This document shows positions 1 through 64,000 of a stretch of 64,000 nucleotides of DNA, one piece after another. This DNA is from Candidatus Poribacteria bacterium (GTDB lineage: Bacteria > Poribacteria > WGA-4E > B28-G17). Location of the stretch: positions 1 through 64,000 of the forward strand of contig JAGGXZ010000081.1 in the NCBI GenBank assembly GCA_021162805.1, read 5' to 3'. Position 1 is the stretch's first letter; each line of letters starts with the position of its first letter. The position numbers and the translations under genes were made by a program. The notes under the pieces are model-generated. The model did no database searches. It had not been told where the DNA came from and saw nothing but the letters and a program-made list of their open reading frames with translations.

Positions 1-24
1 AAACAGTTGGCGTGGGGCGCACAT
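1..24 (-). CDS. Start of a gene running off the left edge
   Basis: A strong Shine-Dalgarno sequence (AAGGAGGTG) precedes an ATG by six bases, and the frame reads leftward out of the window. Only eight codons (MCAPRQLF) are visible, so no product can be named. The gene is divergent from the YjbQ-family gene at 296. Confidence 0.5.
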
Positions 25-139
25 GGTATTCACCTCCTTGTTATTTGGTTTTGGGTGTGCCCCATGCTTTTTAACGTTCAAATCGATTTTAGGATTATTC
101 TGATCCCTAGTCATTGTGATCTACTGACATTCCGGGGAT

Positions 140-258
140 GGTTCATACTAAATGAATTAGGGTAACACTTTATCTCTTAGGGTGGGGGTTTATCCCTCGC
201 CGGATTTCGGCGGCACATAAAGTGCCTCCCTACGAAAGTGTTACCATGATTGTGAACC
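140..258. repeat. Palindromic MITE-like element, copy 1
   Basis: Eleven-base perfect terminal inverted repeats, GGTAACACTTT at 161-171 and its complement at 235-245, enclose a short core. Outer arms GGTTCA (140-145) and TGAACC (253-258) extend the symmetry. About 50 bases of the right half recur, inverted, at 57466-57517. No transposase is encoded. It lies between two divergent genes and could act as a promoter-proximal hairpin. Confidence 0.7.
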
Positions 259-295
259 GTCTCGCAATACTGAAATCCGAAAGAGGAGGACGTGA

Positions 296-694
296 ATGAT
301 TTACAAGTTTAACGTGAAAACCAAATCGAGAGTCGAATTCATCGATATCACCTCTCAGGTGCGCGAGATCGTGAGGGAAAGCGGAGTCGGTGAAGGCGTA
401 TGTTACGTTTTCGCCCCTCACACCACAGCGGCGATCACCATAAACGAAAACGCTGACCCGGACGTGGTAAGGGACATCATATATGAATTGAACAAGATCA
501 TACCGTTTGAGGATAGATATGCCCATGTGGAGGGCAACTCCGCCGCGCACATAAAATCGACTCTGGTCGGCTCCTCTGAGGTGGTCCTTATAGAAGACGG
601 TGACCTGCTGCTGGGCACATGGCAGGCGATCTACCTCTGTGAGTTCGACGGCCCCCGAACGAGAAGGGTCTTCGTCAAAGTGGCGGAATGTTAA
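296..694 (+). CDS. YjbQ/UPF0047 family protein
   Basis: This 132-residue protein is full length for the YjbQ (UPF0047) family, a small jelly-roll-like fold for which weak thiamine-phosphate synthase activity has been reported; the physiological role is unclear. Visible signatures are the segment around His42 ([17 protein letters not shown]), His77 and His85 in the HVEGNSAAH stretch, and GTWQ at 107-110. A GAGGAGG ribosome site sits just ahead of the ATG. It is probably a cytosolic monocistronic gene, since the next gene has its own promoter candidate. Confidence 0.88.
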
Positions 695-729
695 ATTAGC
701 GCCGGTCACACTCCCCCTGATCCACCAGG

Positions 730-759
730 TTGACATAATTAGGAGATGTATGTTAGGAT
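730..759 (+). promoter_or_regulatory. Sigma-70-type promoter candidate for the amrS operon
   Basis: TTGACA (730-735), an 18-base spacer and TAGGAT (754-759) lie 27 bases before the start of the radical SAM gene. The fit to a -35/-10 pair is good but the -10 box is imperfect. Confidence 0.45.
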
Positions 760-786
760 AATCGCATGAGATAAGGGGGGCGCTCG

Positions 787-1803
787 ATGAAAGAGGCTAT
801 GCTTTACGAAAAACTGGATGGTAATAGGGTCAGGTGTGGTCTTTGCAATCACAGATGCTTAATCCCCGACGGCCAGAGGGGAATATGTAGGGTGCGCGAA
901 AATCGAGGTGGTACGCTCTACTCGCTGGTCTACGCCAAAGCCATCGCCGCTCATGTCGATCCGATAGAGAAAAAGCCCATCTTCCATCTGGCGCCCGGGT
1001 CAGCATCGATGTCCATAGCTACGGTGGGATGTAACTTCAGATGTCCGTTTTGCCAGAACTGGCAGATATCACAGATTCAGGATCCGAAGGGGAGGATAAA
1101 GGGGCAGGATTTCCCGCCTGAAGATGTCGTCGCCACGGCAAAGCACTATCGATGTAGGAGCATTTCCTACACATATACTGAGCCGACCATATTTTTCGAA
1201 TACGCCTACGACACGGCGAAACTCGCCCATGAGGAGGGCCTTTACAACATCTTCGTCACGAACGGCTTTATGACCGTGGAGGCCCTTGAAACAATAGACG
1301 GATATCTCGACGCCGCCAATGTGGACCTTAAATCCTTTCGCGATGAGACTTACAGGAGGTTGGGCGGCAGGCTGGAAGGGGTGTTAGAGTCGCTCAAAGC
1401 CATGAAAGGGCTCGGCGTCTGGGTTGAGGTAACTACCCTGCTCGTGCCGGGGTTCAACGACTCGAAGGAGGAGATCAGAGACATAGCAAGGTTCATCTCC
1501 AAGGAGCTCGGCCCGGAAACACCATGGCACATATCGAGGTTCCATCCGGACTACAGGATGCTCGATTCACGTCCCACTCCCATCTCGACCATCCAGATGG
1601 CCCGCGAGATAGGGTTTGAGGAGGGGCTCAGATACGTCTACTCCGGAAATGTCCCCGGAGATCCAGGTGAGAATACCTATTGCCACAACTGTGGAGCCCT
1701 CTTGGTAGAGCGCTTCGGGTTCAGGGTTGTTCAGAACAGAATACGTCATTCAAAGTGTCCTGACTGTGGGACACCGGTCAGCGGCGTGGAGATGTCAGGG
1801 TGA
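787..1803 (+). CDS. amrS: AmmeMemoRadiSam system radical SAM enzyme
   Basis: The 338-residue protein has the CxxxCxxC cluster-binding motif at Cys82, Cys86 and Cys89 (GCNFRCPFCQNW), which binds the 4Fe-4S cluster that cleaves S-adenosylmethionine. An N-terminal set of cysteines (17, 20, 24, 34) and a C-terminal zinc-ribbon-like CxxC pair are typical of the AmrS/PflA-like branch. The usual AMMECR1 and Memo partners are not adjacent here, so the pathway is unknown. A GGGGGGCG ribosome site precedes the ATG. The gene ends in a four-base GTGA overlap with the histidine kinase, so the two are probably co-translated. Confidence 0.85.
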   Translation: MKEAMLYEKLDGNRVRCGLCNHRCLIPDGQRGICRVRENRGGTLYSLVYAKAIAAHVDPIEKKPIFHLAPGSASMSIATVGCNFRCPFCQNWQISQIQDPKGRIKGQDFPPEDVVATAKHYRCRSISYTYTEPTIFFEYAYDTAKLAHEEGLYNIFVTNGFMTVEALETIDGYLDAANVDLKSFRDETYRRLGGRLEGVLESLKAMKGLGVWVEVTTLLVPGFNDSKEEIRDIARFISKELGPETPWHISRFHPDYRMLDSRPTPISTIQMAREIGFEEGLRYVYSGNVPGDPGENTYCHNCGALLVERFGFRVVQNRIRHSKCPDCGTPVSGVEMSG

Positions 1804-2894
1804 TCATATCGGAGGAGTTCTTCAAGCTCGTCCTCGATAGCATCCAGGACGTTATAAAGATAGTCGATAGCCATCTAAGGATAATCTTCATCAACCGTGC
1901 AGCCGAGGAGATCATCGGAAGAAGGCGGGAGGAGATCATCGGTTTGAAATGTTATGAGGTGTTTCACGGCGGCAAACCCTGCCGTCCTTGTATCGTCGAG
2001 GAGGTTTTCTCCTCAAATCGGACGTTCAGGGATACCAGAGAGGTGGTCGGACCTGAAGGTCAAAAACGGGTGTTCGAGGTGACCGGCTTTCCGGTGATAG
2101 GTTCCGATGGAAACATCGAGCGGGTCGTCGAGATATCCAGGGATATAACCTATCTCAAGAAGATCGAGCAGGAACTCATCAAGCGTGAAAAGCTGGCGAT
2201 AATAGGCGAGATGGCTGCCGGATTGGCCCACGAGATAAGAAACCCGCTGAGCTCTATAATGGCATCGGCAAGACTTCTAAGGGAACACAGAGATGAGCTT
2301 TCGGATGAGGAGTACAGGGTGCTGACGAAGACGATCGAGAGGGAATCGAGGAGACTGGAGATATTAATTTCCGATTTCATGGCCTTCGCAAGGCCGAAAG
2401 CCCCTAAGTTCGAGATGTTGGATGTCAATCAGATCCTCCGCGACGCCCTGAAGGTGCTGAGATATAATCCGGATCTGTTTCGAGACGTGGAGGTCCTCGA
2501 GGAGCTCGATCCCAACCTTCCACCGATAAGGGTGGATCCCTACCAAATAGAGCAGGTCTTTCTGAACGTCATCCTCAATGCCCTCCAGGCGATGAGGAAG
2601 GGCGGGAGGCTAACCCTGAGATCCGAAAGGGTGGGAGATGAGATATGCCTGATCATCTCCGACACGGGGATCGGGATCGAGCCGGATAAGATGGACAGGA
2701 TTTTCGCCCCCTTCTACACCGACAAGCCCCAGGGAACCGGCCTGGGCCTTTCGATAGCGCAGAGGATCGTCGAGCAACATGATGGGAGGATAGAGGTCGA
2801 AAGCGAGCCCGGAAGGGGTGCTACCTTCAAGGTGTTCCTTCCGATAAGAGGTCCGGAGGGGGAAGGTGAAGGGCAGAATACTCATAGTCGATGA
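1800..2894 (+). CDS. PAS-domain sensor histidine kinase
   Basis: A 364-residue soluble kinase with no membrane segment. Residues 1-120 form a PAS domain with three cysteines (51, 61, 64), which could serve a redox or metal-sensing role (inference). The HisKA box is AHEIRNPL with phospho-acceptor His144, and the ATPase domain carries DTGIGI and GTGLGLS motifs. It starts at a GTG overlapping the preceding stop and overlaps the next gene by 29 bases. It should phosphorylate the NtrC-type regulator encoded directly downstream. The signal sensed cannot be read from sequence. Confidence 0.9.
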   Translation: MIISEEFFKLVLDSIQDVIKIVDSHLRIIFINRAAEEIIGRRREEIIGLKCYEVFHGGKPCRPCIVEEVFSSNRTFRDTREVVGPEGQKRVFEVTGFPVIGSDGNIERVVEISRDITYLKKIEQELIKREKLAIIGEMAAGLAHEIRNPLSSIMASARLLREHRDELSDEEYRVLTKTIERESRRLEILISDFMAFARPKAPKFEMLDVNQILRDALKVLRYNPDLFRDVEVLEELDPNLPPIRVDPYQIEQVFLNVILNALQAMRKGGRLTLRSERVGDEICLIISDTGIGIEPDKMDRIFAPFYTDKPQGTGLGLSIAQRIVEQHDGRIEVESEPGRGATFKVFLPIRGPEGEGEGQNTHSR

Positions 2895-4239
2895 CGAAAA
2901 ATCCATGAGGTTTACCATCTCGATGCTCCTCAGACGTCACGGATATGCGGTGGACGAGGCGGAGACCGTTCAGGAGGCGGTCGGGAGGATCGAGGGGGAG
3001 GTTTACGATCTGGCCCTTACTGATCTGAGATTGAGCGATGGAAGCGGTCTGGAGCTGTTGAGAGAGGCAAAGCGTATCTCGCCGGAGACCGAGGTGATTA
3101 TACTTACCGCCTTCGGCTCCATAGAGTCGGCCGTCGAGGCCATAAGGCTCGGCGCCTTCGATTACCTGACTAAACCCATAGATCCAGACGATTTACTGTT
3201 GCACGTCCGGAAAGCCGTCGAGCATAAAAGGCTTCGCAGAGCTGTGAAAAACCTCCGATCACAGGTCAAGGAGAGGTATAAGCTCGGCAACATAATAGGC
3301 AAGAGCCGCTCCATGCAGCGGATCTTCGAGATGATCTCAGTCGTATCCAAGACCGATACCACTGTGCTCATACAGGGGGAAAGCGGAACGGGTAAGGAAC
3401 TGGTGGCTAAGGCGATTCATACCCACAGCCATAGGGCTGAGGGGCCTTTCGTTCCCGTTAACTGCGGAGCCATCCCGGAGGCGCTTTTCGAAAGCGAGCT
3501 CTTCGGCCATGTTAAGGGTGCGTTCACGGGGGCGAGCTATAATAGGAAAGGACTGTTCGAGGAAGCGGATGGCGGGACCATATTCCTCGACGAGGTGGCC
3601 GAGATACCCTTCCCGATGCAGGTCAAGCTGCTCAGGGTTTTGGAGGAGAAACGGATAAGAAGGGTGGGCAGCAACGAGACGATCCCCATCGACGTGAGGG
3701 TCATAGCGGCAACAAATAAAGACCTTAAGGCCCTCGTCGATGAGGGGAAGTTCAGGGATGATCTCTTCTACAGGTTGAACGTGGTGATGATCGAGATTCC
3801 GCCGCTTAGGGAACGCCCTGACGATATACTCCCGCTTGCTGAGTATTTCCTGGAGCGGTTCAGCGCCAAACTGAAAAAGGAGATCAGAGAGATGTCGTCC
3901 GAGGCACGCAGGATGCTCCTGAGCTACGATTGGCCGGGGAACGTCAGAGAACTCGAGAACGCCATTGAAAGGGCTGTCCTGCTCTCCCACGATCCGATCA
4001 TCGGACCGGACGACCTGCCGGATACGCTGCGGAAAGGTTCCGAGGATATCCTTCTCGGCCTGATAGCCGAGGGGATAGAGGGGGAATATACGCTGAAAGA
4101 GCTTGAGAGGAGATATATCGAGGCCGTTCTCAGGCGAAATAGAGGAAATAGATCCAAAACGGCAGAACAGCTCGGAATAGGCCGTAATACGCTATGGCGG
4201 AAGATCAAGGAGTATAAGATAGATGTCCCTGAGAGCTAG
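2866..4239 (+). CDS. NtrC-family sigma-54 response regulator
   Basis: A 457-residue activator with three domains. A receiver (1-120) has phospho-acceptor Asp53 and Lys103. A central AAA+ domain has Walker A (GESGTGKE) and the GAFTGA loop that contacts sigma-54. A Fis-type helix-turn-helix occupies the last 35 residues (SKTAEQLGIGRNTLWRK). The GTG start lies inside the kinase gene, so synthesis is probably coupled. Near-perfect -24/-12 sites occur elsewhere in this window at 10760 and 23592. They are possible targets, but no enhancer site was identified. It is convergent with rlmB and overlaps it by 35 bases. Confidence 0.95.
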   Translation: MKGRILIVDDEKSMRFTISMLLRRHGYAVDEAETVQEAVGRIEGEVYDLALTDLRLSDGSGLELLREAKRISPETEVIILTAFGSIESAVEAIRLGAFDYLTKPIDPDDLLLHVRKAVEHKRLRRAVKNLRSQVKERYKLGNIIGKSRSMQRIFEMISVVSKTDTTVLIQGESGTGKELVAKAIHTHSHRAEGPFVPVNCGAIPEALFESELFGHVKGAFTGASYNRKGLFEEADGGTIFLDEVAEIPFPMQVKLLRVLEEKRIRRVGSNETIPIDVRVIAATNKDLKALVDEGKFRDDLFYRLNVVMIEIPPLRERPDDILPLAEYFLERFSAKLKKEIREMSSEARRMLLSYDWPGNVRELENAIERAVLLSHDPIIGPDDLPDTLRKGSEDILLGLIAEGIEGEYTLKELERRYIEAVLRRNRGNRSKTAEQLGIGRNTLWRKIKEYKIDVPES

Positions 4240-4975
4240 AGATCCTTTGTCGCACGGCCTCATAGAGGGCCACCGCCGCCGCCACTGAAGCGTTGAGTGA
4301 GCTGATATCACCGAACATAGGTATGGAAACCAGCATATCACACCTTTCCGAGACAAGTCTGCTTAATCCCTTACCCTCCGATCCGATGACCAGAGCAAGC
4401 GGTATTCTCATATCAATCTGATATATGTTCCGTTCGGCTTCCGGCATGAGACCGACGATCCAGATCCCCTCCTCCTTCAGCCTTTCCAAGGTCATAGCGA
4501 TGTTCGACACCCTAGCGACCGGGATATGATCCGCCGCCCCGGATGAGATCTTAACGACCGTTGGGGTGAGGCCGGCGGCACGTCTCTTCGGTATCACCAC
4601 GCCATGCACGCCGACCGCCTCAGCCGTTCTTATTATTGCACCTAGATTGTGTGGATCCTGAATATGATCTAAGACCACGATAAGGGGAACTCTCTTGGAG
4701 AGAAAGGCCTTATCGATGATCTGGTCAAGGGTGGAGTATCTTACCGGGGAAGTTATGGCGACTATCCCCTGGTGTTTCCGACCTTCAGCTAACCTATCAA
4801 GCTCCTCTGTCCTTTGAAAGACGACCTTGATTCCCCTCCTCCGAGCGATTTCCACAGCCGCCCTGAGTTTGGGATCATTCGGCGATTTACGGACAACCAG
4901 CTCTATGACATGTCTTCTAGACGACCTCAAAATCTCCAGGACGGCATTTCTGCCTTTTATGATTTCAACGTCCAT
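4205..4975 (-). CDS. rlmB: 23S rRNA (guanosine-2'-O-)-methyltransferase RlmB-like (TrmH/SpoU family)
   Basis: A 256-residue SpoU-family enzyme. The N-terminal 75 residues form the RNA-binding substrate domain (IKGRNAVLEIL). The C-terminal SPOUT knot shows the usual motifs: DHIQDPHNLGAIIRTAEA, then VIGSEGKGLSRL, then SIPMFGDISSLNASVAAAVALYEAVRQR. RlmB methylates guanosine 2251 of 23S rRNA; YacO or TrmH-like substrates cannot be excluded. It starts seven bases after the stop of the small membrane protein gene at 4982-5119, so the two probably share a transcript. Confidence 0.88.
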   Translation of the reverse strand: MDVEIIKGRNAVLEILRSSRRHVIELVVRKSPNDPKLRAAVEIARRRGIKVVFQRTEELDRLAEGRKHQGIVAITSPVRYSTLDQIIDKAFLSKRVPLIVVLDHIQDPHNLGAIIRTAEAVGVHGVVIPKRRAAGLTPTVVKISSGAADHIPVARVSNIAMTLERLKEEGIWIVGLMPEAERNIYQIDMRIPLALVIGSEGKGLSRLVSERCDMLVSIPMFGDISSLNASVAAAVALYEAVRQRISSSQGHLSYTP

Positions 4976-4981
4976 GGCCGG

Positions 4982-5119
4982 TTATACCTTTAAGGCCATC
5001 AGTATGAGGAAGGAGATCAGGGCCATAGCGATCGGATATAGGATATGAAAAATGATCTTGCGGATCTTAATTCTCCTATGAATTTCCTCCGGCGTTAGAA
5101 ACCTTCTCCTTCTGAACAT
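4982..5119 (-). CDS. Small single-span membrane protein, 45 residues
   Basis: This short frame has a GAGAGG ribosome site seven bases ahead of its ATG. It encodes a very basic N-terminus (FRRRRF, then HRRIKIRK) followed by one hydrophobic segment (about residues 24-43) and ends with Val-stop. It sits just upstream of rlmB in the same orientation. It is not recognised. The ribosome site, positive-inside topology and close packing favour a real gene. Confidence 0.6.
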   Translation of the reverse strand: MFRRRRFLTPEEIHRRIKIRKIIFHILYPIAMALISFLILMALKV

Positions 5120-5162
5120 CGACCAACCTCTCGTGGACGATCATCCCTCCGGAACAAGCCCT

Positions 5163-5468
5163 TCAATGATAGCTTAATAGACTCATACCTGTCAAGTGTT
5201 CTCCGTAAAGTGCCAGGAGATCGGACACGATGGAACCGCTTCCAGGGGAATCAAATCGGACGTTCATCTCACGTCTCGAAGCGCTTATCCACTCCAACAC
5301 CGCCGGACTCGGGCACTGAACTGAAGCGATTGGAGGGTGAATAGAAGGTATATCCTTGGTTGCCAGATCGGCGACCGGGGTCCTATCGCATCTTTCGAGA
5401 CCGAATATACAGTTTTGAAGGGCACCCTCCCCGTCGATGACCCTCACCACCTCGGCAAGGGTTGACAT
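5163..5468 (-). CDS. Hypothetical protein, 101 residues
   Basis: A GAGAGGGG ribosome site lies six bases before the ATG. The frame is open to a TGA 43 bases ahead of the small membrane protein gene, so an operon with rlmB is possible. The sequence has no membrane segment or motif I recognise. It contains three cysteines and an SPGSGS loop. It is divergent from the heparinase-like gene, with 54 bases between the two starts. Confidence 0.5.
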   Translation of the reverse strand: MSTLAEVVRVIDGEGALQNCIFGLERCDRTPVADLATKDIPSIHPPIASVQCPSPAVLEWISASRREMNVRFDSPGSGSIVSDLLALYGEHLTGMSLLSYH

Positions 5469-5522
5469 ACGCCCCTCTCAGTGATATACTCAGGCGGTCA
5501 ACCTTCAAGACGGAGGCGAGAT

Positions 5523-7283
5523 ATGGTCGGTTTCGTCTGTGCTCTGATGATATCAGGGGTGAACTTTGAGCCGGGGATACCCCCTAATCCTACGGCAACG
5601 CTTAAACGTGATCACCCGCGCCTGATTATCACGCGGGATGAACTTGAAAGGGTCAAAAGGGCCATCGGTGAAAACGAGATGGCCAGGCGATATTTCGAAA
5701 GGATAAAACGACAGGCCGATAAAATCCTCTCTGAGCCTCCCGTCAGATATGAGATACCCGACGGGTTGAGGCTACTGGGCGTGAGCAGAAGATGCCTTAA
5801 CCGGATATATCACCTCGCTACGATGTTCAGGTTAAGCGGCGACCGAAGATATAAGGAGAGGGCTGTGAGGGAGTTGAAGGCGGCGGCGAACTTCCCCGAT
5901 TGGAACCCGCGCCACTTCCTCGACACGGCTGAGATGACGCATGCCTTCGCCATAGGATATGATTGGCTCTACGATTCGCTCTCCGATGGGGAGAGGAGAA
6001 TGATCCGCGAGGCGATCATCGAGAAAGGAATCGATCCAGCCCTGAGGGTTTACGAGAGGGGAGGATGGTGGGCCAAATGCAACCACAACTGGAACCAGGT
6101 CTGCAACGGCGGCATCGCCATCGGGGCCCTCGCCATAGCGGATGAGATCCCAGATCTGGCCGATAGGGTGTTAGGATATGCCCTTGAGTCGATCAAGATC
6201 CCCATGCGTATGTTCAATCCGGACGGCGGATGGGCTGAGGGGCCGGGATATTGGAACTACGCCACCAGCTATAACGTCTATCTCCTGGCGGCGCTTGAGA
6301 CAGCTCTGGGAACAGACTTCGGGTTGTCCGATATGCCGGGATTTTCGGAGACGGGGTATTTCTGTATCTACATGACGGGGCCTCTCTGGAAGACGTTCAA
6401 TTACGCCGATAGCGGCGATAGGGCTCCTCACGCGTCACAGATGTTCTGGCTTGCCAGGCGTTTCGATAAACCCGTCTACGCCTGGTATCAGCATCATATG
6501 GCCTCTCACCACGTCCATCCCCTTGATCTCCTCTGGTTCGATCCTCGGAGCGAAAGCCCCTCTGAGGAGGGTTTACCCTTGGATAGGTGGTTTCACAACG
6601 TGAACGTGGTTTTCCTCAGAAGCAGGTGGGAGGACGAGAGGGCGATCTTCATCGGCTTCAAAGGCGGCGATAATAAGGCAAACCATAGCCATCTGGACCT
6701 AGGTAGCTTCGTGCTGGATGCCGACGGACACAGATGGGCGGTGGACCTCGGCGCGGACGACTACAACATCCCCGGATACTTCGGGAGGCAAAGATGGAGC
6801 TACTACAGGCTCAGAACGGAAGGACACAACACGATAACTTTGAACGGCGAAAACCAAGATCCTCACGCTGAAGCTCCCATAGTCGATTTCAAATCGACCC
6901 CCGATCTTGCATCGGCTGCCGCCGATTTATCGGCAGCATACGGGGATCTGGCCGAGAAAGTCCTGAGGACGGTCTCGCTTGTGGAGAGGAGATACGTCCT
7001 CATTCGGGATGTAATCAAGGCTAGGGAGCCGGTCGAGGTGGCTTGGAACATGCATACGCCGGCAAGCGTGAAGGTCGAAGGATCAAAAGCGATGTTGAGC
7101 CAGAACGGGGCGACCCTGCTGCTGGAGGTTATCGAGCCGAAAGATGCCATCGTGGAATCACATGAGGTGAGCATCCCGCCGCCTCAAAGGCCGATCAAAG
7201 GGATACGCAAGATCACCGTCCGTCCCCCGAGCAGGGTTGAATCGGTCGAGATCCTTATCAGGCTAACCCCACTCGACAAATAG
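5523..7283 (+). CDS. Heparinase II/III family polysaccharide lyase
   Basis: The 586-residue protein has a short hydrophobic N-terminus suggesting export. An (alpha/alpha) toroid segment (around DTAEMTHAFAIGYDWLYD) is followed by a heparinase II/III C-terminal beta domain (NHSHLDLGSFVLDADGHRWAVDLG, about 60% along). Family members cleave uronic-acid polysaccharides such as heparin, alginate or ulvan by beta-elimination; the substrate here is unknown. The ATG at 5523 is preferred over an upstream in-frame GTG because GGAGGCGAG precedes it at good distance. A sulfatase lies two genes downstream, which fits use of a sulfated glycan. Confidence 0.82.
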   Translation: MVGFVCALMISGVNFEPGIPPNPTATLKRDHPRLIITRDELERVKRAIGENEMARRYFERIKRQADKILSEPPVRYEIPDGLRLLGVSRRCLNRIYHLATMFRLSGDRRYKERAVRELKAAANFPDWNPRHFLDTAEMTHAFAIGYDWLYDSLSDGERRMIREAIIEKGIDPALRVYERGGWWAKCNHNWNQVCNGGIAIGALAIADEIPDLADRVLGYALESIKIPMRMFNPDGGWAEGPGYWNYATSYNVYLLAALETALGTDFGLSDMPGFSETGYFCIYMTGPLWKTFNYADSGDRAPHASQMFWLARRFDKPVYAWYQHHMASHHVHPLDLLWFDPRSESPSEEGLPLDRWFHNVNVVFLRSRWEDERAIFIGFKGGDNKANHSHLDLGSFVLDADGHRWAVDLGADDYNIPGYFGRQRWSYYRLRTEGHNTITLNGENQDPHAEAPIVDFKSTPDLASAAADLSAAYGDLAEKVLRTVSLVERRYVLIRDVIKAREPVEVAWNMHTPASVKVEGSKAMLSQNGATLLLEVIEPKDAIVESHEVSIPPPQRPIKGIRKITVRPPSRVESVEILIRLTPLDK

Positions 7284-7402
7284 GTACTCGCTGTAACCCA
7301 AATGACGACAAGGTCAGATGATCTAACATGTACCTTAGGTAAATCGTCCATGGTCCGCAGTGAAATATCGGCGGACGGCGGACTGCCGACTGCGGACGTT
7401 TC

Positions 7403-7443
7403 AATGACGGCGAAGCCAAATGACCTAATGACCACAAATGACC
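7403..7443. repeat. Dispersed GTCATT-type repeat, copy 1
   Basis: About 41 bases starting AATGACGGCG recur with few changes at 39299-39339. The 189-base gap that holds it also has an inverted pair GTCCGCAGT and ACTGCGGAC. Both copies sit immediately before a gene start. Confidence 0.55.
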
Positions 7444-7472
7444 GTTGATCTAATTCCAATAAGGGGTGTTAT

Positions 7473-8483
7473 ATGGCAAATGCGAGGGAGAGATTCCTCA
7501 GGGATATGAACCTGGATGGAGATGGAATCGTCCGATCCCATATCTCCATCACATATCCGGTGTGGAGGAGATATGGGGAGAGATTGAACTGGCTGGAGGG
7601 ATTTTCGCCCCACGTCTCAGTGGGCATCAGCCGATCCCCCAGCCACAAGGCGTACAGCGAGACAACGGATAGGTGGGGGTGTCACTGGATATATCCGCTT
7701 GAGGCGCTGGACGGACAGTGTATAGGCCATCCGATCTCATCATGGTCGGATCTGGCGAGGTATAAACCGCCCGATCCGGATGAGTTCACCGATTGGGGAA
7801 AAGCAAGGGAGAACGTCGAGAGGGTCAAATCACAAGGCGGGGTGGCATGGGGACACACGGATCACGGTTTCATCTATCTGCGTCTCACATACCTGCGCGG
7901 GTTCGAGAACTTCATGCTCGACGTTGCTGAGGGCCGCCCGGAGCTCGATGAGCTTATAGGTATAGTCGAGGATTATTGGTTTGAGGTGGTCAGGAGATGG
8001 GTTGAGATCGGCGTCGATGCGATCGGCTTCGGGGACGATCTTGGGCTGCAACATTCGCTGCCGATAAGTCCCGACTCATGGAGGAGATACATAAAGCCAT
8101 CCTATAAACACATCTTCTCCTATTGCCGTTCCAACGGCGTTCATGTCTCGCTTCACACCGACGGCTACATCGTGGATATCATACCGGATCTCATCGAATG
8201 TGGCATCTCCATACTCAATCCTCAGGATCTCGTCAACGGTTTGGAGAACATCTCCAGGTTGGCGAAGGGGAAGGTGTTCATCAATCTCGATATAGATCGT
8301 CAGAAGATCACCGTCTTCGGCACTCCTCAGGAGGTGGACGCCCACATACTCAACTGCATAAAGACGCTGGGCTCACCGAAAGGAGGACTGAGTTTGATCT
8401 GGGGCGTCTACCCCCCTACGCCGATAGAGAGCATCGAGGCGGCCGCGCGAGCCATGGATAAATACGCGACATACTGGCAGTGA
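7473..8483 (+). CDS. Uroporphyrinogen-decarboxylase-family protein
   Basis: This 336-residue protein has a UroD-like (beta/alpha)8 fold, judged from the HTDG motif (SLHTDGYIVDIIPDLIECG) and the NPQD segment after it. It is not haem-type HemE: the N-terminal arginine-rich UroD signature is absent. Family relatives act as methyltransferase subunits (MtaA/MtbA type) or in aromatic demethylation. Its position between a lyase and a sulfatase suggests a catabolic role such as demethylating a glycan or osmolyte, which is inference. The ATG has only a weak AAGGGG site upstream. Confidence 0.72.
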   Translation: MANARERFLRDMNLDGDGIVRSHISITYPVWRRYGERLNWLEGFSPHVSVGISRSPSHKAYSETTDRWGCHWIYPLEALDGQCIGHPISSWSDLARYKPPDPDEFTDWGKARENVERVKSQGGVAWGHTDHGFIYLRLTYLRGFENFMLDVAEGRPELDELIGIVEDYWFEVVRRWVEIGVDAIGFGDDLGLQHSLPISPDSWRRYIKPSYKHIFSYCRSNGVHVSLHTDGYIVDIIPDLIECGISILNPQDLVNGLENISRLAKGKVFINLDIDRQKITVFGTPQEVDAHILNCIKTLGSPKGGLSLIWGVYPPTPIESIEAAARAMDKYATYWQ

Positions 8484-8526
8484 TTAAGCGCGGGCGATAT
8501 GAGATCGCAATGAGGAGGAGGTAGAA

Positions 8527-10140
8527 ATGCCTGAGGGAAGAAGACCGAACATCCTTTGGATCTCCTTTGAGGACACAAACCCCTTTTATGGATGTTATGG
8601 CGATCTTGTTGCCCGGACGCCCAACTTGGACCGCCTGGCATCTGAGGGATGTCTTTACACCCATGCGTTCTCTACGGCTGGGGTATGTGCTCCGGCCCGA
8701 TCGGCCATCATCACCGGCATGTATCCCATCTCGATCGGCACACACCACATGCGTACCACCCATACCAATCCGTTCACGCCTGAGATACCCACCCCCTATT
8801 CCGCCGTGGTGCCCCATTACGTCCGATGTTTCACCGAATATCTCCGGGCGGCGGGCTACTATTGCACGAACAACGTTAAAACGGACTATCAGTTCGATCC
8901 ACCATTCACAGCATGGGATGAGCTGAGCAGGGAGGCCCATTGGCGTAACCGTCCTGATCCCGATCAGCCCTTCTTCGCCGTCTTCAACCTCACCCGTACT
9001 CATGAAAGCGGGATGTGGCCTGAGAAGTGCCCTCAGATCACATTTGATCCCGATGAGATGGAGGTGCCGCCCTATTATCCCGACACGCCTAAGGTGCGCG
9101 AGGCGCTGGCGCGGATGTATACGAACATCGAATACAACGACCGAATCCTAGGAGAGCTTCTGCGACAGCTGGAGGAGAACGGTCTGGCTGAGAACACGGT
9201 GGTCTTCCACTGGTCCGATCACGGGCCGCTGCCCCGGGGCAAGAGATGGCCCTACGATGCGGGGATCCACGTGCCTCTGATCGTCCGCTGGCCCGGCGTG
9301 ATCGAGCCGGGAGGCGTCAGCGACCGGCTGATAAGCACCATAGACCTCGGCCCCACGGTTCTCTCCATAGCCGGCGTGGAGATCCCATACCACATGCAGG
9401 GACGAGCCTTCCTCGGGGAACAGGCCGCTCCGCCCAGAAAATACGTCTACGCCACCCGCGACCGATATGACGAGTCCTACGATATGGTCCGTGCCGTCCG
9501 GGACAAGCGATTCAAATACATCCGTAATTACCGGCCCGATCTGCCATATCTGCTCTGGATACCCTATCGTAACCGTCATCCCATCCTGCAGGAGATGTGG
9601 CGTCTATATCTGGAGGGGAAATTGGAAGGACCTCAGCTGCTGATGTTCCGATCGCGGCGTCCTGTTGAGGAGCTATATGACACGCAGAGCGATCCCTACG
9701 AGATAAACAACCTTGCCTACGATCCGGAATACAGGCCGGTTTTGGAGAGGATGCGCAGGGCATTGGATGAGTGGCTTGAGGAAGTCGGCGATATGGGACA
9801 TATCTCCGAGGAGGAGATGGTACGACGCTGGTATCCCGAGGGCAGACAGCCTCAGACCGCTCCTCCGCTTTTCATCCCGATCTGTGAGGAGAATCCGGGT
9901 CTGGAGCCTGCTCCGAAGGGAGGCGCATTTACCGCGCCGGTGTTGCTGCAGATCCACTGTGCCACTCAGGGAGCTTCCATCGGTTATACCTTTGAGGATG
10001 GCGAGAGGCCTCACTGGAGGCTCTATACCGAACCGATACGCCTGCCGATAGGGGAAACGAGGATAAGGGCGAAGGCGATCAGAATAGGTTACAGGGAAAG
10101 CGAGGAAAGCGTGGCGAACTTCAAGATCACCCGCAAGTAG
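8527..10140 (+). CDS. Sulfatase with C-terminal chitobiase-type domain
   Basis: The 537-residue enzyme carries the CxPxR sulfatase motif at Cys54 (VCAPARSAIITG); this Cys is converted to formylglycine by maturases. Metal-binding segments (WISFEDTNPFYG near the start, HWSDHGPLPRGK mid-protein) are present. The last 80 residues look like a CHB_HEX_C_1 beta-sandwich (PVLLQIHCATQGASIGYTF). No signal peptide is visible, so it may act in the cytosol or rely on an unseen signal. A GAGGAGGAGG ribosome site precedes the ATG. It hydrolyses sulfate esters, probably of polysaccharides. Confidence 0.88.
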   Translation: MPEGRRPNILWISFEDTNPFYGCYGDLVARTPNLDRLASEGCLYTHAFSTAGVCAPARSAIITGMYPISIGTHHMRTTHTNPFTPEIPTPYSAVVPHYVRCFTEYLRAAGYYCTNNVKTDYQFDPPFTAWDELSREAHWRNRPDPDQPFFAVFNLTRTHESGMWPEKCPQITFDPDEMEVPPYYPDTPKVREALARMYTNIEYNDRILGELLRQLEENGLAENTVVFHWSDHGPLPRGKRWPYDAGIHVPLIVRWPGVIEPGGVSDRLISTIDLGPTVLSIAGVEIPYHMQGRAFLGEQAAPPRKYVYATRDRYDESYDMVRAVRDKRFKYIRNYRPDLPYLLWIPYRNRHPILQEMWRLYLEGKLEGPQLLMFRSRRPVEELYDTQSDPYEINNLAYDPEYRPVLERMRRALDEWLEEVGDMGHISEEEMVRRWYPEGRQPQTAPPLFIPICEENPGLEPAPKGGAFTAPVLLQIHCATQGASIGYTFEDGERPHWRLYTEPIRLPIGETRIRAKAIRIGYRESEESVANFKITRK

Positions 10141-10173
10141 GGGCGAGGCATTCAAAACTAAATGCCTCGTCCC
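10141..10173. terminator. Palindrome GGGCGAGGCATT, copy 1
   Basis: GGGCGAGGCATT pairs with AATGCCTCGTCCC across an eight-base loop, directly after the sulfatase stop and facing the convergent thioredoxin gene. There is no T-tract. The same stem recurs at 37916-37950, so it is both a probable bidirectional terminator and a dispersed palindromic repeat. Confidence 0.65.
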
Positions 10174-10185
10174 TACCACGGGAAA

Positions 10186-10521
10186 TCACGCTTTCTCATC
10201 CTTTGAGATCAGCCTCTCAAGCTCGCTGCTGTATTCCGCTTCCGAGCGGACACCGACCAGTTTTCGGACGGCTTCCCCCTTGTGGAAGATGATCACCGTC
10301 GGTATGGCTCGAATTCCATATCTGTAGGCGAGCGATAGGTTCTCATCGACGTTGACTTTGCCTACCTTAACCTTCCCCTCATACTTCTCGGCGATTCTCT
10401 CCACTATCGGAGCTAGCATCAGACACGGGCCACACCAGGATGCCCAGAAATCGACCAAAACGGGCTTATCGGATGAGAGGACCTCGTTCTGAAAGTTTTT
10501 CTCGTTCAGCTCTATCTCCAT
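10186..10521 (-). CDS. trxA: Thioredoxin
   Basis: A 111-residue thioredoxin with the redox motif WCGPC ([14 protein letters not shown]), the cis-proline segment RAIPTVIIF and the [12 protein letters not shown] helix. It reduces protein disulfides in the cytosol. The ATG at 10521 is chosen because GAGAGGAGG precedes it; an upstream in-frame start would add 13 residues unlike the family. It lies behind a DUF6132-like membrane protein and a sigma-54 promoter. Confidence 0.95.
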
Positions 10522-10537
10522 ATCCGAACACCTCCTC

Positions 10538-10708
10538 TCACATGGTTGCGACCAACACACCCATGGCCGCGCCGTAGATTATGGCGCCATAGGGATTACA
10601 GAGGAAGATGCAATATCCCTTGGATTCGCTATATCTCGTGTAGATCCTATTCATAGCGAATCCCAGAGCTCCTCCCACGATTGCTCCTATCACCGCCTTC
10701 AAGATCAA
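10538..10708 (-). CDS. DUF6132-like small membrane protein, 56 residues
   Basis: Translation from a TTG six bases after GAGGTG gives two glycine-rich hydrophobic helices ([14 protein letters not shown] and [17 protein letters not shown]) joined by a loop with Cys33 and Cys37 and an NPYGA motif. The pattern resembles DUF6132 proteins, which have paired cysteines before an NPY segment. The stop is 16 bases before the trxA start, so the cysteine pair might be a thioredoxin partner (inference). Many annotation pipelines would miss it. Confidence 0.68.
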
Positions 10709-10744
10709 TCGTATCACCTCGGTTCATATTGATGAGGATTTATA

Positions 10745-10760
10745 AGCAAGACACGTGCCA
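10745..10760 (-). promoter_or_regulatory. Sigma-54 (-24/-12) promoter
   Basis: Read on the minus strand the site is TGGCACG, four bases, TTGCT, matching the consensus TGGCACG-N4-TTGCW exactly. The predicted transcript start is about 25 bases before the TTG of the DUF6132-like gene, so it would drive that gene and trxA. Confidence 0.85.
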
Positions 10761-10862
10761 TCTCGCCATCAGCAGCGGATCCCCCGCCACGAAAGATGAA
10801 TCCCAACGGGAGAAATCGGGAGATTTCGTCGCGCAACGAAGCTGTTGTGCAACGTTTGTGTT

Positions 10863-11714
10863 TCACGAAACAGAGATGATCATGTTATCTATGAGACGGG
10901 TGGTTCCGATGAAGACGGCCAAAGCCACCAGAACCTCTCCTTCTATCCTATCCACCTTCTCCAACGTCTCGGAGTCCACTATCTCGACGTAATCTATCTT
11001 AGCGAGCGGTTCAGATTCGATTAACCTACGCATCTCAGATATAATCCGATCGGCCTTTCTCTCGCCCGCCTCCGCGAGGCTTCGGGCCAAGTTTAGGGAT
11101 CTCCAAAGGACAAGGGCTGCTTTTCTCTCCTCAGGGGAAAGATACTCGTTCCTCGAGCTCATGGCCAGTCCGTCCGATTCTCTGACCGTGGGGACGGAGA
11201 TGATCTCGACGTCGAAGTTCAGATCCTTCGCCATGCGTTTGATCACCCTGAGCTGTTGGGCGTCCTTCTCGCCGAAATAGGCCCTATGTGGTTTGACTAT
11301 GTTGAAAAGCTTGGCGACTACGGTCGTGACGCCGCGGAAATGTCCGGGACGCCTGGCGCCGCAGAGCACCGATGTTAACGTTCCCGTCACCTCGACATAT
11401 GTGGCGTATCCGGCCGGATACATATCCTCGACCGATGGGACGAAGAGGAGATCGACGCCTTCCTTCTCGGCAAGTTCCCTGTCCCTATCGAGGTCTCGGG
11501 GATACCTCTCGTAATCCTCGTTCGGCCCGAACTGGGTGGGGTTAACGAAAAGGCTGACGACGAGGAGGTCGTTCTCCTCCCTTGCCCTGCGCATCAGCGT
11601 CAGGTGTCCCTCATGGAAATACCCCATGGTGGGGACGAATCCGATCCTCTTGCCCTGAAGACGCACCCTCTCGCAATGCCTCTGCACCTCCTCAGGCTTA
11701 CTCAGAACCATCAT
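10863..11714 (-). CDS. panC: Pantoate--beta-alanine ligase
   Basis: The 283-residue enzyme joins pantoate and beta-alanine with ATP to form pantothenate, the precursor of coenzyme A. The adenylyl-transferase signature [13 protein letters not shown] lies at residues 28-40, the [17 protein letters not shown] segment near 60, and KMSSRN-type [12 protein letters not shown] later (here [14 protein letters not shown]). Its ATG overlaps the preceding gene's stop by four bases. No other pantothenate genes are nearby, and pairing with an FAD/Fe-S oxidoreductase is unusual. Confidence 0.96.
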
Positions 11715-14554
11715 GGTTTCACCTCATATGACCTGAATAAAACCTCTATGGGGTGTATCGTTTTCAATCCTGTGGCCTGTTCTATCTGTAACCTGCAGGT
11801 TCCACAGCTCGATATGACGATCTCAGCACCGCTGGAGAGGATCTGCCGGAAAAGCGGTTCCCCGGCCTTCAGCGACAGGTCGTAATACTGCTTTTTCATT
11901 CCGAACGTCCCCGCTATCCCACAACATCTATCAGCCACGGTTGTAATCTCCAGTCCCGGTATCCGTCTCAAAATCACCAACGTTCTGTCCTCACCGAGCG
12001 CCTTGAGATGACACGGTATCTGATATGCCGCCTTCATATCGACCGGATTAAGCTCCTCCACCAGCTCGCCTCTTTCCTTCAGATCGAACAGGAACTCGAA
12101 TATGTAATGACAGTGCTCCGCCAGCCTTTTGGATCTTTCATCGTCCAATATCTCCGGATACTCCATCCTCACCGCCAGGAGGCAGCTCGGAGCGCTGAAG
12201 AGTATCTCGAATCCCTCATCGACCAGTTGGGAGAGGATGTCCACGTTCTCACGGATATCGTCCATTGACTCCTCTATACCGCCCATCGTGATCTTAGCCA
12301 CATTACAGCATTTGGTCTTCGGGATGTAAACCTCATACCCATGTCTGCGCAGCACCTCAACCGTCGATACCCCTTCGCCGGCCGGATCGTTGTAGTTGGC
12401 GTAACACCCGGCGAAATAGGCCACCTTTTTCTCCCCCGTCGGTTTTCGCCTCGGATATCTCCTGGAAAGGGTCATGAACCTGTACCTGGGCATCCTCCTA
12501 TCCCTGTGTATCCCGAGGATCAACTCCATCAGCCATCTGATCGGTTTGAGTTGCATCGTCAGATTGGCCAAAGGGGCGAAAGTAGTGGCGAGCGGAGCGA
12601 TTTTCGAGGCGTTGCCCAGGAATAGATTCTGAATCGAGAGGCCGTGTTCGCGCACATATACGGCCCTCGCCTCAAGACAAAGCATTGGGACGTTAACCAA
12701 CGCCGGGCATTCGTTCAGACATCGCTTACAGTTATAACATAGATCCATCACCGATTTGAACTCGGTTGAGGTCAGCATCTCAGGGGGAAGATCGCCTGTA
12801 AGAGCGGCCCTGATGAGATTCACCTTGGCGCGGCTGGCTCCTCTCTCCTCTCCCAGGGCACCGAACACCGGGCAATACGACCGACATGTGCCGCAGCCGT
12901 CGCATTTCTCCAGTTCCTCGTGCATCCTCTCCCGATCAAGCCTCGATCCGGTCTGTATATATCGATATTCCGGCCCGTAACGGAGGTTATCGGTGAATCC
13001 CTTGCCTTCCTGAGGGATGATCTTGCCGGGATTGAGCAGGTTGAGCGGATCGAACAGGCGTTTGACCTGGAAGAACAGATCGTAAAGCTCGCCGAACTCC
13101 TTCCTGAGGAAGGGCGTTCTCAGCAATCCGTCGCCGTGTTCGCCCGAAATCGACCCCTCCATCTCCACCACCAGCGAGAAGGTTTCCTCCGCTATCAGCC
13201 GCATCTTCTCGATATCCGATGGGTCCTTGGGATTTAACAGGGGTCTGACGTGAAAGTTGCTATCTCCGGCATGCCCTATCGTACCTACGCGAACGTCATA
13301 TCTCTTCAGTATCCCCCAGAGCTTACCGAGGAACTCGGCCAATCTTTCGGGAGGAACCGACACGTCCTCGATGAAGCGCAGCGGTCGTTTCTCTCCCTTT
13401 ACCCTTCCCAAGATAGCGGAACCGGCCTTTCGGACCCTCCAGAGCTTATCGGCCTCATCCTGATCACGGGCGGGCAGGAAATCGGTGACCAGCCCTTCCT
13501 CTCTCAGAGATCGCTCCGCCTCTTTGAGCTTTTGACGAACCCGATCTGAATCCTCACCGTCGAACTCTATCAGATATACCATCTCAACCTTTTCAGGTAG
13601 GAATCGTCCCAGCTCCCTTTCCCTCATGCGTACCAGATCCACAACCAACCCATCCATCACATCTATCGCGCTAGGGCCTAGTTCCAGCAGAATCGGCACG
13701 GCCATTCCGGCCTTAACGACATCGTCGAAATATGCCATCGCCACAGCCTTGTGCTTCGGGAGATCGATGACGCGCAATCTAGCCTCCGTTACGATGCATA
13801 ACGTTCCCTCAGATCCGACGATCAGCTTCGACAGGTCGAACATCCTATTCTGAATCAGGTCGAATAGGTTATATCCGCTTGAGCTTTTGGCCTTAGGCCG
13901 ATACCTCTCGATGAGATCCCTGTTTTCAATGGTGATACTTTTAAGTCCCTCATAGATCTCCTGTTCAAGCGAGCCGGGCCTGCCGGGAAAATCATCGGGT
14001 ATAAGCTCCAGGGGAACGGGTTTGGTTTTCACCAGATCTCCGTCTGAGAGCACCAGCTCAAGCGATAGGACGTAATCCTTCGTGGTCCCATATTTGACGG
14101 ATCTTGCGCCGGAGGAGTTGTTGGCGATTCCACCTCCGATGGTGCTATAGGCGCTGCTTGAGGTATCGGGGGGGAAGAACTTGCCATACCTTTTAAGCTC
14201 CCTCTGTAGGATATCCTGGACGACCCCGGGCTGAACGACGGCATATCCATCATCGGGATTGATCTCGATTATACGGTTCATGTATTTGCTCAGATCGACG
14301 ATCAGGCCGTCATTCACCGCCTGACCGGCAAGGCTGGAACCGGCTCCCCTTGCCGTAAGGGATATCCTTTGATCGGATGCGTATTCGGCCAGTTTAACCA
14401 GATCGTCGGCGTTTTTCGGATATATCACCCCGATCGGCTTGATCTTATAAAGACAAGCGGCGGTGCTGTAGATCGTCCGGGTTATCTCATCGAACCTAAC
14501 GTCACCGCTTATGAGCGTTTTCAGATGTCTTTCAACTCTATCGGGATCAATCAT
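11711..14554 (-). CDS. FAD-linked oxidase fused to Fe-S/CCG oxidoreductase (GlcD-GlpC type)
   Basis: A 947-residue fusion. Residues about 35-200 are the FAD-binding PCMH domain ([19 protein letters not shown]), 220-490 the FAD-oxidase C domain with HAGDSNFH, and 540-640 hold two 4Fe-4S sites ([12 protein letters not shown] and [12 protein letters not shown]). Two CCG domains follow (KTKCCN and [11 protein letters not shown]). Such fusions oxidise D-lactate, glycolate or other 2-hydroxy acids and pass electrons to the quinone pool at the membrane. The substrate is not determined. GGAGATGAAAG precedes the ATG. Confidence 0.9.
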
Positions 14555-14870
14555 CTTTCATCTCCTTCGATCACCTTTGCCACTTTGTTGAGCAGTTCAT
14601 ACATATGATAGGGTCTGCCTACGTACTCAGCTTCTCATTCACGTGGACTCCAACGAGATCGCTCTCGGCGAGTGAGCGATACCTCATTTCGGATTCGCAC
14701 AGCTTATCCTGTGCGATGAAACCGCCGATGACGAGGGAAAGCTGATCGGCAACGGCGGTGAGTAACCTCTCATGCCGTCCATATGACACCATCCTCTGGC
14801 TAGCTTTCACAAAATGATAACATCTGGGGGGTATCCGTTACAAGATACATAACGCCGTCGGAGGCGCTAG
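14551..14870 (-). pseudogene. Remnant of a hybrid GAF-PAS kinase/receiver protein
   Basis: Three decayed pieces lie in order on the minus strand. The first is the end of a GAF domain (RLLTAVADQLSLVIGGFI), joined to the first residues of a PAS domain (SEMRYRSLAESDLVGVHV). After a frameshift comes a receiver C-terminus (GRPYHMYELLNKVAKVIEG) whose TGA overlaps the start of the FAD oxidase gene. The PAS remainder, kinase and most of the receiver are missing. The receiver tail is directly joined to the oxidase operon, as an intact parent gene would have been. Confidence 0.7.
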
Positions 14871-14878
14871 CTGAGAAT

Positions 14879-15958
14879 CTAGGGTTCCCAGATGGTCGCC
14901 GCTATGTAGCGTTCTCCTTCCGGGTGATCGTTGAAGTAATAGAGGGTGACGATCTTGCCGTCAGATCGCTGCACGGTCCGGGGATATCCCAGGTCGTAGT
15001 TGCCGCCATCATCCCGCAGTATGATCTCCTCTCCCCACGTTTTTCCATCATCCTCGCTCAGCTTCGCCCGGATGCCATACGGGACGCCACGATAGCCGTA
15101 TGTCAAACACAGCCGTCCGTCCTGAAGTTTGATCATGGAGGGCGGATTACCTCCTCTTCCGGTGTTTTCGACCGGTCTGTTCATATATCTCCAGGTTCTG
15201 CCGTTATCATCTGAGATGTAAAGGTCAATCCAATATTTCCCCTCCTCCTTGCATCGAACGGCGACGAGGATACGGGATTCGGAGAGCCGGACGCTTGATG
15301 GCATTATGGAGTAACCCGCCGGTTCCGGGCCGATCCATGAGAGGAAGGAAAAGGTTTTCCCGCCGTCATCGGTTTTTGCGCAGAACGACCATCCCTCATC
15401 TCCGTTGGGCTTGGCAGCCGTCAAAAGGAGCAGGCATTCGTTTCGGCTCAGCACCTGATAATCCGTTCTAGCTGCGACGCCCGGCGTGCCGAACATCGGG
15501 AGCTTATACGGCCCCTGCCATGATCTACATCTATCATATGAGATATAAAACCAGGATCTCGCCCCCGCCCTCAATCCGGTTCTCGCGCACATGAGGGCGA
15601 AGTCGGGATGCGTAAAATCGATTCCGCCCGGGGGATCCATCAGGACATCCCCTTCGTCCAGCACCTTTCCCACACGCAGATCCTCCCTCATGTGTTCATC
15701 GGCCGATATCCCCCTCCCTCCGGGGGTGCGTCCTGGCATCCTCTCAACCTCCCAGCTCTCCCCTCCGTTGAGGCTCCGGGCCTGAACGTTAATGGAGGGT
15801 TTCTCCCTGTCGATGGTATGAAATCCGAGTCCCGCCCTGTGATATCCCAGGGTGAAGCCGACAACGATCTCGTCGCCCCAGGACCATATGCCGTAATTGG
15901 CAGGCCATCCGGCGAACCGTCCAGGCTCGCGGTAGACGATGACGTTCCTCACGTGCAT
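14879..15958 (-). CDS. BNR-repeat sialidase-like protein
   Basis: A 359-residue beta-propeller with Asp-box repeats (SxDxGxTW type): NGGESWEVE, DDGGKTFSF, SDDNGRTWRYM and EDDGKTWGEE. Family members include exo-alpha-sialidases and other glycosidases. No signal peptide is visible. It follows the sugar-acid kinase gene by three bases, so the pair probably serves breakdown of one carbohydrate. Actual sialidase activity is uncertain because many such propellers act on other substrates. Confidence 0.75.
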   Translation of the reverse strand: MHVRNVIVYREPGRFAGWPANYGIWSWGDEIVVGFTLGYHRAGLGFHTIDREKPSINVQARSLNGGESWEVERMPGRTPGGRGISADEHMREDLRVGKVLDEGDVLMDPPGGIDFTHPDFALMCARTGLRAGARSWFYISYDRCRSWQGPYKLPMFGTPGVAARTDYQVLSRNECLLLLTAAKPNGDEGWSFCAKTDDGGKTFSFLSWIGPEPAGYSIMPSSVRLSESRILVAVRCKEEGKYWIDLYISDDNGRTWRYMNRPVENTGRGGNPPSMIKLQDGRLCLTYGYRGVPYGIRAKLSEDDGKTWGEEIILRDDGGNYDLGYPRTVQRSDGKIVTLYYFNDHPEGERYIAATIWEP

Positions 15959-15961
15959 CTT

Positions 15962-17113
15962 TCACCTCCATATCTCATTAGGCCACGGATAGCTACCGGG
16001 TTTAACCGTGAGATATAGCCCTTCCTCCCCGACGACCCGCATTCGAGCCACGCCGGGGGCAAGTTCCCCACATGGGTGGAATCTATTCCATCCAAGCCGA
16101 CGTAGAACGGAAGATGCGGTGGCTCCGCCCTCGATGTAAAGCTCATCCACCGAGATACGATCCAATACCTCCTCGGCCAAGGCGGAGATGAAGTAGCGTA
16201 ATCTTTTGGCGAGTATCGGATCCCTCACGACGGGATGGCCGATGGCGGCTATGACCCGGGAGCTTCTGCTGAAGGCGGATACGACCTCATCAGCCCATCT
16301 CCGCAGTATCTCATCCATCATCCTCTCGGATCTGAAGAGCTTGATCGGCATCATGCACACCGGTATCCCGTGCCTTTCCGCGCGGTAGATGGCCTTTCGA
16401 CTGTAGTCCGAACTGCTGCCACAGATGAAAAACGATCTGCCTTGCCGCCTTGACATCCCGATCCTCCTTTCCGACGGCCTGAACCCTTTCAGCTCGAGGA
16501 TAGCCCTGAAGAAATCGGATCCGCCTGCAGGAAGCGTATCTTCGTCCAGCCTTTTGGCCCATTCCTGCAGATCCCCCCTCCTTTCAACCTCGCCGATCGC
16601 TATGCCCTGAGCGGGAAGGGGGCGGCCGCGGCTTAAAAAACGGACTTCCACCTCCCGCGAAGCACCTAACAGCTCAAGCACATCGGATGTGACGGCGGGA
16701 TATTCGGGATCTTTCGAGAAATCGGTCTCACTTAAAGGGCGACCTCCCACGAGATAGATCCCCCTTGAGATCCTCCTGTCGAGTGAGGGGTTGGCGGGAA
16801 TAAGCAGCGCCCTCCCCCTCCCCAGCGATCTCATCATCGCCGTTAACTCGGCGAGGATATGTCCTCGCATGACCGAATCCACCTTTTTGTAGATCCACTC
16901 CGGCTTCATCTCCCAAAGCGATCTAGCCACCTCCTCAATCCTTCCCTCTGCCTCTCTCTCGGATCGGGATCTGGTATCGGTATCGATGATTAGGAGGTCT
17001 GAGTCGACGTCGGGCTCGAACTCCCTCCGGATCTCCGTCCTCAGGCCGTAACGGAACCCTATGCTGCCGAGTTCCGCCGCGCCGGTAAAATCGTCCGCTA
17101 TGACTGCTATCAT
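15962..17113 (-). CDS. Four-carbon acid sugar kinase family protein (DUF1537, OtnK-like)
   Basis: The 383-residue protein begins with the family hallmark MIAVIADDFTGAAELG and carries KKVDSVMRGH, both typical of DUF1537 kinases that phosphorylate erythronate or threonate. A C-terminal ATP-binding part with GGATASSVLRRLG is visible. The start at 17113 gives the canonical N-terminus and follows GAGGG at eight bases; an upstream in-frame start adds 25 unlikely residues. It is co-transcribed with the sialidase-like gene. Confidence 0.85.
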   Translation of the reverse strand: MIAVIADDFTGAAELGSIGFRYGLRTEIRREFEPDVDSDLLIIDTDTRSRSEREAEGRIEEVARSLWEMKPEWIYKKVDSVMRGHILAELTAMMRSLGRGRALLIPANPSLDRRISRGIYLVGGRPLSETDFSKDPEYPAVTSDVLELLGASREVEVRFLSRGRPLPAQGIAIGEVERRGDLQEWAKRLDEDTLPAGGSDFFRAILELKGFRPSERRIGMSRRQGRSFFICGSSSDYSRKAIYRAERHGIPVCMMPIKLFRSERMMDEILRRWADEVVSAFSRSSRVIAAIGHPVVRDPILAKRLRYFISALAEEVLDRISVDELYIEGGATASSVLRRLGWNRFHPCGELAPGVARMRVVGEEGLYLTVKPGSYPWPNEIWR

Positions 17114-17227
17114 CCCTGTTTCCCTCTTTCTAAGGCCGTCCCGATGATACTCAACGGGATTATATAACAATTCGGGGCGGAGAATCAACTGTGCCGCGCC
17201 CCGAGTCAGAAAGTCAGAAAGGGTCAG

Positions 17228-17256
17228 TTGACGGCCATGAAGGGGTGTGTTATACT
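17228..17256 (+). promoter_or_regulatory. Sigma-70 promoter for the PreA-like gene
   Basis: TTGACG (17228-17233), a 17-base spacer and TATACT (17251-17256) lie 35 bases before the ATG, an almost consensus housekeeping promoter. Confidence 0.7.
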
Positions 17257-17290
17257 CTAGGGAAACAGGGGAGGAAATGGTGTACCGTAG

Positions 17291-18448
17291 ATGTTAGAGG
17301 TCGATTTCTGCGGCATACAATTTCGTAATCCCCTTCTCCTGGCCCCGGGACCGTTCTCGGACGAAACGAGATGGATAGTGAGGTTCGTAGAGGCAGGAAT
17401 CGGTGGGGTGGTGTTGAAATCCGCCGTCTCGGATTCCCTCTCCCATATGCGCAGATGGCCCCGTCCTAGATATCGGCTTCCCTTCGGCCTGACCCGAAAC
17501 TTCGTGCTCTATTCGTTCGAACAGGCCTTCAGAGGTGAGACAGAGGATTATCTGAAGCTCATCCGCGAGGCCAAAACCTTAGGTGTGCCCATCATAGCCA
17601 GCCTCCTGGCTGCGGAGATGAAGGAGTGGGTCGATCTGGGGCTAAAAATACAAGAGGCTGGAGCAGATGGGCTGGAGCTTGATATATCCTGCCCACATAC
17701 CTCCGGCGACACACATGCCGCCGAGTTCAGGATGTATGTGGAGGTGACCTTAAGACTCTCCGAGGTGCTTTCCATACCGGTTATACCTAAGCTGAAACCC
17801 AATATGGATAACGCCGCTTTAGCGGTGGAGCTGGAACGCGCGGGGGCTGAAGCCGTTACCGCCTGTAACAGGCTCACCGGAATAGACGTGGATCTTTCTC
17901 TGATGCGTCCCGTCTTGCACGGATCCTATGCGGGATTCGGCGGGCCGTGGAGCAAGTTCCTCGTCTTCAGACACGTGCTGGAGGTGTACCGGGCCACGTC
18001 GCTCCAGATAAGCGCATCCGGCGGCGTGACCTCGGCTGAAGATGTGCTGAAATACATCGCATTGGGGGCGAGCACGGTTCAAGCGCTATCGGTTTTCATG
18101 CTTAAAGGGATGAAGCTCGTCGGCGGGATATTGAACGATCTGAGACGTCTCATGGAGGAGATGGGCATCAGGGATCTCAGGGAGATCAGGGGGATAGCAT
18201 CTCGAAACTTCACCCCTCCCGACGAAGTCGAGAGGGATCAACCGGTGAAATTTAGGATTGACGCCGAAAGGTGCACGGGATGTGGAAGATGTCTTACGGT
18301 CTGCAGGTATGATGCGATATCTATCTCCGGTAAAGAGGCGTTCATCTCCGCCGGGGCGTGTGACGGATGCGGCCTTTGCGCCGAGGTCTGTCCGGCAGGG
18401 TGTATCTCGGCCGAAGGGGTGATCGAATGCGACCCAGACCGGTTATAG
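17291..18448 (+). CDS. Dihydroorotate/dihydropyrimidine dehydrogenase-like protein with ferredoxin domain (PreA-like)
   Basis: A 385-residue fusion. Residues 1-300 are a dihydroorotate-dehydrogenase-type FMN barrel (NPLLLAPGPFS at the start, LDISCPHTSG mid-domain, ISASGGVTSAEDVLKYIALGA near its end). The last 65 residues hold two 4Fe-4S motifs (CTGCGRCLTVC and CDGCGLCAEVC). PreA reduces uracil or thymine together with PreT, which is absent here, so another electron donor or substrate is possible. GGAGG precedes the ATG. Its end overlaps cmk by 22 bases. Confidence 0.85.
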   Translation: MLEVDFCGIQFRNPLLLAPGPFSDETRWIVRFVEAGIGGVVLKSAVSDSLSHMRRWPRPRYRLPFGLTRNFVLYSFEQAFRGETEDYLKLIREAKTLGVPIIASLLAAEMKEWVDLGLKIQEAGADGLELDISCPHTSGDTHAAEFRMYVEVTLRLSEVLSIPVIPKLKPNMDNAALAVELERAGAEAVTACNRLTGIDVDLSLMRPVLHGSYAGFGGPWSKFLVFRHVLEVYRATSLQISASGGVTSAEDVLKYIALGASTVQALSVFMLKGMKLVGGILNDLRRLMEEMGIRDLREIRGIASRNFTPPDEVERDQPVKFRIDAERCTGCGRCLTVCRYDAISISGKEAFISAGACDGCGLCAEVCPAGCISAEGVIECDPDRL

Positions 18449-19092
18449 CGATAGATGGACCAGCGGGAGCGGGCAAAAGCACCGTGGCCAAAAAGCTGGC
18501 CGAAAGGCTTGGACTTCTCTATCTCGATACGGGAGCGATGTATAGAGCTCTGACACTGAAGGCGATCGAGCTGGGCGTTAAGCCCGAAGAGGAGGAAAAA
18601 CTGATAAAGTTGGCTTCCCAAACCCGAATAGAATTCGATCCGACCGGCAGACGTATCTTCATGGACGGCAGGGAGGTGACGGATCGAATCCGTTCCCCGG
18701 AGGTCGATAAGGTGATCTCCGATTACGTCAAAATTCCCGGGCTCAGAAGGGTGATGGTCCAAAAACAGAGGGAACTCGGAAAGGAGGGAGGGGTCGTCGC
18801 TGAAGGCAGGGATATCGGGACGGTGGTCTTTCCGGACGCCGATCTCAAGATCTACCTGGACGCATCGCCGCGGGTCCGCGCTATTAGAAGATGGCGGGAG
18901 CTTAAGGCAAAAGGGATAGAGATCAGCCTGGATGAGATCGAGAGGGATATCATCGCCCGGGATCTAAAGGATTCCACCCGAAAGGTCGCTCCTCTGAAAC
19001 CCGCCCCCGACGCCATTCGATTGGATACCTCCGACATGAGCGTCGACCAGGTGGTCGAAGAGATAATGGAGAGGTGTAGGGGAAATGGTTGA
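18427..19092 (+). CDS. cmk: Cytidylate kinase
   Basis: A 221-residue kinase, the usual length, converting CMP/dCMP to the diphosphates. It shows the P-loop IDGPAGAGKSTVAK, LDTGAMYRALT, the DGREVTDRIR segment and AEGRDIGTVVFPDADLKIYLDA. The ATG at 18427 is preferred because an upstream in-frame start would add residues outside the family and run deep into the PreA-like gene. It lies between a pyrimidine-type reductase and a glycosidase with overlapping ends, so the three are translationally coupled. Confidence 0.97.
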   Translation: MRPRPVIAIDGPAGAGKSTVAKKLAERLGLLYLDTGAMYRALTLKAIELGVKPEEEEKLIKLASQTRIEFDPTGRRIFMDGREVTDRIRSPEVDKVISDYVKIPGLRRVMVQKQRELGKEGGVVAEGRDIGTVVFPDADLKIYLDASPRVRAIRRWRELKAKGIEISLDEIERDIIARDLKDSTRKVAPLKPAPDAIRLDTSDMSVDQVVEEIMERCRGNG

Positions 19093-21187
19093 GTTCAAGG
19101 AACCACCCAATCAATATAGAACCCTTCAAATCATACACGGATTTGATGGGCTTATGGAGGGAGGGGACCTCAAAAAGATAGAGGCCAACCTCCAGAAGCT
19201 CAAGGAGATGGGAATCGGCGGGGTGGTCTGTAACGTCAGCTTTAGGGATTATCTGAGAAGCGAGGAACAATGGGAGATCCTCAGATGCGGCCTTGATGCG
19301 GCCGAGAAACTCGGTCTTATCATATGGCTTTACGACGAGGAGGGCTATCCCAGTGGAGCTGCCGGCGGGTTGGTGCTTGAGGGACACCCGGAGTTCGAGG
19401 CATACGGGCTGATCTGTAGTATGCGCGAGGTTAAAGGGCCGGTTGTGATAGACGTCCATCTGCCCAGAGAAGGCAGGAAGATATACGCCGTATGGGCTTA
19501 TCGCATGCAAGGGGATAGGATATCCCTCGATAACCCGATCAGGCTCGACCTGAATGGACGTATAAAGGGATCGGAGATCGGGGCGGGGAAATGGTGTGTG
19601 GCGGCCATCGCCGAAAAGACCATGTTCGAGGGCACACATTGTACGGCTAACGTCTATAAGAGACGAAGATACATAAATATCCTCGACAGAAAAGCCGTTG
19701 CCAGATTCATCGAGTTGACACACCGGGAGTATAAACGTAGGTTCCCGAATAAGATCGGAATCTCCATAGAGGCGATCTTCACCGACGAACCGTCCCTGAT
19801 GACCGCCTATATACATCCTGACCCGGAGCCTAGATATGCGGCCGTGCCCTGGTGTGAGGAGTTCCCGGAGTTCTTCAGGAGGATGAAAGGGTATGATATC
19901 GAGCCCAGGATCGTGGCGCTGTTCACCGATAAGGTCGATCCGCCTGACGAGGCCAGGAGGGTGAGATGCGACTATTATGACGCTGTTGCCGAGCTATGTG
20001 CCGAATCATATTTCGGCCAGATACAGGATTGGTGTAGGGAGAACGGAATCGCCTCAACAGGGCATCCTCTCTGGGAGGAGGAGATCACCCATCATGTGGC
20101 ATTTGAGGGAAGCCTTTTTGAGATCATGCGGCGATTCGACATCCCGGGCATAGACATGCTCAGCTCATGTCCTGAAAACGTCTTCAAGGGGAACGGATTT
20201 TTGGGAGCCAAGTTCGCCTCCTCCGCAGCCCACATTCAAGGCTTGGAAAGGGTGATGAGTGAAACCTCCGACCATATCGAGAGGACAGCCGGCAGGGAGG
20301 TGAGTCTCGACGAGATGAAGGGCATCGCCGCCCTTCAGTTCGTTACGGGGATAAACGTGATAACCTCATATTATCCCTGGAGAAGGATACCTCCGGATGA
20401 ATACAGGAAGTTCAATGATTTTGTGGGAAGGCTCGCTTCGGTGATGACAGGCGGGAGGCATGTCGCCGATATGGCGGTTCTGTATCCCATAACCTCCGTC
20501 TGGGCCGATTTCCTTCCGACCACCAGATCGATCTCGCCCGAAACTCAATCCCGGCTTATCCGTCAGATTAGCGGCTCACTGAAGGAGATAGCAAGAGGGC
20601 TGCTTGAGCATCAGATCGATTTCGACTTTCTGGATGACAGGGCGGTTCAAGATGCCCTGATCGTCGATGGTAAACTGAAGATAGCTCAGGAGGAGTACAG
20701 CGCCGTGCTGATTCCGCCGATGGAGATCATAAGGTTCGACACCGCCCGTAAGCTGATCGACTTCGCGCGCCGAGGAGGACTTCTCATCGCATTTAAAAGA
20801 ATACCGAACAAGGCGATGGAGAGGGGACATGATGAGACTTTGGGAATATTGATGGCGAGCGAGATTGAAGGTGGGCTTAAACTCTGTAGGAGCGTCGAAG
20901 AGATGATAAAAACGTTGAGGAGAAGGATCGAACCCGATCTGCTCCTCATCCATCCCAACAGGCATATACTTTACAACCACAGGGTGAGGGATGAATCGGA
21001 TATCTATCTCGTCTTCAACCTCTCAGATCATGAGTTCAACGATGAGATCCGGCTGAGGGCTTCCGGTCCCTTTAGGGTTCTGAATCCCGATGATGGCTCT
21101 CATGAGAAGCTGGATGATATAGGAGGATTCAGGTTGAGGATCCGTCCTCTAGGGGTCAAGGTTGTGGTCGTGGGAGTATGTGATTAA
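19085..21187 (+). CDS. GH106-like glycoside hydrolase
   Basis: A 700-residue protein whose YDEEGYPSGAAGG motif (around residue 80) matches the DExxxPSGxAGG signature of GH106 alpha-L-rhamnosidases and relatives. IFTDEPSLM is a likely catalytic-acid segment and the C-terminus looks like a small beta domain. No signal peptide is visible. GH106 enzymes cleave rhamnose from plant or algal polysaccharides. Assignment to the wider clan is firmer than to rhamnosidase activity. The start overlaps cmk by eight bases. Confidence 0.7.
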   Translation: MVEFKEPPNQYRTLQIIHGFDGLMEGGDLKKIEANLQKLKEMGIGGVVCNVSFRDYLRSEEQWEILRCGLDAAEKLGLIIWLYDEEGYPSGAAGGLVLEGHPEFEAYGLICSMREVKGPVVIDVHLPREGRKIYAVWAYRMQGDRISLDNPIRLDLNGRIKGSEIGAGKWCVAAIAEKTMFEGTHCTANVYKRRRYINILDRKAVARFIELTHREYKRRFPNKIGISIEAIFTDEPSLMTAYIHPDPEPRYAAVPWCEEFPEFFRRMKGYDIEPRIVALFTDKVDPPDEARRVRCDYYDAVAELCAESYFGQIQDWCRENGIASTGHPLWEEEITHHVAFEGSLFEIMRRFDIPGIDMLSSCPENVFKGNGFLGAKFASSAAHIQGLERVMSETSDHIERTAGREVSLDEMKGIAALQFVTGINVITSYYPWRRIPPDEYRKFNDFVGRLASVMTGGRHVADMAVLYPITSVWADFLPTTRSISPETQSRLIRQISGSLKEIARGLLEHQIDFDFLDDRAVQDALIVDGKLKIAQEEYSAVLIPPMEIIRFDTARKLIDFARRGGLLIAFKRIPNKAMERGHDETLGILMASEIEGGLKLCRSVEEMIKTLRRRIEPDLLLIHPNRHILYNHRVRDESDIYLVFNLSDHEFNDEIRLRASGPFRVLNPDDGSHEKLDDIGGFRLRIRPLGVKVVVVGVCD

Positions 21188-21258
21188 CCGTCCGCATCTC
21201 CGCCTCCTGCCAGATGGCGAACGGTGGAGGGCGTTAACCGATAAACGGAGGGGGGAGT

Positions 21259-22179
21259 ATGACTCCAAAACAGCGAGTTATAGCAGCCCTGGAGTTAAGG
21301 CAGCCTGACGATATAGTTCCCACGTTTGAGCTTGAGTTCCAGCTCACTCAGGAACTTCTAGGCAAGGATTTCATCGACACGAGGAACCTGACGGGCGCTG
21401 AACTGGACAGAGCGATAGGATATAACGCCGAGCTGTTGGTCGAGATCGCCGAACGGTTGGATTACTCGATCATCCGTTCGGGCGACATCAGGGTGATAAA
21501 GAGGCTTGCCGAGATGGGTGTGGGCGAGGAGTATCTGCTTTGTGGCGAGGCGGATGGCACGATGGCCATACCAAACGGTCAGAATATGGTGCAGGTCTCG
21601 GTAAGGCTCTTCGAGGAGCCCGATCAGGTCAAAAGAGAGCTGGACGCATCCGCCGACAGGGCGATCGAATGGGGCAAAAGGCTGATAGATGCCGGCGCGG
21701 AATGTCTGACGATGTGTGCCGATTACTGTTTCAATACCGGTCCGTTTCTCTCTCCTAAGATGTTCGCCGAGTTCGTCACGCCATATCTACACAGGATAAT
21801 CGAGAACCACAAACGGAACGGCGCCTATGTGATAAAACACACGGACGGCAACATAATGCCGATACTGGATCAGCTTGTCTCCTGCGGCCCTCATGCGCTT
21901 CATTCCCTTGATCCCCAGGCCGGAGTGGATATCGCTGAGGTCAAGAGGCTGGTCGGTGACAAGGTGTGTCTGGCGGGGAACGTCAACTGTGGTCTGCTCC
22001 AGACCGGAACGGATGAGGAGGTGAGGGAGAATATCCTCTATTCGCTTAAGCATGGAATGCCCGGCGGCGGTTATATCTTCTGCACCAGTAACGTGGCTTT
22101 CAAGGGGATGCCGCTTGAAAGGTATATGATGATGATGGAGTTGAGGGAGAAATACGGAAGATATGATCGGAGAGGCTAG
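21259..22179 (+). CDS. Uroporphyrinogen-decarboxylase-family protein
   Basis: A 306-residue UroD-fold protein with KHTDGNIMPILDQLVSCG and HSLDPQAGVDIAEVK motifs and a TPKQRVIAALELRQPD opening typical of MtaA/CmuC-type family members. It probably transfers or removes methyl groups and is not the haem enzyme. GGAGGGGGG precedes the ATG. It is distinct from the paralogue at 7473 but shares the HTDG core. It ends just before a strong hairpin. Confidence 0.78.
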   Translation: MTPKQRVIAALELRQPDDIVPTFELEFQLTQELLGKDFIDTRNLTGAELDRAIGYNAELLVEIAERLDYSIIRSGDIRVIKRLAEMGVGEEYLLCGEADGTMAIPNGQNMVQVSVRLFEEPDQVKRELDASADRAIEWGKRLIDAGAECLTMCADYCFNTGPFLSPKMFAEFVTPYLHRIIENHKRNGAYVIKHTDGNIMPILDQLVSCGPHALHSLDPQAGVDIAEVKRLVGDKVCLAGNVNCGLLQTGTDEEVRENILYSLKHGMPGGGYIFCTSNVAFKGMPLERYMMMMELREKYGRYDRRG

Positions 22180-22186
22180 GGGGAAG

Positions 22187-22211
22187 GGCGGAATGGCCGC
22201 GCCATTCCGCC
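22187..22211. terminator. Bidirectional terminator hairpin
   Basis: GGCGGAATGGC and GCCATTCCGCC form a perfect 11-base-pair stem with a three-base loop between two convergent genes. There is little T-tract on either side. Confidence 0.7.
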
Positions 22212-22232
22212 TCCAAGTTGATTTTCCCTCGT

Positions 22233-22958
22233 TTAGTAGGCGGCCACTCCTAAGGAGTAAGCGGCATGGCGGAAGCAAACAACACACCGCCTTGAAGGCA
22301 GCTCGATCTTCACCTCGTACTTACTGAACCAGTCTATCACCCCACCGAAAACCTCACCGCCCCTGAGGACAAGAACGATGGGACGACGCTCCCTATAGCA
22401 TTGTATCAAAACCCTATCGTCTATCTGATACCTCTTGGAAGGGTCCATCTCCGGGCCGAGGCCGAGCGCTTTGACCTCCTCGTCGATCTGGATGTAGGGC
22501 AGTATCCTTGGCTCGTGAGATTGTTTGTAACAGTACTTGATGTCCAGCTTGTTGATCCGGATCTTCTCGCCGTTGGCCAGCAGATCCAGGTTATACGGCA
22601 TTCGCCTGAGTATCAGCCCCCTCAACACGCCGTCATATGTGACGAAGACCATCGGCGTCTTGCGACGTATCTGCTTATCGATGTAGAATCTGCCGTATCC
22701 CTCAGCTTTAAGGCGTAGAAACTCCTCCTGAGGGATTATCCTAAGCGGTTTGTTAAACTCGTTGAAACGTCGCTGGGGCCTGGGGCGCTGTGGCCCTCCT
22801 CGACGATAGGGATGATAGGGTTGTTGGTAGGGTTGGCGATAGGTCTGGTACCCCTGAGTGGGATATTCCCGATAGTAATAATCCCGCTGCCTTGATCCTC
22901 CCCGTCTTTCCTCCTCATTGGGCCGCCAGATTAAGGTTCTGGTTAGATCTCTCGCCAT
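22233..22958 (-). CDS. Tandem Hfq/Sm-like domain protein with Arg/Tyr-rich tail
   Basis: The 241-residue product starts at an ATG behind GGAGAGGAG. Residues 18-65 are low complexity, rich in Tyr, Arg, Gln and Pro, and probably disordered and RNA-binding. Residues about 90-145 (KTPMVFVTYDGVLRGLIL to NKLDIKY) and 180-237 (RRPIVLVLRGGEVFGGVIDW to CVVCFRHAAYSL) each have the Sm1/Sm2 pattern of Hfq; FRHA in the second matches the YKHA motif. Hfq is normally one domain of 70-100 residues. I infer an RNA chaperone or post-transcriptional regulator. It has its own promoter. Confidence 0.6.
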   Translation of the reverse strand: MARDLTRTLIWRPNEEERRGGSRQRDYYYREYPTQGYQTYRQPYQQPYHPYRRGGPQRPRPQRRFNEFNKPLRIIPQEEFLRLKAEGYGRFYIDKQIRRKTPMVFVTYDGVLRGLILRRMPYNLDLLANGEKIRINKLDIKYCYKQSHEPRILPYIQIDEEVKALGLGPEMDPSKRYQIDDRVLIQCYRERRPIVLVLRGGEVFGGVIDWFSKYEVKIELPSRRCVVCFRHAAYSLGVAAY

Positions 22959-22998
22959 CGCACTCCTCTCCTTCACTAAAGGGGGGTATCCGACCTTT

Positions 22999-23027
22999 AT
23001 GATAACCGATTTGCGAGAGAAAATCAA
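22999..23027 (-). promoter_or_regulatory. Sigma-70 promoter for the Sm-like gene
   Basis: On the minus strand TTGATT, 17 bases and TATCAT precede the GGAGAGGAG ribosome site, giving a leader of about 35 bases. Confidence 0.6.
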
Positions 23028-23044
23028 GCCTTTTTATTTCCCCA

Positions 23045-23389
23045 TCACTCGACCACTTCAAACCCGCCCACTAGCGTATAGTTAACGGCATAGTGATACA
23101 GCTTGGCGTTAACGCGCATTATGCTCTCAGGGGTGTAATGTTTTCCGTTGCGCGACCAAACCCTGTTGTTGGCCTCGACGCTCTCCCAGAGCGTTATCCA
23201 AGCGTAATCGACCTTCGACCGGGCCACTCCGGGGAGATTTCCCTTATATCCGCGCAGCAGCTCCGCGCCCATACAACCGGGAAGAGCCTTTATCGCCGGG
23301 AGAAACTCCTTGAGCATAAATTCTTCAAATTCCTCCCTGTCGACGTCGAATTTCAGCTCTATGGTATGTATCGCTCTGAACTTCGGCAT
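23045..23389 (-). CDS. Dimeric alpha-beta barrel-like hypothetical protein
   Basis: A 114-residue soluble protein beginning MPKFRAIHTIELKFDVDREEFEEFM, which resembles the beta-alpha-beta ferredoxin-like fold of small monooxygenase or stress-responsive barrels. I cannot assign a function. The ATG at 23389 is behind AAGGAGG, and an in-frame upstream start adds 22 unsupported residues. A good promoter lies just upstream, so it is probably monocistronic. Confidence 0.7.
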   Translation of the reverse strand: MPKFRAIHTIELKFDVDREEFEEFMLKEFLPAIKALPGCMGAELLRGYKGNLPGVARSKVDYAWITLWESVEANNRVWSRNGKHYTPESIMRVNAKLYHYAVNYTLVGGFEVVE

Positions 23390-23426
23390 AGCTACCTCCT
23401 TGATCGCTGGAGTCGTTCTCGATATT

Positions 23427-23455
23427 ATTCTAGCACGTTTGGAAGGTTCAGTCAA
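23427..23455 (-). promoter_or_regulatory. Sigma-70 promoter for the barrel-like gene
   Basis: Minus-strand TTGACT, 17 bases, TAGAAT, about 38 bases before the ATG at 23389. Confidence 0.65.
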
Positions 23456-23591
23456 AAGGAAGAACGCCTAACATCTACAGCCTATCTGCCATTATGACCG
23501 TCGCTCTCCCGGACATGCCAATATGACATGCCATCCGCCGCTAAAAGGATTTAAGGCGTGTTACATGGGGCATAAAGCGCTGGACGGAACC

Positions 23592-23607
23592 TGGCACGTT
23601 ATTTGCT
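23592..23607 (+). promoter_or_regulatory. Sigma-54 (-24/-12) promoter of clpB
   Basis: TGGCACG (23592-23598), four bases and TTGCT (23603-23607) match the sigma-54 consensus exactly. The predicted start point is about 30 bases before the clpB ATG. No CIRCE or sigma-32-type site is evident. Confidence 0.85.
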
Positions 23608-23647
23608 TTATTCCTGAGCGTGAGATCATGTGCGGAAGGTGATACAG

Positions 23648-26248
23648 ATGAGATTTGATAGATTTACGATAAAGGCTCAAGATGCCATTCAATCGGCTCA
23701 AGAGATAGCACAGAGGTACAACCATCAGGAGATAGGCAACGAGCACCTGCTTATGGCCCTTTTGGAGCAGGAGGAAGGGGTTGTACCTCCGATAATCCAA
23801 AAGCTCGGAGCAAATCTGGAACTGATAAAACATCAGCTTCAACAACATCTGGAACGGATGCCGAAGGTTCAAGGGGCGGGTTTGGAGGTATATATATCTC
23901 CGAGCCTGAGAAAGGCGCTGGATGTGGCATGGCAGGAGGCCCAGAGGCTCAAGGACGAATACTTAAGCACCGAGCACCTACTCGTGGCCATCTCAGAGGA
24001 CACATCCACTCCCGCGGGCCAGATCCTCAGAAATCACGGCGTGACGAAGGATAACATCTACAGGGCTCTCTCAGAGATCAGAGGATCGCAGAGGGTGACT
24101 GATCCGAATCCGGAGGACAAATATCAGGCGCTGCAGAGGTTTGGGAGGGATCTGACCGAGGAGGCCCGTAAGGGGAAGCTCGATCCGGTTATCGGGAGGG
24201 ACGAGGAGATAAGACGTGTGATGCAGATACTCTCCCGAAGGACCAAGAACAATCCCGTGCTGGTCGGCGAGCCGGGGGTCGGTAAAACCGCCATCGTTGA
24301 AGGACTGGCCCAGAGGATAGTCGCAGGCGATGTGCCCGAAAGCCTTAAGGACAAAAGGTTGGTAGCCCTGGATATGGGAGCTCTGGTGGCAGGGACGAAG
24401 TATAGAGGCGAGTTCGAGGACAGGCTCAAAGCCGTGTTGAGGGAGATTCAGGAGGCCGAAGGAACGGTCATACTCTTCATAGATGAGCTGCACACCATAG
24501 TTGGAGCCGGAGCGGCCGAAGGGGCCATCGACGCCTCTAACATGCTCAAACCGGCCCTGGCGAGAGGAGAGCTCAGGTGCATCGGCGCTACCACCCTGGA
24601 CGAGTATCGAAAACATATAGAGAAAGATCCCGCTCTTGAGAGAAGGTTCCAACCGGTATATGTGGATGAGCCGTCCGTCGAGGAGACGATCAGCATACTG
24701 CGCGGGCTGAAAGAGAGATATGAGGTGCATCACGGCGTCAGAATTCAGGACTCCGCTCTTATAGCCGCAGCCGTGCTCTCCCACAGATACATCACGGATA
24801 GATTCCTCCCCGATAAGGCCGTGGACCTGATCGATGAGGCAGCAGCGAGGCTCAGGATGGAGATAGACAGCGTGCCGACGGAGATAGATGAGATCGATCG
24901 TAAGATCATGCAGCTTGAGATAGAGCGCCAGGCGCTCAGCAGGGAAAAAGATCCGGCATCCCAGGAGAGACTTAGGAAAATCGAGGAGGAGATAGCCGAG
25001 CTCAGGGAGAAGAGCGATCAGATGAAGGCTCACTGGCGAAACGAGAAGGAGACCATAGGGAAGATCAGATCCCTCATGGAGAGGATCGATACGCTGAAGA
25101 TCGAGGAGGAAGGGGCAATCAGAAACGGCGATTACGACAGAGCCGGAAGGATCAGATATATGGAACTGCCGCAGGTGGAGAAGGAACTCAAAGAGGCGCA
25201 GGAGCGGCTTAAGGAGCTCCAATCCGAACAGAAGATGCTCAAGGAGGAGGTCACCGAGGAGGATATTGCTGAAATCGTCTCCAAATGGACCGGAATACCG
25301 GTCTCCAGGTTGCTTGAAAGCGAGAAGGAGAAGCTGTTGAAGATGGAGGAAAGGCTGAAGGAGAAGGTGATCGGACAGGATGAAGCCGTCGAGGCCGTCT
25401 CAAACGCCGTCAGAAGGGCACGGGCCGGGCTGCAGGACATCAACAGGCCGATCGGATCCTTTATCTTCCTGGGTCCCACCGGCGTCGGTAAGACACACCT
25501 TGCCAAATGTCTCGCTGAGTTCCTATTCGACGACCCTAACTCCATGATCCGAATCGACATGTCCGAATACATGGAGAAACACTCCGTGGCAAGACTTATC
25601 GGGGCACCTCCAGGATATGTCGGGTACGAGGAGGGAGGCCAACTGACGGAGGCCGTCAGACGCAAGCCTTACTCGGTGGTGCTGTTTGACGAGATCGAGA
25701 AGGCCCATCCCGAGGTCTTCAATACGCTCCTGCAGATACTGGACGAAGGCAGGCTGACCGACGGGAAGGGACGCACGGTTGACTTCAAGAACACCGTGAT
25801 CATCATGACCTCCAACATGGGGAGTCACTGGATTCAGGACCCCAATCTCTCGAAAGAGGAGATCCGCGAGAGGGTCATGAGTGAGCTCCGAAACGGTTTC
25901 AGGCCGGAGTTCCTCAACCGAATCGATGAGATCATAATCTTCAATAGGCTCACCATGGATGAGATCAAACAGATCGTCGATCTGCAGCTCGATCAGGTCA
26001 GGGAGAGATTGAGGGAGAGAAGAATGGAGCTGATTTTGACCGATGCCGCCAGGGAGGAGCTCGCCAAACTCGGCTACGATCCGGTCTACGGAGCGAGGCC
26101 GCTGAGGAGGGTGATACAGAAGCAGGTGCTGGATCCGTTGGCCGTGCGCATGCTGGAGGGCAAGTTCAAGGATGGCGATACCATCGAGGTGGATTTCGTC
26201 GGAGATGATTTCGTCTTCAACCTGATCCGCAGAGAGGAAACGGAGTAA
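23648..26248 (+). CDS. clpB: ATP-dependent chaperone ClpB
   Basis: An 866-residue Hsp100 disaggregase. It shows the N-domain (residues 1-145), AAA-1 with Walker [10 protein letters not shown], the coiled-coil middle domain (about 405-525, rich in Glu/Lys/Arg) that binds DnaK, AAA-2 with Walker [10 protein letters not shown], and the C-terminal domain. The middle domain separates it from ClpA/ClpC. It extracts proteins from aggregates in the cytosol. The ATG at 23648 is chosen because GGAAGGTG precedes it and it gives the family start [10 protein letters not shown]. Control by sigma-54 would be unusual for clpB. Confidence 0.97.
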
Positions 26249-26253
26249 GGCGC

Positions 26254-26300
26254 AAGGCGTAGGGCGTAATGCGAGTATAAGATAAAACGCCCTGCGCCTT
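26254..26300. terminator. Hairpin terminator after clpB
   Basis: AAGGCGTAGGGCGT (26254-26267) pairs at 13 of 14 positions with ACGCCCTGCGCCTT (26287-26300) in the short gap between clpB and a convergent gene. Confidence 0.65.
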
Positions 26301-26312
26301 ACGCGACGCTCA

Positions 26313-27299
26313 TCATGAAGATGAAGCGGTCATCGTGTCCCTTTCAACCTCGGCCGGCTTCACCCATTCTCCACCATTCAGAGCCGACCGGTGCACGGCT
26401 GCCTCAAGGAGGAGCTCGTTCCAGGCGGCGTTCCCGTCGGCCGGCATGGGCTCATCATCCAGCATCGCCTTGATCACTCCGTCCGCCATTCGGACGAAGG
26501 ATTTCTCCATCTCCGGCTCCTCCGGTTTCGCCTCCCAGGATACCTCAACTCCACCTCCCCAGCCCGGCTTATAGCGCTGATACCAGCCGACCAATCCCCT
26601 CGCCTCGGCATATCCCTTATCGCCCAAGATCGTGATCTCCAGGGGTATGCTCCAGAGATTCGTCCCATCGAGCGAACCTATGGCGCCGTTGGACCATCTC
26701 ATGTGGATCATACGGGGCCATGGCCCAGGTTGTTTGGGATCGCCGATGGCGCTCACCCATTCGGGCAACCCCATCGTCCAGAGGATCTGGTCGATCACGT
26801 GCGACCAGCAGTTGAAGTGGGCTCGCGCCCGGACCATTCTGATCTGGCCTAAGGTACCTTGAACGACATCCTCGTGTAATCTCCTGAAGTGCTCCATAAA
26901 CCGGTAGTTGAAGTCGATGCCGAACTTCACCCCTGAGCTCCGCCACTCTCGGATAGCAGGGGCGGCTATAACGGCGTCCTCCTCGCGCACGCGGTACTGG
27001 CCCTCCAGTCCGCAGAGGGGTTTTTCGGTGAAGACGTTCTGCCCGGCGGCGAAGAGCTGCCTGAGCGGCGGGATACGTCTGGTCTCGTTGACTATCAGAA
27101 GGACCAGATCGGGACTGCAGTTGGCCAAAAGCTCGTCTATGCTCGGATATCCGGGGGCGCTGAACTCCCTTTCAAGCAAATCGAGCTTTTGGGGATCCAT
27201 ATCGCAGACGGCGATCACCTCGGCATCGGGATGGCTGTGGAAGTTTCTTCCGTGTTTCAAGCCCATCCCCTTGCCGCCTATAAGCGCACACTTAACCAA
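26313..27299 (-). CDS. Gfo/Idh/MocA family oxidoreductase
   Basis: A 328-residue NAD(P)-dependent dehydrogenase of sugars or inositol. The N-terminal Rossmann segment is CALIGGKGMGLKH, AVCDMDPQK follows, and FTEKPLCG is the EKP motif whose Lys is catalytic. The TTG at 27299 follows GGGAGG by six bases and is preferred over a GTG 18 bases upstream that would overlap the ribosome site. A promoter lies upstream, separating it from the PLP-enzyme gene. The substrate is not predictable. Confidence 0.88.
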   Translation of the reverse strand: MVKCALIGGKGMGLKHGRNFHSHPDAEVIAVCDMDPQKLDLLEREFSAPGYPSIDELLANCSPDLVLLIVNETRRIPPLRQLFAAGQNVFTEKPLCGLEGQYRVREEDAVIAAPAIREWRSSGVKFGIDFNYRFMEHFRRLHEDVVQGTLGQIRMVRARAHFNCWSHVIDQILWTMGLPEWVSAIGDPKQPGPWPRMIHMRWSNGAIGSLDGTNLWSIPLEITILGDKGYAEARGLVGWYQRYKPGWGGGVEVSWEAKPEEPEMEKSFVRMADGVIKAMLDDEPMPADGNAAWNELLLEAAVHRSALNGGEWVKPAEVERDTMTASSS

Positions 27300-27346
27300 C
27301 TTCGACCTCCCTTTCACCGGTCTGATTTCCTGATCAGTTGCTTTGG

Positions 27347-27375
27347 ATTATCGCATGATGGAGAGGTGAAATCAA
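27347..27375 (-). promoter_or_regulatory. Sigma-70 promoter for the Gfo/Idh gene
   Basis: Minus-strand TTGATT, 17 bases, GATAAT, about 45 bases ahead of the TTG start. Confidence 0.6.
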
Positions 27376-27399
27376 GGGTTGACTGTAGCCTGACATCTC

Positions 27400-28596
27400 T
27401 TAAGGGGAGTGGGATTCGCCGAGGTAGGATAACCCCCTGTCCAGGTCCTCGATGATATCCCCCACATCCTCCAATCCCACCGAGAGCCTGATGAGGCCAT
27501 CCGTTATACCGAAACGCAATCTCTCCTCTCTCGGCACGGCAGCATGTGTCATAGATGCCGGATGTGAGATCAGGGTGCGGGTATCGCCCAGGCTTACCGC
27601 CAAGGTACACAATCTGAGTGAGTTCATCAGCTTCCTGCCGGCCTCCTCGCCCCCCATTAATTCGAAGGAGATCATTCCGCCGAAGAGCTTCATCTGTTTC
27701 AAGGCGATCTCATGTTGTGGATGGCTCGGGAGGCCGGGGTATCTGACCATCTTGACCGCCGGATGTTCCTCAAGAAATTTGGCGATTTCCATGGCGTTTT
27801 GCGAGTGAGCTCTCATCCTCAGCGGTAGGGTGTGTATTCCCCTCATGATCAGCCATGCGTTAAACGGACTCAAAACGCCACCGTATATCCTCAGCGTCAC
27901 CTTCCTGGCTTCCTCTATGAACTTTCTCCTTCCGATAATCGCCCCGCCGATTGCGTCGCCATGGCCGCAGAGGTATTTGGTCATGCTGTGTATCACCACG
28001 TCCGCGCCCAGCTCCAGCGGTCTCTGACCGCACGGCGTGGCGAAGGTGTTATCTATGAAGAGCGGCAAACCGTGTCTTCTGGCGATATCCGAAATGACCG
28101 CTATATCTATCACGTCAAGCGTGGGATTCGCCGGCGTCTCGATATAGATGAGCCGGGTGTTCGGATGAATGGCCTTCTCAAAGAGCGTCGGATTCGTCCC
28201 GTCAACGAAATCTACCTCCACGTCGAATCTCCTCAGGCTGTATGAGAGGAACTTGTAGGTTCCCGTGTAAACCCCTTTTGAACAGAGCACATGATCACCT
28301 GAATCCAGCACTGTGAGGAGGGCGATCGTCACGGCAGCCATTCCGGAAGCTGTGACCAGAGCCTCCTCGCCTCCCTCCAAGGCGGCGAGTTTTCTCTCGA
28401 GGGAAGCGAGGGTGGGGTTTCCCCATCTAGTGTAGACGTATCCCTCCATCTCCTCGGAGAAGATCGCCGCTCCCTGTTCGGCGTTTCGAAAGGCGAAGGT
28501 GGTGGCCTGGTATATCGGAGGTGCCACGGAACCAGTCGTCGGGCAGATCCCCTCGCCAGCATGTATGGCCAGGGTTGAAATTCCCTCCTTCCTCAA
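27400..28596 (-). CDS. Cys/Met metabolism PLP-dependent enzyme
   Basis: A 398-residue transsulfuration-family enzyme. VYTRWGNPT and GMAAVTIALL bind PLP, and SMTKYLCGHGDAIGG carries the Schiff-base lysine. Relatives are cystathionine gamma-synthase, cystathionine gamma-lyase, methionine gamma-lyase and O-acetylhomoserine sulfhydrylase; sequence alone does not separate these. Its ATG overlaps the preceding transglutaminase gene's stop by four bases, although no functional link is evident. Confidence 0.9.
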   Translation of the reverse strand: MRKEGISTLAIHAGEGICPTTGSVAPPIYQATTFAFRNAEQGAAIFSEEMEGYVYTRWGNPTLASLERKLAALEGGEEALVTASGMAAVTIALLTVLDSGDHVLCSKGVYTGTYKFLSYSLRRFDVEVDFVDGTNPTLFEKAIHPNTRLIYIETPANPTLDVIDIAVISDIARRHGLPLFIDNTFATPCGQRPLELGADVVIHSMTKYLCGHGDAIGGAIIGRRKFIEEARKVTLRIYGGVLSPFNAWLIMRGIHTLPLRMRAHSQNAMEIAKFLEEHPAVKMVRYPGLPSHPQHEIALKQMKLFGGMISFELMGGEEAGRKLMNSLRLCTLAVSLGDTRTLISHPASMTHAAVPREERLRFGITDGLIRLSVGLEDVGDIIEDLDRGLSYLGESHSP

Positions 28597-30128
28597 GGTT
28601 TCACCTCCAGCACCTCAATCGATAGCCTGTTGAGCGTTCTGAGCACGCCCTCGCCGAATTCCAGGGCCGTATCCGATTCCAGCTTCCCGCCGGCAAGCTG
28701 TATATGTGTGGCATCGGCCTGATATTCCCCCAGCGTTGGGTCCATACTGACCCATCTGCCGATATACACCTCAGGCCAGAAATGGTAGTAAAAGGCATCG
28801 CCTTGATAGACCAGTCCGGCGCATATCCTGGTCGGTATTCCCACCGACCTCGCCAATGCCGTGAAAAGGACGGTATGTTCGGTGCAATCCCCCTGCAATG
28901 TTTCAAGCGTGTTTTTCGCCGATCCGAAGCCTACCTTCAGGGATTTATCGTAGATATTTTCATAGACCCATCCGCATATCAGCTTCGCCGCGCGCCATGC
29001 GTTTCTTTCATCCCCTATGATCTCCTTCGCCTTCCTCTTGATATCCGGATCGTCCGACTGAACGTAAAGCGTGGATTTAAGGAACTGCGCCACCTCAGGT
29101 GAGGTGATAGGGGTCTGCGCCGATTTGGACTCATCCACGGGGGATCTATCGATCTCGAGGATCGCTCGATTCCCCCCCAAGAGTTTGATCCTCTGCTCCT
29201 GAGAGGGCACGAAGGCTTTGCCGATATCACCTCCCTTGAGGGTCACAAGGGCTTTCAGATGGTTGGGATGGCCGTATATCGGTTGGCCGGAGGGGAAGAG
29301 CTTAGTGTCGATTATCACATCTATCTCGCCAGCTTCGCCCAGGGCCTCTTTCATATCGGTTTTGACGAGCTCCATCTTCATCCCCATCAGCCCCATCATC
29401 TCCATTCTGTATGTCACCCCGTTTTCATCCAGCCATTCCCTGTTCTCGAGGCCGCCCATCATCTCCAGTTTATAGCTGACGACGTAGACGGGAATCTTTT
29501 TACCTTGGTAGTCTATCTTATCTCGGCGGAGGACGTTCACCTCAACTGGTATAGGCTTCAGCAGTTCCATGCTGAAGAGGTTCAGTCTATACTTATCCCC
29601 CACCTTGAGACCTCTTTTCAAGGCGTGATATCCCAACGCTTCCTCGAAGATCACATCATCCGGCAGCTCCACCTCTTCCTCAGCGGTTTTCCCGCCGAGT
29701 TGTAGCTTCACTCTCGCCCGTTTGCCTTCGATCCAGCCTTCGGTTTTTCTGATCTGACCGGGCTCGCTTATGCTGGAGATGAAATGCTTCGGCGCAAGAT
29801 CCATCCCCAGCAGCGATTCTTTGGTCTGGGAGAGTTCAAGCGATGTTCCCATCCGCCTGATCCTCATCCTCATCTCGGAGCGAATTCTGATGAATTTCTC
29901 ACCGTTACGGCGGATGATATCCGTATAGGTGTGAGAATACCCCACCTTAACACCTGATATCATCAGGCTCATCCATTCATCCTGTGGGAACTTCATGTGA
30001 GCAAGCTCCTCCTCCGTTATAAGGCCAAGGGCAAGAGGCGAAAGGAGAAGGCAGAGGGAAAAAGGTAGGAGGAAAGATATGAAGGTGAAAAGGGGATATA
30101 AGCTGTGATTCCGATCATCTCTCCACAT
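28593..30128 (-). CDS. Transglutaminase-like domain protein, exported
   Basis: A 511-residue protein with an N-terminal signal or anchor segment (LFTFISFLLPFSLCLLLSPLALG, near residues 13-35). Its C-terminal third has the papain-like transglutaminase core: Cys in LQGDCTEHTVLF, His in YYHFWPEVYI and Asp in SMDPTLGEY. Such proteins act as peptidases or cross-linkers in the periplasm; the substrate is unknown. Its start overlaps the glycosidase gene by 14 bases, so the block from 32115 to 27400 reads as one operon. Confidence 0.85.
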   Translation of the reverse strand: MWRDDRNHSLYPLFTFISFLLPFSLCLLLSPLALGLITEEELAHMKFPQDEWMSLMISGVKVGYSHTYTDIIRRNGEKFIRIRSEMRMRIRRMGTSLELSQTKESLLGMDLAPKHFISSISEPGQIRKTEGWIEGKRARVKLQLGGKTAEEEVELPDDVIFEEALGYHALKRGLKVGDKYRLNLFSMELLKPIPVEVNVLRRDKIDYQGKKIPVYVVSYKLEMMGGLENREWLDENGVTYRMEMMGLMGMKMELVKTDMKEALGEAGEIDVIIDTKLFPSGQPIYGHPNHLKALVTLKGGDIGKAFVPSQEQRIKLLGGNRAILEIDRSPVDESKSAQTPITSPEVAQFLKSTLYVQSDDPDIKRKAKEIIGDERNAWRAAKLICGWVYENIYDKSLKVGFGSAKNTLETLQGDCTEHTVLFTALARSVGIPTRICAGLVYQGDAFYYHFWPEVYIGRWVSMDPTLGEYQADATHIQLAGGKLESDTALEFGEGVLRTLNRLSIEVLEVKP

Positions 30129-32115
30129 CCAACACCCTCGCGTCGAATCCGTCCAGATCTATTGAGGATCTATCGCCGGCGATCGGAAGCGACTGGCCGC
30201 TGACCCTGTCCCTCAGGGATTTAGCCCCCTTCGGCGCCAGCAAGGTGACGGTCACGGGGTTAGCCGACGGGTTTATAAGCGTCAAGATCACTCCGCTTCC
30301 GGCTTCGAACCTGTAGCAGAGGACCGGCTCGGGTCTGACCGTAAGGGGACCGAGAAGCTTCGCCTCGACCAACTCGGGCGCTAAATCGAAAGCCCTCTTC
30401 ACCTTCTCGACCACCGGTGCGATCCGATCCCGTTGGGAAGCGCGCGAGTAGATACGATGACCTGTGGCGAAGTTCCACAATAACAGCTTTTCCGCCTCCC
30501 CGGTTTTCTCACCGTCCCAACTCTCGAAGTTGCTCATCTTCGGATAGACCACCCTGATGATCGGGTCCTGCAGGCGAAATTTGCTCCAGGAGTGTCCGTG
30601 CGAGAGGAAACCATCCACGAACTCCCTTGCTATATCAGCGCATCCCTCGGCCAGGATCACCGCCTCAGGCTTTACCTCGTCGACGGCGGCTCTGATCTTC
30701 TCAAGCATCTTCCTGATACCCCAGTTCCAGATATATGGGGAGGGATGGTGATGTTCGGGGTTATAACATGGATGATACTCCGTGGCACAGGTGGAGTCTA
30801 TGAACACCCCGTCCGCATCGAATCTCCTGATCAACTCAGCGCATATCCGCGCCAGCTCCTCCTGCCATCCTGAGCAGGCAGGGCACATATGCCAGAAGTT
30901 GTAATAGACCTCCAGGTAGCTTCCATCGGCGTTCATGATCGCCCATCTCTTCATATCAGGGCCTATCTTGGAGTACCTCCAGACGATTAACCCCTCAACA
31001 TAGAGCAAAACCCTGCCGCCGGCTTCATGAACCTTCTGAATGGCCTCTTTCAGCTCCTCATCCCCGCCCATGTCCGATCTCGGGAAGAGATAGTTGCCGC
31101 GGCTTACGTGGCTGCCATATCCGGTCTGATCATCGCCGGACCAGTAAGAGTGGTAATAGAAGAGATCGGTGAAGACGGTCCTATTCAACCTAAGCCCTTC
31201 CATCAAATCCTCAGTGAAATTCCCTTTGGATGAGGCTCCGTGTTCACCTATCAGGTATGTATGTCGGAACCACTCCGGTGAATTGCGAAAGGGCAGGCCT
31301 GATCGCCGTGTGCTGATGAGGTTTAACGCCCGCCATCTCGATCCGGTGAACGCCCCTACCAGGATCGGCCCGAGCGTAGAGCGTTGACCCGGGCGAAGGT
31401 AGACGGAGTGAATCTCGGAGACGAAATGGCCGAGGCAAGCCTCTCCGCCTCCCGCCGCGAAACGATCGCTTGAGATAAAGGAACGCATCGAGAACGGATT
31501 CTCTCCCGATCTGAGCCTCTCCTCGACGGCGGATTCATCCAGTAGATCGTTCCTGTTCTCATCTAGGATGTAAAACCCCTCGTTATTGCCCTCCTGAATC
31601 AAAAACGGGGCGGCGAGCTGTCCGATATAGCTCTGTCTATATCTTTCGCCGGCCGGTATGGTGAGCCCAGCTATCTGAGGCAGATGAACCCTATCGGATT
31701 CAATCGAGTCGACCACCGATCGGAGGAACATCGGCAGGTAGATCTCCATCTCCATCGGTTCGTCTCCCTCGTTCCATAGCGTCGCCGTCCACTGTATACC
31801 AACCGATATCGGCTCCACGAAGAGCTCCATCCTCAACGGCAATTCCTTGCAGGTCAGCCTCGCGCTGAGTCCTCCTTCCGGCGTTGATATGGCCTCAATA
31901 ACCTGGAAATGTCGCTGGGCGAAATAGGAACCGAAGAATCTGCCGCGCAGCACCTTGATGGCAAAGGGATTACCGACATAGGAGGCCCAAGATTGAGCGG
32001 GCGGATGTAGGTATTCGGTTCCGGTTTGGGCGTTCTGAAAACTTATCATCCGGATACCGGCGGAATCGGTTTGAATTTCGATCCTGGTTGACCCTCCAAT
32101 TATGACGAAGTCCAC
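30115..32115 (-). CDS. DUF6259-like (beta/alpha)8 glycosidase
   Basis: A 666-residue protein with an N-terminal beta-sandwich and a central barrel (GRVLLYVEGLIVWRYSKIG, then ADGVFIDSTCATEYHPCYNP, then VILAEGC), where Asp and Glu residues fit retaining glycosidase positions. The architecture resembles DUF6259/GH36-clan proteins. It starts at a GTG after GGAGGAAGGA. No signal peptide is apparent. The exact glycan is unknown. Confidence 0.62.
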   Translation of the reverse strand: MDFVIIGGSTRIEIQTDSAGIRMISFQNAQTGTEYLHPPAQSWASYVGNPFAIKVLRGRFFGSYFAQRHFQVIEAISTPEGGLSARLTCKELPLRMELFVEPISVGIQWTATLWNEGDEPMEMEIYLPMFLRSVVDSIESDRVHLPQIAGLTIPAGERYRQSYIGQLAAPFLIQEGNNEGFYILDENRNDLLDESAVEERLRSGENPFSMRSFISSDRFAAGGGEACLGHFVSEIHSVYLRPGQRSTLGPILVGAFTGSRWRALNLISTRRSGLPFRNSPEWFRHTYLIGEHGASSKGNFTEDLMEGLRLNRTVFTDLFYYHSYWSGDDQTGYGSHVSRGNYLFPRSDMGGDEELKEAIQKVHEAGGRVLLYVEGLIVWRYSKIGPDMKRWAIMNADGSYLEVYYNFWHMCPACSGWQEELARICAELIRRFDADGVFIDSTCATEYHPCYNPEHHHPSPYIWNWGIRKMLEKIRAAVDEVKPEAVILAEGCADIAREFVDGFLSHGHSWSKFRLQDPIIRVVYPKMSNFESWDGEKTGEAEKLLLWNFATGHRIYSRASQRDRIAPVVEKVKRAFDLAPELVEAKLLGPLTVRPEPVLCYRFEAGSGVILTLINPSANPVTVTLLAPKGAKSLRDRVSGQSLPIAGDRSSIDLDGFDARVLDVER

Positions 32116-32150
32116 ATCCTTCCTCCGGAATCGGGCCTTAGCTTTAAGCT

Positions 32151-32179
32151 AATATACCACAAATGGGGGAGAATATCAA
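32151..32179 (-). promoter_or_regulatory. Sigma-70 promoter for the 32115-27400 operon
   Basis: Minus-strand TTGATA, 17 bases, TATATT, about 35 bases before the GTG start. Confidence 0.65.
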
Positions 32180-32192
32180 GCGTCCTCTCCCC

Positions 32193-32315
32193 AGGGCTTT
32201 TCAATGATTTGGTATAATCAGGCATGATAGAAGGCACGCCCCTGTGCATGCCCTCGAGTCCGGCAGGCACGGAGGCTTATCACTACAGCGCTGGCGAAAA
32301 GCGTTGAAAACCCCT
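32193..32315 (+). repeat. Dispersed 124-bp repeat, copy 1
   Basis: The segment from AGGGCTTTTCAATGATTTGG to GCGTTGAAAACCCCT recurs as an inverted copy at 36131-36254. An internal part is itself palindromic (GGCATGCCCC and GCAGGCAC arms). The 312-base gap before tilS consists of this repeat plus a minus-strand promoter and little else. Confidence 0.75.
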
Positions 32316-32427
32316 TGTCCTTTCCCGCCGATTCTTTCCAATTCACCTGAATTATGATACAATTTTTCAGGGGAAGCCCCACGGATAACCGCTACGCTTA
32401 ATAACTAAACGTTGATTTTTGATAACC

Positions 32428-33834
32428 ATGCCGGGAAAGATCAAGGATTTCATCAGGAAAGTTAGGGAGACGATACGAGAGTACGGGATGATCCACGGTG
32501 GGGATAAAGTGCTGATCGCCGTTTCAGGCGGACCGGACTCAATGGCGCTGTTACGCTCTCTCGATCTACTCAAAGGGGAGCTGAACATCACCCTGCACAT
32601 CGCTCACCTGGATCATCGGTTCAGAGGTGAAGAATCCGCGGAAGATGCGAGGTTCGTCGCCGAAACAGCCCGTAAGCTCGGGATCCCGATCACCATCGAG
32701 CGGATAGACGTGCCGAAGTTCATCGAAGAGACGGGCCTCTCCGAAGAGGAGGGGGCCAGGAAAGTGAGATACGAATTCCTCAAGCGAACCGCCGATGCTA
32801 TAGGTGCCTCTAAGATCGCCCTGGGGCATACTGCCGACGACCAGGCTGAGACGGTGTTGATGCGGCTTATCCGAGGGAGTGGGATGCGCGGGCTTTCGGG
32901 GATACCGCCCGTCAGAGCAAGCCGTTTCATAAGGCCGCTTATAAGGATCTCCAGGAGACAGATCGATGAGTTCCTTGCCGAGATCGGTCAAAGCTACAGG
33001 ATCGACTCTTCAAACCTTGAGCCTATCTATGCCAGAAATAGAATTCGACTGGAACTCATACCCATATTAGCCCGATACAACCCGAATATCTCCTCCGTTT
33101 TGGCCAGAACGGGGGAGGTTTTGGCCACCGAGGACGATCTCCTTTCCCAGATCGCCGATGATGAGCTGAACCAAAGGTTGATCGAGCGGACAAAAACGTA
33201 TGTGAGGCTTTCCATTAGGGGGTTCAACGAACTACATATCGCTATCAAGCGGAGGATCATAAGGCGCACGATCGAGATGACAAAAGGTGACCTACTGAAT
33301 ATAGATCTGACGCATATCAATTCCGTCCTGCACATTATCTCCGGGGAGAAACCCAACTCGGAGGTGGATCTTCCCGGCGTTAAGGTGAAAAGGCGATACT
33401 CCGAGCTTATAGCTACGGTATGCCCTCAAAAGAGCACCCCTCCCTATCGATATACGCTCGATCTGCCGGGTGAGGTGGAGATACCGGAGGCGGGGTTGAG
33501 GATAACGACTGAGGTTGTGGATGTAAAGCCGGAGTTTGTGGGAGGAGAGGATACCGCCGTCCTGGATCTGGATAAGCTCTCTCCGCCTCTGATCGTCCGA
33601 AACAGACGTCCCGGAGACAGGTTTATACCGTTAGGGATGAAAGGCAATAAAAAGGTGAAGGATCTCTTCATCGACGAGAAGGTTCCTCCGGAACTAAGGG
33701 ATAAGGTGCCGATCTTACTGAGCGAGGGGGAGATCGTCTGGGTGGCAGGTTATAGAATCGATGAGAGGTTTAAGACAGGGGATGAAACGAAAAGGTTCGC
33801 CGTAATTCGGGTCAGTCGCCTTCAGCCCCAATGA
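32428..33834 (+). CDS. tilS: tRNA(Ile)-lysidine synthetase
   Basis: A 468-residue enzyme converting the anticodon C34 of tRNA-Ile2 to lysidine, so the tRNA reads AUA. The PP-loop motif is AVSGGPDSMALL. HIAHLDHRFRGEES and LGHTADDQAETVLMRLIRGSG follow, and a TilS C-terminal domain with RNRRPGDRF and RDKVPILL is present. The start is uncertain: no strong ribosome site is seen, and the ATG at 32428 is chosen over a TTG nine bases earlier. It lies between the two inverted copies of the 124-bp repeat. Confidence 0.95.
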   Translation: MPGKIKDFIRKVRETIREYGMIHGGDKVLIAVSGGPDSMALLRSLDLLKGELNITLHIAHLDHRFRGEESAEDARFVAETARKLGIPITIERIDVPKFIEETGLSEEEGARKVRYEFLKRTADAIGASKIALGHTADDQAETVLMRLIRGSGMRGLSGIPPVRASRFIRPLIRISRRQIDEFLAEIGQSYRIDSSNLEPIYARNRIRLELIPILARYNPNISSVLARTGEVLATEDDLLSQIADDELNQRLIERTKTYVRLSIRGFNELHIAIKRRIIRRTIEMTKGDLLNIDLTHINSVLHIISGEKPNSEVDLPGVKVKRRYSELIATVCPQKSTPPYRYTLDLPGEVEIPEAGLRITTEVVDVKPEFVGGEDTAVLDLDKLSPPLIVRNRRPGDRFIPLGMKGNKKVKDLFIDEKVPPELRDKVPILLSEGEIVWVAGYRIDERFKTGDETKRFAVIRVSRLQPQ

Positions 33835-33926
33835 CCGTGTGTTGAAGTGAGTTCCTGCCGATCCATTTGAACGGGAATGTCGTTTGTGATAGAATACGAG
33901 GAGAAGCCAGCAAGGGGGTGATGACT

Positions 33927-34703
33927 ATGTGGAAGATATCCGTTTCGGTCCTGCTGATGCTTGCACTCGTCCAGACCGGATCGGCGATCGAGCGCGAGGG
34001 ACTCGTCGGTCTGTGGCTCTTCGATGAGGGCGAGGGGGAGGTGTTAAAGGACCTTTCGGGGAACGGAAACGACGGGCAGATCGCCGGAGCCAAATGGGTG
34101 AAAGGCAAATTCGGAAAGGCACTGGAGTTTAACGGATCGGGTTACGTCGAGGTCCCGGCCTCAGATAGCTTAAACTCGATCGAAAAGGAGATCTCCGTTT
34201 TGGCCTGGGTGCAGGTGAAAAATTGGGCTAACTGGGCGAGGGTGGTGGCGAGAGGCAACTGGACGCCGGCTATGGATCAATACCAGTTTCTCCTTCTGTT
34301 GGGAGGTTCCACAGGGGATATAGGTTTCTGTGTCTCAATCAAGGGCGAAAGGGCGAAATATGCCGGGAAACCGGTGTTGAAGGTAAACCAATGGCATCAT
34401 GTTGCGGGTACCTCCGATGGACAACAGGTTAAGCTTTACGTTGATGGCGAATTTCTCGGCTCCTCCGCCTCGGCTGCTCCCATAAACAGGGTGGACGATG
34501 AGCCGCTGACCATCGGCTGCGGATATGCCAATAATTCCAGATCCAGTTTCTTTTCAGGGAATGTCGACGAAGTAGCGATATTCAGCAGGGCGCTTTCTCA
34601 AGATGAGATCAAAGAGCTGATGAACGGGCTTAAACAGTTGATCCTGGCCGTCGAACCCGAATCGAAACTGGCGACGGTCTGGGGTGAGGTCAAAGCGAAA
34701 TAA
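33927..34703 (+). CDS. Exported LamG (concanavalin-like) domain protein
   Basis: A 258-residue protein with a clear signal peptide (VSVLLMLALVQTGSA) and one LamG/concanavalin jelly roll that starts at GLVGLWLFDEGEG and includes WHHVAGTSDGQQVKLYVDGE. Such domains bind glycans. The ATG at 33927 lies six bases after GGGGGTG; an ATG two codons earlier is too close to that site. Its TAA overlaps the next ATG, so it is co-translated with the metal exporter, an unusual pairing. Confidence 0.8.
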   Translation: MWKISVSVLLMLALVQTGSAIEREGLVGLWLFDEGEGEVLKDLSGNGNDGQIAGAKWVKGKFGKALEFNGSGYVEVPASDSLNSIEKEISVLAWVQVKNWANWARVVARGNWTPAMDQYQFLLLLGGSTGDIGFCVSIKGERAKYAGKPVLKVNQWHHVAGTSDGQQVKLYVDGEFLGSSASAAPINRVDDEPLTIGCGYANNSRSSFFSGNVDEVAIFSRALSQDEIKELMNGLKQLILAVEPESKLATVWGEVKAK

Positions 34704-35371
34704 TGGATATATCGAAGATCTACCTCAGCACGGCCTTTCTGTTGGGTATGCTTCATACCCTTGAGCCGGGCCACGGCAAAAGCGTTATCGCCGCCTATCT
34801 GGTTGGAACAAGCGGCAGAACGCTGGATGCCGTTATACTGGGACTTATCACCGCCTTCACCCACACGTTCAGCGTTATAGTCCTGGGGGTGATCTTCAAA
34901 TTCGTCTCCGAGAAGGCATTTGTCGGGCCGGTGCAAACTTCTTTCCGGTTAATCGCCGGGCTGATGATCCTGGGCGTCGGCATATGGGTGCTTTACGGAG
35001 GGATTAAGGGGAGATACCACTCCCATCCGCATATACATCATGATCACGATCACCCTCATGGATATAGATATCCACAACTGATCCTGATGGGGTTTTCGGC
35101 GGGCATGGTTCCCTGCCCTGCCGGTATAGCTGTCCTCCTTTCGGCCATCTCATCTGGCCAGATCAACAGGGGGCTGATCCTGGTTTTGATCTTCAGCCTC
35201 GGCGTGGCCTTTACCATAACGACCATAGCGATCACTGCCGCCAACGTAGGAAGGATAGCCGAGATGACGATCGGCGGGAGATTTAATCGGTTTTTCATGA
35301 AGCTGCCGATCATCAGCGGCATCATTATCTCCCTTCTGGGACTTTACAGCCTGTTGAGGTTGGTGGTATGA
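34703..35371 (+). CDS. NicO-family nickel/cobalt exporter
   Basis: A 222-residue polytopic protein with about six membrane segments. The first helix carries LHTLEPGHGKS (HX4-type metal motif). A His-rich loop follows (HSHPHIHHDHDHPHG, about 105-120), and GFSAGMVPCPAGIAVL is a second hallmark. Members of the NicO/RcnA group export Ni or Co, while HupE/UreH relatives import. No RcnR-type regulator is adjacent. Confidence 0.88.
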   Translation: MDISKIYLSTAFLLGMLHTLEPGHGKSVIAAYLVGTSGRTLDAVILGLITAFTHTFSVIVLGVIFKFVSEKAFVGPVQTSFRLIAGLMILGVGIWVLYGGIKGRYHSHPHIHHDHDHPHGYRYPQLILMGFSAGMVPCPAGIAVLLSAISSGQINRGLILVLIFSLGVAFTITTIAITAANVGRIAEMTIGGRFNRFFMKLPIISGIIISLLGLYSLLRLVV

Positions 35372-35377
35372 GGATCA

Positions 35378-35464
35378 AAAGCTGCTAGGCCCCTCGGGGT
35401 CAACCGCGTCACGGTATGGCGGAAAATGAAACAGTATGGTATCCCACTTGACGAGCCCGACTGA
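35378..35464 (+). pseudogene. C-terminal remnant of an NtrC-type regulator
   Basis: The 28 codons before a TGA read as a Fis-type helix-turn-helix (LGVNRVTVWRKMKQYGI), very like the end of the regulator at 2866. Only the DNA-binding tail survives, immediately after the exporter stop, with no start or upstream domains. Confidence 0.65.
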
Positions 35465-35475
35465 TCCCACTCCAA

Positions 35476-36072
35476 TCAGCCGGTGATAATCCTCTTGATC
35501 TCCTGAAATCGTGGGCTCGACTCCAGATAGAAGCGTATCAGGCTCATCAATTGGACGTAGGATCTGAAACGGGAGGAGAGATCCGAAAACAGCATGAACT
35601 TCCCGCCGTCCAGACCGACGTAGAACTTGGAAACCTTCCCGTAGGATGAGCGTCCTCGTTCTATGTAGTAATCCAGAGGCGACTCAAAGGGCACAACTAT
35701 GGAGTCGAGGGTCATCAACAGGTAATCTCTATTCGCTCCTTTACGTATCCTCCTGAGGCTTTCTGGAAAGAGGCCGGCGATGAAGAGGGCATAATCGCCT
35801 ATGTACTGGTGGAGCGTGATCTCCCTCAAGGTGGAATCGCCTAAGGGGATCCTCTCGCCTTCCATCAGCATCTCGGCTATCTCCGTCACCCTCCTGCCGG
35901 CTGAATCCCTGATCATGTAGAGGTTGTCGATGTGGACGAACTTCGCCAGCACCTCATCGCAGAGATAGTTCTCCACATCCGTTGAGCATTGGGTGGAAGA
36001 GGTATAAACCGCCCTATCGATCGCCCACCGAAACAGCTTTATAAGAGGATGATCTCGGGGAATTCTCTTCAT
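35476..36072 (-). CDS. Hypothetical protein, 198 residues
   Basis: A soluble, charged protein without a recognised domain. Arg-rich helices and a FYVGLDGGKFMLFS segment are visible. It may start at the ATG at 36072 (preceded by GGGGAAG) or at a GTG 15 bases earlier. Its promoter has a consensus TATAAT, and the -35 box lies in the adjacent 124-bp repeat. Confidence 0.7.
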   Translation of the reverse strand: MKRIPRDHPLIKLFRWAIDRAVYTSSTQCSTDVENYLCDEVLAKFVHIDNLYMIRDSAGRRVTEIAEMLMEGERIPLGDSTLREITLHQYIGDYALFIAGLFPESLRRIRKGANRDYLLMTLDSIVVPFESPLDYYIERGRSSYGKVSKFYVGLDGGKFMLFSDLSSRFRSYVQLMSLIRFYLESSPRFQEIKRIITG

Positions 36073-36113
36073 CTCGCTTCCCCACACCCTCAGTCGGTGT
36101 GATGTTTATAAAA

Positions 36114-36142
36114 ATTATATCATAGGGGCTAGGGGTTTTCAA
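36114..36142 (-). promoter_or_regulatory. Promoter whose -35 lies in the dispersed repeat
   Basis: Minus-strand TTGAAA (36142-36137), 17 bases and TATAAT (36119-36114). The -35 hexamer is the conserved end of the 124-bp repeat; the other copy at 32193 has no matching -10. Confidence 0.65.
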
Positions 36143-36254
36143 CGCTTTTCACCGACACCGTAGTGGCAGGCCCCCGTGCCTGCCAGAATCGAGGGCATGC
36201 ACAGGGGCATGCCCCTACCTATGCTCGATTATGCCAAATCATTAAAAAAGCCCT
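36131..36254 (-). repeat. Dispersed 124-bp repeat, copy 2 (inverted)
   Basis: Reverse complement of 32193-32315 with scattered substitutions; the two flank tilS, the LamG gene, the exporter and the hypothetical gene. Confidence 0.75.
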
Positions 36255-36273
36255 CTCATAGGGGCGCTTGTCG

Positions 36274-36303
36274 TTGCAAACCTAGGGTGTGAAATGATAT
36301 AAT
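36274..36303 (+). promoter_or_regulatory. Sigma-70 promoter of mgtE
   Basis: TTGCAA, 18 bases, TATAAT. The start point would be near 36310, about 240 bases before mgtE. Confidence 0.6.
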
Positions 36304-36309
36304 TCTCCG

Positions 36310-36547
36310 CCGAAAAACCAATCTATCTTTCAGGAGGTAGACAAGGCAGAGATGGAAAGCGATTCTAGCAATCGGTGTGTAATACCCCGGCGGAACGTCG
36401 GGGTTCAAAGAGGAGGTGGGATGGAACGAAGATGATCTGTTGATTCATCCCTGCCTGATCTGTCCTGCCCTTTGACCCCGTCTGTTCCTCGCCGGGGATC
36501 GACTGGAGCTCCAGGATACGACAAGAACATGAAAGGAGGCGTTGACG
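36310..36547 (+). promoter_or_regulatory. Long structured leader of mgtE
   Basis: The untranslated leader holds a strong hairpin (CCCCGGCG, GAA loop, CGTCGGGG near 36390-36411) and purine-rich stretches. A Mg-responsive element would be expected for an mgtE leader, but I cannot match the M-box core motifs, so its class is open. Confidence 0.35.
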
Positions 36548-37912
36548 ATGGTGGAGAGGAGATCTCTCGAACCGGGGGATCTTATGCCGCTTCTCGACTC
36601 CGGCGAGGTGGAGACGATCCGTTCTCTCCTGAGCGAGGCGCATCCGAGCGAGATCGCCGACCTGATATCACGGATTGAGGATGAGGATGAGAGGTTCAGG
36701 TTATTCAACCTCCTTGACGAGGAAAAAGCAATCTTGACCTTCGAGCAATTGCCAGGCGAGGTCCAGGAGGAGATCTTAGGGAAGTTGAATAGCGTTAGAC
36801 AGGCGAAACTGCTGGATGAGATGTCGCCCGATGACAGGGCCGATCTGATGACAAAGCTGCCGGAGGAGGTGTTCGCCAAGCTCTTGCCGCTTCTGAAAAA
36901 AGAGGAGCGGAAGGACGTGGTCGAGCTGATACAGTTTAAGCCGGATACCGCCGGTGGGTTGATGACCACCGAGTATGCGGAGCTTAAGGAAACCATGACC
37001 GCTCAGCGGGCGATAGAGCACCTCAGGAGAATGGCCGATAAGAAGGAGACCATCCGATACGCGTATGTCACCGATAAAAACGGCGTTCTGGTCGGATATC
37101 TGCACATCGAAGATCTGGTCTTCGCTCCACCGACGGCCAAGGTGGGAGAGCTGATGCGAACCGAGGTGATCAGCGTCGACGTCGATATGGATCAGGAGGA
37201 GGTCGCCCGTATCTGTAAGAAATACGACCTTGACGTCATACCTGTTGTGGACGGCACGGGACGGTTGCGGGGAATCATCACATACGACGACGTCATGGAT
37301 GTGTTGAGCGAGGAAGCGGATGAGGATATCCAGAAGATAAGCGCCCTCGAGACGATAGACATCAGCTATTTCCAAGCTTCAATCCCACTTCTGGTCAGGA
37401 AACGGGTGGTGTGGCTGGCGGTGCTGTTGCTTCTGGAGGCGATATCCGGAACGGTGCTCAAGGCATATTCCCATGCGCTTGAAGCGGTCGTGGGACTGGC
37501 CTATTTTATACCCATGTTGATCGATTCAGGAGGCAACGCCGGCGCACAGTCCGCTGCGATGATCATAAGGGAACTGGCCATCAAGGGTGAGATCGGACTT
37601 AAGGATACCTTTAGGATCTTCTACAAGGAGCTGAGCTCCGGACTGCTCCTGGGAGGGATCCTGAGCTTCATCGCTATACTCAGGGCTGTGTGGCTCGTGG
37701 GGAATAACGCCGCCCTCGCCCTCACGGTCGCCTTCGCCCTGGTGGCCGTCATACTCATAGGAACCATGGCAGGGGCTTTCCTGCCGATCATAGCCCGAAA
37801 ACTCAGGTTCGACCCCGCTGTCGTTTCCGGTCCGCTGGTGACGACCCTGGTCGACGTGGTGGGACTGGCCGTGTATTTCGAGATAGCTAAGCTCCTGCTG
37901 CATATCAGCTAA
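36548..37912 (+). CDS. mgtE: Magnesium transporter MgtE
   Basis: A 454-residue channel-type Mg2+ transporter. A cytosolic N domain of superhelical repeats (residues 1-130), a CBS pair (about 135-255, MRTEVISVDVDMDQEEVARI) that senses Mg2+, a plug helix and five membrane helices are visible. The conserved VYFIPML-like segment is YFIPMLIDSGGNAGAQSAAMIIREL. The ATG at 36548 follows GGAGG at eight bases. It is probably regulated through its long leader. Confidence 0.95.
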   Translation: MVERRSLEPGDLMPLLDSGEVETIRSLLSEAHPSEIADLISRIEDEDERFRLFNLLDEEKAILTFEQLPGEVQEEILGKLNSVRQAKLLDEMSPDDRADLMTKLPEEVFAKLLPLLKKEERKDVVELIQFKPDTAGGLMTTEYAELKETMTAQRAIEHLRRMADKKETIRYAYVTDKNGVLVGYLHIEDLVFAPPTAKVGELMRTEVISVDVDMDQEEVARICKKYDLDVIPVVDGTGRLRGIITYDDVMDVLSEEADEDIQKISALETIDISYFQASIPLLVRKRVVWLAVLLLLEAISGTVLKAYSHALEAVVGLAYFIPMLIDSGGNAGAQSAAMIIRELAIKGEIGLKDTFRIFYKELSSGLLLGGILSFIAILRAVWLVGNNAALALTVAFALVAVILIGTMAGAFLPIIARKLRFDPAVVSGPLVTTLVDVVGLAVYFEIAKLLLHIS

Positions 37913-37915
37913 TAA

Positions 37916-37950
37916 GGGCGAGGCATTCTCCTTGTAAATGCCTCGCCCCT
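37916..37950. terminator. Palindrome GGGCGAGGCATT, copy 2
   Basis: GGGCGAGGCATT and AATGCCTCGCCCC with an eight-base loop, three bases after the mgtE stop. Same stem as at 10141-10173. Confidence 0.65.
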
Positions 37951-37952
37951 AC

Positions 37953-37981
37953 TTGACTGTGGAGGGGGGCTGTGGTATATT
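37953..37981 (+). promoter_or_regulatory. Sigma-70 promoter for the amidohydrolase gene
   Basis: TTGACT, 17 bases, TATATT, 28 bases before the ATG at 38010. Confidence 0.68.
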
Positions 37982-38009
37982 TTCGACTGAAATCCCTCAA
38001 GGAGGGCCG

Positions 38010-39248
38010 ATGATGAGATATTCCTCCACCGAGGAGAAGCTGCTTGAGTTTATGGCGGAGATCGAGGTGATAGATGCTCATGAGCATCTGCCACCCGAAA
38101 GGGTCCGGGTGGGATTCAAGGTGGACGTGATGACCCTGTTTTCACACTATACCAGAACGGATTTCATCTCCGCCGGCATGAGCCCACAGGATTATGAGAG
38201 GATGATAAATCCCGAAGAACCGATCGAGGAGAGGTGGAAGATCTTCAAGCCCTTCTTTAAATTTATCAGATATGGCTCATATGCACGGCCGGCGTTGATA
38301 GCGGTCAAGGAGTTCTACGGGTTCGACGATATAACCGATGACAACTACATGGCCATATCCGAAAGGATGATGGCTGAGAACACCCAGGGGATATATAAGC
38401 GGATCCTGTGGGATAAGTGTCATATCAGGGCGGTACTGACCCAAGCTGGAAGAACCGATTATGACCTGGATTACCTGATACCGCTTATGCCCATGGACAC
38501 ATATGCCTCAGTTCGATCCGCGGAGGAGGTCGAGAGGAGAGCTGAGAACCTGAACGTGCAGGTGAGGGATCTGGATGACTATCTCCAACTCGCCCGAAAA
38601 GGGATCGAGAGATGGAAATCGGAGGGCGCCATCGGATTGAAGACCAGAGCTCAGCCCAACGATCCTCCAGACAGAAAGGCCGCCGAGGAGGCGTTTAAAA
38701 AGATCCTGAACGGCGGGAAGGGAGCTAATCTGAAGGCGCTTTACGACTACCTGCTGAACGAGATCATGGAGATATGTGCCGACCTAGATATGGTCGTCGC
38801 CGTACATGCCGGGATGTGGGGCGATTTCCGCGTGCTCGATCCGAAACATATGATCCCCGTCTTCCCGCGTCATCCCAGGACGAGGTTCGACCTGTATCAT
38901 ATGGGCATGCCTTGGGTGAGAGACACAGGCGTGATAGGCAAAAACAACCAGAACGTTTGGCTGAACCTGTGCTGGTGTCATATCATCTCGCCCGAGATGA
39001 CCTGTTCGGCCCTGGATGAATGGATCGATCTGGTACCCATTAACAAGATCATCGCCTTCGGCGGCGATTACAGTTGCCCCCTCGAGAAGGTTTACGGCCA
39101 CTTGCTTATGGCCAAGGAGGATATAGCAAGGGTATTGGCGAGGAGGATCGACAGGGGACTTATGGGATTTGATGACGCCATATTCATCATAAAGAGGTGG
39201 TTCTGGGATAACCCTAAGGAGCTGTACAAGCTCGATCTGACCGACTAG
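38010..39248 (+). CDS. Amidohydrolase-family protein
   Basis: A 412-residue metal-dependent hydrolase with the IDAHEHLPPERV opening (His-x-His metal site) and later His and Asp segments (VAVHAGMWGDF, FDLYHMGMPW, IIAFGGDYSCPLEK). The overall pattern resembles amidohydrolase_2/uronate-isomerase-type barrels. The substrate is unknown. GGAGGG lies ahead of the first ATG at 38010. Confidence 0.8.
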   Translation: MMRYSSTEEKLLEFMAEIEVIDAHEHLPPERVRVGFKVDVMTLFSHYTRTDFISAGMSPQDYERMINPEEPIEERWKIFKPFFKFIRYGSYARPALIAVKEFYGFDDITDDNYMAISERMMAENTQGIYKRILWDKCHIRAVLTQAGRTDYDLDYLIPLMPMDTYASVRSAEEVERRAENLNVQVRDLDDYLQLARKGIERWKSEGAIGLKTRAQPNDPPDRKAAEEAFKKILNGGKGANLKALYDYLLNEIMEICADLDMVVAVHAGMWGDFRVLDPKHMIPVFPRHPRTRFDLYHMGMPWVRDTGVIGKNNQNVWLNLCWCHIISPEMTCSALDEWIDLVPINKIIAFGGDYSCPLEKVYGHLLMAKEDIARVLARRIDRGLMGFDDAIFIIKRWFWDNPKELYKLDLTD

Positions 39249-39298
39249 AAAAGCGTCGTCTGTTGTCATTAATGTCATTTGTGGTCATTTGTAGTTTG

Positions 39299-39339
39299 AA
39301 TGACGGCGTAGCCAAATGACTCAATGACCATAAATGGCC
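39299..39339. repeat. Dispersed GTCATT-type repeat, copy 2
   Basis: Nearly the same 41 bases as 7403-7443. A partial inverted version (GTCATTTGTGGTCATTT) lies just upstream at about 39274-39291, so the unit can fold back on itself. Confidence 0.55.
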
Positions 39340-39357
39340 TTTCAAAGAGGAGGGGAA

Positions 39358-40839
39358 GTGATAAAATTGAGAGGGATTAGACGCGGGGGAACGTTGATCT
39401 TTATGCTTATGATCATCTCCCTCGCCCTGGGGAGCTGTGGGAGCACCACGGTGAAACCACAATCTGCCATCGGGACAGGTGTCGAGGATCCGGATTTCGC
39501 CCTGCTGGCGTCCGTTGAGAGGGCCTTGGTGAAGATAGTGGAGCATGCTCGTCCTGCCGTGGTGGCGATCACGGCCAGAAACGTCCATCCCACCTTCATA
39601 GATTTTTCGGAATGGAAATCGCCTGAGGAGGAAAGGGCAAGACCGCAGATCATACCCGAGGTCAGCGGCGCGGGATTCATATTTCGCCAGGACGGCTACA
39701 TAATCACCAGCGAGCATGTGATAAGCGGTGCGGAGAGAATCGAAGTAACCCTTTTCGACGGCAGAAGGTTCAAGGCCAAGGTGGTCGGCACGGATCACAA
39801 CACCGATGTGGCGGTGTTAAAGATCGACGCCGATCAACCCTTCCCAACGCTTAAACTTGGGGACTCAGACAAAGTCAAGGTCGGTCAGTTCGCCATCGCC
39901 ATCGGCAACCCACTCAACTTGGATTTCTCCGTCACCTTCGGCATCATCAGCGCTAAAGGGAGATCGGGATTCAGATATGCCATGTTCGATCGAACGATAA
40001 GGTATGAGGATTACATACAGACCGATGCGTGGGTGAACAAAGGTAACAGCGGCGGCCCCCTCCTTAACTCCAGGGGTGAGGTGATCGGGGTGAACTCGAT
40101 GATCCGCACTCCCGGGCCGCTCCTGGTCGAAGGGCCGGGTTTCGCTATACCTTCCAATCTCGTGGCGATGGTCAGCCGGAAGATAATCAAACACGGCAGG
40201 GTCATAAGAGGATGGCTCGGTGTGAGAATGCGCGAGGTGTCGGGAGAGGAGATGGCAAGGTTCTCCGTCCCAACCGACTACAAGATCGGGATTCGCGTGA
40301 TGGAGGTGCTAAGCGGATCTCCGGCAGCTAGAGGCGGCGTTGAGCCGGGGGATATCATAGTTGAATATGAGGGTAAACCCATAAAAAGCCTGAAGGAATT
40401 CCGACTCGATGTGGCGAATACTCCCGTCGGCAAGAGGGCTCATCTCAAGGTCGTTCGCGGCGGCAAGATCAGGGAGCTCAGAGTAAAAATAGGCGAGATG
40501 CCCAAGATATACACCGGACAGCCTAAACCCAAGCTGCCGGTCCTAGCGAGATTAGGGATAGAATGCTCAAACCTGACGGGACGGCTTAGGAGAAAATACA
40601 ACCTGGATAATGTTCACGACGGCGTTCTGATCACGCACGTCATCCCAGGCGGGCCGGCGGCATTTGCAGGCGTTAAAACAGGGATGGTCATAGTAGGCGT
40701 CGAAGGTGAGAACGTATCGAACCTCAACCAGCTCAATCGATCGCTGACGAAAATTATGGAGGGCGAAGGACGCGAGATGATCAGGCTTTGGGTCATAGAT
40801 AAAGGGGAGAGGAAGATGATCCCCGTGGAGATAAAATAA
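39358..40839 (+). CDS. HtrA/DegP-type serine protease, lipoprotein
   Basis: A 493-residue protease. A lipobox (LGSC) ends the signal peptide, so it is probably membrane-anchored in the periplasm. The trypsin-like domain shows His in ITSEHVI, Asp in NTDVAVLKID and Ser in GNSGGPLL. Two PDZ domains follow (about residues 270-365 and 395-490). DegP/HtrA proteins degrade misfolded envelope proteins. The GTG at 39358 follows GAGGAGGGG and gives the signal peptide directly; an earlier ATG would prepend eight unrelated residues. Confidence 0.9.
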   Translation: MIKLRGIRRGGTLIFMLMIISLALGSCGSTTVKPQSAIGTGVEDPDFALLASVERALVKIVEHARPAVVAITARNVHPTFIDFSEWKSPEEERARPQIIPEVSGAGFIFRQDGYIITSEHVISGAERIEVTLFDGRRFKAKVVGTDHNTDVAVLKIDADQPFPTLKLGDSDKVKVGQFAIAIGNPLNLDFSVTFGIISAKGRSGFRYAMFDRTIRYEDYIQTDAWVNKGNSGGPLLNSRGEVIGVNSMIRTPGPLLVEGPGFAIPSNLVAMVSRKIIKHGRVIRGWLGVRMREVSGEEMARFSVPTDYKIGIRVMEVLSGSPAARGGVEPGDIIVEYEGKPIKSLKEFRLDVANTPVGKRAHLKVVRGGKIRELRVKIGEMPKIYTGQPKPKLPVLARLGIECSNLTGRLRRKYNLDNVHDGVLITHVIPGGPAAFAGVKTGMVIVGVEGENVSNLNQLNRSLTKIMEGEGREMIRLWVIDKGERKMIPVEIK

Positions 40840-40856
40840 AGGAGGGGTTTTCCATC

Positions 40857-41744
40857 ATGCGCGTTGCTATCACCGGTGGCAGCGGTGCCATCGGCACCTA
40901 TGTCTGCGATGAGTTCATCCGCGCCGGTCACGAGGTCGTCTCGGTGGACATACGCCCGCCGAAGATAGATGTCCCGTTCGTCGAGGTGGACCTCTGTGAT
41001 TTCCAGGCCACATGCAAGACCCTACAGGGGTTCGATCAGGTGGTACACCTAGCGGCTATCCCAGATCCGTTCAGCGACCCGCCGGAGAAGGTGATGGGTG
41101 TAAACATGATGACCGCCTTTAACGTGTTCGAGGCCGCGAGGTTGAACGGCGTCCGCAGGGTAGTCTATGGGTGCAGCGAATCAAGCACCGGCTTCGGAAT
41201 CCACAACGTTCCGCTCAAGCCGCTCTACGTGCCGATTGACGAGGAACACCCCTGTTGGCCTCATGAGACCTACAGCCTATCCAAGCATTTCGGGGAGCGG
41301 ATCGGCGATAACTACGCGAAGGCCTATGGGCTGGAGGTCATCTCGTTGAGGTACGCCTGGGTCTGGCTGAAGCGCTCTAAGGAGGCAGCAGCCCGCGTCG
41401 TCGCCCGCGCGCGTCAGGGTGTCATAGATGAAAAACCCTGGTTCGGCGCTTATATCGCCGTAAGGGATGTGGCCCGCGCCTGCCTGGCGGCGGCGAATTA
41501 CCGCTTTGGGCCGGAAAAGGAATATCCATTTGAGGTTTTCTTTCTCACCGCCCGTAACACCTTTTATCCCATCCCCACCTTGGAGGTGCTCCGTAGGATC
41601 TACGGCGATCCCCCTCCGGTGAAGGATCCCGCTTATTTCGAGACTGATCCCTTCGCCTCGGTGTTCGACATCCGCAAGGCACAGCGGCTGTTGGGATGGG
41701 AGCCAAAATACGATTGGCGACATTTTGAGGAATGGGAACTATGA
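40857..41744 (+). CDS. NAD-dependent epimerase/dehydratase
   Basis: A 295-residue extended SDR with the Rossmann motif TGGSGAIG and catalytic YSLSK. The substrate-binding C-terminal third is shorter than in GalE, so a uronate dehydrogenase or sugar reductase is possible. GGAGGGG precedes the ATG. It follows htrA by 17 bases but has no evident functional link. Confidence 0.88.
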   Translation: MRVAITGGSGAIGTYVCDEFIRAGHEVVSVDIRPPKIDVPFVEVDLCDFQATCKTLQGFDQVVHLAAIPDPFSDPPEKVMGVNMMTAFNVFEAARLNGVRRVVYGCSESSTGFGIHNVPLKPLYVPIDEEHPCWPHETYSLSKHFGERIGDNYAKAYGLEVISLRYAWVWLKRSKEAAARVVARARQGVIDEKPWFGAYIAVRDVARACLAAANYRFGPEKEYPFEVFFLTARNTFYPIPTLEVLRRIYGDPPPVKDPAYFETDPFASVFDIRKAQRLLGWEPKYDWRHFEEWEL

Positions 41745-41762
41745 TATCATCTCTTACGGAAA

Positions 41763-41788
41763 AATCCAGGCTGAGGCCCGCCTGGATT
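41763..41788. terminator. Bidirectional terminator hairpin
   Basis: AATCCAGGC, eight bases, GCCTGGATT: a perfect 9-base-pair stem between the convergent epimerase and gspG genes. Confidence 0.7.
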
Positions 41789-41817
41789 GAATGAGACAGA
41801 TCGTTTCCGCTTCAGGT

Positions 41818-42258
41818 TCACTCGGTGATATTGACCCAGTTTGTTATGTCTTCGGCCGTTCCCTTACCGCCTTCCATTCCGTCGCTTCCGTATGATATGA
41901 GATCATAGGTATATCTGTTTTTCAACCCCGGCCTGATATAGATGTAATCCCGTCCCCAGGGGTCTTTTGTTATAGGAACGTCGATATAGGGACCGTTCCA
42001 ATTTATCGGAATAGGGGGAACTTCAGGTTTTTGCCACAAGGCCTTTAGGCCTTGCTCAGTGGTCGGATAATCCCCGTTATCCTTGGCATAAAGGTCAAGT
42101 GCAATGCCTATCATCTCTATCTGTTCGGACGCCTTGGCGTGCATCGCCCTCTCCGATTGTTTCAGGATCCTCGGCGCGACGAAGACGGCGAGGACGATCA
42201 GCACCACAACTATACCTGCCAGAATCTGTAGCGATGATAAGCCCCTCTCATTTCTCAT
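41818..42258 (-). CDS. GspG-like type II secretion pseudopilin
   Basis: A 146-residue pseudopilin. It has a short basic leader with a cleavage Gly, one long hydrophobic helix (ILAGIVVVLIVLAVFVAPRI) and a C-terminal GspG fold (DNGDYPTTEQGLKALWQKP, KDPWGRDYIY, SYGSDGMEGG). The usual G-FTLIE start is changed to G-LSSLQ, so Glu5 is Gln here. No other secretion gene is adjacent. GGAGGA precedes the ATG. Confidence 0.88.
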   Translation of the reverse strand: MRNERGLSSLQILAGIVVVLIVLAVFVAPRILKQSERAMHAKASEQIEMIGIALDLYAKDNGDYPTTEQGLKALWQKPEVPPIPINWNGPYIDVPITKDPWGRDYIYIRPGLKNRYTYDLISYGSDGMEGGKGTAEDITNWVNITE

Positions 42259-42313
42259 CTAGCATCCTCCAAGGGAGAATTCGCTGATATTTTATCACAG
42301 GCTTGATCTGAGA

Positions 42314-42424
42314 GCAAGTGTAAAGTTGGGCGGAAGGGCAACGGTCGTTCACAGTGAGGGAGTAGAGGGGGAGTTGAGTTTAGGCGGCAGAGAGGTTATC
42401 GTCAGGGAGCATCGGGAAAAGTGA
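42314..42424 (+). pseudogene. 5' fragment continuous in sense with the next gene
   Basis: An open stretch reads VKLGGRATVVHSEGVEGEL and more, resembling the repeats of the downstream protein, and ends at a TGA overlapping the next GTG (GTGA). No start codon with a ribosome site is visible. Adding one A to the AAAA run at 42417-42420 would fuse it in frame with the next gene, so either translational coupling or a frameshift is possible. Confidence 0.45.
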
Positions 42425-42936
42425 ACGTCGGCCCTCCGGAGGAGAGCACTCATGTGCACCTCGAGGGCGTCGAAGGGGATGTGAAGGTCGAATCGCTCTT
42501 CGGGGAGGTGAAGCTTGAGAGGGTACGCGGCGATGTCGAGCTGCGCACGGTGGGAGGTGATATAGAGGTTCAAAGGCTTTCCGGTGGATGCTGGGCTCAA
42601 TCGCTTGAGGGAGAACTTCATCTCAGGGATGTATGCACGTCAAGGCTGAAGGCCACCACGCATAAAGGGAGGATTGTGGCGGAGCTCACTGCGATGCCCG
42701 CCGGGAATTACGAGATCATCTCCAAGGAGGGGGATATCGAGCTGATTTTAGATCGGTACAGCGACTGCGGGCTGAGCGTCGAGACGAAGGAGGGGGAGAT
42801 AATGTGGAAGCCCCCGGTCAGGGTTGGACCGTGGGGTGACTCGAGGAGGCTCTACGCCAACGTCCGCCTCGGAAGCGGGCTCATGGCGGTCGTGACGGGG
42901 ACCGGTAGAATAACCGTCCGCGGGAAGGAGAGCTGA
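42421..42936 (+). CDS. DUF4097-like beta-strand repeat protein
   Basis: A 171-residue protein with short repeated strands ending in Gly-Asp or Gly-Glu (EGDVKVESLFGEVKLERVRGDVEL), as in putative adhesin/DUF4097 proteins. It lacks a signal peptide and a convincing ribosome site, and its N-terminus is probably in the preceding frame. It lies four bases before a type A permease gene and may belong to that permease operon. Confidence 0.55.
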   Translation: MNVGPPEESTHVHLEGVEGDVKVESLFGEVKLERVRGDVELRTVGGDIEVQRLSGGCWAQSLEGELHLRDVCTSRLKATTHKGRIVAELTAMPAGNYEIISKEGDIELILDRYSDCGLSVETKEGEIMWKPPVRVGPWGDSRRLYANVRLGSGLMAVVTGTGRITVRGKES

Positions 42937-42939
42937 GAG

Positions 42940-44484
42940 GTGCTTCTCACGCTGATACGTAAGGAGTTTCTCCTTAACATCATGACGGCGAGATTTTTGG
43001 TCGCCGTGATCCTCTGTGAGGCGCTCATCATATCGAGCGTCTTCATCCTGAGGGGGAACACGCTCCAGCGCCAGAGCCGATACGTCAAAAACCTCCAGAG
43101 CCACAATGAGACGTTGGAGGGGATCAAGGTCTTCTCACAATTGAGGCCGATAATCGACCGTCCTCCTTCGCCGCTGGGGTTTATGTGCATCGGAGTTGAG
43201 GGGGAGGTGGGCGATGCGGCGATGATCTCATACGACGATGTCCCCCACGAGCTTCTCTCCTTACAGGGTGGTGACAACCCATTGCTCGCCGTTTTCTCGC
43301 CGATTGATATCGCGCGTGTGATACAGGTGGTTTTGAGCCTGCTGGCCGTGCTGCTCGTTTACGATTCGATCTCAGGGGAGCGTGAGAGAGGGACCCTCTC
43401 GCTCTCCCTTTCAAACCCGATTCCTAGGGGAACGCTGATGCTGGGAAAATACCTGGGTGGAATGGCCACCTTGACGGCATCGCTGCTCTTCGGGCTGCTT
43501 TCCGGATTGCTGATCGTCCTCCTTCTTCCCTCGGTTCCCTTAAACGGGGAGGACTGGGTACGTATCGGTCTGATCTTCATCTCCTCCCTGCTTTATCTCT
43601 CCTTCTGGGTAACGCTAGGGCTTTTCATCTCAGCTCGATCCTCACGCTCATCAACTTCGCTGATGGTCTCCCTCTTTCTATGGTTGACGCTCGTGGTTCT
43701 GCTTCCGGACGGGATGATGTATCTGGCGGGACAGCTTCGTCCGATCCAGGATCGTTCGACGGTGGATGCGAAGGTCGAGGCGCTCAACAGGGAGATGTGG
43801 AAGGTGATATGGGACGAGGCAGGAAAATACAGGAGACCTAAGGATCTATGGAGGTTCATGAAGGGTTCGATCTGGTCGGGCGATCTGCCTTACGCACTGG
43901 AGATACGGTATGCGCCTCGTGAGAACCTGATCTGGTATCTTGAAGGGATCGGGTTCATCATGCCCCTTAAACTCAGATATGCCCGGAGGAAATGGGAGAT
44001 CTACGTGGATTACGAGAGGAAGCTCAAACGACAGAGATCTTTATCCGACGCGCTGGCATCCCTCTCCCCGGGATGGCTGTTTTACAGGATATCGGAGATA
44101 TTCTCCGGAACCGATCCCGACCTTCGCTCCCGGTTCATGGAGCAGGCGAGGAGATATAGGGAGGAGATAATCGAGTATGCGAGGCGAAACGGAGGGCTCA
44201 CGACGCTCAAGTTTTTCACGAGGATGAACCTGGATGAAGCCCCCACATACGACCAGCTTGTGGAGATGGAGGGGAGGTTGGGTCGCAAAACCCTGGAGGA
44301 GTATCTGAGCCGGTGGTGGAGGGAAGCTCAACCTTTAAGGGATATACCGAGGTTCGTCTACAGGCGGGAGAGGTTGAGCGATGCGGTGATTCGGGCATCG
44401 CATGGGATGATGATCCTGGCCCTGTTAAACCTCCTGTTCTTCTTATCGGGATTCGTCACCTTCGTCAGAAGGCCGGTTAGATAA
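42940..44484 (+). CDS. ABC-2/DUF3526-type permease A1
   Basis: A 514-residue membrane protein. It has an N-terminal helix (about 15-37), an extracytoplasmic loop with LGGDNPLL-type residues (here LQGGDNPLL), then several helices around the motif SGERERGTLSLSLSNP, a large domain and a final helix. ABC-2 permeases of this kind pair with an ATPase for export. Type A has the opening IRKEFLLNIMTARF. The partner B1 is ruined downstream. GTG start after GAGAGG. Confidence 0.8.
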   Translation: MLLTLIRKEFLLNIMTARFLVAVILCEALIISSVFILRGNTLQRQSRYVKNLQSHNETLEGIKVFSQLRPIIDRPPSPLGFMCIGVEGEVGDAAMISYDDVPHELLSLQGGDNPLLAVFSPIDIARVIQVVLSLLAVLLVYDSISGERERGTLSLSLSNPIPRGTLMLGKYLGGMATLTASLLFGLLSGLLIVLLLPSVPLNGEDWVRIGLIFISSLLYLSFWVTLGLFISARSSRSSTSLMVSLFLWLTLVVLLPDGMMYLAGQLRPIQDRSTVDAKVEALNREMWKVIWDEAGKYRRPKDLWRFMKGSIWSGDLPYALEIRYAPRENLIWYLEGIGFIMPLKLRYARRKWEIYVDYERKLKRQRSLSDALASLSPGWLFYRISEIFSGTDPDLRSRFMEQARRYREEIIEYARRNGGLTTLKFFTRMNLDEAPTYDQLVEMEGRLGRKTLEEYLSRWWREAQPLRDIPRFVYRRERLSDAVIRASHGMMILALLNLLFFLSGFVTFVRRPVR

Positions 44485-44746
44485 GGGTGGAAAGATGTGC
44501 ACGTAGAAGCTCATTTACCAGATGGCTAAGCGTGGTTCCCTTACGGATCGCCTGAGCTTGAAGTTTGAGGGCGATCTCCTCATCGAGCTCCACTTCGTAA
44601 CGTCTGCCTTTGAATTCGGTAATGGCATCAACCGTTTGAAATTCGTCAAGATAATCCGTCGTATCATGGGTATCCCAGAACTCGGCCGCCTCTTCATAAT
44701 CGCTAAATTCCTCTGGGATTGGGTCAATGTGTTTTTCTTTGTTCAT
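44477..44746 (-). CDS. CopG-family antitoxin (BrnA-like)
   Basis: An 89-residue protein with the EEAAEFWDTHDTTDYLDEF motif of the CopG antitoxin family and a C-terminal ribbon-helix-helix (DEEIALKLQAQAIRKGTTLSHLVNELLR). It would bind the toxin and its own promoter. It overlaps the toxin gene by 23 bases and the end of permease A1 by eight. Confidence 0.85.
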   Translation of the reverse strand: MNKEKHIDPIPEEFSDYEEAAEFWDTHDTTDYLDEFQTVDAITEFKGRRYEVELDEEIALKLQAQAIRKGTTLSHLVNELLRAHLSTLI

Positions 44747-45020
44747 TGTAATACCTCCGCTCAGATGGAGTCATATCACGAGCTGTAATAGGCAAAGCAG
44801 AAGTTGAACGTTTACGGACGAAAAAGACCACTAAATATCTGCCAGCTCTCGTCTGACCGTAAGCCACATATAGATCTTCTCCCTTAATTCGCCCTTTCTC
44901 TGCTCGGCGAATTAAGGGATTTGTAAACAAAACATCTTCGACCTCATCGGTCGTTATGTTATGTTTTTCGGAGATTTTATTAACAAACTTATCTTTCCAG
45001 ATAACTTCATATAATCGCAA
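44724..45020 (-). CDS. BrnT-family toxin
   Basis: A 98-residue BrnT/DUF497-like ribonuclease toxin: ITTDEVEDVLFTNPLIRR, YGQTRAGRYLVVFF and ARDMTPSERRYY are the family motifs. The TTG start is eight bases after AAGG. It precedes its antitoxin, the usual BrnT-BrnA order. The module sits between permease A1 and the damaged B1. Confidence 0.85.
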   Translation of the reverse strand: MRLYEVIWKDKFVNKISEKHNITTDEVEDVLFTNPLIRRAEKGRIKGEDLYVAYGQTRAGRYLVVFFVRKRSTSALPITARDMTPSERRYYNEQRKTH

Positions 45021-45053
45021 GATGATACCTTAAGTCTTAAATCTCTTGAACTC

Positions 45054-45082
45054 AGTATACCAAAACAGCGATTACTTGTCAA
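45054..45082 (-). promoter_or_regulatory. Consensus promoter of the BrnT module
   Basis: Minus-strand TTGACA, 17 bases, TATACT: near-ideal -35/-10. Autorepression by the antitoxin is expected. Confidence 0.8.
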
Positions 45083-45114
45083 CTTAGCAATGCCTTGTGG
45101 TTACAAGGTGAGCC

Positions 45115-45905
45115 ATGATAAGGATGATATGGATGCGTGAGTTTTTCGACCATCTCCATTCCCTTAGGTTTGCCCTCGTGATGGTCGTGATGACGGCGGC
45201 AATGGCAGGGGGTACCCTGCATCCCTGGTTGACGAGCCGTCCACCGGTCTGATGATCCTCCTTCTGGTATGGGCTATTTCGAGCATACTGCTTCCCAACA
45301 CGGGAGGGGTGTTGGCAAGCGGGCTGTCCCCTCTTCCGAGCCCGGAGAAGGTGAGTGATGAGATGCGGACCGCTTATGAACGTGCCAAGGGGGAGTATGA
45401 ATCGCAACATCCCGATGTGGCGGGCACACCGCTCAGCGGGAGATGGTCCCCCAGGGAATCCCTCGGCAGGGCATTAGCTCTCGCTGAGGCGATATACGAG
45501 GTTTACAACAGATATTGGGACGATCAGGTGAGACAGGTGGAACCTGCTCGTCGGCTGATCTCGGTCTCACCCACAGCGCTTTACATGATCTCCATTGAGG
45601 AACTCGCGTGGACGGGGGTAGTTCACTATGAAAGCTTCCTCGATGGCGTCCGAGATTATCGGAGGAATCTGAGGGAGACGCTTTTAGCTCTCTATCCCTT
45701 TAACCCTGACTCCTTTATCGAGGATTGGAATAAGATGAGACCCCTGATCCAAAGGGTGGTGGATTACGGTTCCATACCGAAGTTCGAGGACAAACTGCCG
45801 GAGATCAGTGAGATCCTGGACGGGGTAATGATCAGGATGTCCGTTCTGCTCCTTTTAAACGGGCTTTTCTTCATGCTGAGCTTCTGCTTCTTCAGGAGGA
45901 TCTAA
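45115..45905 (+). pseudogene. Type B ABC-2 permease with internal deletion (B1)
   Basis: The first part (45115-45252) has the type B start REFFDHLHSLRFALVMVV and then a TGA. The second frame (45252-45905) continues with LLVWAISSILLPNTGGVLASG and the C-terminal domain, very like the intact paralogue at 58435. About 215 residues, including four helices and the SGERERGTL motif, are missing and the frames differ. It lies behind the BrnT module and before sigma factor 1. Confidence 0.8.
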
Positions 45906-45918
45906 AATTCCCGTTCGC

Positions 45919-45945
45919 GAAACTTTTCCTCGTCCCCTGCATATT
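45919..45945 (+). promoter_or_regulatory. ECF-type promoter candidate for sigma factor 1
   Basis: GAAAC (45919-45923), 16 bases, CATATT. The spacing equals that at 54671 before the second ECF gene, suggesting autoregulation. Confidence 0.45.
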
Positions 45946-45979
45946 AGAGTATGGAACAGCTTTTCAGAGGGTAAACGCC

Positions 45980-46576
45980 GTGTCCCATCAACCTTCGGAC
46001 GAGGAACTGATGTCTCAGCTCAAAAAGGGGAAAGTGGAGGCGTTTGATATGCTCTTCGCCAGATATCGAAAGCCGCTTTTCAGCTTCATCCTCAGGATGC
46101 TGGGCGATTTCCACAGGGCGCAGGATATATTCCAGGAGACCTTCCTCCGCGTTTTCCGTCACGCTCAGAGGTTCGACGAGTCGCTCAGCTTCTCCCCATG
46201 GCTTTACCGGATCGCCCGCAACCTCTGCCTGGAGGAGATCCGCAGACGGGAGAGGGTCGAGACCATCCCCATAGATGAGAGGGCGGAACTTCAACCGAAG
46301 GAGCTGTGGGAGGGCAGGACGCCGGATGAGGAGCTGGTGAGGAGGGAGATGAGACGAGTTTTGGAGGGAGCTATCCTTCGCCTTACGTGGAAACAGCGAG
46401 AGGTGTTCCTGCTTCGTGAGATTCAGGGGCTCTCCTACGAGGAGATAGGGCAGGTTACAGGGATGTCCGTCCCTGCGGTAAAATCGTGTCTTCATCGGGC
46501 ACGGATGGCTTTGAAGGAGATGCTTACCCCCTACCTGAAATCCGGCGAAATGCCGATAGGGAGGATGAAGCGATGA
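45980..46576 (+). CDS. ECF sigma factor 1
   Basis: A 198-residue sigma-70-family ECF protein. Region 2 is visible as AQDIFQETFLRVFRHAQRF and region 4 as LTWKQREVFLLREIQGLSYEEIGQVTGMSVPAVKSCLHRAR. It directs RNA polymerase to a dedicated regulon. GTG start after GAGGG. It overlaps the anti-sigma gene by four bases, and its position suggests it drives the peptide cluster just downstream. Confidence 0.92.
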   Translation: MSHQPSDEELMSQLKKGKVEAFDMLFARYRKPLFSFILRMLGDFHRAQDIFQETFLRVFRHAQRFDESLSFSPWLYRIARNLCLEEIRRRERVETIPIDERAELQPKELWEGRTPDEELVRREMRRVLEGAILRLTWKQREVFLLREIQGLSYEEIGQVTGMSVPAVKSCLHRARMALKEMLTPYLKSGEMPIGRMKR

Positions 46577-46980
46577 GATGCGAAAGATGCAGAAAGCTAC
46601 TATCGTGGTATCTTGAGTCGGATTTGCCATCAGGGGAGATGAGGGAGATCGAGGAACACCTTTCGACCTGTAAGGAGTGCTCGGGGGAGCTTAAACTGCT
46701 CGAGGAGACGCTGGCGTTGGCAAGGGAATTGCCTCAGCTTGAGCCGCCGGAGGAAACCTGCCTACAACTGCTGGAGAAGGTCAGGGCGATAGCGAAGTTT
46801 GAGAAAGTCATATACATCTGGAGGGAGATGCAAAGCGGAGGAAAAGCAGAAGTTTTCTTCTCTAAGAGGCTGTTGCCGGTAGACCGAGAAGTTGGAAGGA
46901 ATTTCCAATACCAGGCCCGGATTGTGAGGAGATTGGATGGAACGTGGTGGAAATTTGCAAGGATAAGTTTTCTTGGCTGA
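46573..46980 (+). CDS. Zinc-finger (HC2-type) anti-sigma factor 1
   Basis: A 135-residue protein with the zinc-binding pattern CERCRKLL and HLSTCKECSGEL that anti-sigma factors use to hold ECF factors. No membrane helix is evident, and the C-terminal 55 residues look atypical, so a shifted or truncated C-terminus is possible. ATGA overlap with the sigma gene. Confidence 0.75.
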   Translation: MRCERCRKLLSWYLESDLPSGEMREIEEHLSTCKECSGELKLLEETLALARELPQLEPPEETCLQLLEKVRAIAKFEKVIYIWREMQSGGKAEVFFSKRLLPVDREVGRNFQYQARIVRRLDGTWWKFARISFLG

Positions 46981-47008
46981 CTGACAAATTTTAACAGCTT
47001 TATCGGAA

Positions 47009-47036
47009 AAACCCTTGGAGATCCTGGACTCGTTGA
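47009..47036 (+). promoter_or_regulatory. Possible ECF promoter before the peptide genes
   Basis: AAACCC, 16 bases, CGTTGA. The geometry matches the two sites ahead of the ECF genes, but similarity is weak. Confidence 0.25.
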
Positions 47037-47079
47037 AGTTCCGAAAACTTGAACAATTGGAGGCAAGGAGGTAAGAAAG

Positions 47080-47283
47080 ATGAAGACATATGAAAAACCG
47101 CGGGTAATGGAAACTATACCTGCCGAACAGATATTGATAAATGAGGAAAGTCAAAGTCCGGAATGGCGTGATTGGTCTAATTGGCCTAACTGGTCTAATT
47201 GGCCTAATTGGTCCAATTGGAGCAATACAGAATCGGTTTTGCAACCAGGGATAGAAATCCCTGAAGGAGGTGAAGGGGAATGA
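47080..47283 (+). CDS. RiPP precursor peptide 1 with Trp-X-Asn repeats
   Basis: A 67-residue peptide. Residues 1-28 form a leader (KTYEKPRVMETIPAEQIL) shared with the peptide at 47629. The core has seven Trp at positions 29, 32, 35, 38, 41, 44 and 47, giving WRD and then six WxN units (x is Ser or Pro). A Gly/Glu tail follows. Radical SAM triceptide enzymes link an aromatic ring to the beta carbon of the third residue of such Omega-X-X motifs. AAGGAGG precedes the ATG, and the stop overlaps the PqqD-like gene (ATGA). Confidence 0.8.
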   Translation: MKTYEKPRVMETIPAEQILINEESQSPEWRDWSNWPNWSNWPNWSNWSNTESVLQPGIEIPEGGEGE

Positions 47284-47570
47284 TTCAGAAACCCGGGATG
47301 TATCCGTGGATAGATGTGAAGGAATTGGGAGAGGAAGCTCAGGGAGAAGCGATAATATACAACTATGCCAGAGGTGAAGTTCACAGGATAAACGCCACCG
47401 CTCTAGAGGTGCTTAAGATGTGCGATGGGAAACATACTGCTGAGGAGATAGCCGGAAAGCTAGCGGAGATCTATGATGTCGATCTTGATATCGCTAAGGA
47501 AGATGTCAGGGAACTGATCAATAGGTTCGCCGAGTTAGAGCTTGTTCAGGAGGGTGAGTTTCCCGGATAA
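47280..47570 (+). CDS. PqqD-like RiPP recognition protein
   Basis: A 96-residue PqqD-family protein: INATALEVLKMCDGKHTAEEIAGKLAEIYDVD and DVRELINRFAELELVQEG give the winged-helix recognition fold. Such proteins bind the leader peptide and deliver it to the radical SAM enzyme. It is coupled to precursor 1 and followed by a terminator hairpin. Confidence 0.88.
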   Translation: MIQKPGMYPWIDVKELGEEAQGEAIIYNYARGEVHRINATALEVLKMCDGKHTAEEIAGKLAEIYDVDLDIAKEDVRELINRFAELELVQEGEFPG

Positions 47571-47577
47571 AACGATC

Positions 47578-47611
47578 AGCTAGGGCCTCAATATCCGGGG
47601 CCCTAGCTTTG
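47578..47611 (+). terminator. Intrinsic terminator or attenuator between PqqD and precursor 2
   Basis: AGCTAGGGCC and GGCCCTAGCT form a perfect 10-base-pair stem with an 11-base loop, followed by TTTG. It could set the ratio of precursor 1 to later gene products. Confidence 0.7.
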
Positions 47612-47628
47612 CATAAGGAGGTAACAGG

Positions 47629-47814
47629 ATGGAAAAGGCGTATGAGAAACCTCAGATATTGGAGACCATGCCCATCGAGCAGGTGTTGAGAGGCGAGATG
47701 GGCGAGGGGATCGCTCCAGAGTGGGTGAATTGGAACCAGAGTTGGAATAACAGTTGGCTAAACACAGGAGTAGTTCCACAGCCAGAAGGGGAAACTTCTG
47801 TACTGTCAAATTAA
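47629..47814 (+). CDS. RiPP precursor peptide 2
   Basis: A 61-residue peptide with leader KAYEKPQILETMPIEQVL matching precursor 1. The core EWVNWNQSWNNSWLNT has Trp at 32, 35, 39 and 43, so WVN, WNQ, WNN and WLN triads with slightly wider spacing. A short Pro/Glu/Ser tail ends it. AAGGAGG precedes the ATG. It lies between a terminator and the glycosyltransferase gene. Confidence 0.78.
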   Translation: MEKAYEKPQILETMPIEQVLRGEMGEGIAPEWVNWNQSWNNSWLNTGVVPQPEGETSVLSN

Positions 47815-47933
47815 TAATGAAAAACCTCGTTGAAACCCAGTAGATATAAGGGTTCTTAGGAGGGGGAAGTTTCATCATCTTCTCTCTGCTTATTTCCGGC
47901 GTTTCAGCCGATGGAGTTTGACAATACCGGAAA

Positions 47934-47946
47934 CCTCCAAAGGAGG
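47934..47946 (+). promoter_or_regulatory. Small hairpin covering the glycosyltransferase ribosome site
   Basis: CCTCC, AAA, GGAGG: the right arm is the Shine-Dalgarno sequence for the gene at 47954, so translation may be partly masked. The 139-base gap also has TTTCCGG/CCGGAAA arms. Confidence 0.35.
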
Positions 47947-47953
47947 GGAATGA

Positions 47954-49498
47954 ATGAAGGTAGCGCTAGTCGGCCCAAATCCTAACCGATTGGAAGATTT
48001 TCCTGTTCTTAAAAGTATCCAGCGAGTATTCGAAAACTTATTGCTCTCATTAGAATCGGAAGCTGAAGTGGTAAAAGGGTGGGAGAACGAATCTGATCTC
48101 TTTCGGGTAGATGCGATCGTTGGGTCATATGAGGCTTTAAGAATTCGACATAACCTTCACCTTGATATCCCCGTTTTGATTTTCACTTTTGGAGACATGC
48201 CTAATGGAGGATTGATGCTACTTGCCTACCATGGCCTGCTCAGACCTTACGATTGTTTGGCTTTCTCATGCTCTTCCGATCTCATTATATTCGATAGATT
48301 GGTCAAGCAGCGTGATCTGATGACAGAAGTGATCCCGTTCCCCGTAAATTGCGATGTTTTTAGCAGGAGATCGGTTAACCGTGAATCGATAAGGAGAAAA
48401 TATGGGATCTCTGAGAAGGGTAAACTGCTGTTCTATGCTGGGCGGGTAAGCCTGCAGAAAAACTTATATGTGCTGATAAGGATATTCGAGGAGGTGACGA
48501 AGGAGAGAGAAGCCGTCTTGTGCATCGCCGGTGCTCCAGATCAAACCCCGTTGAAGGAGTTCGGAGTTTGCGGGTGGGGATACGCTCACAAGTTAAAAGA
48601 GGCTGTGCGAAAGAGAGGTTTAGCGGATAAAGTGATATTCGTTGGCTATCTCGATGACAACGCTTTAGTGGAGCTATATTCTGCATCGGATCTGTTTATC
48701 AACCCAACTCTTCATCATGATGAGAACTTTGGGTTTTCCCAGGTCGAAGCTCAATCGTGTGGTTTACCGGTCGTTGCTTCAAAGTGGGGAGGTATCAAAG
48801 ATACAGTGCTTCATGGGGAAACAGGATTTCTTATGGAGACGATCCTAACCGATAACGGACCGAGGTTAGAATGGCGCTCTGGAGTCAAATATATCTTAAA
48901 CTTGCTCTCTGATGATGACATATTGTGGAGGAGAATGTCCGATAGGTGCAGAACCCACGTTTTATCAACCTTTAGCATAAAAGCTGTTGGGAAGAGGATA
49001 AAGTCAACCCTGGAGGAGATGATCTCCATCAAAAGAAAGGTGAGGCCAACTGCTTCCCCTGTTGTGAGGATAAAAGACGAAATAAAGAGTTACATAATCG
49101 GCTCTATAAAACTAAGCGAAGAAGGGAAGCTTAGGTATCATAACCTACCTGTAGCTGGTTCCAAGGAGGCAAGGTGGTTTTATAAAATCCGGATGGAACC
49201 GTATTCGTCCACGATGCTTTCGAAAATAGAGGACATAGATGAGACAGTCAGGCCGTATAAAGCGATCGATTTGGAAGTTGATGTGGATAAGGGAATTATA
49301 AAACTGTTAGATCTCATGTGGCCCGGAGAGATTCGGCTTGATCCTAGTTCCCTCACCTTCCTACTTTTATCCAACGGAGAAAGATGCGTGGCTGAAATAT
49401 GTGATAGGGCGGGTATCTCAAGGGAAAGCGGTATTAGGATTTTCCGGGGGCTTATTAGGAAAGGCCTGATCCTCTATATGAAAGAAGGAGGTGGATAG
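47954..49498 (+). CDS. GT4-type glycosyltransferase with PqqD-like C-terminus
   Basis: A 514-residue protein. Residues 1-365 are a GT-B glycosyltransferase; GKLLFYAGRVSLQKN opens the donor-binding half and ENFGFSQVEAQSCGLPVVAS is the EX7E motif. After a linker, residues 430-510 (LTFLLLSNGERCVAEICDRAGISRESGIRIF) look like a PqqD-type winged helix. A leader-binding domain on a transferase suggests it glycosylates the peptide, but the sugar and site are unknown. The start overlaps none; the end overlaps the radical SAM ribosome site. Confidence 0.78.
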   Translation: MKVALVGPNPNRLEDFPVLKSIQRVFENLLLSLESEAEVVKGWENESDLFRVDAIVGSYEALRIRHNLHLDIPVLIFTFGDMPNGGLMLLAYHGLLRPYDCLAFSCSSDLIIFDRLVKQRDLMTEVIPFPVNCDVFSRRSVNRESIRRKYGISEKGKLLFYAGRVSLQKNLYVLIRIFEEVTKEREAVLCIAGAPDQTPLKEFGVCGWGYAHKLKEAVRKRGLADKVIFVGYLDDNALVELYSASDLFINPTLHHDENFGFSQVEAQSCGLPVVASKWGGIKDTVLHGETGFLMETILTDNGPRLEWRSGVKYILNLLSDDDILWRRMSDRCRTHVLSTFSIKAVGKRIKSTLEEMISIKRKVRPTASPVVRIKDEIKSYIIGSIKLSEEGKLRYHNLPVAGSKEARWFYKIRMEPYSSTMLSKIEDIDETVRPYKAIDLEVDVDKGIIKLLDLMWPGEIRLDPSSLTFLLLSNGERCVAEICDRAGISRESGIRIFRGLIRKGLILYMKEGGG

Positions 49499-49499
49499 G

Positions 49500-50915
49500 A
49501 TGTACTCTATCTTTAACCCCGAGCTGCTTCCTCGGTTTTCACTGGAAGAAGATATCAGGGTGGTTCGCTTCAATGACAGATATATCGCTATATCCCCTGA
49601 CACCGGGGGATGGATCGTTTTGGATACACCGGAGCTTTACAAGGTATTTTCGCTTCCGCTAACTTGGGAAATCGGCAGCGAGCTCTATATAAGAGGGATA
49701 GCAAGAAGAAACGGAGTTCCAATCTACACCCCTCCTAACCCGTCTGAGCTTAAGAGGATGACATACTTTGAGTTTCAACTGACCAATGGGTGTAACCTAA
49801 GGTGTGATTACTGCAATGTTGACGCTAAACCTTTAAATGAAGCAAATAAGGCCTCTTTCGATGTAGCGGAGAAGCTCATAGATAGGATCATAGAATATTG
49901 CTTGAACAACGCCATATTCAGAGTTACGGTGCAGTTCAGTGGTGGTGAACCTTTCACCAATTTCGACGTAATGGAACATACATGTTATTACGTTTCTGAA
50001 AGGTTAAAGGGGGAGAAGTTCCCAAAAAAACTGGATTTTCAAGTTCAAACAAATCTTGCCTTTCACCTCGAAGAGAAATGGTTAGAGTTCGTTAAGAAAT
50101 TTCAAATTGGACTGGGAGTCAGCTTAGATGGACCCAAGAAATATCATGACACTCACAGGAAATTCCCGGATGGAAGAGGAAGCTGGGATCTGATTATGAA
50201 GAATCTGGCCAAGTTGAGGGAAGAGGGGATACCATTCGGTGTAATAAGCGTTATAACTCCTGAAAGTGTCTCCGGGATGAAACAGATCGCTGAATTCTTT
50301 TTAAAAATCGGGATAACCGGATTCGTATTAACGCCGCTCCTCCCGGCGGGAAGAGGCTCCAAGATACATGCTTTGGCACCAAGGGAATATACCCACAGGC
50401 TTTTTGAAGTATTCGATGAAGTTCTCATCCCTTATTACAAAGCGACAGGTGAAATGCCACGAGAAAGAGAGTTAGGATTAGCCCTTTTGAATTTCATTCA
50501 GCCGTCAAGACACTATATGTGTTGGAGAACTCCATGTGGGGCAGGGACAAATATATGTGCTGTAACACCCTCTGGAGATGTGTTTCCTTGTGGTTACTGG
50601 GTTAACGAACCAAAGTTTAAAATGGGGAATATCTACTATAACAGCTTCGATGAGATGATATCTGGTAAGGTTGCTTCAACTTTGAGGGGAAGAGAGATCA
50701 GATCGCTGGAGGGGTGTTCGGATTGCCTCTATAGAGCTTGGTGCCAATCACGATGTCCTTTCAGCTCATATCTCCGCTATGGGGATATATTCAAGCCATC
50801 AGGATATTGTGAAATAATGAAAGAATTATTTTCGGAACTCCTGGAAAGGGTGGCCTCCGGCGGTTTAGACGAGCAATCCGTTTATGCACTAGCGCGGAAA
50901 GTGTTGTATTTATGA
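49500..50915 (+). CDS. Radical SAM/SPASM peptide maturase
   Basis: A 471-residue enzyme. Residues 1-85 may be a recognition domain (LPRFSLEEDIRVVRFNDRY). The cluster motif is NGCNLRCDYCNVD, with SGGEPF after it. SPASM cysteines follow in CGAGTNICAVTPSGDVFPCGYW and CSDCLYRAWCQSRC. This architecture is that of cyclophane-, sactipeptide- or similar RiPP maturases; WxN cores favour three-residue cyclophanes (inference). The ATG at 49500 follows GGAGGTG; an in-frame GTG nine bases earlier overlaps that site. Confidence 0.85.
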   Translation: MYSIFNPELLPRFSLEEDIRVVRFNDRYIAISPDTGGWIVLDTPELYKVFSLPLTWEIGSELYIRGIARRNGVPIYTPPNPSELKRMTYFEFQLTNGCNLRCDYCNVDAKPLNEANKASFDVAEKLIDRIIEYCLNNAIFRVTVQFSGGEPFTNFDVMEHTCYYVSERLKGEKFPKKLDFQVQTNLAFHLEEKWLEFVKKFQIGLGVSLDGPKKYHDTHRKFPDGRGSWDLIMKNLAKLREEGIPFGVISVITPESVSGMKQIAEFFLKIGITGFVLTPLLPAGRGSKIHALAPREYTHRLFEVFDEVLIPYYKATGEMPRERELGLALLNFIQPSRHYMCWRTPCGAGTNICAVTPSGDVFPCGYWVNEPKFKMGNIYYNSFDEMISGKVASTLRGREIRSLEGCSDCLYRAWCQSRCPFSSYLRYGDIFKPSGYCEIMKELFSELLERVASGGLDEQSVYALARKVLYL

Positions 50916-50931
50916 TGAGGAAAGAGAAGAA

Positions 50932-52416
50932 ATGATGCTTGGGACGATAGTGGCAAAGGAGTTCCTGTCGAACATCTTGACCTTCCGCTTCTCGATAGGC
51001 TTCCTCGTCTGTCTCCTGCTGATCGTGGCAAGCAGTTATGTTTTGACGCAGGATTACGCCGACAGGTTGGAGAGCTATCGGACGGCGATTCGGGAATATG
51101 AAGAGGAGATGTCGAAGATAAAGGTGTATTCGGAGCTCTGCGGCGACCATAAGCCGAAGGCTTTCAGGAAACCTAAACCCTTGAGCGTTTTCAATCAAGG
51201 GGTGGATAAGCGCTTGGGAAATGTCGTTGAGGCTTCAGTCGGTACCGTCCCGATGAGGGCAAAGGAATACAGCCCTGCCAACCCATACATGAGCGTCTTC
51301 CCATCGGTGGATCTTGCGTTAGTCTTCCAGGTCGTTTTGAGCTTGTTGGCCTTGCTTTTCGCCTACGATGCGATCTCCGGCGAGCGAGAAGACGGCACGT
51401 TGTGTCTGATGCTGTCCAACGACGTTCCTAGAGATACGGTTTTACTCGGCAAGTATTTGGGTGGGATGGTCAGTCTATTGCTGCCGCTGATGGTGAGCCT
51501 ACTCGGAGGCTTGCTGGTTATGCAGCTTTCACCGGGGATATCGCTGAAAGGAGCCGATTGGGCGCGTATCGGTTTGATCTTTCTGGTTTCTCTCCTTTAT
51601 CTCTCCCTCTTTTATCTTCTGGGGCTTCTCCTTTCAATCCGGACACATCGCTCAAGCACTGCCCTGATGTTCGCCATGTTCCTCTGGGTCACCCTTGTTC
51701 TGATTTTCCCAAGCGCCACCGTTTTCCTGGTGGATAAACTCGCCCCCATTCGCTCTGAGGAGACGGTCGCCTCAGCTACGTCGGAGATCTGGAAGGAGTT
51801 TAACTCGAAATCGGATGAGTTCCTGAAGAAGTTGGGGTTAAAATCCCCTTTCGAGATGGCTAACGCCGGCTCGACCGTCAGTTCCAGATCGGACAGCTTC
51901 ACCTGGGGAGAAACCGTAAAGGCGTACGGTTTCAGATCGGAGGAGGGGGTCAGGTTAGCCCAGGAGTTTTATGGATTCAAATGCAGACTGGCAGTTGAGT
52001 ATGCGGATAAGGTCTGGCAGGTTTACAGGAAGTATCTGGACGAAAACCCAATCCGTCAGGCAAGATTGGCTTTGAACATCTCCCGCATCTCGCCCGCTGC
52101 GGCATATTACAACGCCACGGCTGTGCTTTCGGAAACCGACCTCGGAAACTTTTTGAATTTCATGGCCCAGGCCAGAATGTATCGGGATCAAATCGTCCAA
52201 TATCTTACCGATAAAAAGGCATTCTCCTCTCGCCAATGGTTCGCCGATGACAAGGGTGTGGCCGACATAACCGACCTACCCAGGTTCAGCGAACGACGCG
52301 AGGGAATAGGTGACAGCTTAAAACGAGCGGGCGTCGATATCCTACTTCTGGTCATCCTGAACTTCCTCCTCTTCCTCGGAGGATATGCCTCCTTTTTGAG
52401 GTGTGACGTTAGATGA
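50932..52416 (+). CDS. ABC-2/DUF3526-type permease A2
   Basis: A 494-residue type A permease: opening MLGTIVAKEFLSNILTFRF, helix near 20-40, extracytoplasmic part, helices around SGEREDGTLCLMLSNDVP and a final helix. It begins 16 bases after the radical SAM stop, so it probably belongs to the peptide operon and would export the product with B2. No ATPase gene is adjacent. Confidence 0.8.
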   Translation: MMLGTIVAKEFLSNILTFRFSIGFLVCLLLIVASSYVLTQDYADRLESYRTAIREYEEEMSKIKVYSELCGDHKPKAFRKPKPLSVFNQGVDKRLGNVVEASVGTVPMRAKEYSPANPYMSVFPSVDLALVFQVVLSLLALLFAYDAISGEREDGTLCLMLSNDVPRDTVLLGKYLGGMVSLLLPLMVSLLGGLLVMQLSPGISLKGADWARIGLIFLVSLLYLSLFYLLGLLLSIRTHRSSTALMFAMFLWVTLVLIFPSATVFLVDKLAPIRSEETVASATSEIWKEFNSKSDEFLKKLGLKSPFEMANAGSTVSSRSDSFTWGETVKAYGFRSEEGVRLAQEFYGFKCRLAVEYADKVWQVYRKYLDENPIRQARLALNISRISPAAAYYNATAVLSETDLGNFLNFMAQARMYRDQIVQYLTDKKAFSSRQWFADDKGVADITDLPRFSERREGIGDSLKRAGVDILLLVILNFLLFLGGYASFLRCDVR

Positions 52417-53861
52417 TCAGGGAGATTATCAAAAGGGAGCTTTTGGATTACATACTCAGTCTCAGGTTTTCGCTCTCTCTCGGTTTGGTTTTGATGTTGA
52501 TGGTGGCGAACGCCCTCGTTTTCATCAAGGACTATGATGACCGTCTGAGGGAATATTCAAACGACGTCAGTAACTCCTTGGAAAGGTTGAAGGAGAAAGC
52601 GGGGAACCTGAGCGACCTCGCGATAGAAGGTCCTGGAGGGTTATACAAGTTCCCAAGCCATCTGGCTTTTTGTGCTAAGGGCGGTGACGATCTTCTGCCG
52701 AAGAAGGTGGAGGGAAGTTCAGGCGGCAGTTACGGCGTCGGCTACAATAAATTCCGCTATTTCTGGAAATCGCTGTGGCGGCTCTCCTATCCGCCGGTCA
52801 GATATCGAAGGAACAACTACCTTCCCGATTTCACCGAGCTGGACTGGAGCTTCATCGTCGGAGTGGTGATGAGTTTCGTAGCGATTTTGTTCACCTTCGA
52901 CTCCATATCCGGGGAACGTGAGAGAGGGACATTACAACTTGTGTTTTCCAATCCCGTATCGCGAGGAGCTGTGTTGCTGGGCAAGCTGTTTGGAGCGTTG
53001 GCCGGGATTTTGATTCCACTGGCTTTTGGCATCTTCGTCAACCTCCTGATTATCAACCTCTCCGGGGACGTTCAGCTTGAAGGGAATGATTGGGTTAGAA
53101 TCGGCGTGATAATAGCTTTGTCGGTTGTTTATCTCACCGGATTCCTTTGTCTGGGACTTGTGGTATCCACCTGCTCCTCCCGTTCATCAACCAGCTTGGT
53201 GACACTGCTTTTAGTGTGGGTGATCCTCGTGGTGTTGTCCCCAAACACGCTCGGATCGATAGCTGGTCGTTGGGGACGCTCTTGGACAAGCAGTGAGTTC
53301 TCACGCAGATTGAAATCAGCTCAACAGGAGGTCAAATCGAGGTATCCTGATGAGAAGCTTTATGCAGCATCGCCTTCGGAAAAACCGCCGAAGATCGAAG
53401 CGATCCGGCTTTGGGCGAGGTATCTGGTGGAATGGAGAGAAGCTGAAAGCAGGGTGGAGGATGAGCATCTAAAGCGTCAGTTCAAACAGGTGGAAAGAGC
53501 GTTTCAAATAACAAGGCTTTCCCCTACCGCTATCTTTCAATATGCATTACAGGCCGTGGCCGGGACGGGATTTGTCCGCCATAAACATTTCATCGCTCAA
53601 GCGAAGCGATATAAAGAGATATTTGAGGAATTCATCAGATCGGAGGACAGAAAAGACCCAAACAGCCTACACATCTGGCTCATAAAGGAAGGGTTATCTC
53701 AGAGGCCCGTCCATCCCGAAGGCATACCGAAGTTCGTCGAGCGATATACACTGACGGATGCAATTCAAAGGGGAATTCTGGACATCGGTCTTTTAGCCTT
53801 ATTCTGTCTGTTCCTTTTCATGGGGGCGTTTCTCTCTTTTCTGAGGGCGCATCTGAAGTGA
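52413..53861 (+). CDS. ABC-2/DUF3526-type permease B2
   Basis: A 482-residue type B permease: opening MIREIIKRELLDYILSLRFSL, helices around SGERERGTLQLVFSNPVSRG, cytoplasmic/extracytoplasmic domain and final helix. ATGA overlap with A2 implies a heterodimer. The TumE toxin gene follows convergently. Confidence 0.8.
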   Translation: MIREIIKRELLDYILSLRFSLSLGLVLMLMVANALVFIKDYDDRLREYSNDVSNSLERLKEKAGNLSDLAIEGPGGLYKFPSHLAFCAKGGDDLLPKKVEGSSGGSYGVGYNKFRYFWKSLWRLSYPPVRYRRNNYLPDFTELDWSFIVGVVMSFVAILFTFDSISGERERGTLQLVFSNPVSRGAVLLGKLFGALAGILIPLAFGIFVNLLIINLSGDVQLEGNDWVRIGVIIALSVVYLTGFLCLGLVVSTCSSRSSTSLVTLLLVWVILVVLSPNTLGSIAGRWGRSWTSSEFSRRLKSAQQEVKSRYPDEKLYAASPSEKPPKIEAIRLWARYLVEWREAESRVEDEHLKRQFKQVERAFQITRLSPTAIFQYALQAVAGTGFVRHKHFIAQAKRYKEIFEEFIRSEDRKDPNSLHIWLIKEGLSQRPVHPEGIPKFVERYTLTDAIQRGILDIGLLALFCLFLFMGAFLSFLRAHLK

Positions 53862-53899
53862 AAAGGGCGTCCTGACGCTGGAGGGGCTAAAATTGCCCG

Positions 53900-54289
53900 T
53901 CAACCTATGTCCTGGAGTATCAGATTGAGAACTTCCATGGCATCAATGGGGGGATGACTTCTTACGTTTTCCTCTGAGCCATCATGTATATGATGTGGAA
54001 ATCCGTTTAACTCGGGGTGATGAGGCGCGTTATCCCATCTCTTCCTAAGGCGACCATCGCTGTCTTGCCAGTGAAATCTGTATTTGGATTGGATCGGCTT
54101 TCCCTTATGGAGCACGATCCGCTCTGTAAGCTCGACCAGGTCTCCGTTGATCAGGGTTATCCGGTACCGGTAGATTCCCACTGAACCTGAAACGTCGATC
54201 TCCTCACGAAGTTTTTGAAGGGATTTAACCTTTGGATGTGATATAGCTGTGATATAGATTTGACGGTAGTAATCGGCTATGGAGGACAT
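53900..54289 (-). CDS. TumE/DUF6516-family toxin
   Basis: A 129-residue protein with the family's YRFHWQDSDGRLRKRWDNAPHH segment and a C-terminal HHIHDGSEENVRSH. It follows the antitoxin gene, whose TAA overlaps its ATG. The toxic activity of TumE-type proteins is not well defined. Confidence 0.8.
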   Translation of the reverse strand: MSSIADYYRQIYITAISHPKVKSLQKLREEIDVSGSVGIYRYRITLINGDLVELTERIVLHKGKPIQSKYRFHWQDSDGRLRKRWDNAPHHPELNGFPHHIHDGSEENVRSHPPIDAMEVLNLILQDIG

Positions 54290-54588
54290 TAGAGTTTTCC
54301 CTTCAACATCTTCAGATAGTTCTCGTTTGTCCTGTAGATCTCATATATACCCGTCCACTCGAAGAGATCTGCATTATCTCCAAGCTCTCCGGATTCGAAT
54401 TTCCGATGGGCTTCCTCTGAGGAGATACCATATTTACGTTCAAAATCCGATAGAATCCGTTTCAGACGCTCCTGCTCCGAGCTCGTCCTCTCAATCTCCA
54501 TCTGTATCAATTTGGTTAAGGCCTGATCAACGAGCTCCTCGGCTCCAACGCGCCTCAGCACATCCAGTTTCTCGATCACGCTGGACAC
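54289..54588 (-). CDS. TumA-like antitoxin
   Basis: A 99-residue partner of the TumE gene, with a helical N-terminus and the antitoxin-type segment RKFESGELGDNADLFEWTGIYEIYR. The GTG at 54588 follows AAGAGGTG; the ATG 39 bases upstream lies inside the -10 box and cannot be the start from that promoter. DNA-binding is not evident from motifs. Confidence 0.7.
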   Translation of the reverse strand: MSSVIEKLDVLRRVGAEELVDQALTKLIQMEIERTSSEQERLKRILSDFERKYGISSEEAHRKFESGELGDNADLFEWTGIYEIYRTNENYLKMLKGKL

Positions 54589-54622
54589 ACCTATCACCTC
54601 TTCCCTTGGGTCTTGTGGAAGA

Positions 54623-54651
54623 ATCATAACATATCATCCGGTAAAGTGCAA
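54623..54651 (-). promoter_or_regulatory. Promoter of the TumA/TumE module
   Basis: Minus-strand TTGCAC, 17 bases, TATGAT, about 35 bases before the GTG. It is divergent from the ECF promoter at 54671. Confidence 0.6.
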
Positions 54652-54670
54652 AGATATGAGCCGGTGTGCG

Positions 54671-54698
54671 GGAACCTTTCTCATGGTAAAATCGTATA
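54671..54698 (+). promoter_or_regulatory. ECF-type promoter of sigma factor 2
   Basis: GGAACC (54671-54676), 16 bases, CGTATA (54693-54698), a typical ECF autoregulatory site 30 bases before the ATG. Confidence 0.65.
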
Positions 54699-54727
54699 CA
54701 TAAACGAGCCTTCACGAGGACAAATCT

Positions 54728-55282
54728 ATGTTATCTGACGAGGAGTTGGTCAGACGGTTTATATCCGGGGAGGAGAAGGCGTTTGAGGAGCTCTTCCTCC
54801 GGTATTATCCTGCTCTGAAGAGGTTCGTTAGCAGAACGATGTCGCAACAAGCAGAGGACATAGTTCAAGAGGCATTTCTGAGGGTTTACCGCGATATCAG
54901 GAGGTTCTCCCCCGATAGAGGGTCCTTCAAGACCTGGATATTCAGCATAGCGGCCAACCTGACCGTTGACGAATATCGTAAGAAGCAGAGATGGCTCAGG
55001 ATTTTTCGCCCGCTGGGCAAGGAGGCGCTGAACCTCCCCGATAGATCTCGATCTCCCGATGAGACGCTGCTCGAAAAGGAGAGACGCTCGGAGATCGAAA
55101 AGGCGCTTCAGATGCTTCCAATCGAGCAGCGGCAGGTCTTGATCTTGAAACATCTCGAGGGGTTTAAATTCAAGGAGATCGCCCAGATATTGGGTATACC
55201 TGAGGGGACGGTCAAAAGCAGAATGGCCAGAGGATTGAAACGGTTGAAGGAGGTTCTCAATGAGAAGACACTTAAGGGATGA
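54728..55282 (+). CDS. ECF sigma factor 2
   Basis: A 184-residue ECF factor. Region 2 is AEDIVQEAFLRVYRDIRRF and region 4 LPIEQRQVLILKHLEGFKFKEIAQILGIPEGTVKSR. It overlaps its anti-sigma gene by 23 bases. It is a divergent paralogue of the factor at 45980 and heads a second module ending in permeases. Confidence 0.93.
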   Translation: MLSDEELVRRFISGEEKAFEELFLRYYPALKRFVSRTMSQQAEDIVQEAFLRVYRDIRRFSPDRGSFKTWIFSIAANLTVDEYRKKQRWLRIFRPLGKEALNLPDRSRSPDETLLEKERRSEIEKALQMLPIEQRQVLILKHLEGFKFKEIAQILGIPEGTVKSRMARGLKRLKEVLNEKTLKG

Positions 55283-55751
55283 AGAGATGCTCTCTTACAT
55301 ATACGGCGAGATGGATGAAGCTCGATCTAAGGAGATCGAGGAACACCTGAGGGTTTGCCACGAATGCCGCTCCATCTTCAATGAGTTAAAGGGCTCCGTG
55401 GAGCTTTTAGATGAGCTTAAAGTTGAAAGGAAGTCAGATGTTTCGGATCAACACCTGCGGTTGTTCTACGATAGGCTTCACAAGCGCAGGAGGAGGCGTA
55501 AGCTCAAATTAGCAATGGCTTTCTCAGCACTGATCCTGATCCTCGGAACGTCGCCCCTTTGGTTCAATATGCCGGGCGTTCGGGATAATCAGGGGATGCT
55601 GCCTGCCAAGGCAGTTGCGCCCTCCCTATCCATAAGTGATGTTGAGATCGAGATCCCCGATTATGAATTTGTCGTTACCATGACGACGGTAGACCCTGAC
55701 GTTGATATCGTCTGGGTGATTTCGGAGAACAAAACGGAGGTGGAAAGATGA
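55260..55751 (+). CDS. Membrane anti-sigma factor 2 (zinc-finger)
   Basis: A 163-residue protein with the HC2 motif HLRVCHEC near residue 29-36, a basic stretch and one membrane helix (about 84-103). The remaining 60 residues should be periplasmic. It would hold sigma factor 2 at the membrane until a signal arrives. ATGA overlap with the next gene. Confidence 0.87.
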   Translation: MRRHLRDEEMLSYIYGEMDEARSKEIEEHLRVCHECRSIFNELKGSVELLDELKVERKSDVSDQHLRLFYDRLHKRRRRRKLKLAMAFSALILILGTSPLWFNMPGVRDNQGMLPAKAVAPSLSISDVEIEIPDYEFVVTMTTVDPDVDIVWVISENKTEVER

Positions 55752-56497
55752 GATGGGAGAGGGTTACGAAAACAGCTGTGTTTTTAATGGCCCTGATTTT
55801 GAGTGTATCGGCGGTCGCTGAGGAGGTGAAGCTTATAAAGTTGAACTACCGAAGCGCCTCTGAGATCCGGAAGTGGTTCGACGAGAACTTCCCCACCCTC
55901 ACAGCCAAAAAAGCTTTAATGGTTGACTCGAAATCGAACTCTATCCTGCTGAGGGTGAAGAAGCCATCCCCTGGGGAACCAAACACATCGGAGATCGAGG
56001 AGATGATAAAGGCCCTGGATATTCCCCTCAGCGAGGTCGAGGTTATCTTACGATTGGTAGTTGCCTCTAAGAAGGAGGGACATGGGGAGACACCCCAGGA
56101 GATCTCCGAGCTTGTCTCGGCCCTACAACCCATCTTCAAATTCCGGAGCTACAGGGTGATATCCACATCCGTTCTGAGTTGCGAGGAGGGAAGTCCTGCG
56201 AGTATCGATAGCGCGGGATACTCAATATCCTTTATACCGAGAGTTGGGAAGGAAAGCATCAAGCTGGAAGAGTTTCAGGTGTTTACAACGCCTCCCACTA
56301 CCTCCGAACAGCTGAGGGCAGCTTTAGGTAAAAAGAAGCCGAAGGAGGGGAGGGTTTATCTCCGAGGGACGACAAGTATAAGGGACGGCAAAACGAGGGT
56401 GATTGGGATTGGTGGAATCTCCCTGGATGGGGACAAGACCCTGATGGTTGTGATAACGGTGCGGAGAATCAAACTGGAACGATTTAAGCGGCAATAG
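55748..56497 (+). CDS. Secretin N-domain-like exported protein
   Basis: A 249-residue protein with a signal peptide (AVFLMALILSVSAVAEE) and two halves resembling secretin N0/N1 modules: IKLNYRSASEIRKWF and SKSNSILLRVKKPSPGEPNTSEIEEMIKALD. It has no beta-barrel region, so it is not a full secretin. Being co-transcribed with an anti-sigma factor, it may sense or link envelope partners (inference). Confidence 0.65.
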   Translation: MRWERVTKTAVFLMALILSVSAVAEEVKLIKLNYRSASEIRKWFDENFPTLTAKKALMVDSKSNSILLRVKKPSPGEPNTSEIEEMIKALDIPLSEVEVILRLVVASKKEGHGETPQEISELVSALQPIFKFRSYRVISTSVLSCEEGSPASIDSAGYSISFIPRVGKESIKLEEFQVFTTPPTTSEQLRAALGKKKPKEGRVYLRGTTSIRDGKTRVIGIGGISLDGDKTLMVVITVRRIKLERFKRQ

Positions 56498-56562
56498 GGA
56501 TGTCAGGTAGCTCATATTCTACCATACTCCACTCAATTTGTTCCAGTTTTTGGGGGGCAGGT

Positions 56563-56682
56563 CAGGGTTGTGTTGTACATGTGATCCGCAACAGCCTCAA
56601 GTATGCCTCCTACAAGGATAGAAAGGAGTTCAGCTAGGATTTACAAGGCGCCGACGGACCTGGACTTCGCTGATGAGCTTCA
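56563..56682 (+). pseudogene. IS256-type transposase remnant
   Basis: The text reads GCVVHVIRNSLKYASYKDRK, a stop, and after a one-base shift IYKAPTDLDFADEL; both pieces match the conserved middle of IS256/Mutator-type transposases. Only about 40 codons remain, with a TAG and a frameshift. No inverted ends are seen. Confidence 0.72.
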
Positions 56683-56697
56683 AAGGGGGGATATGAT

Positions 56698-57432
56698 ATG
56701 GATCTGCTCAGGTCAAAGAGATTAATGATCCTGCTTTCGCTTACAATCTTGGTGATAATCGTTCTGGTGATTTTGAAAACTCATCATATGCCTATCTCAT
56801 CTGTTGGTGGGAGGGGTAAAACTTCCTCAGAAGAGGTCATAAAATCAGAGATGATAACTTCCAAGACGAAAGCTCCTGATGAAGGTATCTCAGATAAGGA
56901 GATTGATAAGTTTCTGGAGAAAGTAGAAAAGCTCTTGGAAGAACTTCCAGAGGAACCGGCGAAGATACAATCTGAGGAGAAGGTCCAATCTGAGGGGCAG
57001 GAGAACGAAGAGAGCGGAAAAACAACGGAAGAGATGAAAATAGCCGAGGGGAAAGAAGAGGCTTCTGAGTCAGAAGGCAACTCCCTCAATCAGGATGAGG
57101 AGGAACATTGTCCTACCGTTGAGGAGATCCTCAGCACCGTAGGTCTCATCCCACCTGAGGAAACGATTAGGCTTATCAATTTGGCTCTCAGAAAGCCGGA
57201 TTTATTAACCGAGGAGGAATTAACAACACTTTTGTTGCTAAAAAGTGAAATTTCCAAAGCATATTTTCCAGAACCTGAGCGTGTCGTTATTGATAAGAGA
57301 TCGGGGACGACCAAGTATTACCTTTTGCCTGCAGGAAAGTATAATGTTGACCGAGATACCGTTCCAATCTCAAAAGAGGAAGCTGAGGCTTTAATAAGCC
57401 AAGGAGTTGGGACGGTTACCCTTAACCCTTAA
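56698..57432 (+). CDS. Hypothetical single-span protein with acidic linker
   Basis: A 244-residue protein with one membrane helix near residues 8-27 and a long Glu/Lys/Ser-rich disordered stretch (about 40-135). A C-terminal region follows, with LTEEELTTLLLLKSEIS and a SGTTKYYLLPAGKYNVDRD segment. GGGGGG lies nine bases before the ATG. It follows the IS remnant and belongs in position to the sigma factor 2 module. Function unknown. Confidence 0.65.
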   Translation: MDLLRSKRLMILLSLTILVIIVLVILKTHHMPISSVGGRGKTSSEEVIKSEMITSKTKAPDEGISDKEIDKFLEKVEKLLEELPEEPAKIQSEEKVQSEGQENEESGKTTEEMKIAEGKEEASESEGNSLNQDEEEHCPTVEEILSTVGLIPPEETIRLINLALRKPDLLTEEELTTLLLLKSEISKAYFPEPERVVIDKRSGTTKYYLLPAGKYNVDRDTVPISKEEAEALISQGVGTVTLNP

Positions 57433-57465
57433 CAGGTGATAAAAATGAACACTAAGTTATGGAAT

Positions 57466-57517
57466 GGTTCACGATCATTGTAACACTTTCGTAGGGCGGC
57501 ACTTTATGTGCTGCCGT
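57466..57517 (+). repeat. MITE-like element, partial copy 2
   Basis: The sequence from GGTTCACGATCATTG through TAACACTTTCGTAGGG matches the reverse complement of the right half of 140-258. The left half is missing. The 228-base gap to A3 also holds an ATGCTCGGGACGATAGCC start resembling that of A2, possibly a decayed permease start. Confidence 0.65.
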
Positions 57518-57660
57518 CTTCGACGGGGTAATGCTCGGGACGATAGCCAGGTTAAGGTCTCTCCTCATCGATGAAATTTTTGAAAGGTTCTCCCGATCGA
57601 GGGGGTCTAATCTATCTGGATGACTCAAATCCGCATAAATTACGAAGATCGAAGAAAACA

Positions 57661-58431
57661 ATGAAGCTTATCCTCCTCATCGCCAGGAAGGAGTTCGCCT
57701 CCAACATATTTTCGTTCCGCCTGCTTGTGGGATTGGTCGTCTGCCTGACGCTCTTCATCTCCAGCGGACATGTGCTTACGAAAGATTATGAGAAGAGGCT
57801 GCGCACGTACAACACGGCTAAAACGAAACGCAGAGGTGAGCTTGAGAAGGTTAAGGTCTACTCACAGCTGAAGGTGAACCTGGACAGAGCTCCCGAACCG
57901 CTGAGCGTCCTCTGCCTGGGGATGGAGAAACAGCTCGGCAACACGGTGACCGTCTCCTATGAGGATGTTCCCACGGAGGCGGAGATCCTCGGGGGGGACA
58001 ACCCGCTGTTGATGGAGTACATGCGTGAGCGAGGCGCTTTCTCAACCGTTAAGTGGTTCACCAGGGTCAACCTCGATGAGTTGCCCTCACAGGCGAAGGC
58101 GAGCTATATCTGGAGGAGATATAACCTTGATGCTCTGTTCGACCGGCTGTTCAACGGTTCTCCCCTTTCGGCGGAGGAAAGGAGAAGGCTCGATGAGGGG
58201 TGGAAGGCCTTTTCGGATGCCCGTGAAGCCGTCTTTAAAAGGCTGAGGCTCAAAAGTTGGGATGAGGTGGGACCTTTAGACCTGAACGGCATGCCCGTTT
58301 TCACCTTTGAGAGGGAAAGCGCTTCCTTCGCCATAAGACGAGCCCTGCCGGATCTGGCGATCTTGATCTCGCTGAACGCCCTCTTGTTTTTAGGATCGGC
58401 CGCCGTTTTTCTGAGGAGCGAGGTGAGGTGA
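57661..58431 (+). CDS. Type A permease with large in-frame deletion (A3)
   Basis: A 256-residue product with an intact type A opening (LIARKEFASNIFSFRLLVG), the extracytoplasmic loop to LGGDNPLL, then an abrupt join to EYMRERGAFSTVKWFTRVNL and the final helix. Compared with A1 about 290 residues are lost, including the SGERERGTL motif and central helices, yet the frame is open. It could be a decaying gene or a reduced adaptor for B3. The ATG at 57661 has only a weak AGAAG site. Confidence 0.6.
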   Translation: MKLILLIARKEFASNIFSFRLLVGLVVCLTLFISSGHVLTKDYEKRLRTYNTAKTKRRGELEKVKVYSQLKVNLDRAPEPLSVLCLGMEKQLGNTVTVSYEDVPTEAEILGGDNPLLMEYMRERGAFSTVKWFTRVNLDELPSQAKASYIWRRYNLDALFDRLFNGSPLSAEERRRLDEGWKAFSDAREAVFKRLRLKSWDEVGPLDLNGMPVFTFERESASFAIRRALPDLAILISLNALLFLGSAAVFLRSEVR

Positions 58432-58434
58432 AAA

Positions 58435-59808
58435 GTGGTTAGAGAGATCATCCTGCGTGAGCTTCTAGATCATCTGCGCAGCCTTCGATTCTCCCTGACG
58501 TTTCTCCTGGTCGTCATCCTGATGTTAACCGGAAGCGTGCTATACGTCCGTGATTACCATCAACTGGTTGCGGACTACAGCGAGAACGTAAACGAGAACT
58601 TGCGCCTTTTGAAGGAAAAAGCAGGGAAGGGGTTATACGAGGTGGTGAGCTTCCCTCCTAACCAGATGATATATCGCTCGCCAAACCCGCTGGGATTCAT
58701 CGCCGAGGGAAGTGAAAAAGATCTGCCCAACGCCTTCGAGGTGGACGCGTTTGAGCTTAAGGGGCCGAGGATGAAGCTTCGGGGGAACTACGCGCTATGG
58801 CGGTTCGAGGGGTTGGATTGGGTCTTCATCGTGGGGGTTATCCTGAGTTTCGCTGCTCTCGTGCTCACCTATGACGGGATATCAGGTGAGAGGGAGAGAG
58901 GAACTCTTCGCCTTTCTCTGTCCAATCCCCTTCCGCGCTCAACCCTGCTTTTGGGAAAATACATCGGCGCGACGGTTACCCTGGCGATCCCATTGATAGT
59001 TGGGATCTGCACAAGCACCTTGATCGTCTCCATCTTCGGCGCTTCGAAGATTGGGATAACGAATTGGATGAGGATCGGACTGATCACCTTCATTTCAACC
59101 TTCTACATCTCCGTTTTCACGATGCTTGGGCTGTTCATATCCAGTTTGACGAAGAACTCCAGGGTCAGCCTGGTTTTCTCGCTTCTGGTGTGGGTATGCC
59201 TCGTTGTGTTCATCCCTAGAACGGGGGGATTGCTGGCAAGCGGGTTGATTGAACTGCCCGATGAGAAGATCGTATCCGAGAGGGCAAGGAAGGCGGCGAT
59301 GGAGGTGGTTAGGAGATACGGGCGAGGCGGATTCAGCTGGAACTGGTCGCCCGGGGAGCCGCTTTCACGTTCCGTAAAAATTGCTGACGCCCAGCTTGCG
59401 GTCTGGGAGGATTACCGCAACCGACAGCTCAATCAGGTGAAGCTGGCCCGGAGTTTGACCTCCATATCCCCGACCGTTATCTATCGGAACGCCTGTGAGG
59501 GGCTGATCGGCACCGGTATAGGGCATTATGAGCGGTTTTTAAGAGAGGCGAGGGAGTATCGCCGGGCTCTGCTGCAATTCACATATGAGAAATATCCCTT
59601 CAACCCTAACCTTCCCCTCGGAGGGGAGGAATTGAGGAGGGTGAGGAAGATCAAGATCAGCTTCGATGAGGTCCCGAAGTTCAGGGATAAACCTCCCGAC
59701 ATCCCCGCTTCCCTCGCCGATGCGAGCTGGGAGGTTCTGCTTTTGTTCCTGTTCAACGTGGTCCTCTTCATAGGGGCTACTTTGGCCTTCATACGCTATA
59801 GGATATAG
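58435..59808 (+). CDS. ABC-2/DUF3526-type permease B3
   Basis: A 457-residue intact type B permease: MVREIILRELLDHLRSLRFSL, helices around SGERERGTLRLSLSNPLPRS, and LLVWVCLVVFIPRTGGLLASG after them, then a soluble domain and a final helix. Its partner A3 is deleted, so function depends on another A subunit. GTG start after GAGGTGAGG. Confidence 0.8.
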   Translation: MVREIILRELLDHLRSLRFSLTFLLVVILMLTGSVLYVRDYHQLVADYSENVNENLRLLKEKAGKGLYEVVSFPPNQMIYRSPNPLGFIAEGSEKDLPNAFEVDAFELKGPRMKLRGNYALWRFEGLDWVFIVGVILSFAALVLTYDGISGERERGTLRLSLSNPLPRSTLLLGKYIGATVTLAIPLIVGICTSTLIVSIFGASKIGITNWMRIGLITFISTFYISVFTMLGLFISSLTKNSRVSLVFSLLVWVCLVVFIPRTGGLLASGLIELPDEKIVSERARKAAMEVVRRYGRGGFSWNWSPGEPLSRSVKIADAQLAVWEDYRNRQLNQVKLARSLTSISPTVIYRNACEGLIGTGIGHYERFLREAREYRRALLQFTYEKYPFNPNLPLGGEELRRVRKIKISFDEVPKFRDKPPDIPASLADASWEVLLLFLFNVVLFIGATLAFIRYRI

Positions 59809-59862
59809 GAGCATCCCAAACAGGTATATGCAAAACCTGTGTGAGAGCCCCAACGGGTAACA

Positions 59863-59891
59863 TTGACTTCCACGATCCCCCATGTTATGTT
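59863..59891 (+). promoter_or_regulatory. Sigma-70 promoter before the small basic gene
   Basis: TTGACT, 17 bases, TATGTT, 32 bases before the GTG at 59924. Confidence 0.6.
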
Positions 59892-59923
59892 TTCAAAAGA
59901 TAACGGCTTTCGGAGGGATTGCC

Positions 59924-60094
59924 GTGAGTGAAGTTAAGCTCAAGAGAATAGGGAAACTCGTGAGGATGAAGAGGAGAAGGATAGGCAAACTAAAACCTGT
60001 GAGGTTGATCGAAGATGGCGGTGAGGGTAAAGCTGAAGGTGAGAAGCGGGGTGAACGAGATAATAAGCCCCGCTTTGGTGAACTCCGGATATGA
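59924..60094 (+). CDS. Small basic protein, 56 residues
   Basis: A GTG start follows GGAGGG by six bases. The peptide is rich in Lys and Arg (KLVRMKRRRIGKLKPVRL) and overlaps the next gene by 80 bases in another frame. It may be a DNA- or RNA-binding antitoxin-like partner, but no family is recognised. Confidence 0.5.
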   Translation: MSEVKLKRIGKLVRMKRRRIGKLKPVRLIEDGGEGKAEGEKRGERDNKPRFGELRI

Positions 60095-60425
60095 AAGCGA
60101 CGTGCCGGAACTCCTCCTGCCTGAACGGGTGGCGGAGGCGCTGGGACTCTACCCCGGTGTGAAGGAGGCGGTTGTGGAACGATATAGGGTGGCAGGTGGA
60201 TCGGAGATAAGATTGTTGAGGCTAAAGGGAGTGGGGGAGGTGGAAGTGTTAACCGAGGGACGATCATCATCGCCCGTGACGTGTGATATAGTGGTCTCCG
60301 AAGGGGAAGAGGAGCTTATAATAAGCGACAAGCTCGCCAGCAGGTTAGGGATCGTAATAATAGATCCAGCAGAGGGGATCTGGTGCTTCAGAGACGAATT
60401 GGGGAAGGTGGAGAGGAAAGGATAA
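60015..60425 (+). CDS. Aspartyl-protease-fold-like protein lacking the catalytic Asp
   Basis: A 136-residue protein with a retropepsin-like pattern: ALVNSGYESDVPELLLPERVAEALGL corresponds to the ALVDTGA-type motif, but Asn-Ser replaces Asp-Thr. IVVSEGEEELIISDKLASRLGI fits a second strand pair. It would be inactive as a protease and may bind peptide or metal. The ATG has no strong ribosome site, so reinitiation from the overlapping upstream gene is likely. Confidence 0.55.
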   Translation: MAVRVKLKVRSGVNEIISPALVNSGYESDVPELLLPERVAEALGLYPGVKEAVVERYRVAGGSEIRLLRLKGVGEVEVLTEGRSSSPVTCDIVVSEGEEELIISDKLASRLGIVIIDPAEGIWCFRDELGKVERKG

Positions 60426-60530
60426 AGGGAGGATCAGCATATCCCCGCTTCCTTTGGAGAGAAAATTTTTGAATCTATGTGTTTTCGGCGTCTATATAAA
60501 TGAACCTGACTTATATGAGGAGGCAAGCTG

Positions 60531-61859
60531 TTGATTCGGCTCATCATCAGGAAGGAACTGCTGGACAATCTGCTGAGCCTCAAGTTCAGCTTGGGTATGG
60601 GGATATGCCTGCTGCTCATCGGGTTGAGCTGTTACGTCTCCATGAAAGATTATGAGAACCGCCTCAGGGATTACCAAAGCGCCATTCAGGAGTTCAGGGA
60701 GAAACCGGATGTCATCACCCCGAGGATCTATCGGAAACCGGAGATGTTGAGCATCTTCAGCCACGGTTATGAACGCCGACTGGGTAACATGGTGTGGATT
60801 TCTCCATCCGGGGAGGTTCCCTTTAGAGCGACGGGCTACACTAACTCCCCTCTGGAGGAGGAATACCGATCTGAATTTACATCCGTTGACTTTGCGTTTG
60901 TCGTTCAGATGGTTTTAAGTCTGCTGGCCATTTTTCTCTCCTACGGCGCTATCTCAGGGGAACGACTGGCGGGAACCTTGAAGCTGTGTTTGTCCAACTC
61001 CATTTCACGCTCGGCGATGTTAGCGGGGAAATTTATAGGAGGTGTTCTTTCCTTGATGATCGCGCTTACCCTGAGCATGTTTTTAGGTTTGCTTATCTCT
61101 CTGCTATCACCGTTGGTCGTTTTCTCCAAAGAGGAATGGCTTCGCATCGGGGTAATGTGGCTCGGTTCAGCGTTATATCTCAGCGCCTTTTTTATGCTGG
61201 GGCTCCTGGTATCTTGCAGAACTGACCATCCGGCGACGGCGCTCCTCGTTCTGTTGCTGATTTGGACGGCGCTGCTCGTCATACTTCCCAACGTATCGGT
61301 AGTTCTGGTGGACAGGTTGATCCCCATCCCATCGGAGCGGCAGATGCAAGGACGAATTGCGGCGGTAAATGAATCTTTTCATCCTCAGTTCGAGTCACTT
61401 CTTAAGAAGTTACCCTCGTTAAACCGTGAGATTCATGTAAAACGGACGGAGCTCCATACGAGATGGGGACAAGCCATCTGGCAGGTTAAGCGGGAATATC
61501 TCAACAGGCTCTATTATCAGACAGAGTGGGTTTCTTGGCTAAACCGCCTGACATTGGGAGGTGCTTACCGATCGCTGATGGAATCCCTCGCTCGAACCGA
61601 TCTTTCGGCGTATCGGCGATTCATGGAACATACCCGCCGTTATCACGCCGAACATCGTCGCCTGATGAAGTTGCTGTGGACGGACAGGAAACGATACGAT
61701 CGGGAGAGGGAACGTTTTCTCCAGCCGTTTCAACCTCCTTCCGTTACCCTGAGCGAAAGCGTTCGAGCCGGTATGTTAGACCTGATTCTGTTGTTTTTGT
61801 TCAATGTGTTATTCTTCATGACCGCATATCTGAGCTTTGCGCGCCACCAATTCTCGTAA
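60531..61859 (+). CDS. ABC-2/DUF3526-type permease A4
   Basis: A 442-residue type A permease. The opening IRKELLDNLLSLKFSLGMG, the loop with LSIFSHGYERRLGNMV and helices around SGERLAGTLKLCLSNSIS place it with A2. TTG start after GAGGAGG. Twelve bases separate it from B4. Confidence 0.8.
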   Translation: MIRLIIRKELLDNLLSLKFSLGMGICLLLIGLSCYVSMKDYENRLRDYQSAIQEFREKPDVITPRIYRKPEMLSIFSHGYERRLGNMVWISPSGEVPFRATGYTNSPLEEEYRSEFTSVDFAFVVQMVLSLLAIFLSYGAISGERLAGTLKLCLSNSISRSAMLAGKFIGGVLSLMIALTLSMFLGLLISLLSPLVVFSKEEWLRIGVMWLGSALYLSAFFMLGLLVSCRTDHPATALLVLLLIWTALLVILPNVSVVLVDRLIPIPSERQMQGRIAAVNESFHPQFESLLKKLPSLNREIHVKRTELHTRWGQAIWQVKREYLNRLYYQTEWVSWLNRLTLGGAYRSLMESLARTDLSAYRRFMEHTRRYHAEHRRLMKLLWTDRKRYDRERERFLQPFQPPSVTLSESVRAGMLDLILLFLFNVLFFMTAYLSFARHQFS

Positions 61860-61870
61860 AAGGAGAGGCG

Positions 61871-63268
61871 ATGCTCTGGCAAATCACCAAAAAGGAGATT
61901 CTCGCAAATCTACAAAGTTTACGGTTTCCGGCGTTGGTCGTCATCTCCACGGCGCTCTTCCTGCTTAACGCCCTGTTGTTCGCCGGAAGATATAAGAAGG
62001 AGCTCAGCAGCTATAGCGAACGGGTCACCAGAAACTGGGATGATCGAAGTACCGTCACCGTTACGCTTGAACGACGCCCCAACGTTTTGGAATTCTGCGT
62101 CGCAGAAGGGGAGAAAATCTCAATCTTGAACCTCAAGATTGGGGGTTTAATCGAACCTATCCTGCCGGAATTCGGTCGCAACTTCACACTGCCTTATTTT
62201 AACCGGCTGGACTGGGTGTTCATCGTGAAGGTGTTATTCAGCTTGTTCGGGATTATCCTCACGTTCGATGCTATCACAGGTGAGAAGGAGCGTGGGACGC
62301 TCACTCTAATTTGCTCCAATAGCATATCCAGAACGGCTATACTTATCGGTAAGTATCTGGGGGCTACCTTCACCCTGCTTATCCCCCTGACTATGGGGAT
62401 GCTATTGAACCTACTGATCTTCTCCCTGCTTTCCCAAGAGATTCACCATCTGGACATGGAGCATCTCCCCCGCATTTTCGGGCTGGTTATTTTTTCGGTG
62501 GTCTATATTTCCCTCTTCGTCCTATTAGGCCTGTGGATTTCCAGCAGCGTTCATCGGTCATCAACGTCATTGTTGGTGTTGCTTTCGATATGGATGGTTC
62601 TCATTGTAGTCATACCGAATCTCGCCGGGATGGTGACGGACTACCTCGATAAGACCCTAAGTGAATATCAATTGAGTAGGCAGTGGAGAGAGATATGGAA
62701 GACGGAGGCGGAAGAAGGGGTTAAAAGAATTGACCGACAGATTAAGAAAGGCGTGTTTCAAACTGAGGAGGAGTTGCGAAAAGCAGCGTTGAAGAAGCTG
62801 AGCCGCATCGCCGATCTGCGAATTCAGTGGGTTGAGCGGCGTAACCGATCGATACTCGCCAGGCGAGCCTATGCCAGACGGCTGGCGAGCATATCCCCAG
62901 CCGCATCATATCAATACGCCTGTGAATCGCTTGCAAATACGGGTTTCATCGCTCAACAGCGGTTTCTGCAGGCGGTTAAAAATTACTATCCTATCTACGA
63001 GGATTATGTGAGGGCTAAGGTCGGTGAAGTGGTACCGTACCGAGGAAGTTTCAGCTTCTGGTTGGACTTCAAGGGGAAACAGATTTATATCAGGTCTCCT
63101 GTGCCTAAAGCATATCAAGGTGACATGAGCGATTTTCCCCGCTTCACCGAGCCTGAGGTCCCTTCTCGTGAGAGCGTCAGCTCATTTGATCTGACAGCGC
63201 TATTGTTTTGGAATCTGCTGTTATTTCTCCTCGCTTTTCTTTCATTTCTGAGACAGGATGTTCATTGA
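61871..63268 (+). CDS. ABC-2/DUF3526-type permease B4
   Basis: A 465-residue type B permease starting MLWQITKKEILANLQSLRFPAL, with helices around TGEKERGTLTLICSNSISRTA and a final helix. The ATG at 61871 follows AGGAGAGG; the frame stays open upstream only by overlapping A4. It precedes the ATPase gene, with which it probably forms one exporter. Confidence 0.82.
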   Translation: MLWQITKKEILANLQSLRFPALVVISTALFLLNALLFAGRYKKELSSYSERVTRNWDDRSTVTVTLERRPNVLEFCVAEGEKISILNLKIGGLIEPILPEFGRNFTLPYFNRLDWVFIVKVLFSLFGIILTFDAITGEKERGTLTLICSNSISRTAILIGKYLGATFTLLIPLTMGMLLNLLIFSLLSQEIHHLDMEHLPRIFGLVIFSVVYISLFVLLGLWISSSVHRSSTSLLVLLSIWMVLIVVIPNLAGMVTDYLDKTLSEYQLSRQWREIWKTEAEEGVKRIDRQIKKGVFQTEEELRKAALKKLSRIADLRIQWVERRNRSILARRAYARRLASISPAASYQYACESLANTGFIAQQRFLQAVKNYYPIYEDYVRAKVGEVVPYRGSFSFWLDFKGKQIYIRSPVPKAYQGDMSDFPRFTEPEVPSRESVSSFDLTALLFWNLLLFLLAFLSFLRQDVH

Positions 63269-63334
63269 AGGTCGAAGGAACTAAGGGGGGAATGTGAACC
63301 ATCCCGTAAAAGAGTCGAGAGGAGGTTTAAAACC

Positions 63335-64000
63335 ATGTTAGAGGCGAGGGATTTGACCAAGAGATACGAAAACGGCGTCCTGGCGCTGGACGGGCTGAAC
63401 ATGAAAGTCAACCCAGGCGAGATCTACGTCATGCTCGGCGCCAACGGCGCGGGAAAAACCACCACCATATCACTGTTTTTCAACTTCATCGAACCCACAA
63501 GGGGAACCGCCTTCGTGAACGACATCGAAATACCCAAGCTCCCCCTTGAGGCCAAAAAACATATGGCCTACGTCTCGGAGAACGTCCAGCTCTACGGCAA
63601 CTTCACTGCAAGACAGAACCTGGAGTTCTTCGCAAAGCTGGGAGGGAGGAAGGACGTAACGCGCAAGGAGATAGACGAGACGCTGGAGAGGGTAGGGTTG
63701 CCATCCGAGTCGTTCAGGAGGAGGGTCAAGACCTTCTCCAAAGGGATGCGGCAGAAGCTTGGGATAGCGGTAGCGATGATAAAGAGGGCGGATGCGGTAT
63801 TGCTCGATGAGCCCACATCCGGGTTAGATCCTGAGGGAGGAGCGGAGTTTCTGAAGCTTCTGAGGGAGCTTCGCTCAGAGGGCAAGGCGATCTTCATGTG
63901 CACGCATGATCTTTTCAGGGCGAAGAGGGTTGCGGATAGGATTGGGATATTGATGAAGGGGAGGCTTGTGAGGGAACTGGATAGAGATGAGATAGAGAAG
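63335..64000 (+). CDS. ABC transporter ATPase, partial at the right edge
   Basis: At least 222 codons from an ATG after GAGGAGG, truncated by the window end. It has Walker A GANGAGKTT, the Q-loop VSENVQLYG, the ABC signature FSKGMRQKLG, Walker B ADAVLLDEPTSGLDPEG and the H-loop CTHD. It is a type ABC-2 export ATPase and the only one in the 42-64 kb block, so it may serve A4/B4 and possibly the other pairs. Confidence 0.93.
   Translation, partial: MLEARDLTKRYENGVLALDGLNMKVNPGEIYVMLGANGAGKTTTISLFFNFIEPTRGTAFVNDIEIPKLPLEAKKHMAYVSENVQLYGNFTARQNLEFFAKLGGRKDVTRKEIDETLERVGLPSESFRRRVKTFSKGMRQKLGIAVAMIKRADAVLLDEPTSGLDPEGGAEFLKLLRELRSEGKAIFMCTHDLFRAKRVADRIGILMKGRLVRELDRDEIEK

Follow-up and report, generated by a model that had tools for sequence, protein, structure and literature searches.

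Triceptides (XncB, OscB, MscB, YhhB) combine a SPASM enzyme with a small precursor carrying aromatic-X-Asn/Asp motifs, and Trp-X-Asn is an experimentally established motif for the cyclophane-forming SPASM enzymes XncB (Trp-Asn) and OscB (Trp-Asn/Asp) (PMC11002830). Other RiPP pathways use discrete RREs, as in the lasso/LPP systems, in which proteins of the PF05402 fold family, to which PqqD also belongs, go with a YxxP sequence in the leader (PMC13381572); YxxP is the known leader motif bound by discrete RREs of this type (PMC13381572; PMC12710340). Glycosyltransferases (GTs) with a putative RRE-like domain have been predicted in RiPP clusters by RRE-Finder, and some of these clusters contain radical SAM enzymes (PMC7470986; PMC12710340). 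The radical-SAM RiPP mycofactocin is glycosylated by MftF, which is encoded in its own cluster (PMC7491314). Here, we analyse a window comprising the first 64,000 nt (forward strand) of contig JAGGXZ010000081.1 (GCA_021162805.1) from a Candidatus Poribacteria bacterium, in which positions 47080-50915 very probably encode a RiPP pathway. Its predicted chemistry is of a known kind, and its maturase, precursors and sugar-adding enzyme are new variants.

Results

The cassette consists of two precursor genes, a PqqD protein, a GT and a radical SAM/SPASM enzyme, all in the same direction (Table 1), and ORF calls and Pfam matches agree with the gene inventory, orientation and position proposed in an earlier note on this DNA. 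Small precursor genes with a conserved leader and a variable core thus adjoin a maturase, as is characteristic of RRE-dependent RiPP clusters. No reading frame is broken and no catalytic motif is damaged, and the PqqD gene start overlaps the stop codon of precursor 1. Clear Shine-Dalgarno sites lie ahead of the two precursor genes, the GT gene and the maturase gene; for the last, the ATG at 49500, which has a ribosome site, is preferred over the GTG at 49491. GC3 is 0.37-0.57 in the cassette versus about 0.59-0.73 in its surroundings, and the cassette is a low-GC3 island sitting within a permease-family array; it looks foreign in its host and was probably acquired horizontally. Repeats at its edges are only chance-like pairs, and promoter and terminator scans gave counts no higher than in shuffles. 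A survey of ORFs and Pfam matches found no leader peptidase encoded in 47080-53861, although a nearby one is not obligatory, as many RiPPs use a remote peptidase.

Table 1 Features of the cassette and its flanks (window positions)
Feature	Position	Strand	Evidence or details
ECF sigma gene	45980-46576	+	Pfam; upstream of cassette
zf-HC2 anti-sigma gene	46573-46980	+	Pfam; upstream of cassette
Precursor 1, 67 aa	47080-47283	+	YEKP leader, core, tail NTESVLQP...; strong ribosome site
Precursor 1 core	47164-47226	+	Sequence: WRD-WSN-WPN-WSN-WPN-WSN-WSN
Discrete PqqD-like RRE protein, 96 aa	47280-47570	+	PF05402 E 4e-15
Precursor 2, 61 aa	47629-47814	+	YEKP leader, core, tail NTGVVPQP...; strong ribosome site
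Precursor 2 core	47722-47763	+	Sequence: WVN-WNQ-S-WNN-S-WLN
GT4 glycosyltransferase, 514 aa	47954-49498	+	PF00534 E 9e-32; EX7E motif, residues 257-265
GT C-terminal winged-helix-like tail, possibly RRE-like	49229-49495	+	PqqD profile comparison
Radical SAM/SPASM maturase, 471 aa	49500-50915	+	PF04055 E 3e-19; PF13186 E 3e-9
ABC-2/DUF3526 permease, first	50932-52416	+	Pfam; downstream
ABC-2/DUF3526 permease, second	52413-53861	+	Pfam; downstream

The two small genes had been read as having a common leader and WxN-rich cores, and this is borne out. Their leaders align with a score of 71, whereas the best of 20,000 shuffles reached 47. With 7 W-x-N/D motifs, precursor 1 ranks first among the 3,692 ORFs scanned. 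Asn, Asp or Gln stands at +2 of every core Trp (7/7 in precursor 1 and 4/4 in precursor 2, 11/11 together), the third-residue pattern of triceptide motifs. Permutation matched this in 0 of 200,000 trials for precursor 1, a value that overstates the case because of the tandem repeat, and gave p = 0.003 for precursor 2. Neither precursor contains Cys and neither core contains His or Lys, which excludes several other SPASM chemistries, among them the thioether chemistry of sactipeptides and ranthipeptides, rejected for want of Cys. The precursor family itself appears to be private: a search for the same leader and precursor in relatives gave no match among 85 genomes of the phylum, and a motif scan across the paralogous loci brought up no further YxKP leader.

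The free-standing PqqD-like gene predicted earlier is confirmed by its PF05402 match (56 bits, cut-off 23). The nearest NCBIfam models for its product are PqqD and lasso RRE families, all under cut-off, and there are weak matches to PqqD (5sxy), TfuB1 (6jx3) and TbiB1 (5v1u). YEKP in both leaders fits YxxP and is, from its sequence, a predicted RRE-binding motif. Unlike lasso/LPP pathways, the cassette has no lasso cyclase or transglutaminase-like peptidase.

The maturase is a SPASM enzyme, as had been proposed, with complete iron-sulphur ligand sets (CX3CX2C at residues 98-105, SPASM cysteines at 346-437) like those of triceptide enzymes. The further proposal that it is of the triceptide type does not hold at the level of family, as it falls far below every cut-off of the characterised cyclophane-forming families GrrM/OscB (105/310 bits, score/cut-off), FxsB (77/370), YhhB (93/445), AmcB and XyeB, the last lying outside its best 25 models. 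DynA gives 145/450, and the best curated family is HxsB (TIGR03978) at 176/370. Because all family cut-offs are missed, the maturase is by its profile scores an orphan outside the named cyclophane-forming families, and ‘triceptide’ is a prediction rather than a membership. A collection scan returned only distant clostridial enzymes (25-27%), and no close relative was found among the 85 genomes. The N-terminal ~90 aa are possibly a degenerate RRE, being the second-best match to the PqqD profile (17.2, not significant). The AlphaFold2 model made without an alignment was too poor to use (mean pLDDT 43).

Despite the HxsB score, a His-Xaa-Ser (Hxs) system was rejected, as the precursors have no HxS repeats, there is a single SPASM enzyme and neither HxsC nor HxsD adjoins it. 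Mycofactocin was rejected as well: its precursor ends in Val-Tyr, whereas those here end in GEGE and VLSN, and the maturase scores 73/265 bits against the mycofactocin maturase model. The GT of that pathway presumably also belongs to another GT family, and its product is a cofactor, not a multi-ring peptide.

A new reaction on the W-x-N repeat in place of Trp(i)-X-Asn(i+2) cyclophane formation, such as a Trp-Asn i/i+3 bond, hydroxylation, dehydrogenation or epimerisation, is rather unlikely in our view. The orphan maturase does score higher with HxsB, PapB, CbpB and DynA than with GrrM/OscB or FxsB, and a Trp(i)-Asn(i+3) bond is known from dynobactin (PMC11002830). However, no core Trp in either precursor has Asn, Asp or Gln at +3, all of them having it at +2, and a PapB-like thioether would need the Cys that the precursors lack. 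Trp-X-Asn cyclophanes of the triceptide type are the predicted products and our best chemical guess.

The GT gene is likewise as foreseen and its glycosyltransferase domain is intact (PF00534 with EX7E), but the PqqD-like end ascribed to it stands only as a weak profile match. The tail scores 24.2 against the PqqD profile, the best of 104 terminal segments from ORFs of the window and above the maximum of 21.2 over 300 shuffles of its own sequence; for comparison, a maturase whose N-terminal domain is PqqD-like reaches 34.6 by the same procedure. There is no Pfam match in the tail, an alignment of five GT tails had no profile match to three PqqD proteins, and the tails of GT relatives in three genomes (G066, G069 and G077) have no PqqD match. 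The AlphaFold2 model of the tail made without an alignment was too poor to use (mean pLDDT 40). That the tail is an RRE is only suggested by these data. Predicted RRE-GT fusions differ in that PMC12710340 (2025) names PF00535, whereas the GT here is a GT4 (PF00534) with a weakly PqqD-like tail.

Four other genomes of the phylum encode relatives of the GT, and these all adjoin RiPP genes, as do the nearest paralogues in the GT's own genome, the neighbouring classes being lasso, class III lanthipeptide and other radical SAM. The GT looks like a portable RiPP-tailoring enzyme; a plasmid search found 0 records covering 80% of it. A pathway in which tailoring falls mainly to the GT, with the repeated Trp or Asn as sugar acceptors and a minor change by the radical enzyme, is highly improbable. 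Precursor 1 does contain six overlapping W-x-x-W and three N-W-S, and precursor 2 N-Q-S and N-N-S, but such W-x-x-W runs and N-x-S sequons arise trivially from a Ser-rich tiled W-x-N repeat and, to our knowledge, GT4 is not among the families of known Asn- or Trp-glycosylating enzymes. The precedent for this reading is mycofactocin, a known glycosylated radical-SAM RiPP (PMC7491314).

Export of the peptide by the downstream permease pair, as suggested in the earlier note, is not supported. In three relatives (G061, G082 and G083), orthologous pairs with about 50% identity have no RiPP genes beside them, and 59 of 85 genomes from the phylum carry the family, so the pair is not a dedicated RiPP exporter and this candidate was rejected. 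The permease genes have host-type GC3 and probably belong to the surroundings rather than to the cassette. Decayed permease genes also lie near the cassette. Upstream, the ECF sigma/anti-sigma genes have high GC3, and their link to the cassette is uncertain.

We see only a very small chance that this is no active pathway, the genes being degenerate or captured, or the peptide serving as a cofactor or maturation signal instead of a secreted product. The missing peptidase, the want of a clearly dedicated exporter or of conservation in relatives, and the decayed genes nearby would fit, but the intact frames and catalytic motifs argue against decay, and a cofactor is at odds with precursors without terminal Val-Tyr, with the mycofactocin model score and with two precursors of unequal repeat number.

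Discussion

We favour, at somewhat better than even confidence, an acquired RiPP cassette in which the PqqD protein guides SPASM-made Trp(i)-Asn/Asp/Gln(i+2) cross-links, followed by a GT4-added sugar and remote trimming. The free-standing PqqD protein would bind both precursors by their YEKP leaders and present them to the SPASM enzyme, which would join each core Trp (i) to the Asn/Asp/Gln side chain at i+2. Peptide 1 would gain as many as seven abutting rings and peptide 2 as many as four, with two hydrogens lost per ring. The GT4 enzyme may then add a sugar, with its C-terminal winged-helix tail as guide, before leader and tail are cut off by an enzyme presumably encoded outside the cassette; the product may be exported.

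This scheme is supported by sibling precursors with strong ribosome sites next to an RRE and a complete-motif SPASM enzyme, by GT relatives and paralogues beside RiPP genes, by the GC3 contrast, by the YxxP leader and by Asn, Asp or Gln at +2 of all 11 core Trp, the spacing that XncB and OscB cross-link (PMC11002830). Counting against it are the sub-cut-off maturase scores, a cassette without a leader peptidase, the only suggestive RRE-like tail, the lack of a relative with the same precursor, and W-x-N tiling that is spacer-free with Pro in the middle position. Such tiling and a middle Pro are absent among the triceptides described in PMC11002830, from which the cassette also differs in its discrete YxxP-type RRE and its GT. 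Of the RiPP cassette first proposed, the WxN precursors, RRE, SPASM maturase and GT are well supported, whereas the exporter role and the family assignment of the enzyme are not. The boldest form of the scheme, which we regard as unlikely, is that a new SPASM family makes a rod of six or seven abutting Trp-X-Asn cyclophanes that is then glycosylated by a leader-guided GT4 from a tailoring family common to lasso, class III lanthipeptide and radical-SAM pathways.

If true, the scheme would add an unassigned SPASM family acting on fully tiled Trp-X-Asn cores, and would bear on whether adjacent strained rings form without spacer residues and whether a winged-helix tail guides a GT4 glycosyltransferase to RiPP precursors. 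The host lineage is uncultured and its natural products are little known. Within one phylum, members of a single GT family stand in lasso, class III lanthipeptide and radical-SAM clusters, which suggests that glycosylation is a tailoring step that RiPP pathways can exchange.

Results

Five core genes, all intact, occupy 47080-50915 in the order precursor 1, PqqD protein, precursor 2, GT4 glycosyltransferase (GT) and SPASM maturase, and this interval is very probably a RiPP cassette. The two small genes, described earlier as having a common leader and WxN-rich cores, are confirmed as siblings, with 47% identity over an alignment that includes the leader YEKP-x-x-x-ET-x-P-x-EQ-x-L and a leader alignment score of 71, against at most 47 in 20,000 shuffles. 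Both also have the tail NTxxVxQP, C-terminal to the core. The core of precursor 1 is WRD followed by six spacer-free W-x-N triplets, encoded by an imperfect 18-nt repeat, and that of precursor 2 is WVN WNQ S WNN S WLN. Across both precursors, N, D or Q stands at +2 of Trp in 11/11 cases and at +3 in 0/11; Cys is absent from both whole peptides, and His and Lys from both cores.

The free-standing PqqD protein scores above the Pfam cut-off; among NCBIfam models it fits a lasso-peptide PqqD family best, with a score under that model's cut-off. Discrete RREs can bind leaders through YxxP, for which pull-down experiments, mutants and structures give evidence (PMC13381572). The leaders of FusE, McjB, PqqD and StsC have a W/Y/LxxP-type motif in common (PMC12710340). 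Both window leaders contain YEKP, and a lasso-like precursor candidate of G069, a genome of the same phylum, contains YEAP.

The maturase has a complete CX3CX2C motif and seven-cysteine SPASM pattern, in line with the SPASM enzyme of the earlier note; membership of a triceptide-type family does not hold, with scores (bits, against cut-off) of 105/310 for GrrM/OscB and 77/370 for FxsB, both cyclophane-type NCBIfam models. The best NCBIfam score is for HxsB (176/370), and further models give 163/340 (PapB), 150/375 (CbpB) and 145/450 (DynA). The nearest solved sequence is 5wgg, the closest relative among 85 genomes of the phylum is a paralogue in its own genome (32%), and plasmid-borne relatives have 22–29% identity among the matches listed. 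Judged by sequence, the maturase is an orphan among named families.

The GT retains its PF00534 domain and EX7E motif, and the PqqD-like end proposed in the earlier note is probably RRE-like. When terminal segments of the window's ORFs, 104 in all, are compared with a PqqD profile, the last ~90 residues of the GT match best (24.2), ahead of the maturase N-terminus (17.2), and outscore all 300 shuffles of the same tail (maximum 21.2); as a yardstick, a maturase that carries a PqqD-like domain at its N-terminus reaches 34.6. Combined with the tail of the paralogue on contig C105 of the same genome, P = 5.5e-5. The GT relatives in G066, G069 and G077 have tails with no match to PqqD. RRE-GT fusions have already been predicted (PMC7470986; PMC12710340).

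At E<1e-25, the GT has one own-genome paralogue and relatives in no more than four further genomes of the phylum. A SPASM enzyme lies near all four of the best own-genome GTs (window, C105, C51, C15), versus reference-set RiPP genes in the fetched flanks of 0/7 weaker ones (C35, C36, C6, C62, C115, C61, C68; Fisher's test p = 1/330, with groups split by score post hoc and some flanks cut by contig ends). Locus L054 would be a second cassette of similar logic, in which no precursor was recognised, and the L055 peptides are perhaps Tat-exported RiPPs.

Features of the window and of other loci in the phylum (G000, source genome)
Location	Feature	Details
Window 42940-64000	Permease array	At least seven paralogous ABC-2/DUF3526 genes/remnants with ECF sigma/anti-sigma pairs
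Window 44477-45020 (- strand)	Small gene pair	Resembles BrnT/BrnA-type toxin-antitoxin (by eye)
Window 45252-45905	Truncated permease	Adjoins BrnT/BrnA-like pair
Window 63335	ABC ATPase	In permease array
L054 (G000:C105) 3161-8246	ECF pair, SPASM enzyme, GT, DegP-like protease	Single direction; GT lacks N-terminal half of fold; GT neighbours: ECF pair, SPASM enzyme
L055 (G000:C51:3000-22000) 7439-12506	GT4, three peptides, TatA-like protein, SPASM enzyme	Peptides: twin-arginine-like leader (RRDFLKKIPLFGAGLALGLSAL), CN[TDSAQ]G-type repeats; enzyme: N-terminal PqqD domain, nearest ScmF (288/400 bits)
L068 (G069) 10199-10348	Lasso-like precursor candidate	YEAP
G069	GT neighbours	PqqD, transglutaminase-like and Asn-synthase-like proteins (make-up of lasso cluster)
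G053	GT neighbours	PqqD, Asn-synthase-like protein
G077	GT neighbours	Class III lanthipeptide synthetase (RamC_N, kinase, LanC)
G066	GT neighbours	Fragment like LanC end of G077 protein (by eye)
L071 (G077:C646) 3502-8690	RamC-type synthetase, GT of window's family	Preceded by candidate precursors
L071 3502-3714; 3856-3987	Candidate class III lanthipeptide precursors	MTRILALQ...
L072 (G003:C246:30000-48000) 8302-10126	Tat-signal-like peptide with Cys repeats	CTNHICSNQYSC...; distant genome; adjoining SPASM enzyme PapB-like (269/340 bits)
L092, L095, L097, L099, L100, L102, L104-L106, L109	Conserved ~150 aa PqqD-like protein	LYxLxLKKRPD...VWQLCDG; nearly every phylum genome, mostly single copy

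GC3 is 0.37-0.57 within the cassette (GT 0.48, maturase 0.45), 0.66-0.71 in the genes just upstream, and 0.66 and 0.59 in the two downstream permeases, with a shift from 0.68 to 0.51 midway through the anti-sigma gene. All the permeases belong to a single family, greatly expanded across the phylum: the window contains seven or more members or remnants, the rest of the genome none, and 59/85 genomes have relatives. Inclusion of the permease pair in the cassette, as first proposed, is abandoned: orthologous pairs stand without RiPP genes in G061, G082 (54/51% identity to the window pair) and G083 (53/48%). Given the GC3 contrast, the spread of the family and these pairs, we take sigma, anti-sigma and permeases as surroundings, among which the cassette was probably inserted, although no end repeats were seen at its edges.

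Discussion

For the chemistry, we infer that Trp(i)-Asn(i+2) cross-linking of the precursor cores is fairly probable, and that glycosylation of the same peptide is marginally favoured. The peptide product could nonetheless use the host transporter, and the window GT looks like a member of a portable RiPP glycosyltransferase family.

Follow-up and report, generated by a model that had tools for sequence, protein, structure and literature searches.

The window analysed here is a stretch of 64,000 nucleotides from a Candidatus Poribacteria bacterium (contig JAGGXZ010000081.1, forward strand). It contains a compact operon with, in this order, precursor 1, a PqqD-type protein, precursor 2, a GT4 glycosyltransferase and a radical SAM/SPASM enzyme. 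The features of the operon and its flanks are:

45980..46576 (+), ECF sigma factor upstream of the operon, a possible regulator (profile matches)
46573..46980 (+), zinc-finger anti-sigma factor, also upstream (PF13490, E 1.7e-9)
47065..47072 (+), Shine-Dalgarno sequence of precursor 1, AAGGAGGT
47080..47283 (+), precursor 1, an ORF of 67 amino acids, translation MKTYEKPRVMETIPAEQILINEESQSPEWRDWSNWPNWSNWPNWSNWSNTESVLQPGIEIPEGGEGE
47080..47163 (+), leader of precursor 1, M1-E28, with Y4-E-K-P-R-V as an RRE-binding-type motif (motif in PMC13381572)
47164..47226 (+), array WRD-WSN-WPN-WSN-WPN-WSN-WSN, W29-N49, the presumed core (sequence, TRF, shuffles)
47227..47283 (+), C-terminal tail of precursor 1, T50-E67 and stop (alignment)
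47280..47570 (+), discrete PqqD/RRE protein whose start overlaps the stop of precursor 1 (PF05402, E 4.2e-15)
47629..47814 (+), precursor 2, with the same leader as precursor 1 (sequence, alignment)
47722-47763 (+), core of precursor 2, W32-N45, WVN-WNQ-S-WNN-S-WLN
47954..49498 (+), GT4 glycosyltransferase (PF00534, E 9.2e-32; the AF2 model matches the GT4 structures BshA/MshA)
49136..49495 (+), C-terminal domain of the glycosyltransferase, an RRE-like winged helix by model (AF2 pLDDT 79; weak Foldseek matches)
49500..50915 (+), radical SAM/SPASM peptide maturase (PF04055, E 3e-19; PF13186, E 2.6e-9)
50932..53861 (+), two ABC-2/DUF3526-type permease genes downstream, possible exporters (profile matches)

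Translation bears out what had been noticed from the DNA alone, namely seven Trp residues in steps of three (positions 29, 32, 35, 38, 41, 44 and 47) that form one WRD and six WxN units, with Asp once and Asn six times at Trp+2. The middle residues run R, S, P, S, P, S, S; the alternation of Ser and Pro described earlier holds up to the sixth unit and is broken at the last, and Pro is central in two units. The interval first proposed for the array, 47158-47230, contains it but is a few bases too wide. The near-repeat of 9-18 bp was recovered by TRF at about 47171-47220, as a 9-bp unit in 5.6 copies (82% matches) and as an 18-bp super-repeat of it in 2.7 copies (93% matches). Expansion by duplication is plausible, given 18-bp copies 93% alike, but no homologous precursor with another repeat number was found among 85 genomes of the phylum searched by DNA pattern, or among plasmids, where tblastn of the precursor gave no match.

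Chance is excluded as the origin of the seven-Trp array. Given the composition, the probability that all seven Trp fall at spacing three is 5.6e-8, and in 200,000 shuffles the W-run was never longer than 5. None of 100 dinucleotide-shuffled versions of the window gave three tandem units, and the six frames of the window hold no run of three W-x-[ND] units besides the array. Units compared at a lag of two differ at three third, one first and one second codon positions, too few to prove selection.

Precursor 2 is 47% identical to precursor 1 overall; their leaders have KxYEKPxxxETxPxEQxL in common, and their tails NTxxVxQP. Its core has four W-x-[N/Q] units, with V, N, N and L as middle residues, and its Trp are spaced 3, 4, 4. 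In both cores together, Trp+2 is N, D or Q for 11 of 11 Trp (7/7 and 4/4), and position +1 varies. Judged from these two sequences, the conserved unit is the W-x-N tripeptide and not exact spacing, because precursor 2 spaces its Trp otherwise yet keeps N/Q at Trp+2; the regular spacing of precursor 1 is then a special case, in which units are packed without linkers. The exact three-residue step that the sequence-only reading had taken as the principle is thereby weakened as a rule, and its idea of rings is strengthened, since a constant +2, a variable +1 and differing Trp spacing indicate an i to i+2 unit. The further proposal made there, that rings could run over the entire chain, goes too far, as the 21-residue array has 28 residues before it and 18 after it, and the tail is partly conserved between the precursors. 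The rigid, rod-like shape suggested there would be hypothetical. A homologous cluster showing W-x-N conservation beyond the two paralogues was not found.

The suggestion of a core ready for cross-linking gains from the position of the W-x-N/D units beside a radical SAM/SPASM gene, with both Pfam domains above cut-off. The enzyme carries, in alignments, the CxxxCxxC motif (C98, C102, C105) and the SPASM cysteines. Its best NCBIfam profile is HxsB, at 175.8 bits against a cut-off of 370, followed by PapB (163), CbpB (150), sulfatase maturase (146) and DynA (144.5 bits), and it passes the cut-off of no curated peptide-maturase family. The profiles of cyclophane-forming families score it lower than HxsB, PapB or sulfatase maturase, with GrrM/OscB at 105 bits (cut-off 310), FxsB at 77 (370), YhhB at 93 (445) and AmcB at 89 (425), and XyeB is not in the best 25 NCBIfam matches; the enzyme thus belongs to none of these five families. 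In a tree of 19 proteins, which has long branches and leaves out the proven cyclophane-forming enzymes (GrrM/OscB references), it lies outside the HxsB clade (clade support 100/100) and has no supported sister. Its closest relatives among those found share about 25-30% identity with it, and the solved structures closest to it in sequence are 5wgg, a radical SAM domain protein, and sulfatase maturases. With the enzyme outside the HxsB clade and its relatives so distant, the chemistry is not readable from homology, and since no curated family accepts the enzyme, we infer it from the substrate instead.

Several known systems resemble parts of the operon. Triceptides are made by XncB, OscB/GrrM and MscB, which form three-residue cyclophanes (Nguyen 2020 and Sugiyama 2022, as given in PMC11002830), and cross-links from Trp to Asn, Asp and Gln have been reported (PMC11002830, PMC10373908). 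Like them, the operon has W-x-N/W-x-D units, a radical SAM/SPASM enzyme and a leader followed by a C-terminal core, and all 11 Trp units have the aromatic-x-X3 form with a reported X3 residue. Unlike them, it has an enzyme below the cut-offs of the cyclophane-forming families, a separate PqqD protein, a GT4 with an RRE-like tail, and seven contiguous units, two of them Pro-centred. The His-Xaa-Ser system (HxsA/HxsB/HxsC/HxsD) provides the closest curated radical SAM family and also has gap-free aromatic-x-polar tripeptides. HxsA-type precursors fetched from beside HxsB carry 5-8 gap-free H-x-S units, as in Adhaeribacter (HTS-HRS-HSS-HRS-HSS-HSS-HSS-HYS), Aeromonas (HRS-HRS-HSS-HRS-HSS-HRS-HYS), and Leptospira and Paraburkholderia (five units each); because such arrays exist, contiguous tripeptides of this kind are not unique to the operon. 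The operon differs in having W-x-N for H-x-S, another leader, a GT4 and an enzyme outside the HxsB clade; the HxsC/HxsD partners, a His-x-Ser core and a second radical SAM gene are all absent from it. A search of the phylum for the HxsB family gave the enzyme of the window as its sole match, below the cut-off. No paper on the product of the His-Xaa-Ser system was found in the literature searched.

The leader points to another group of peptides. Both YEKPRV and YEKPQI match [Y/W]xxPx[L/V/I/F/A], the leader motif bound by discrete lasso RREs (PMC13381572), which favours a RiPP, and four precursors of lasso type from a second genome of the phylum (locus L037) have K-[TA]-Y-x-x-P in common. The best NCBIfam profile of the PqqD protein is lasso_PqqD_Strm, at 35 bits, below its cut-off of 70. 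The operon is like the lasso clusters L037 and L040 in its YxxP leader, its discrete PqqD/B1-like protein and its homologous GT4. The stretch from the ECF sigma gene to the permeases downstream encodes neither a B2 transglutaminase-like protease nor an asparagine-synthetase-like cyclase, and because the operon is without B2 protease and macrolactam cyclase, its core chemistry must differ from that of lasso peptides. Linear polyphosphorylated peptides, a non-lasso RiPP family with predicted glycosylation, likewise use a lasso-like YxxP leader and a discrete RRE outside the lasso class (PMC13381572); unlike the operon, they are described in that paper with no mention of radical SAM enzymes or Trp.

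We consider it probable that this is a RiPP operon whose radical SAM enzyme closes W-x-N/D/Q units as three-residue cyclophanes and whose GT4 adds a sugar. This reading is favoured because all 11 residues at Trp+2 are reported cross-link partners, because neither precursor contains Cys and Trp is the sole aromatic residue of the core, and because the best profile of the enzyme is HxsB, whose substrates carry 5-8 contiguous H-x-S tripeptides. A sactipeptide or ranthipeptide would have Cys in the core. In the proposed pathway, the PqqD protein, and possibly also RRE-like domains of the other enzymes, would bind the YEKPxx leader of both precursors. The radical SAM/SPASM enzyme would then link, iteratively, each Trp indole by a C-C bond to the side chain of the second residue after it (N, D or Q), at the beta carbon by precedent. 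Each unit would become a strained cyclophane, and precursor 1 could gain as many as seven adjacent rings, precursor 2 four. Sugar would be added to the peptide by the GT4, a protease from outside the operon would remove the leader and perhaps the tail, and the product may be exported, at a guess by the ABC-2 permeases. These belong to a larger permease/sigma array of about 42-64 kb, and their tie to the operon is therefore positional only. At 42940-63268 of the window, ECF sigma/anti-sigma pairs are scattered among several ABC-2/DUF3526-type permease genes, and the window ends with an ABC ATPase-like ORF. A secreted peptide would be the default expectation for the product and its function.

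It has to be considered that the repeat units may instead be the substrate of the GT4, with Trp, Ser or Asn decorated and the radical SAM enzyme acting elsewhere or on few sites. W-x-x-W is a C-mannosylation motif, and the array can also be read as (WxxW)n with three N-W-S sequons. The GT4 carries an RRE-like domain and has homologues in lasso and LanKC clusters, and in NAI-112 the enzyme AplG N-glycosylates Trp (PMC10373908). However, precursor 2 keeps W-x-[N/Q] with a single W-x-x-W and no N-W-S, so that what the two precursors conserve is no sugar sequon, and a homologous glycosyltransferase acts beside lasso precursors without Trp arrays. We therefore regard this explanation as unlikely. 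Slightly less likely is another Trp modification by the radical SAM enzyme, such as Trp-Trp or Trp-to-i+3 cross-links, daropeptide-like ethers or epimerisation. DynA scores above the cyclophane-forming families, at 144.5 bits, and Aro-x-x-Asn precursors with radical SAM enzymes have been described (PMC9062424); yet Trp is absent from i+2, and the residues at Trp+3 (W,W,W,W,W,W,T in precursor 1 against W,S,S,T in precursor 2) differ between the precursors, which leaves no i+3 partner common to both cores.

The precursor 1 ORF is most likely a real gene, given its Shine-Dalgarno sequence AAGGAGGT, the ATGA at 47280-47283 in which it overlaps pqqD, and the leader common to precursor 2. An assembly error seems unlikely as the source of the array, because it is only 63 bp long, its units are non-identical and precursor 2 has W-x-N without DNA repetition. 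That the array is a neutral tandem-repeat expansion or an alternate-frame artefact (e.g. a collagen-like Gly-x-x ORF) and plays no part in the structure of the product is highly improbable: another frame of the array DNA does read GLIGLTGLIGLIGPIG (GLIGLTGLIG...), and in viral contigs the pattern is mostly not a small W-frame ORF, but that frame has no Shine-Dalgarno sequence, pqqD overlap or leader common with precursor 2, all of which mark the W frame, and the units of precursor 2 owe nothing to DNA repetition. The viral contigs hold at least 120 loci with the W-x-N DNA pattern; among the matches listed there are 21 W-frame ORFs, 20 of them with a longer overlapping ORF and none beside a radical SAM-like ORF, and the DNA pattern by itself is therefore not diagnostic.

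The cluster is an orphan. Of 85 genomes of the phylum, only that of the window has the DNA pattern for three W-x-N units, the radical SAM enzyme is absent at E 1e-40 from 58 other genomes, and the genome scan gave only four remote matches (25-27%), from Clostridia-type MAGs. GC3 is 0.48 for the glycosyltransferase and 0.45 for the radical SAM gene, about 2.5-2.9 s.d. below the mean of the long ORFs of the window (0.64, s.d. 0.065), and 0.37 for precursor 1. Low GC3 together with absence from the relatives searched fits horizontal acquisition of the operon, without proving it. An unannotated ORF of 244 amino acids at 56698-57432 of the window, without a Pfam match, equals the RiPP island in its low GC3 (0.45).

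The glycosyltransferase was left out of the sequence-only reading, whose observation is confirmed here and whose interpretation is supported in part. Its tail is modelled as beta-strands followed by three helices (pLDDT 79), and Foldseek gave weak matches (E 0.036 or worse) that include the lasso B1 RREs 6jx3 and 5v1v and other RiPP RRE proteins; hhalign against PqqD gave nothing. The model suggests a putative RRE-like domain, and RRE-GT fusions have been noted in general (PMC7470986, PMC12710340). In cluster L037, a GT4 with 27% identity to that of the window accompanies a PqqD-like protein, a B2-like protease and an Asn-synthase-type cyclase; at 10352-11745 (-) four or more lasso-type precursors follow one another there, with YxxP leaders and differing cores. 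Another GT4 homologue lies in a second lasso-type locus (L040), and in two more genomes homologues adjoin LanKC-type lanthipeptide synthetase genes (RamC_N, kinase and LANC_like in L039; a LANC_like fragment in L038). From these four loci, glycosylated lasso peptides and lanthipeptides are predicted in the phylum. In the same genome as the window, a GT4 homologue of 36% identity, with its N-terminal part missing, follows a radical SAM gene (L036, contig C105, 3161-6878), and this locus and L028 (contig C15, 4268-11069) are further arrangements of ECF sigma, radical SAM and GT4 genes. At L026 (contig C51, 3439-8506), that genome also encodes three precursors that combine a Tat-type signal (RRDFLKK/RREFLKK) with C-N-x-G repeats and that adjoin a TatA gene, a GT4 and a radical SAM gene with an N-terminal PqqD-like region (best profile ScmF, 288/400 bits); the product is possibly a Tat-exported Cys/Asn-repeat RiPP.

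The ring chemistry would be of a known kind, and the array, the enzyme branch and the sugar partner look new. Only tentatively do we propose the full picture, in which a new branch of SPASM maturases makes a glycosylated Trp cyclophane of seven rings without gaps, with a leader/RRE/GT4 module interchangeable across lasso, LanKC and radical SAM clusters of the phylum. If true, one enzyme would close seven strained rings side by side on a template whose units can be multiplied genetically, and repeat number could set ring number; the processivity, direction and Pro tolerance of cyclophane formation could then be tested directly. The gap-free and the interrupted natural precursors are a built-in experiment on whether spacing matters. 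Taken together with its homologues in lasso and lanthipeptide clusters of the phylum, the GT4 partner suggests a sugar-tailoring module that is independent of RiPP class.

Follow-up and report, generated by a model that had tools for sequence, protein, structure and literature searches.

Glycosyltransferases fused to RREs have precedent. The 2020 RRE-Finder paper predicts such fusions (PMC7470986), and RRE fusions to PF00535/GT2 enzymes were reported in 2025 (PMC12710340). In these accounts, a glycosyltransferase (GT) and a candidate RRE occur in presumed RiPP clusters, several of them with radical SAM enzymes, as at the locus described here. The present enzyme differs from the 2025 fusions in being of the GT4 type (PF00534), and from the described fusions generally in that the RRE assignment of its tail falls under sequence thresholds and its family spans three RiPP classes. 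Because RRE–GT fusions had been predicted by 2020, a self-docking GT is a variant of a predicted kind and not a new idea; the novelty that a preliminary description of this DNA implied for the arrangement was overstated.

Triceptide, or three-residue-cyclophane, systems (XncB, OscB, MscB; PMC11002830) share with the locus a SPASM radical SAM enzyme and a precursor rich in W-x-N, the substrate motif of XncB and OscB, whereas the radical SAM enzyme found here scores below curated cyclophane-maturase cut-offs. No report of a glycosylated triceptide was found in the literature searched. Glycocins and glycosylated lasso peptides and lanthipeptides are sugar-bearing RiPPs, as is proposed for the present product; in one of them, pseudomycoidin, the sugar enzyme is the nucleotidyltransferase-like PsmN and not a GT4 with a C-terminal wHTH module (PMC9266682). 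Neither precursor at the locus contains cysteine, so the nested disulfides of a helix-loop-helix glycocin are absent. To our knowledge, glycocin GTs are not GT4 enzymes with such a module either. TIGR04157, whose association with radical SAM enzymes we take from its model name (glyco_rSAM_CFB), has a GT4 fold and a radical SAM neighborhood in common with the present enzyme, which is not a member (score 74 against a cut-off of 400).

The locus lies in a 64,000-nucleotide stretch of a Candidatus Poribacteria contig (JAGGXZ010000081.1), hereafter the window. On balance, we read its GT as a tailoring enzyme that belongs to a radical SAM RiPP cluster, with a tail that would most likely act as an RRE-like peptide-docking domain (Table 1). 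Judged from the sequence of the enzyme and its neighbors, peptide glycosylation is the likeliest function. The gene stands between the precursor and PqqD genes on one side and the radical SAM gene on the other, and overlaps the latter by 8 nt.

Table 1. Features of the GT cluster in the window (positions are those of the window)
Feature	Coordinates	Strand	Evidence or remarks
ECF-type sigma factor	45980..46576	+	Adjoins the cluster on the upstream side; family assigned from sequence only
Anti-sigma-like protein with a zinc-finger-like Cys motif	46486..46980	+	Assigned from sequence
Precursor peptide 1, 67 aa; leader YEKP (YxxP), core WRDWSNWPNWSNWPNWSNWSN, six W-x-N triads	47080..47283	+	Sequence
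Stand-alone PqqD-type RRE	47280..47570	+	PF05402, E 4e-15, 56 bits, cut-off 23
Precursor peptide 2, 61 aa; leader type as precursor 1, core WVNWNQSWNNSWLN	47629..47814	+	Sequence
GT4 glycosyltransferase, 514 aa	47954..49498	+	ORF, Pfam, AlphaFold, Foldseek
C-terminal module of the GT (residues 417–514), candidate RRE	49202..49495	+	PYxS and D(P/L)xWP motifs ahead of three helices
Radical SAM/SPASM peptide maturase	49491..50915	+	PF04055, E 3e-19; PF13186, E 3e-9
ABC-2/DUF3526 permease, possibly export	50932..52416	+	Pfam
ABC-2/DUF3526 permease, possibly export	52413..53861	+	Pfam

The two precursors are 47% identical. Both leaders carry YEKP, a form of the YxxP motif bound by discrete RREs (PMC13381572), and both cores are rich in W-x-N. 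A Pfam search with precursor 1 gave no meaningful match, and precursor 2 has, besides precursor 1, no convincing copy in the rest of the genome. The pairing of a SPASM radical SAM enzyme (PF04055 and PF13186) with adjoining precursors that carry aromatic-x-x motifs, here W-x-N repeats, is of the triceptide type, and from this context the enzyme would be expected to make W-x-N cross-links. Its nearest NCBIfam models—HxsB, PapB, CbpB, and DynA—all score well under their cut-offs, as do the curated cyclophane-maturase models GrrM/OscB (105 bits, cut-off 310), YhhB (93 bits, cut-off 445), and FxsB (77 bits, cut-off 370). A search of 84 genomes of the phylum gave no close homologue of the enzyme. 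The permeases belong to an ABC-2/DUF3526 array that extends from 42940 to 63268, in which the genes at 42940, 50932, 52413, 58435, 60531, and 61526 appear intact and those at 45252 and 57571 appear to be fragments. No ATPase was seen among the ORFs that were annotated.

The catalytic part of the GT is an intact GT4 type. Its ORF opens with an ATG behind a GGAGGGG motif, and Pfam Glycos_transf_1 (PF00534) matches residues 143–295 (E 9e-32; 110 bits against a cut-off of 26.4). The AlphaFold model exceeds a pLDDT of 90 over most of the core, and in Foldseek it is matched best by two GT4 enzymes, BshA and MshA (E 2e-19; GT-B fold). The donor-site motif EX7E does not vary at its glutamates (E257 and E265), either within the GT family or across 30 aligned GT4 enzymes. 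On the strength of the Pfam match, the fold, and these glutamates, the catalytic part is intact, and the preliminary description had rightly named a GT4-like enzyme here.

Past its core, the enzyme ends in a three-helix winged-helix-like unit. In family alignments, the C-terminal ~100 residues hold a conserved Y-x6-PY-x-S and, after it, D(P/L)xWP, followed by three predicted helices that end in LIRKGII. Pfam returned only HTH_5/TrmB for this tail, weakly and under the cut-off (E 0.007), and no PqqD match (PF05402) up to an E limit of 10; the true PqqD of the cluster is the adjoining ORF. Aligned by hhalign with a five-sequence PqqD profile, the tail profile scored 18.6, above all 200 column shuffles (maximum 14.8). 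Larger sets gave 21.0 for RREs, 21.0 for Lrp, and 20.4 for BlaI, with an ArsR set also compared; because the RRE, Lrp, and BlaI profiles score about equally, the sequence of the tail supports “three-helix wHTH-like” and nothing further. A tail profile search of PDB sequences produced nothing significant (best match, BlaI repressor, E 0.33). Across the 84 genomes of the phylum, the tail was found on no other protein and is confined to these GTs.

Structure prediction points in the direction of an RRE. An AlphaFold model of the tail fragment, built from a two-sequence alignment with a mean pLDDT of 50 and ~58 within the fold, places three strands and then three helices at residues 440–502, the order given in the strict RRE definition (PMC12710340). 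When this model was compared by Foldseek with 350,542 PDB chains, the best seven matches were all RRE proteins (TbiB1 five times, PqqD, and a McbBCD chain), at E values of 0.13–1.1, none significant. VIA-align of the same low-confidence model gave RRE chains Z scores of 2.0–2.2, not above the homeodomain or Lrp rows. About 12 residues follow helix 3 in the window GT, little space for the wing that a canonical DNA-binding winged helix has at its C terminus. The weak similarity to the HTH_5/TrmB and BlaI profiles would suit a DNA-binding helix-turn-helix that autoregulates the cluster, a reading made very improbable by the scant or missing wing, by fusion of the tail to a metabolic enzyme, and by the dedicated sigma/anti-sigma pair upstream.

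If one reading of the tail has to be chosen, we lean toward an RRE-like domain as the best. The preliminary description had proposed a winged-helix C terminus resembling PqqD and had offered structure prediction as a check. A winged-helix-like end over residues ~417–514 was borne out; its likeness to PqqD is suggestive but not proven, with an hhalign score above the shuffles on the one side and no PqqD HMM match and equal Lrp and BlaI scores on the other. The check itself returned an RRE-like strand and helix order and an RRE-like Foldseek ranking, although at the low pLDDT and high E values given above. A less probable but still tenable possibility is that the GT glycosylates the RiPP while PqqD alone handles the leader, and that the tail has an accessory role as a generic helical or wHTH-like domain, whether in dimerization, in recognizing the modified core, or in docking to PqqD or the radical SAM enzyme. 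Such a domain would accord with Lrp and BlaI profiles that fit the tail as well as RREs do, with the lack of preference in VIA-align, and with the presence of the same module in class III lanthipeptide clusters, where the leaders have no YxxP; moreover, a cluster that already has a discrete PqqD does not need a second RRE, which counts against a leader-binding tail. The predicted order of secondary structure, the Foldseek ranking, and the little space left for a C-terminal wing weigh instead for the RRE-like domain.

The search for the GT family in the 84 genomes of the phylum returned five other members, including one from the genome to which the window belongs; by neighbor, two are lasso, two class III LanKC, and one radical SAM. 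The lasso cluster at L014 contains B1, B2, and a cyclase (C) with several small precursor ORFs of the KKTYEAPRLVxYGNAT... type, and the GT at L015 adjoins B1 and a cyclase (C), its own C terminus lying beyond the contig end. At L017, the gene ahead of the GT encodes a class III LanKC (711 bits; cut-off 575), and ahead of that MTRILALQKL... peptides, most ending in ...NN, stand in a row (2104–4262); at L016, the GT follows a LanC-like remnant of the same class III kind. In L017, one LanKC synthetase apparently serves many substrates, with the GT alongside. We know of no RRE use by class III lanthipeptide synthetases.

The other GT of this family in the window's own genome (L013, contig C105) is truncated at the N terminus and comes after a PqqE-like radical SAM/SPASM enzyme. 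A sigma/anti-sigma pair (3161..4293), similar to the one upstream of the window cluster, precedes this paralogous radical SAM–GT pair. Within 3161–6878, the N terminus of the radical SAM enzyme looks RRE-like by eye and the GT lacks its N-terminal half; the locus is either a decayed cluster or one with a donor-domain-only GT. Taken with the window GT, L013–L017 bring to six of six the phylum members that adjoin RiPP-type enzymes, three classes overall. The tail is present in four of the five other members (L013, L014, L016, and L017), that is, in all whose C terminus is on the contig.

Beyond the phylum, a scan of a contig collection with the single GT protein gave no relative; repeated with the family alignment, it gave mostly ordinary GT4 enzymes and one true member, L018, from Acidobacteriota. 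A search of 396 Acidobacteriota genomes added one further member (L108), and a plasmid search yielded one weak GT4 match. Both distant Acidobacteriota members keep the tail and adjoin a GT2, weakly MftF-like in L018, with no RiPP enzyme nearby and with small secreted Cys-containing peptides a few kilobases off. The tail is therefore not restricted to RiPP clusters. According to the preliminary description, occurrence of the same GT without a precursor in relatives would speak against recruitment to a leader; the Acidobacteriota pair, lacking RiPP enzymes, goes partly that way, whereas the relatives within the phylum do adjoin RiPP genes. In L108, a SIS/phosphoheptose-isomerase-like protein and a 564-aa protein of no assigned family lie beside the GT genes (11112–13509), neighbors which hint that the sugar at that locus may be of the heptose type.

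GT4 enzymes are mostly polysaccharide enzymes, and the enzyme of the window could be a cell-surface or exopolysaccharide GT4 that adjoins RiPP genes by chance. We consider this improbable: The Acidobacteriota relatives beside another glycosyltransferase and apart from RiPP enzymes would fit it, but the position inside the cluster, the 8-nt overlap with the radical SAM gene, and the RiPP enzymes of three classes beside every phylum member all argue against it.

Other loci in the same genome combine similar parts. At L109 (contig C51, 4439–9506), a second GT4 (544 aa), of another family, has as neighbors three precursor-like ORFs, whose leaders are Tat-like (RRDFLKKIPLFGAGLALGLSAL) and whose cores are rich in CNxG, as well as a PqqD-fused radical SAM protein and a TatA-like ORF; by sequence, this looks like a Tat-exported Cys-rich RiPP cluster. 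In L004 (contig C15, 1–2613), a radical SAM/SPASM-like gene is immediately followed by that of a further GT4 (556 aa), whose C terminus closes with a short helical segment that looks PqqD-like by eye. A 140-aa protein with a PqqD-fold C terminus is encoded directly upstream of an ABC-ATPase-like gene at L110 (7306–7728). Most of the 84 genomes have PqqD matches in ORFs of about that length, which we take as homologues, and 81 of them have some PqqD match.

From the gene content, the GT4 fold, the EX7E pair, the tail, and the RiPP neighbors of all six phylum members, each read from sequence, we infer a pathway of leader binding, cross-linking, and glycosylation, including the order of steps, the donor, and the acceptor residue. 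The discrete PqqD would bind the YxxP leader and hand the precursor to the radical SAM/SPASM enzyme, which would cross-link Trp to Asn in the W-x-N triads to form three-residue cyclophanes. The GT4 would then move a sugar from a nucleotide-sugar donor onto a core side chain—plausibly Ser or Asn of the W-S-N or W-N-N triads, or the Trp indole. During this step, the GT tail would most likely act as an RRE-like docking domain that holds the precursor.

If the tail docks peptides, lasso, class III lanthipeptide, and radical SAM pathways alike could draw on one GT family. In the open-access literature searched, we found no report of a single GT4 family whose members share such a tail and adjoin genes of the lasso, class III lanthipeptide, and radical SAM types, and this reuse across three RiPP classes appears new. 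As a tentative extension, for which our confidence is lower than for the docking role in the window itself, a GT4 family with its own divergent RRE may be a glycosylation module that does not depend on RiPP class and serves lasso peptides, class III lanthipeptides, and radical SAM cyclophanes alike, the product here being a glycosylated three-residue-cyclophane peptide. The cluster poses the question of whether the GT-fused wHTH reads the YxxP leader, as the discrete PqqD would, or another element. If the proposal is true, one self-guided enzyme could carry glycosylation from one RiPP class to another, and glycosylated peptides of the lasso, lanthi-, and cyclophane kinds would be among the products of a poorly studied lineage.
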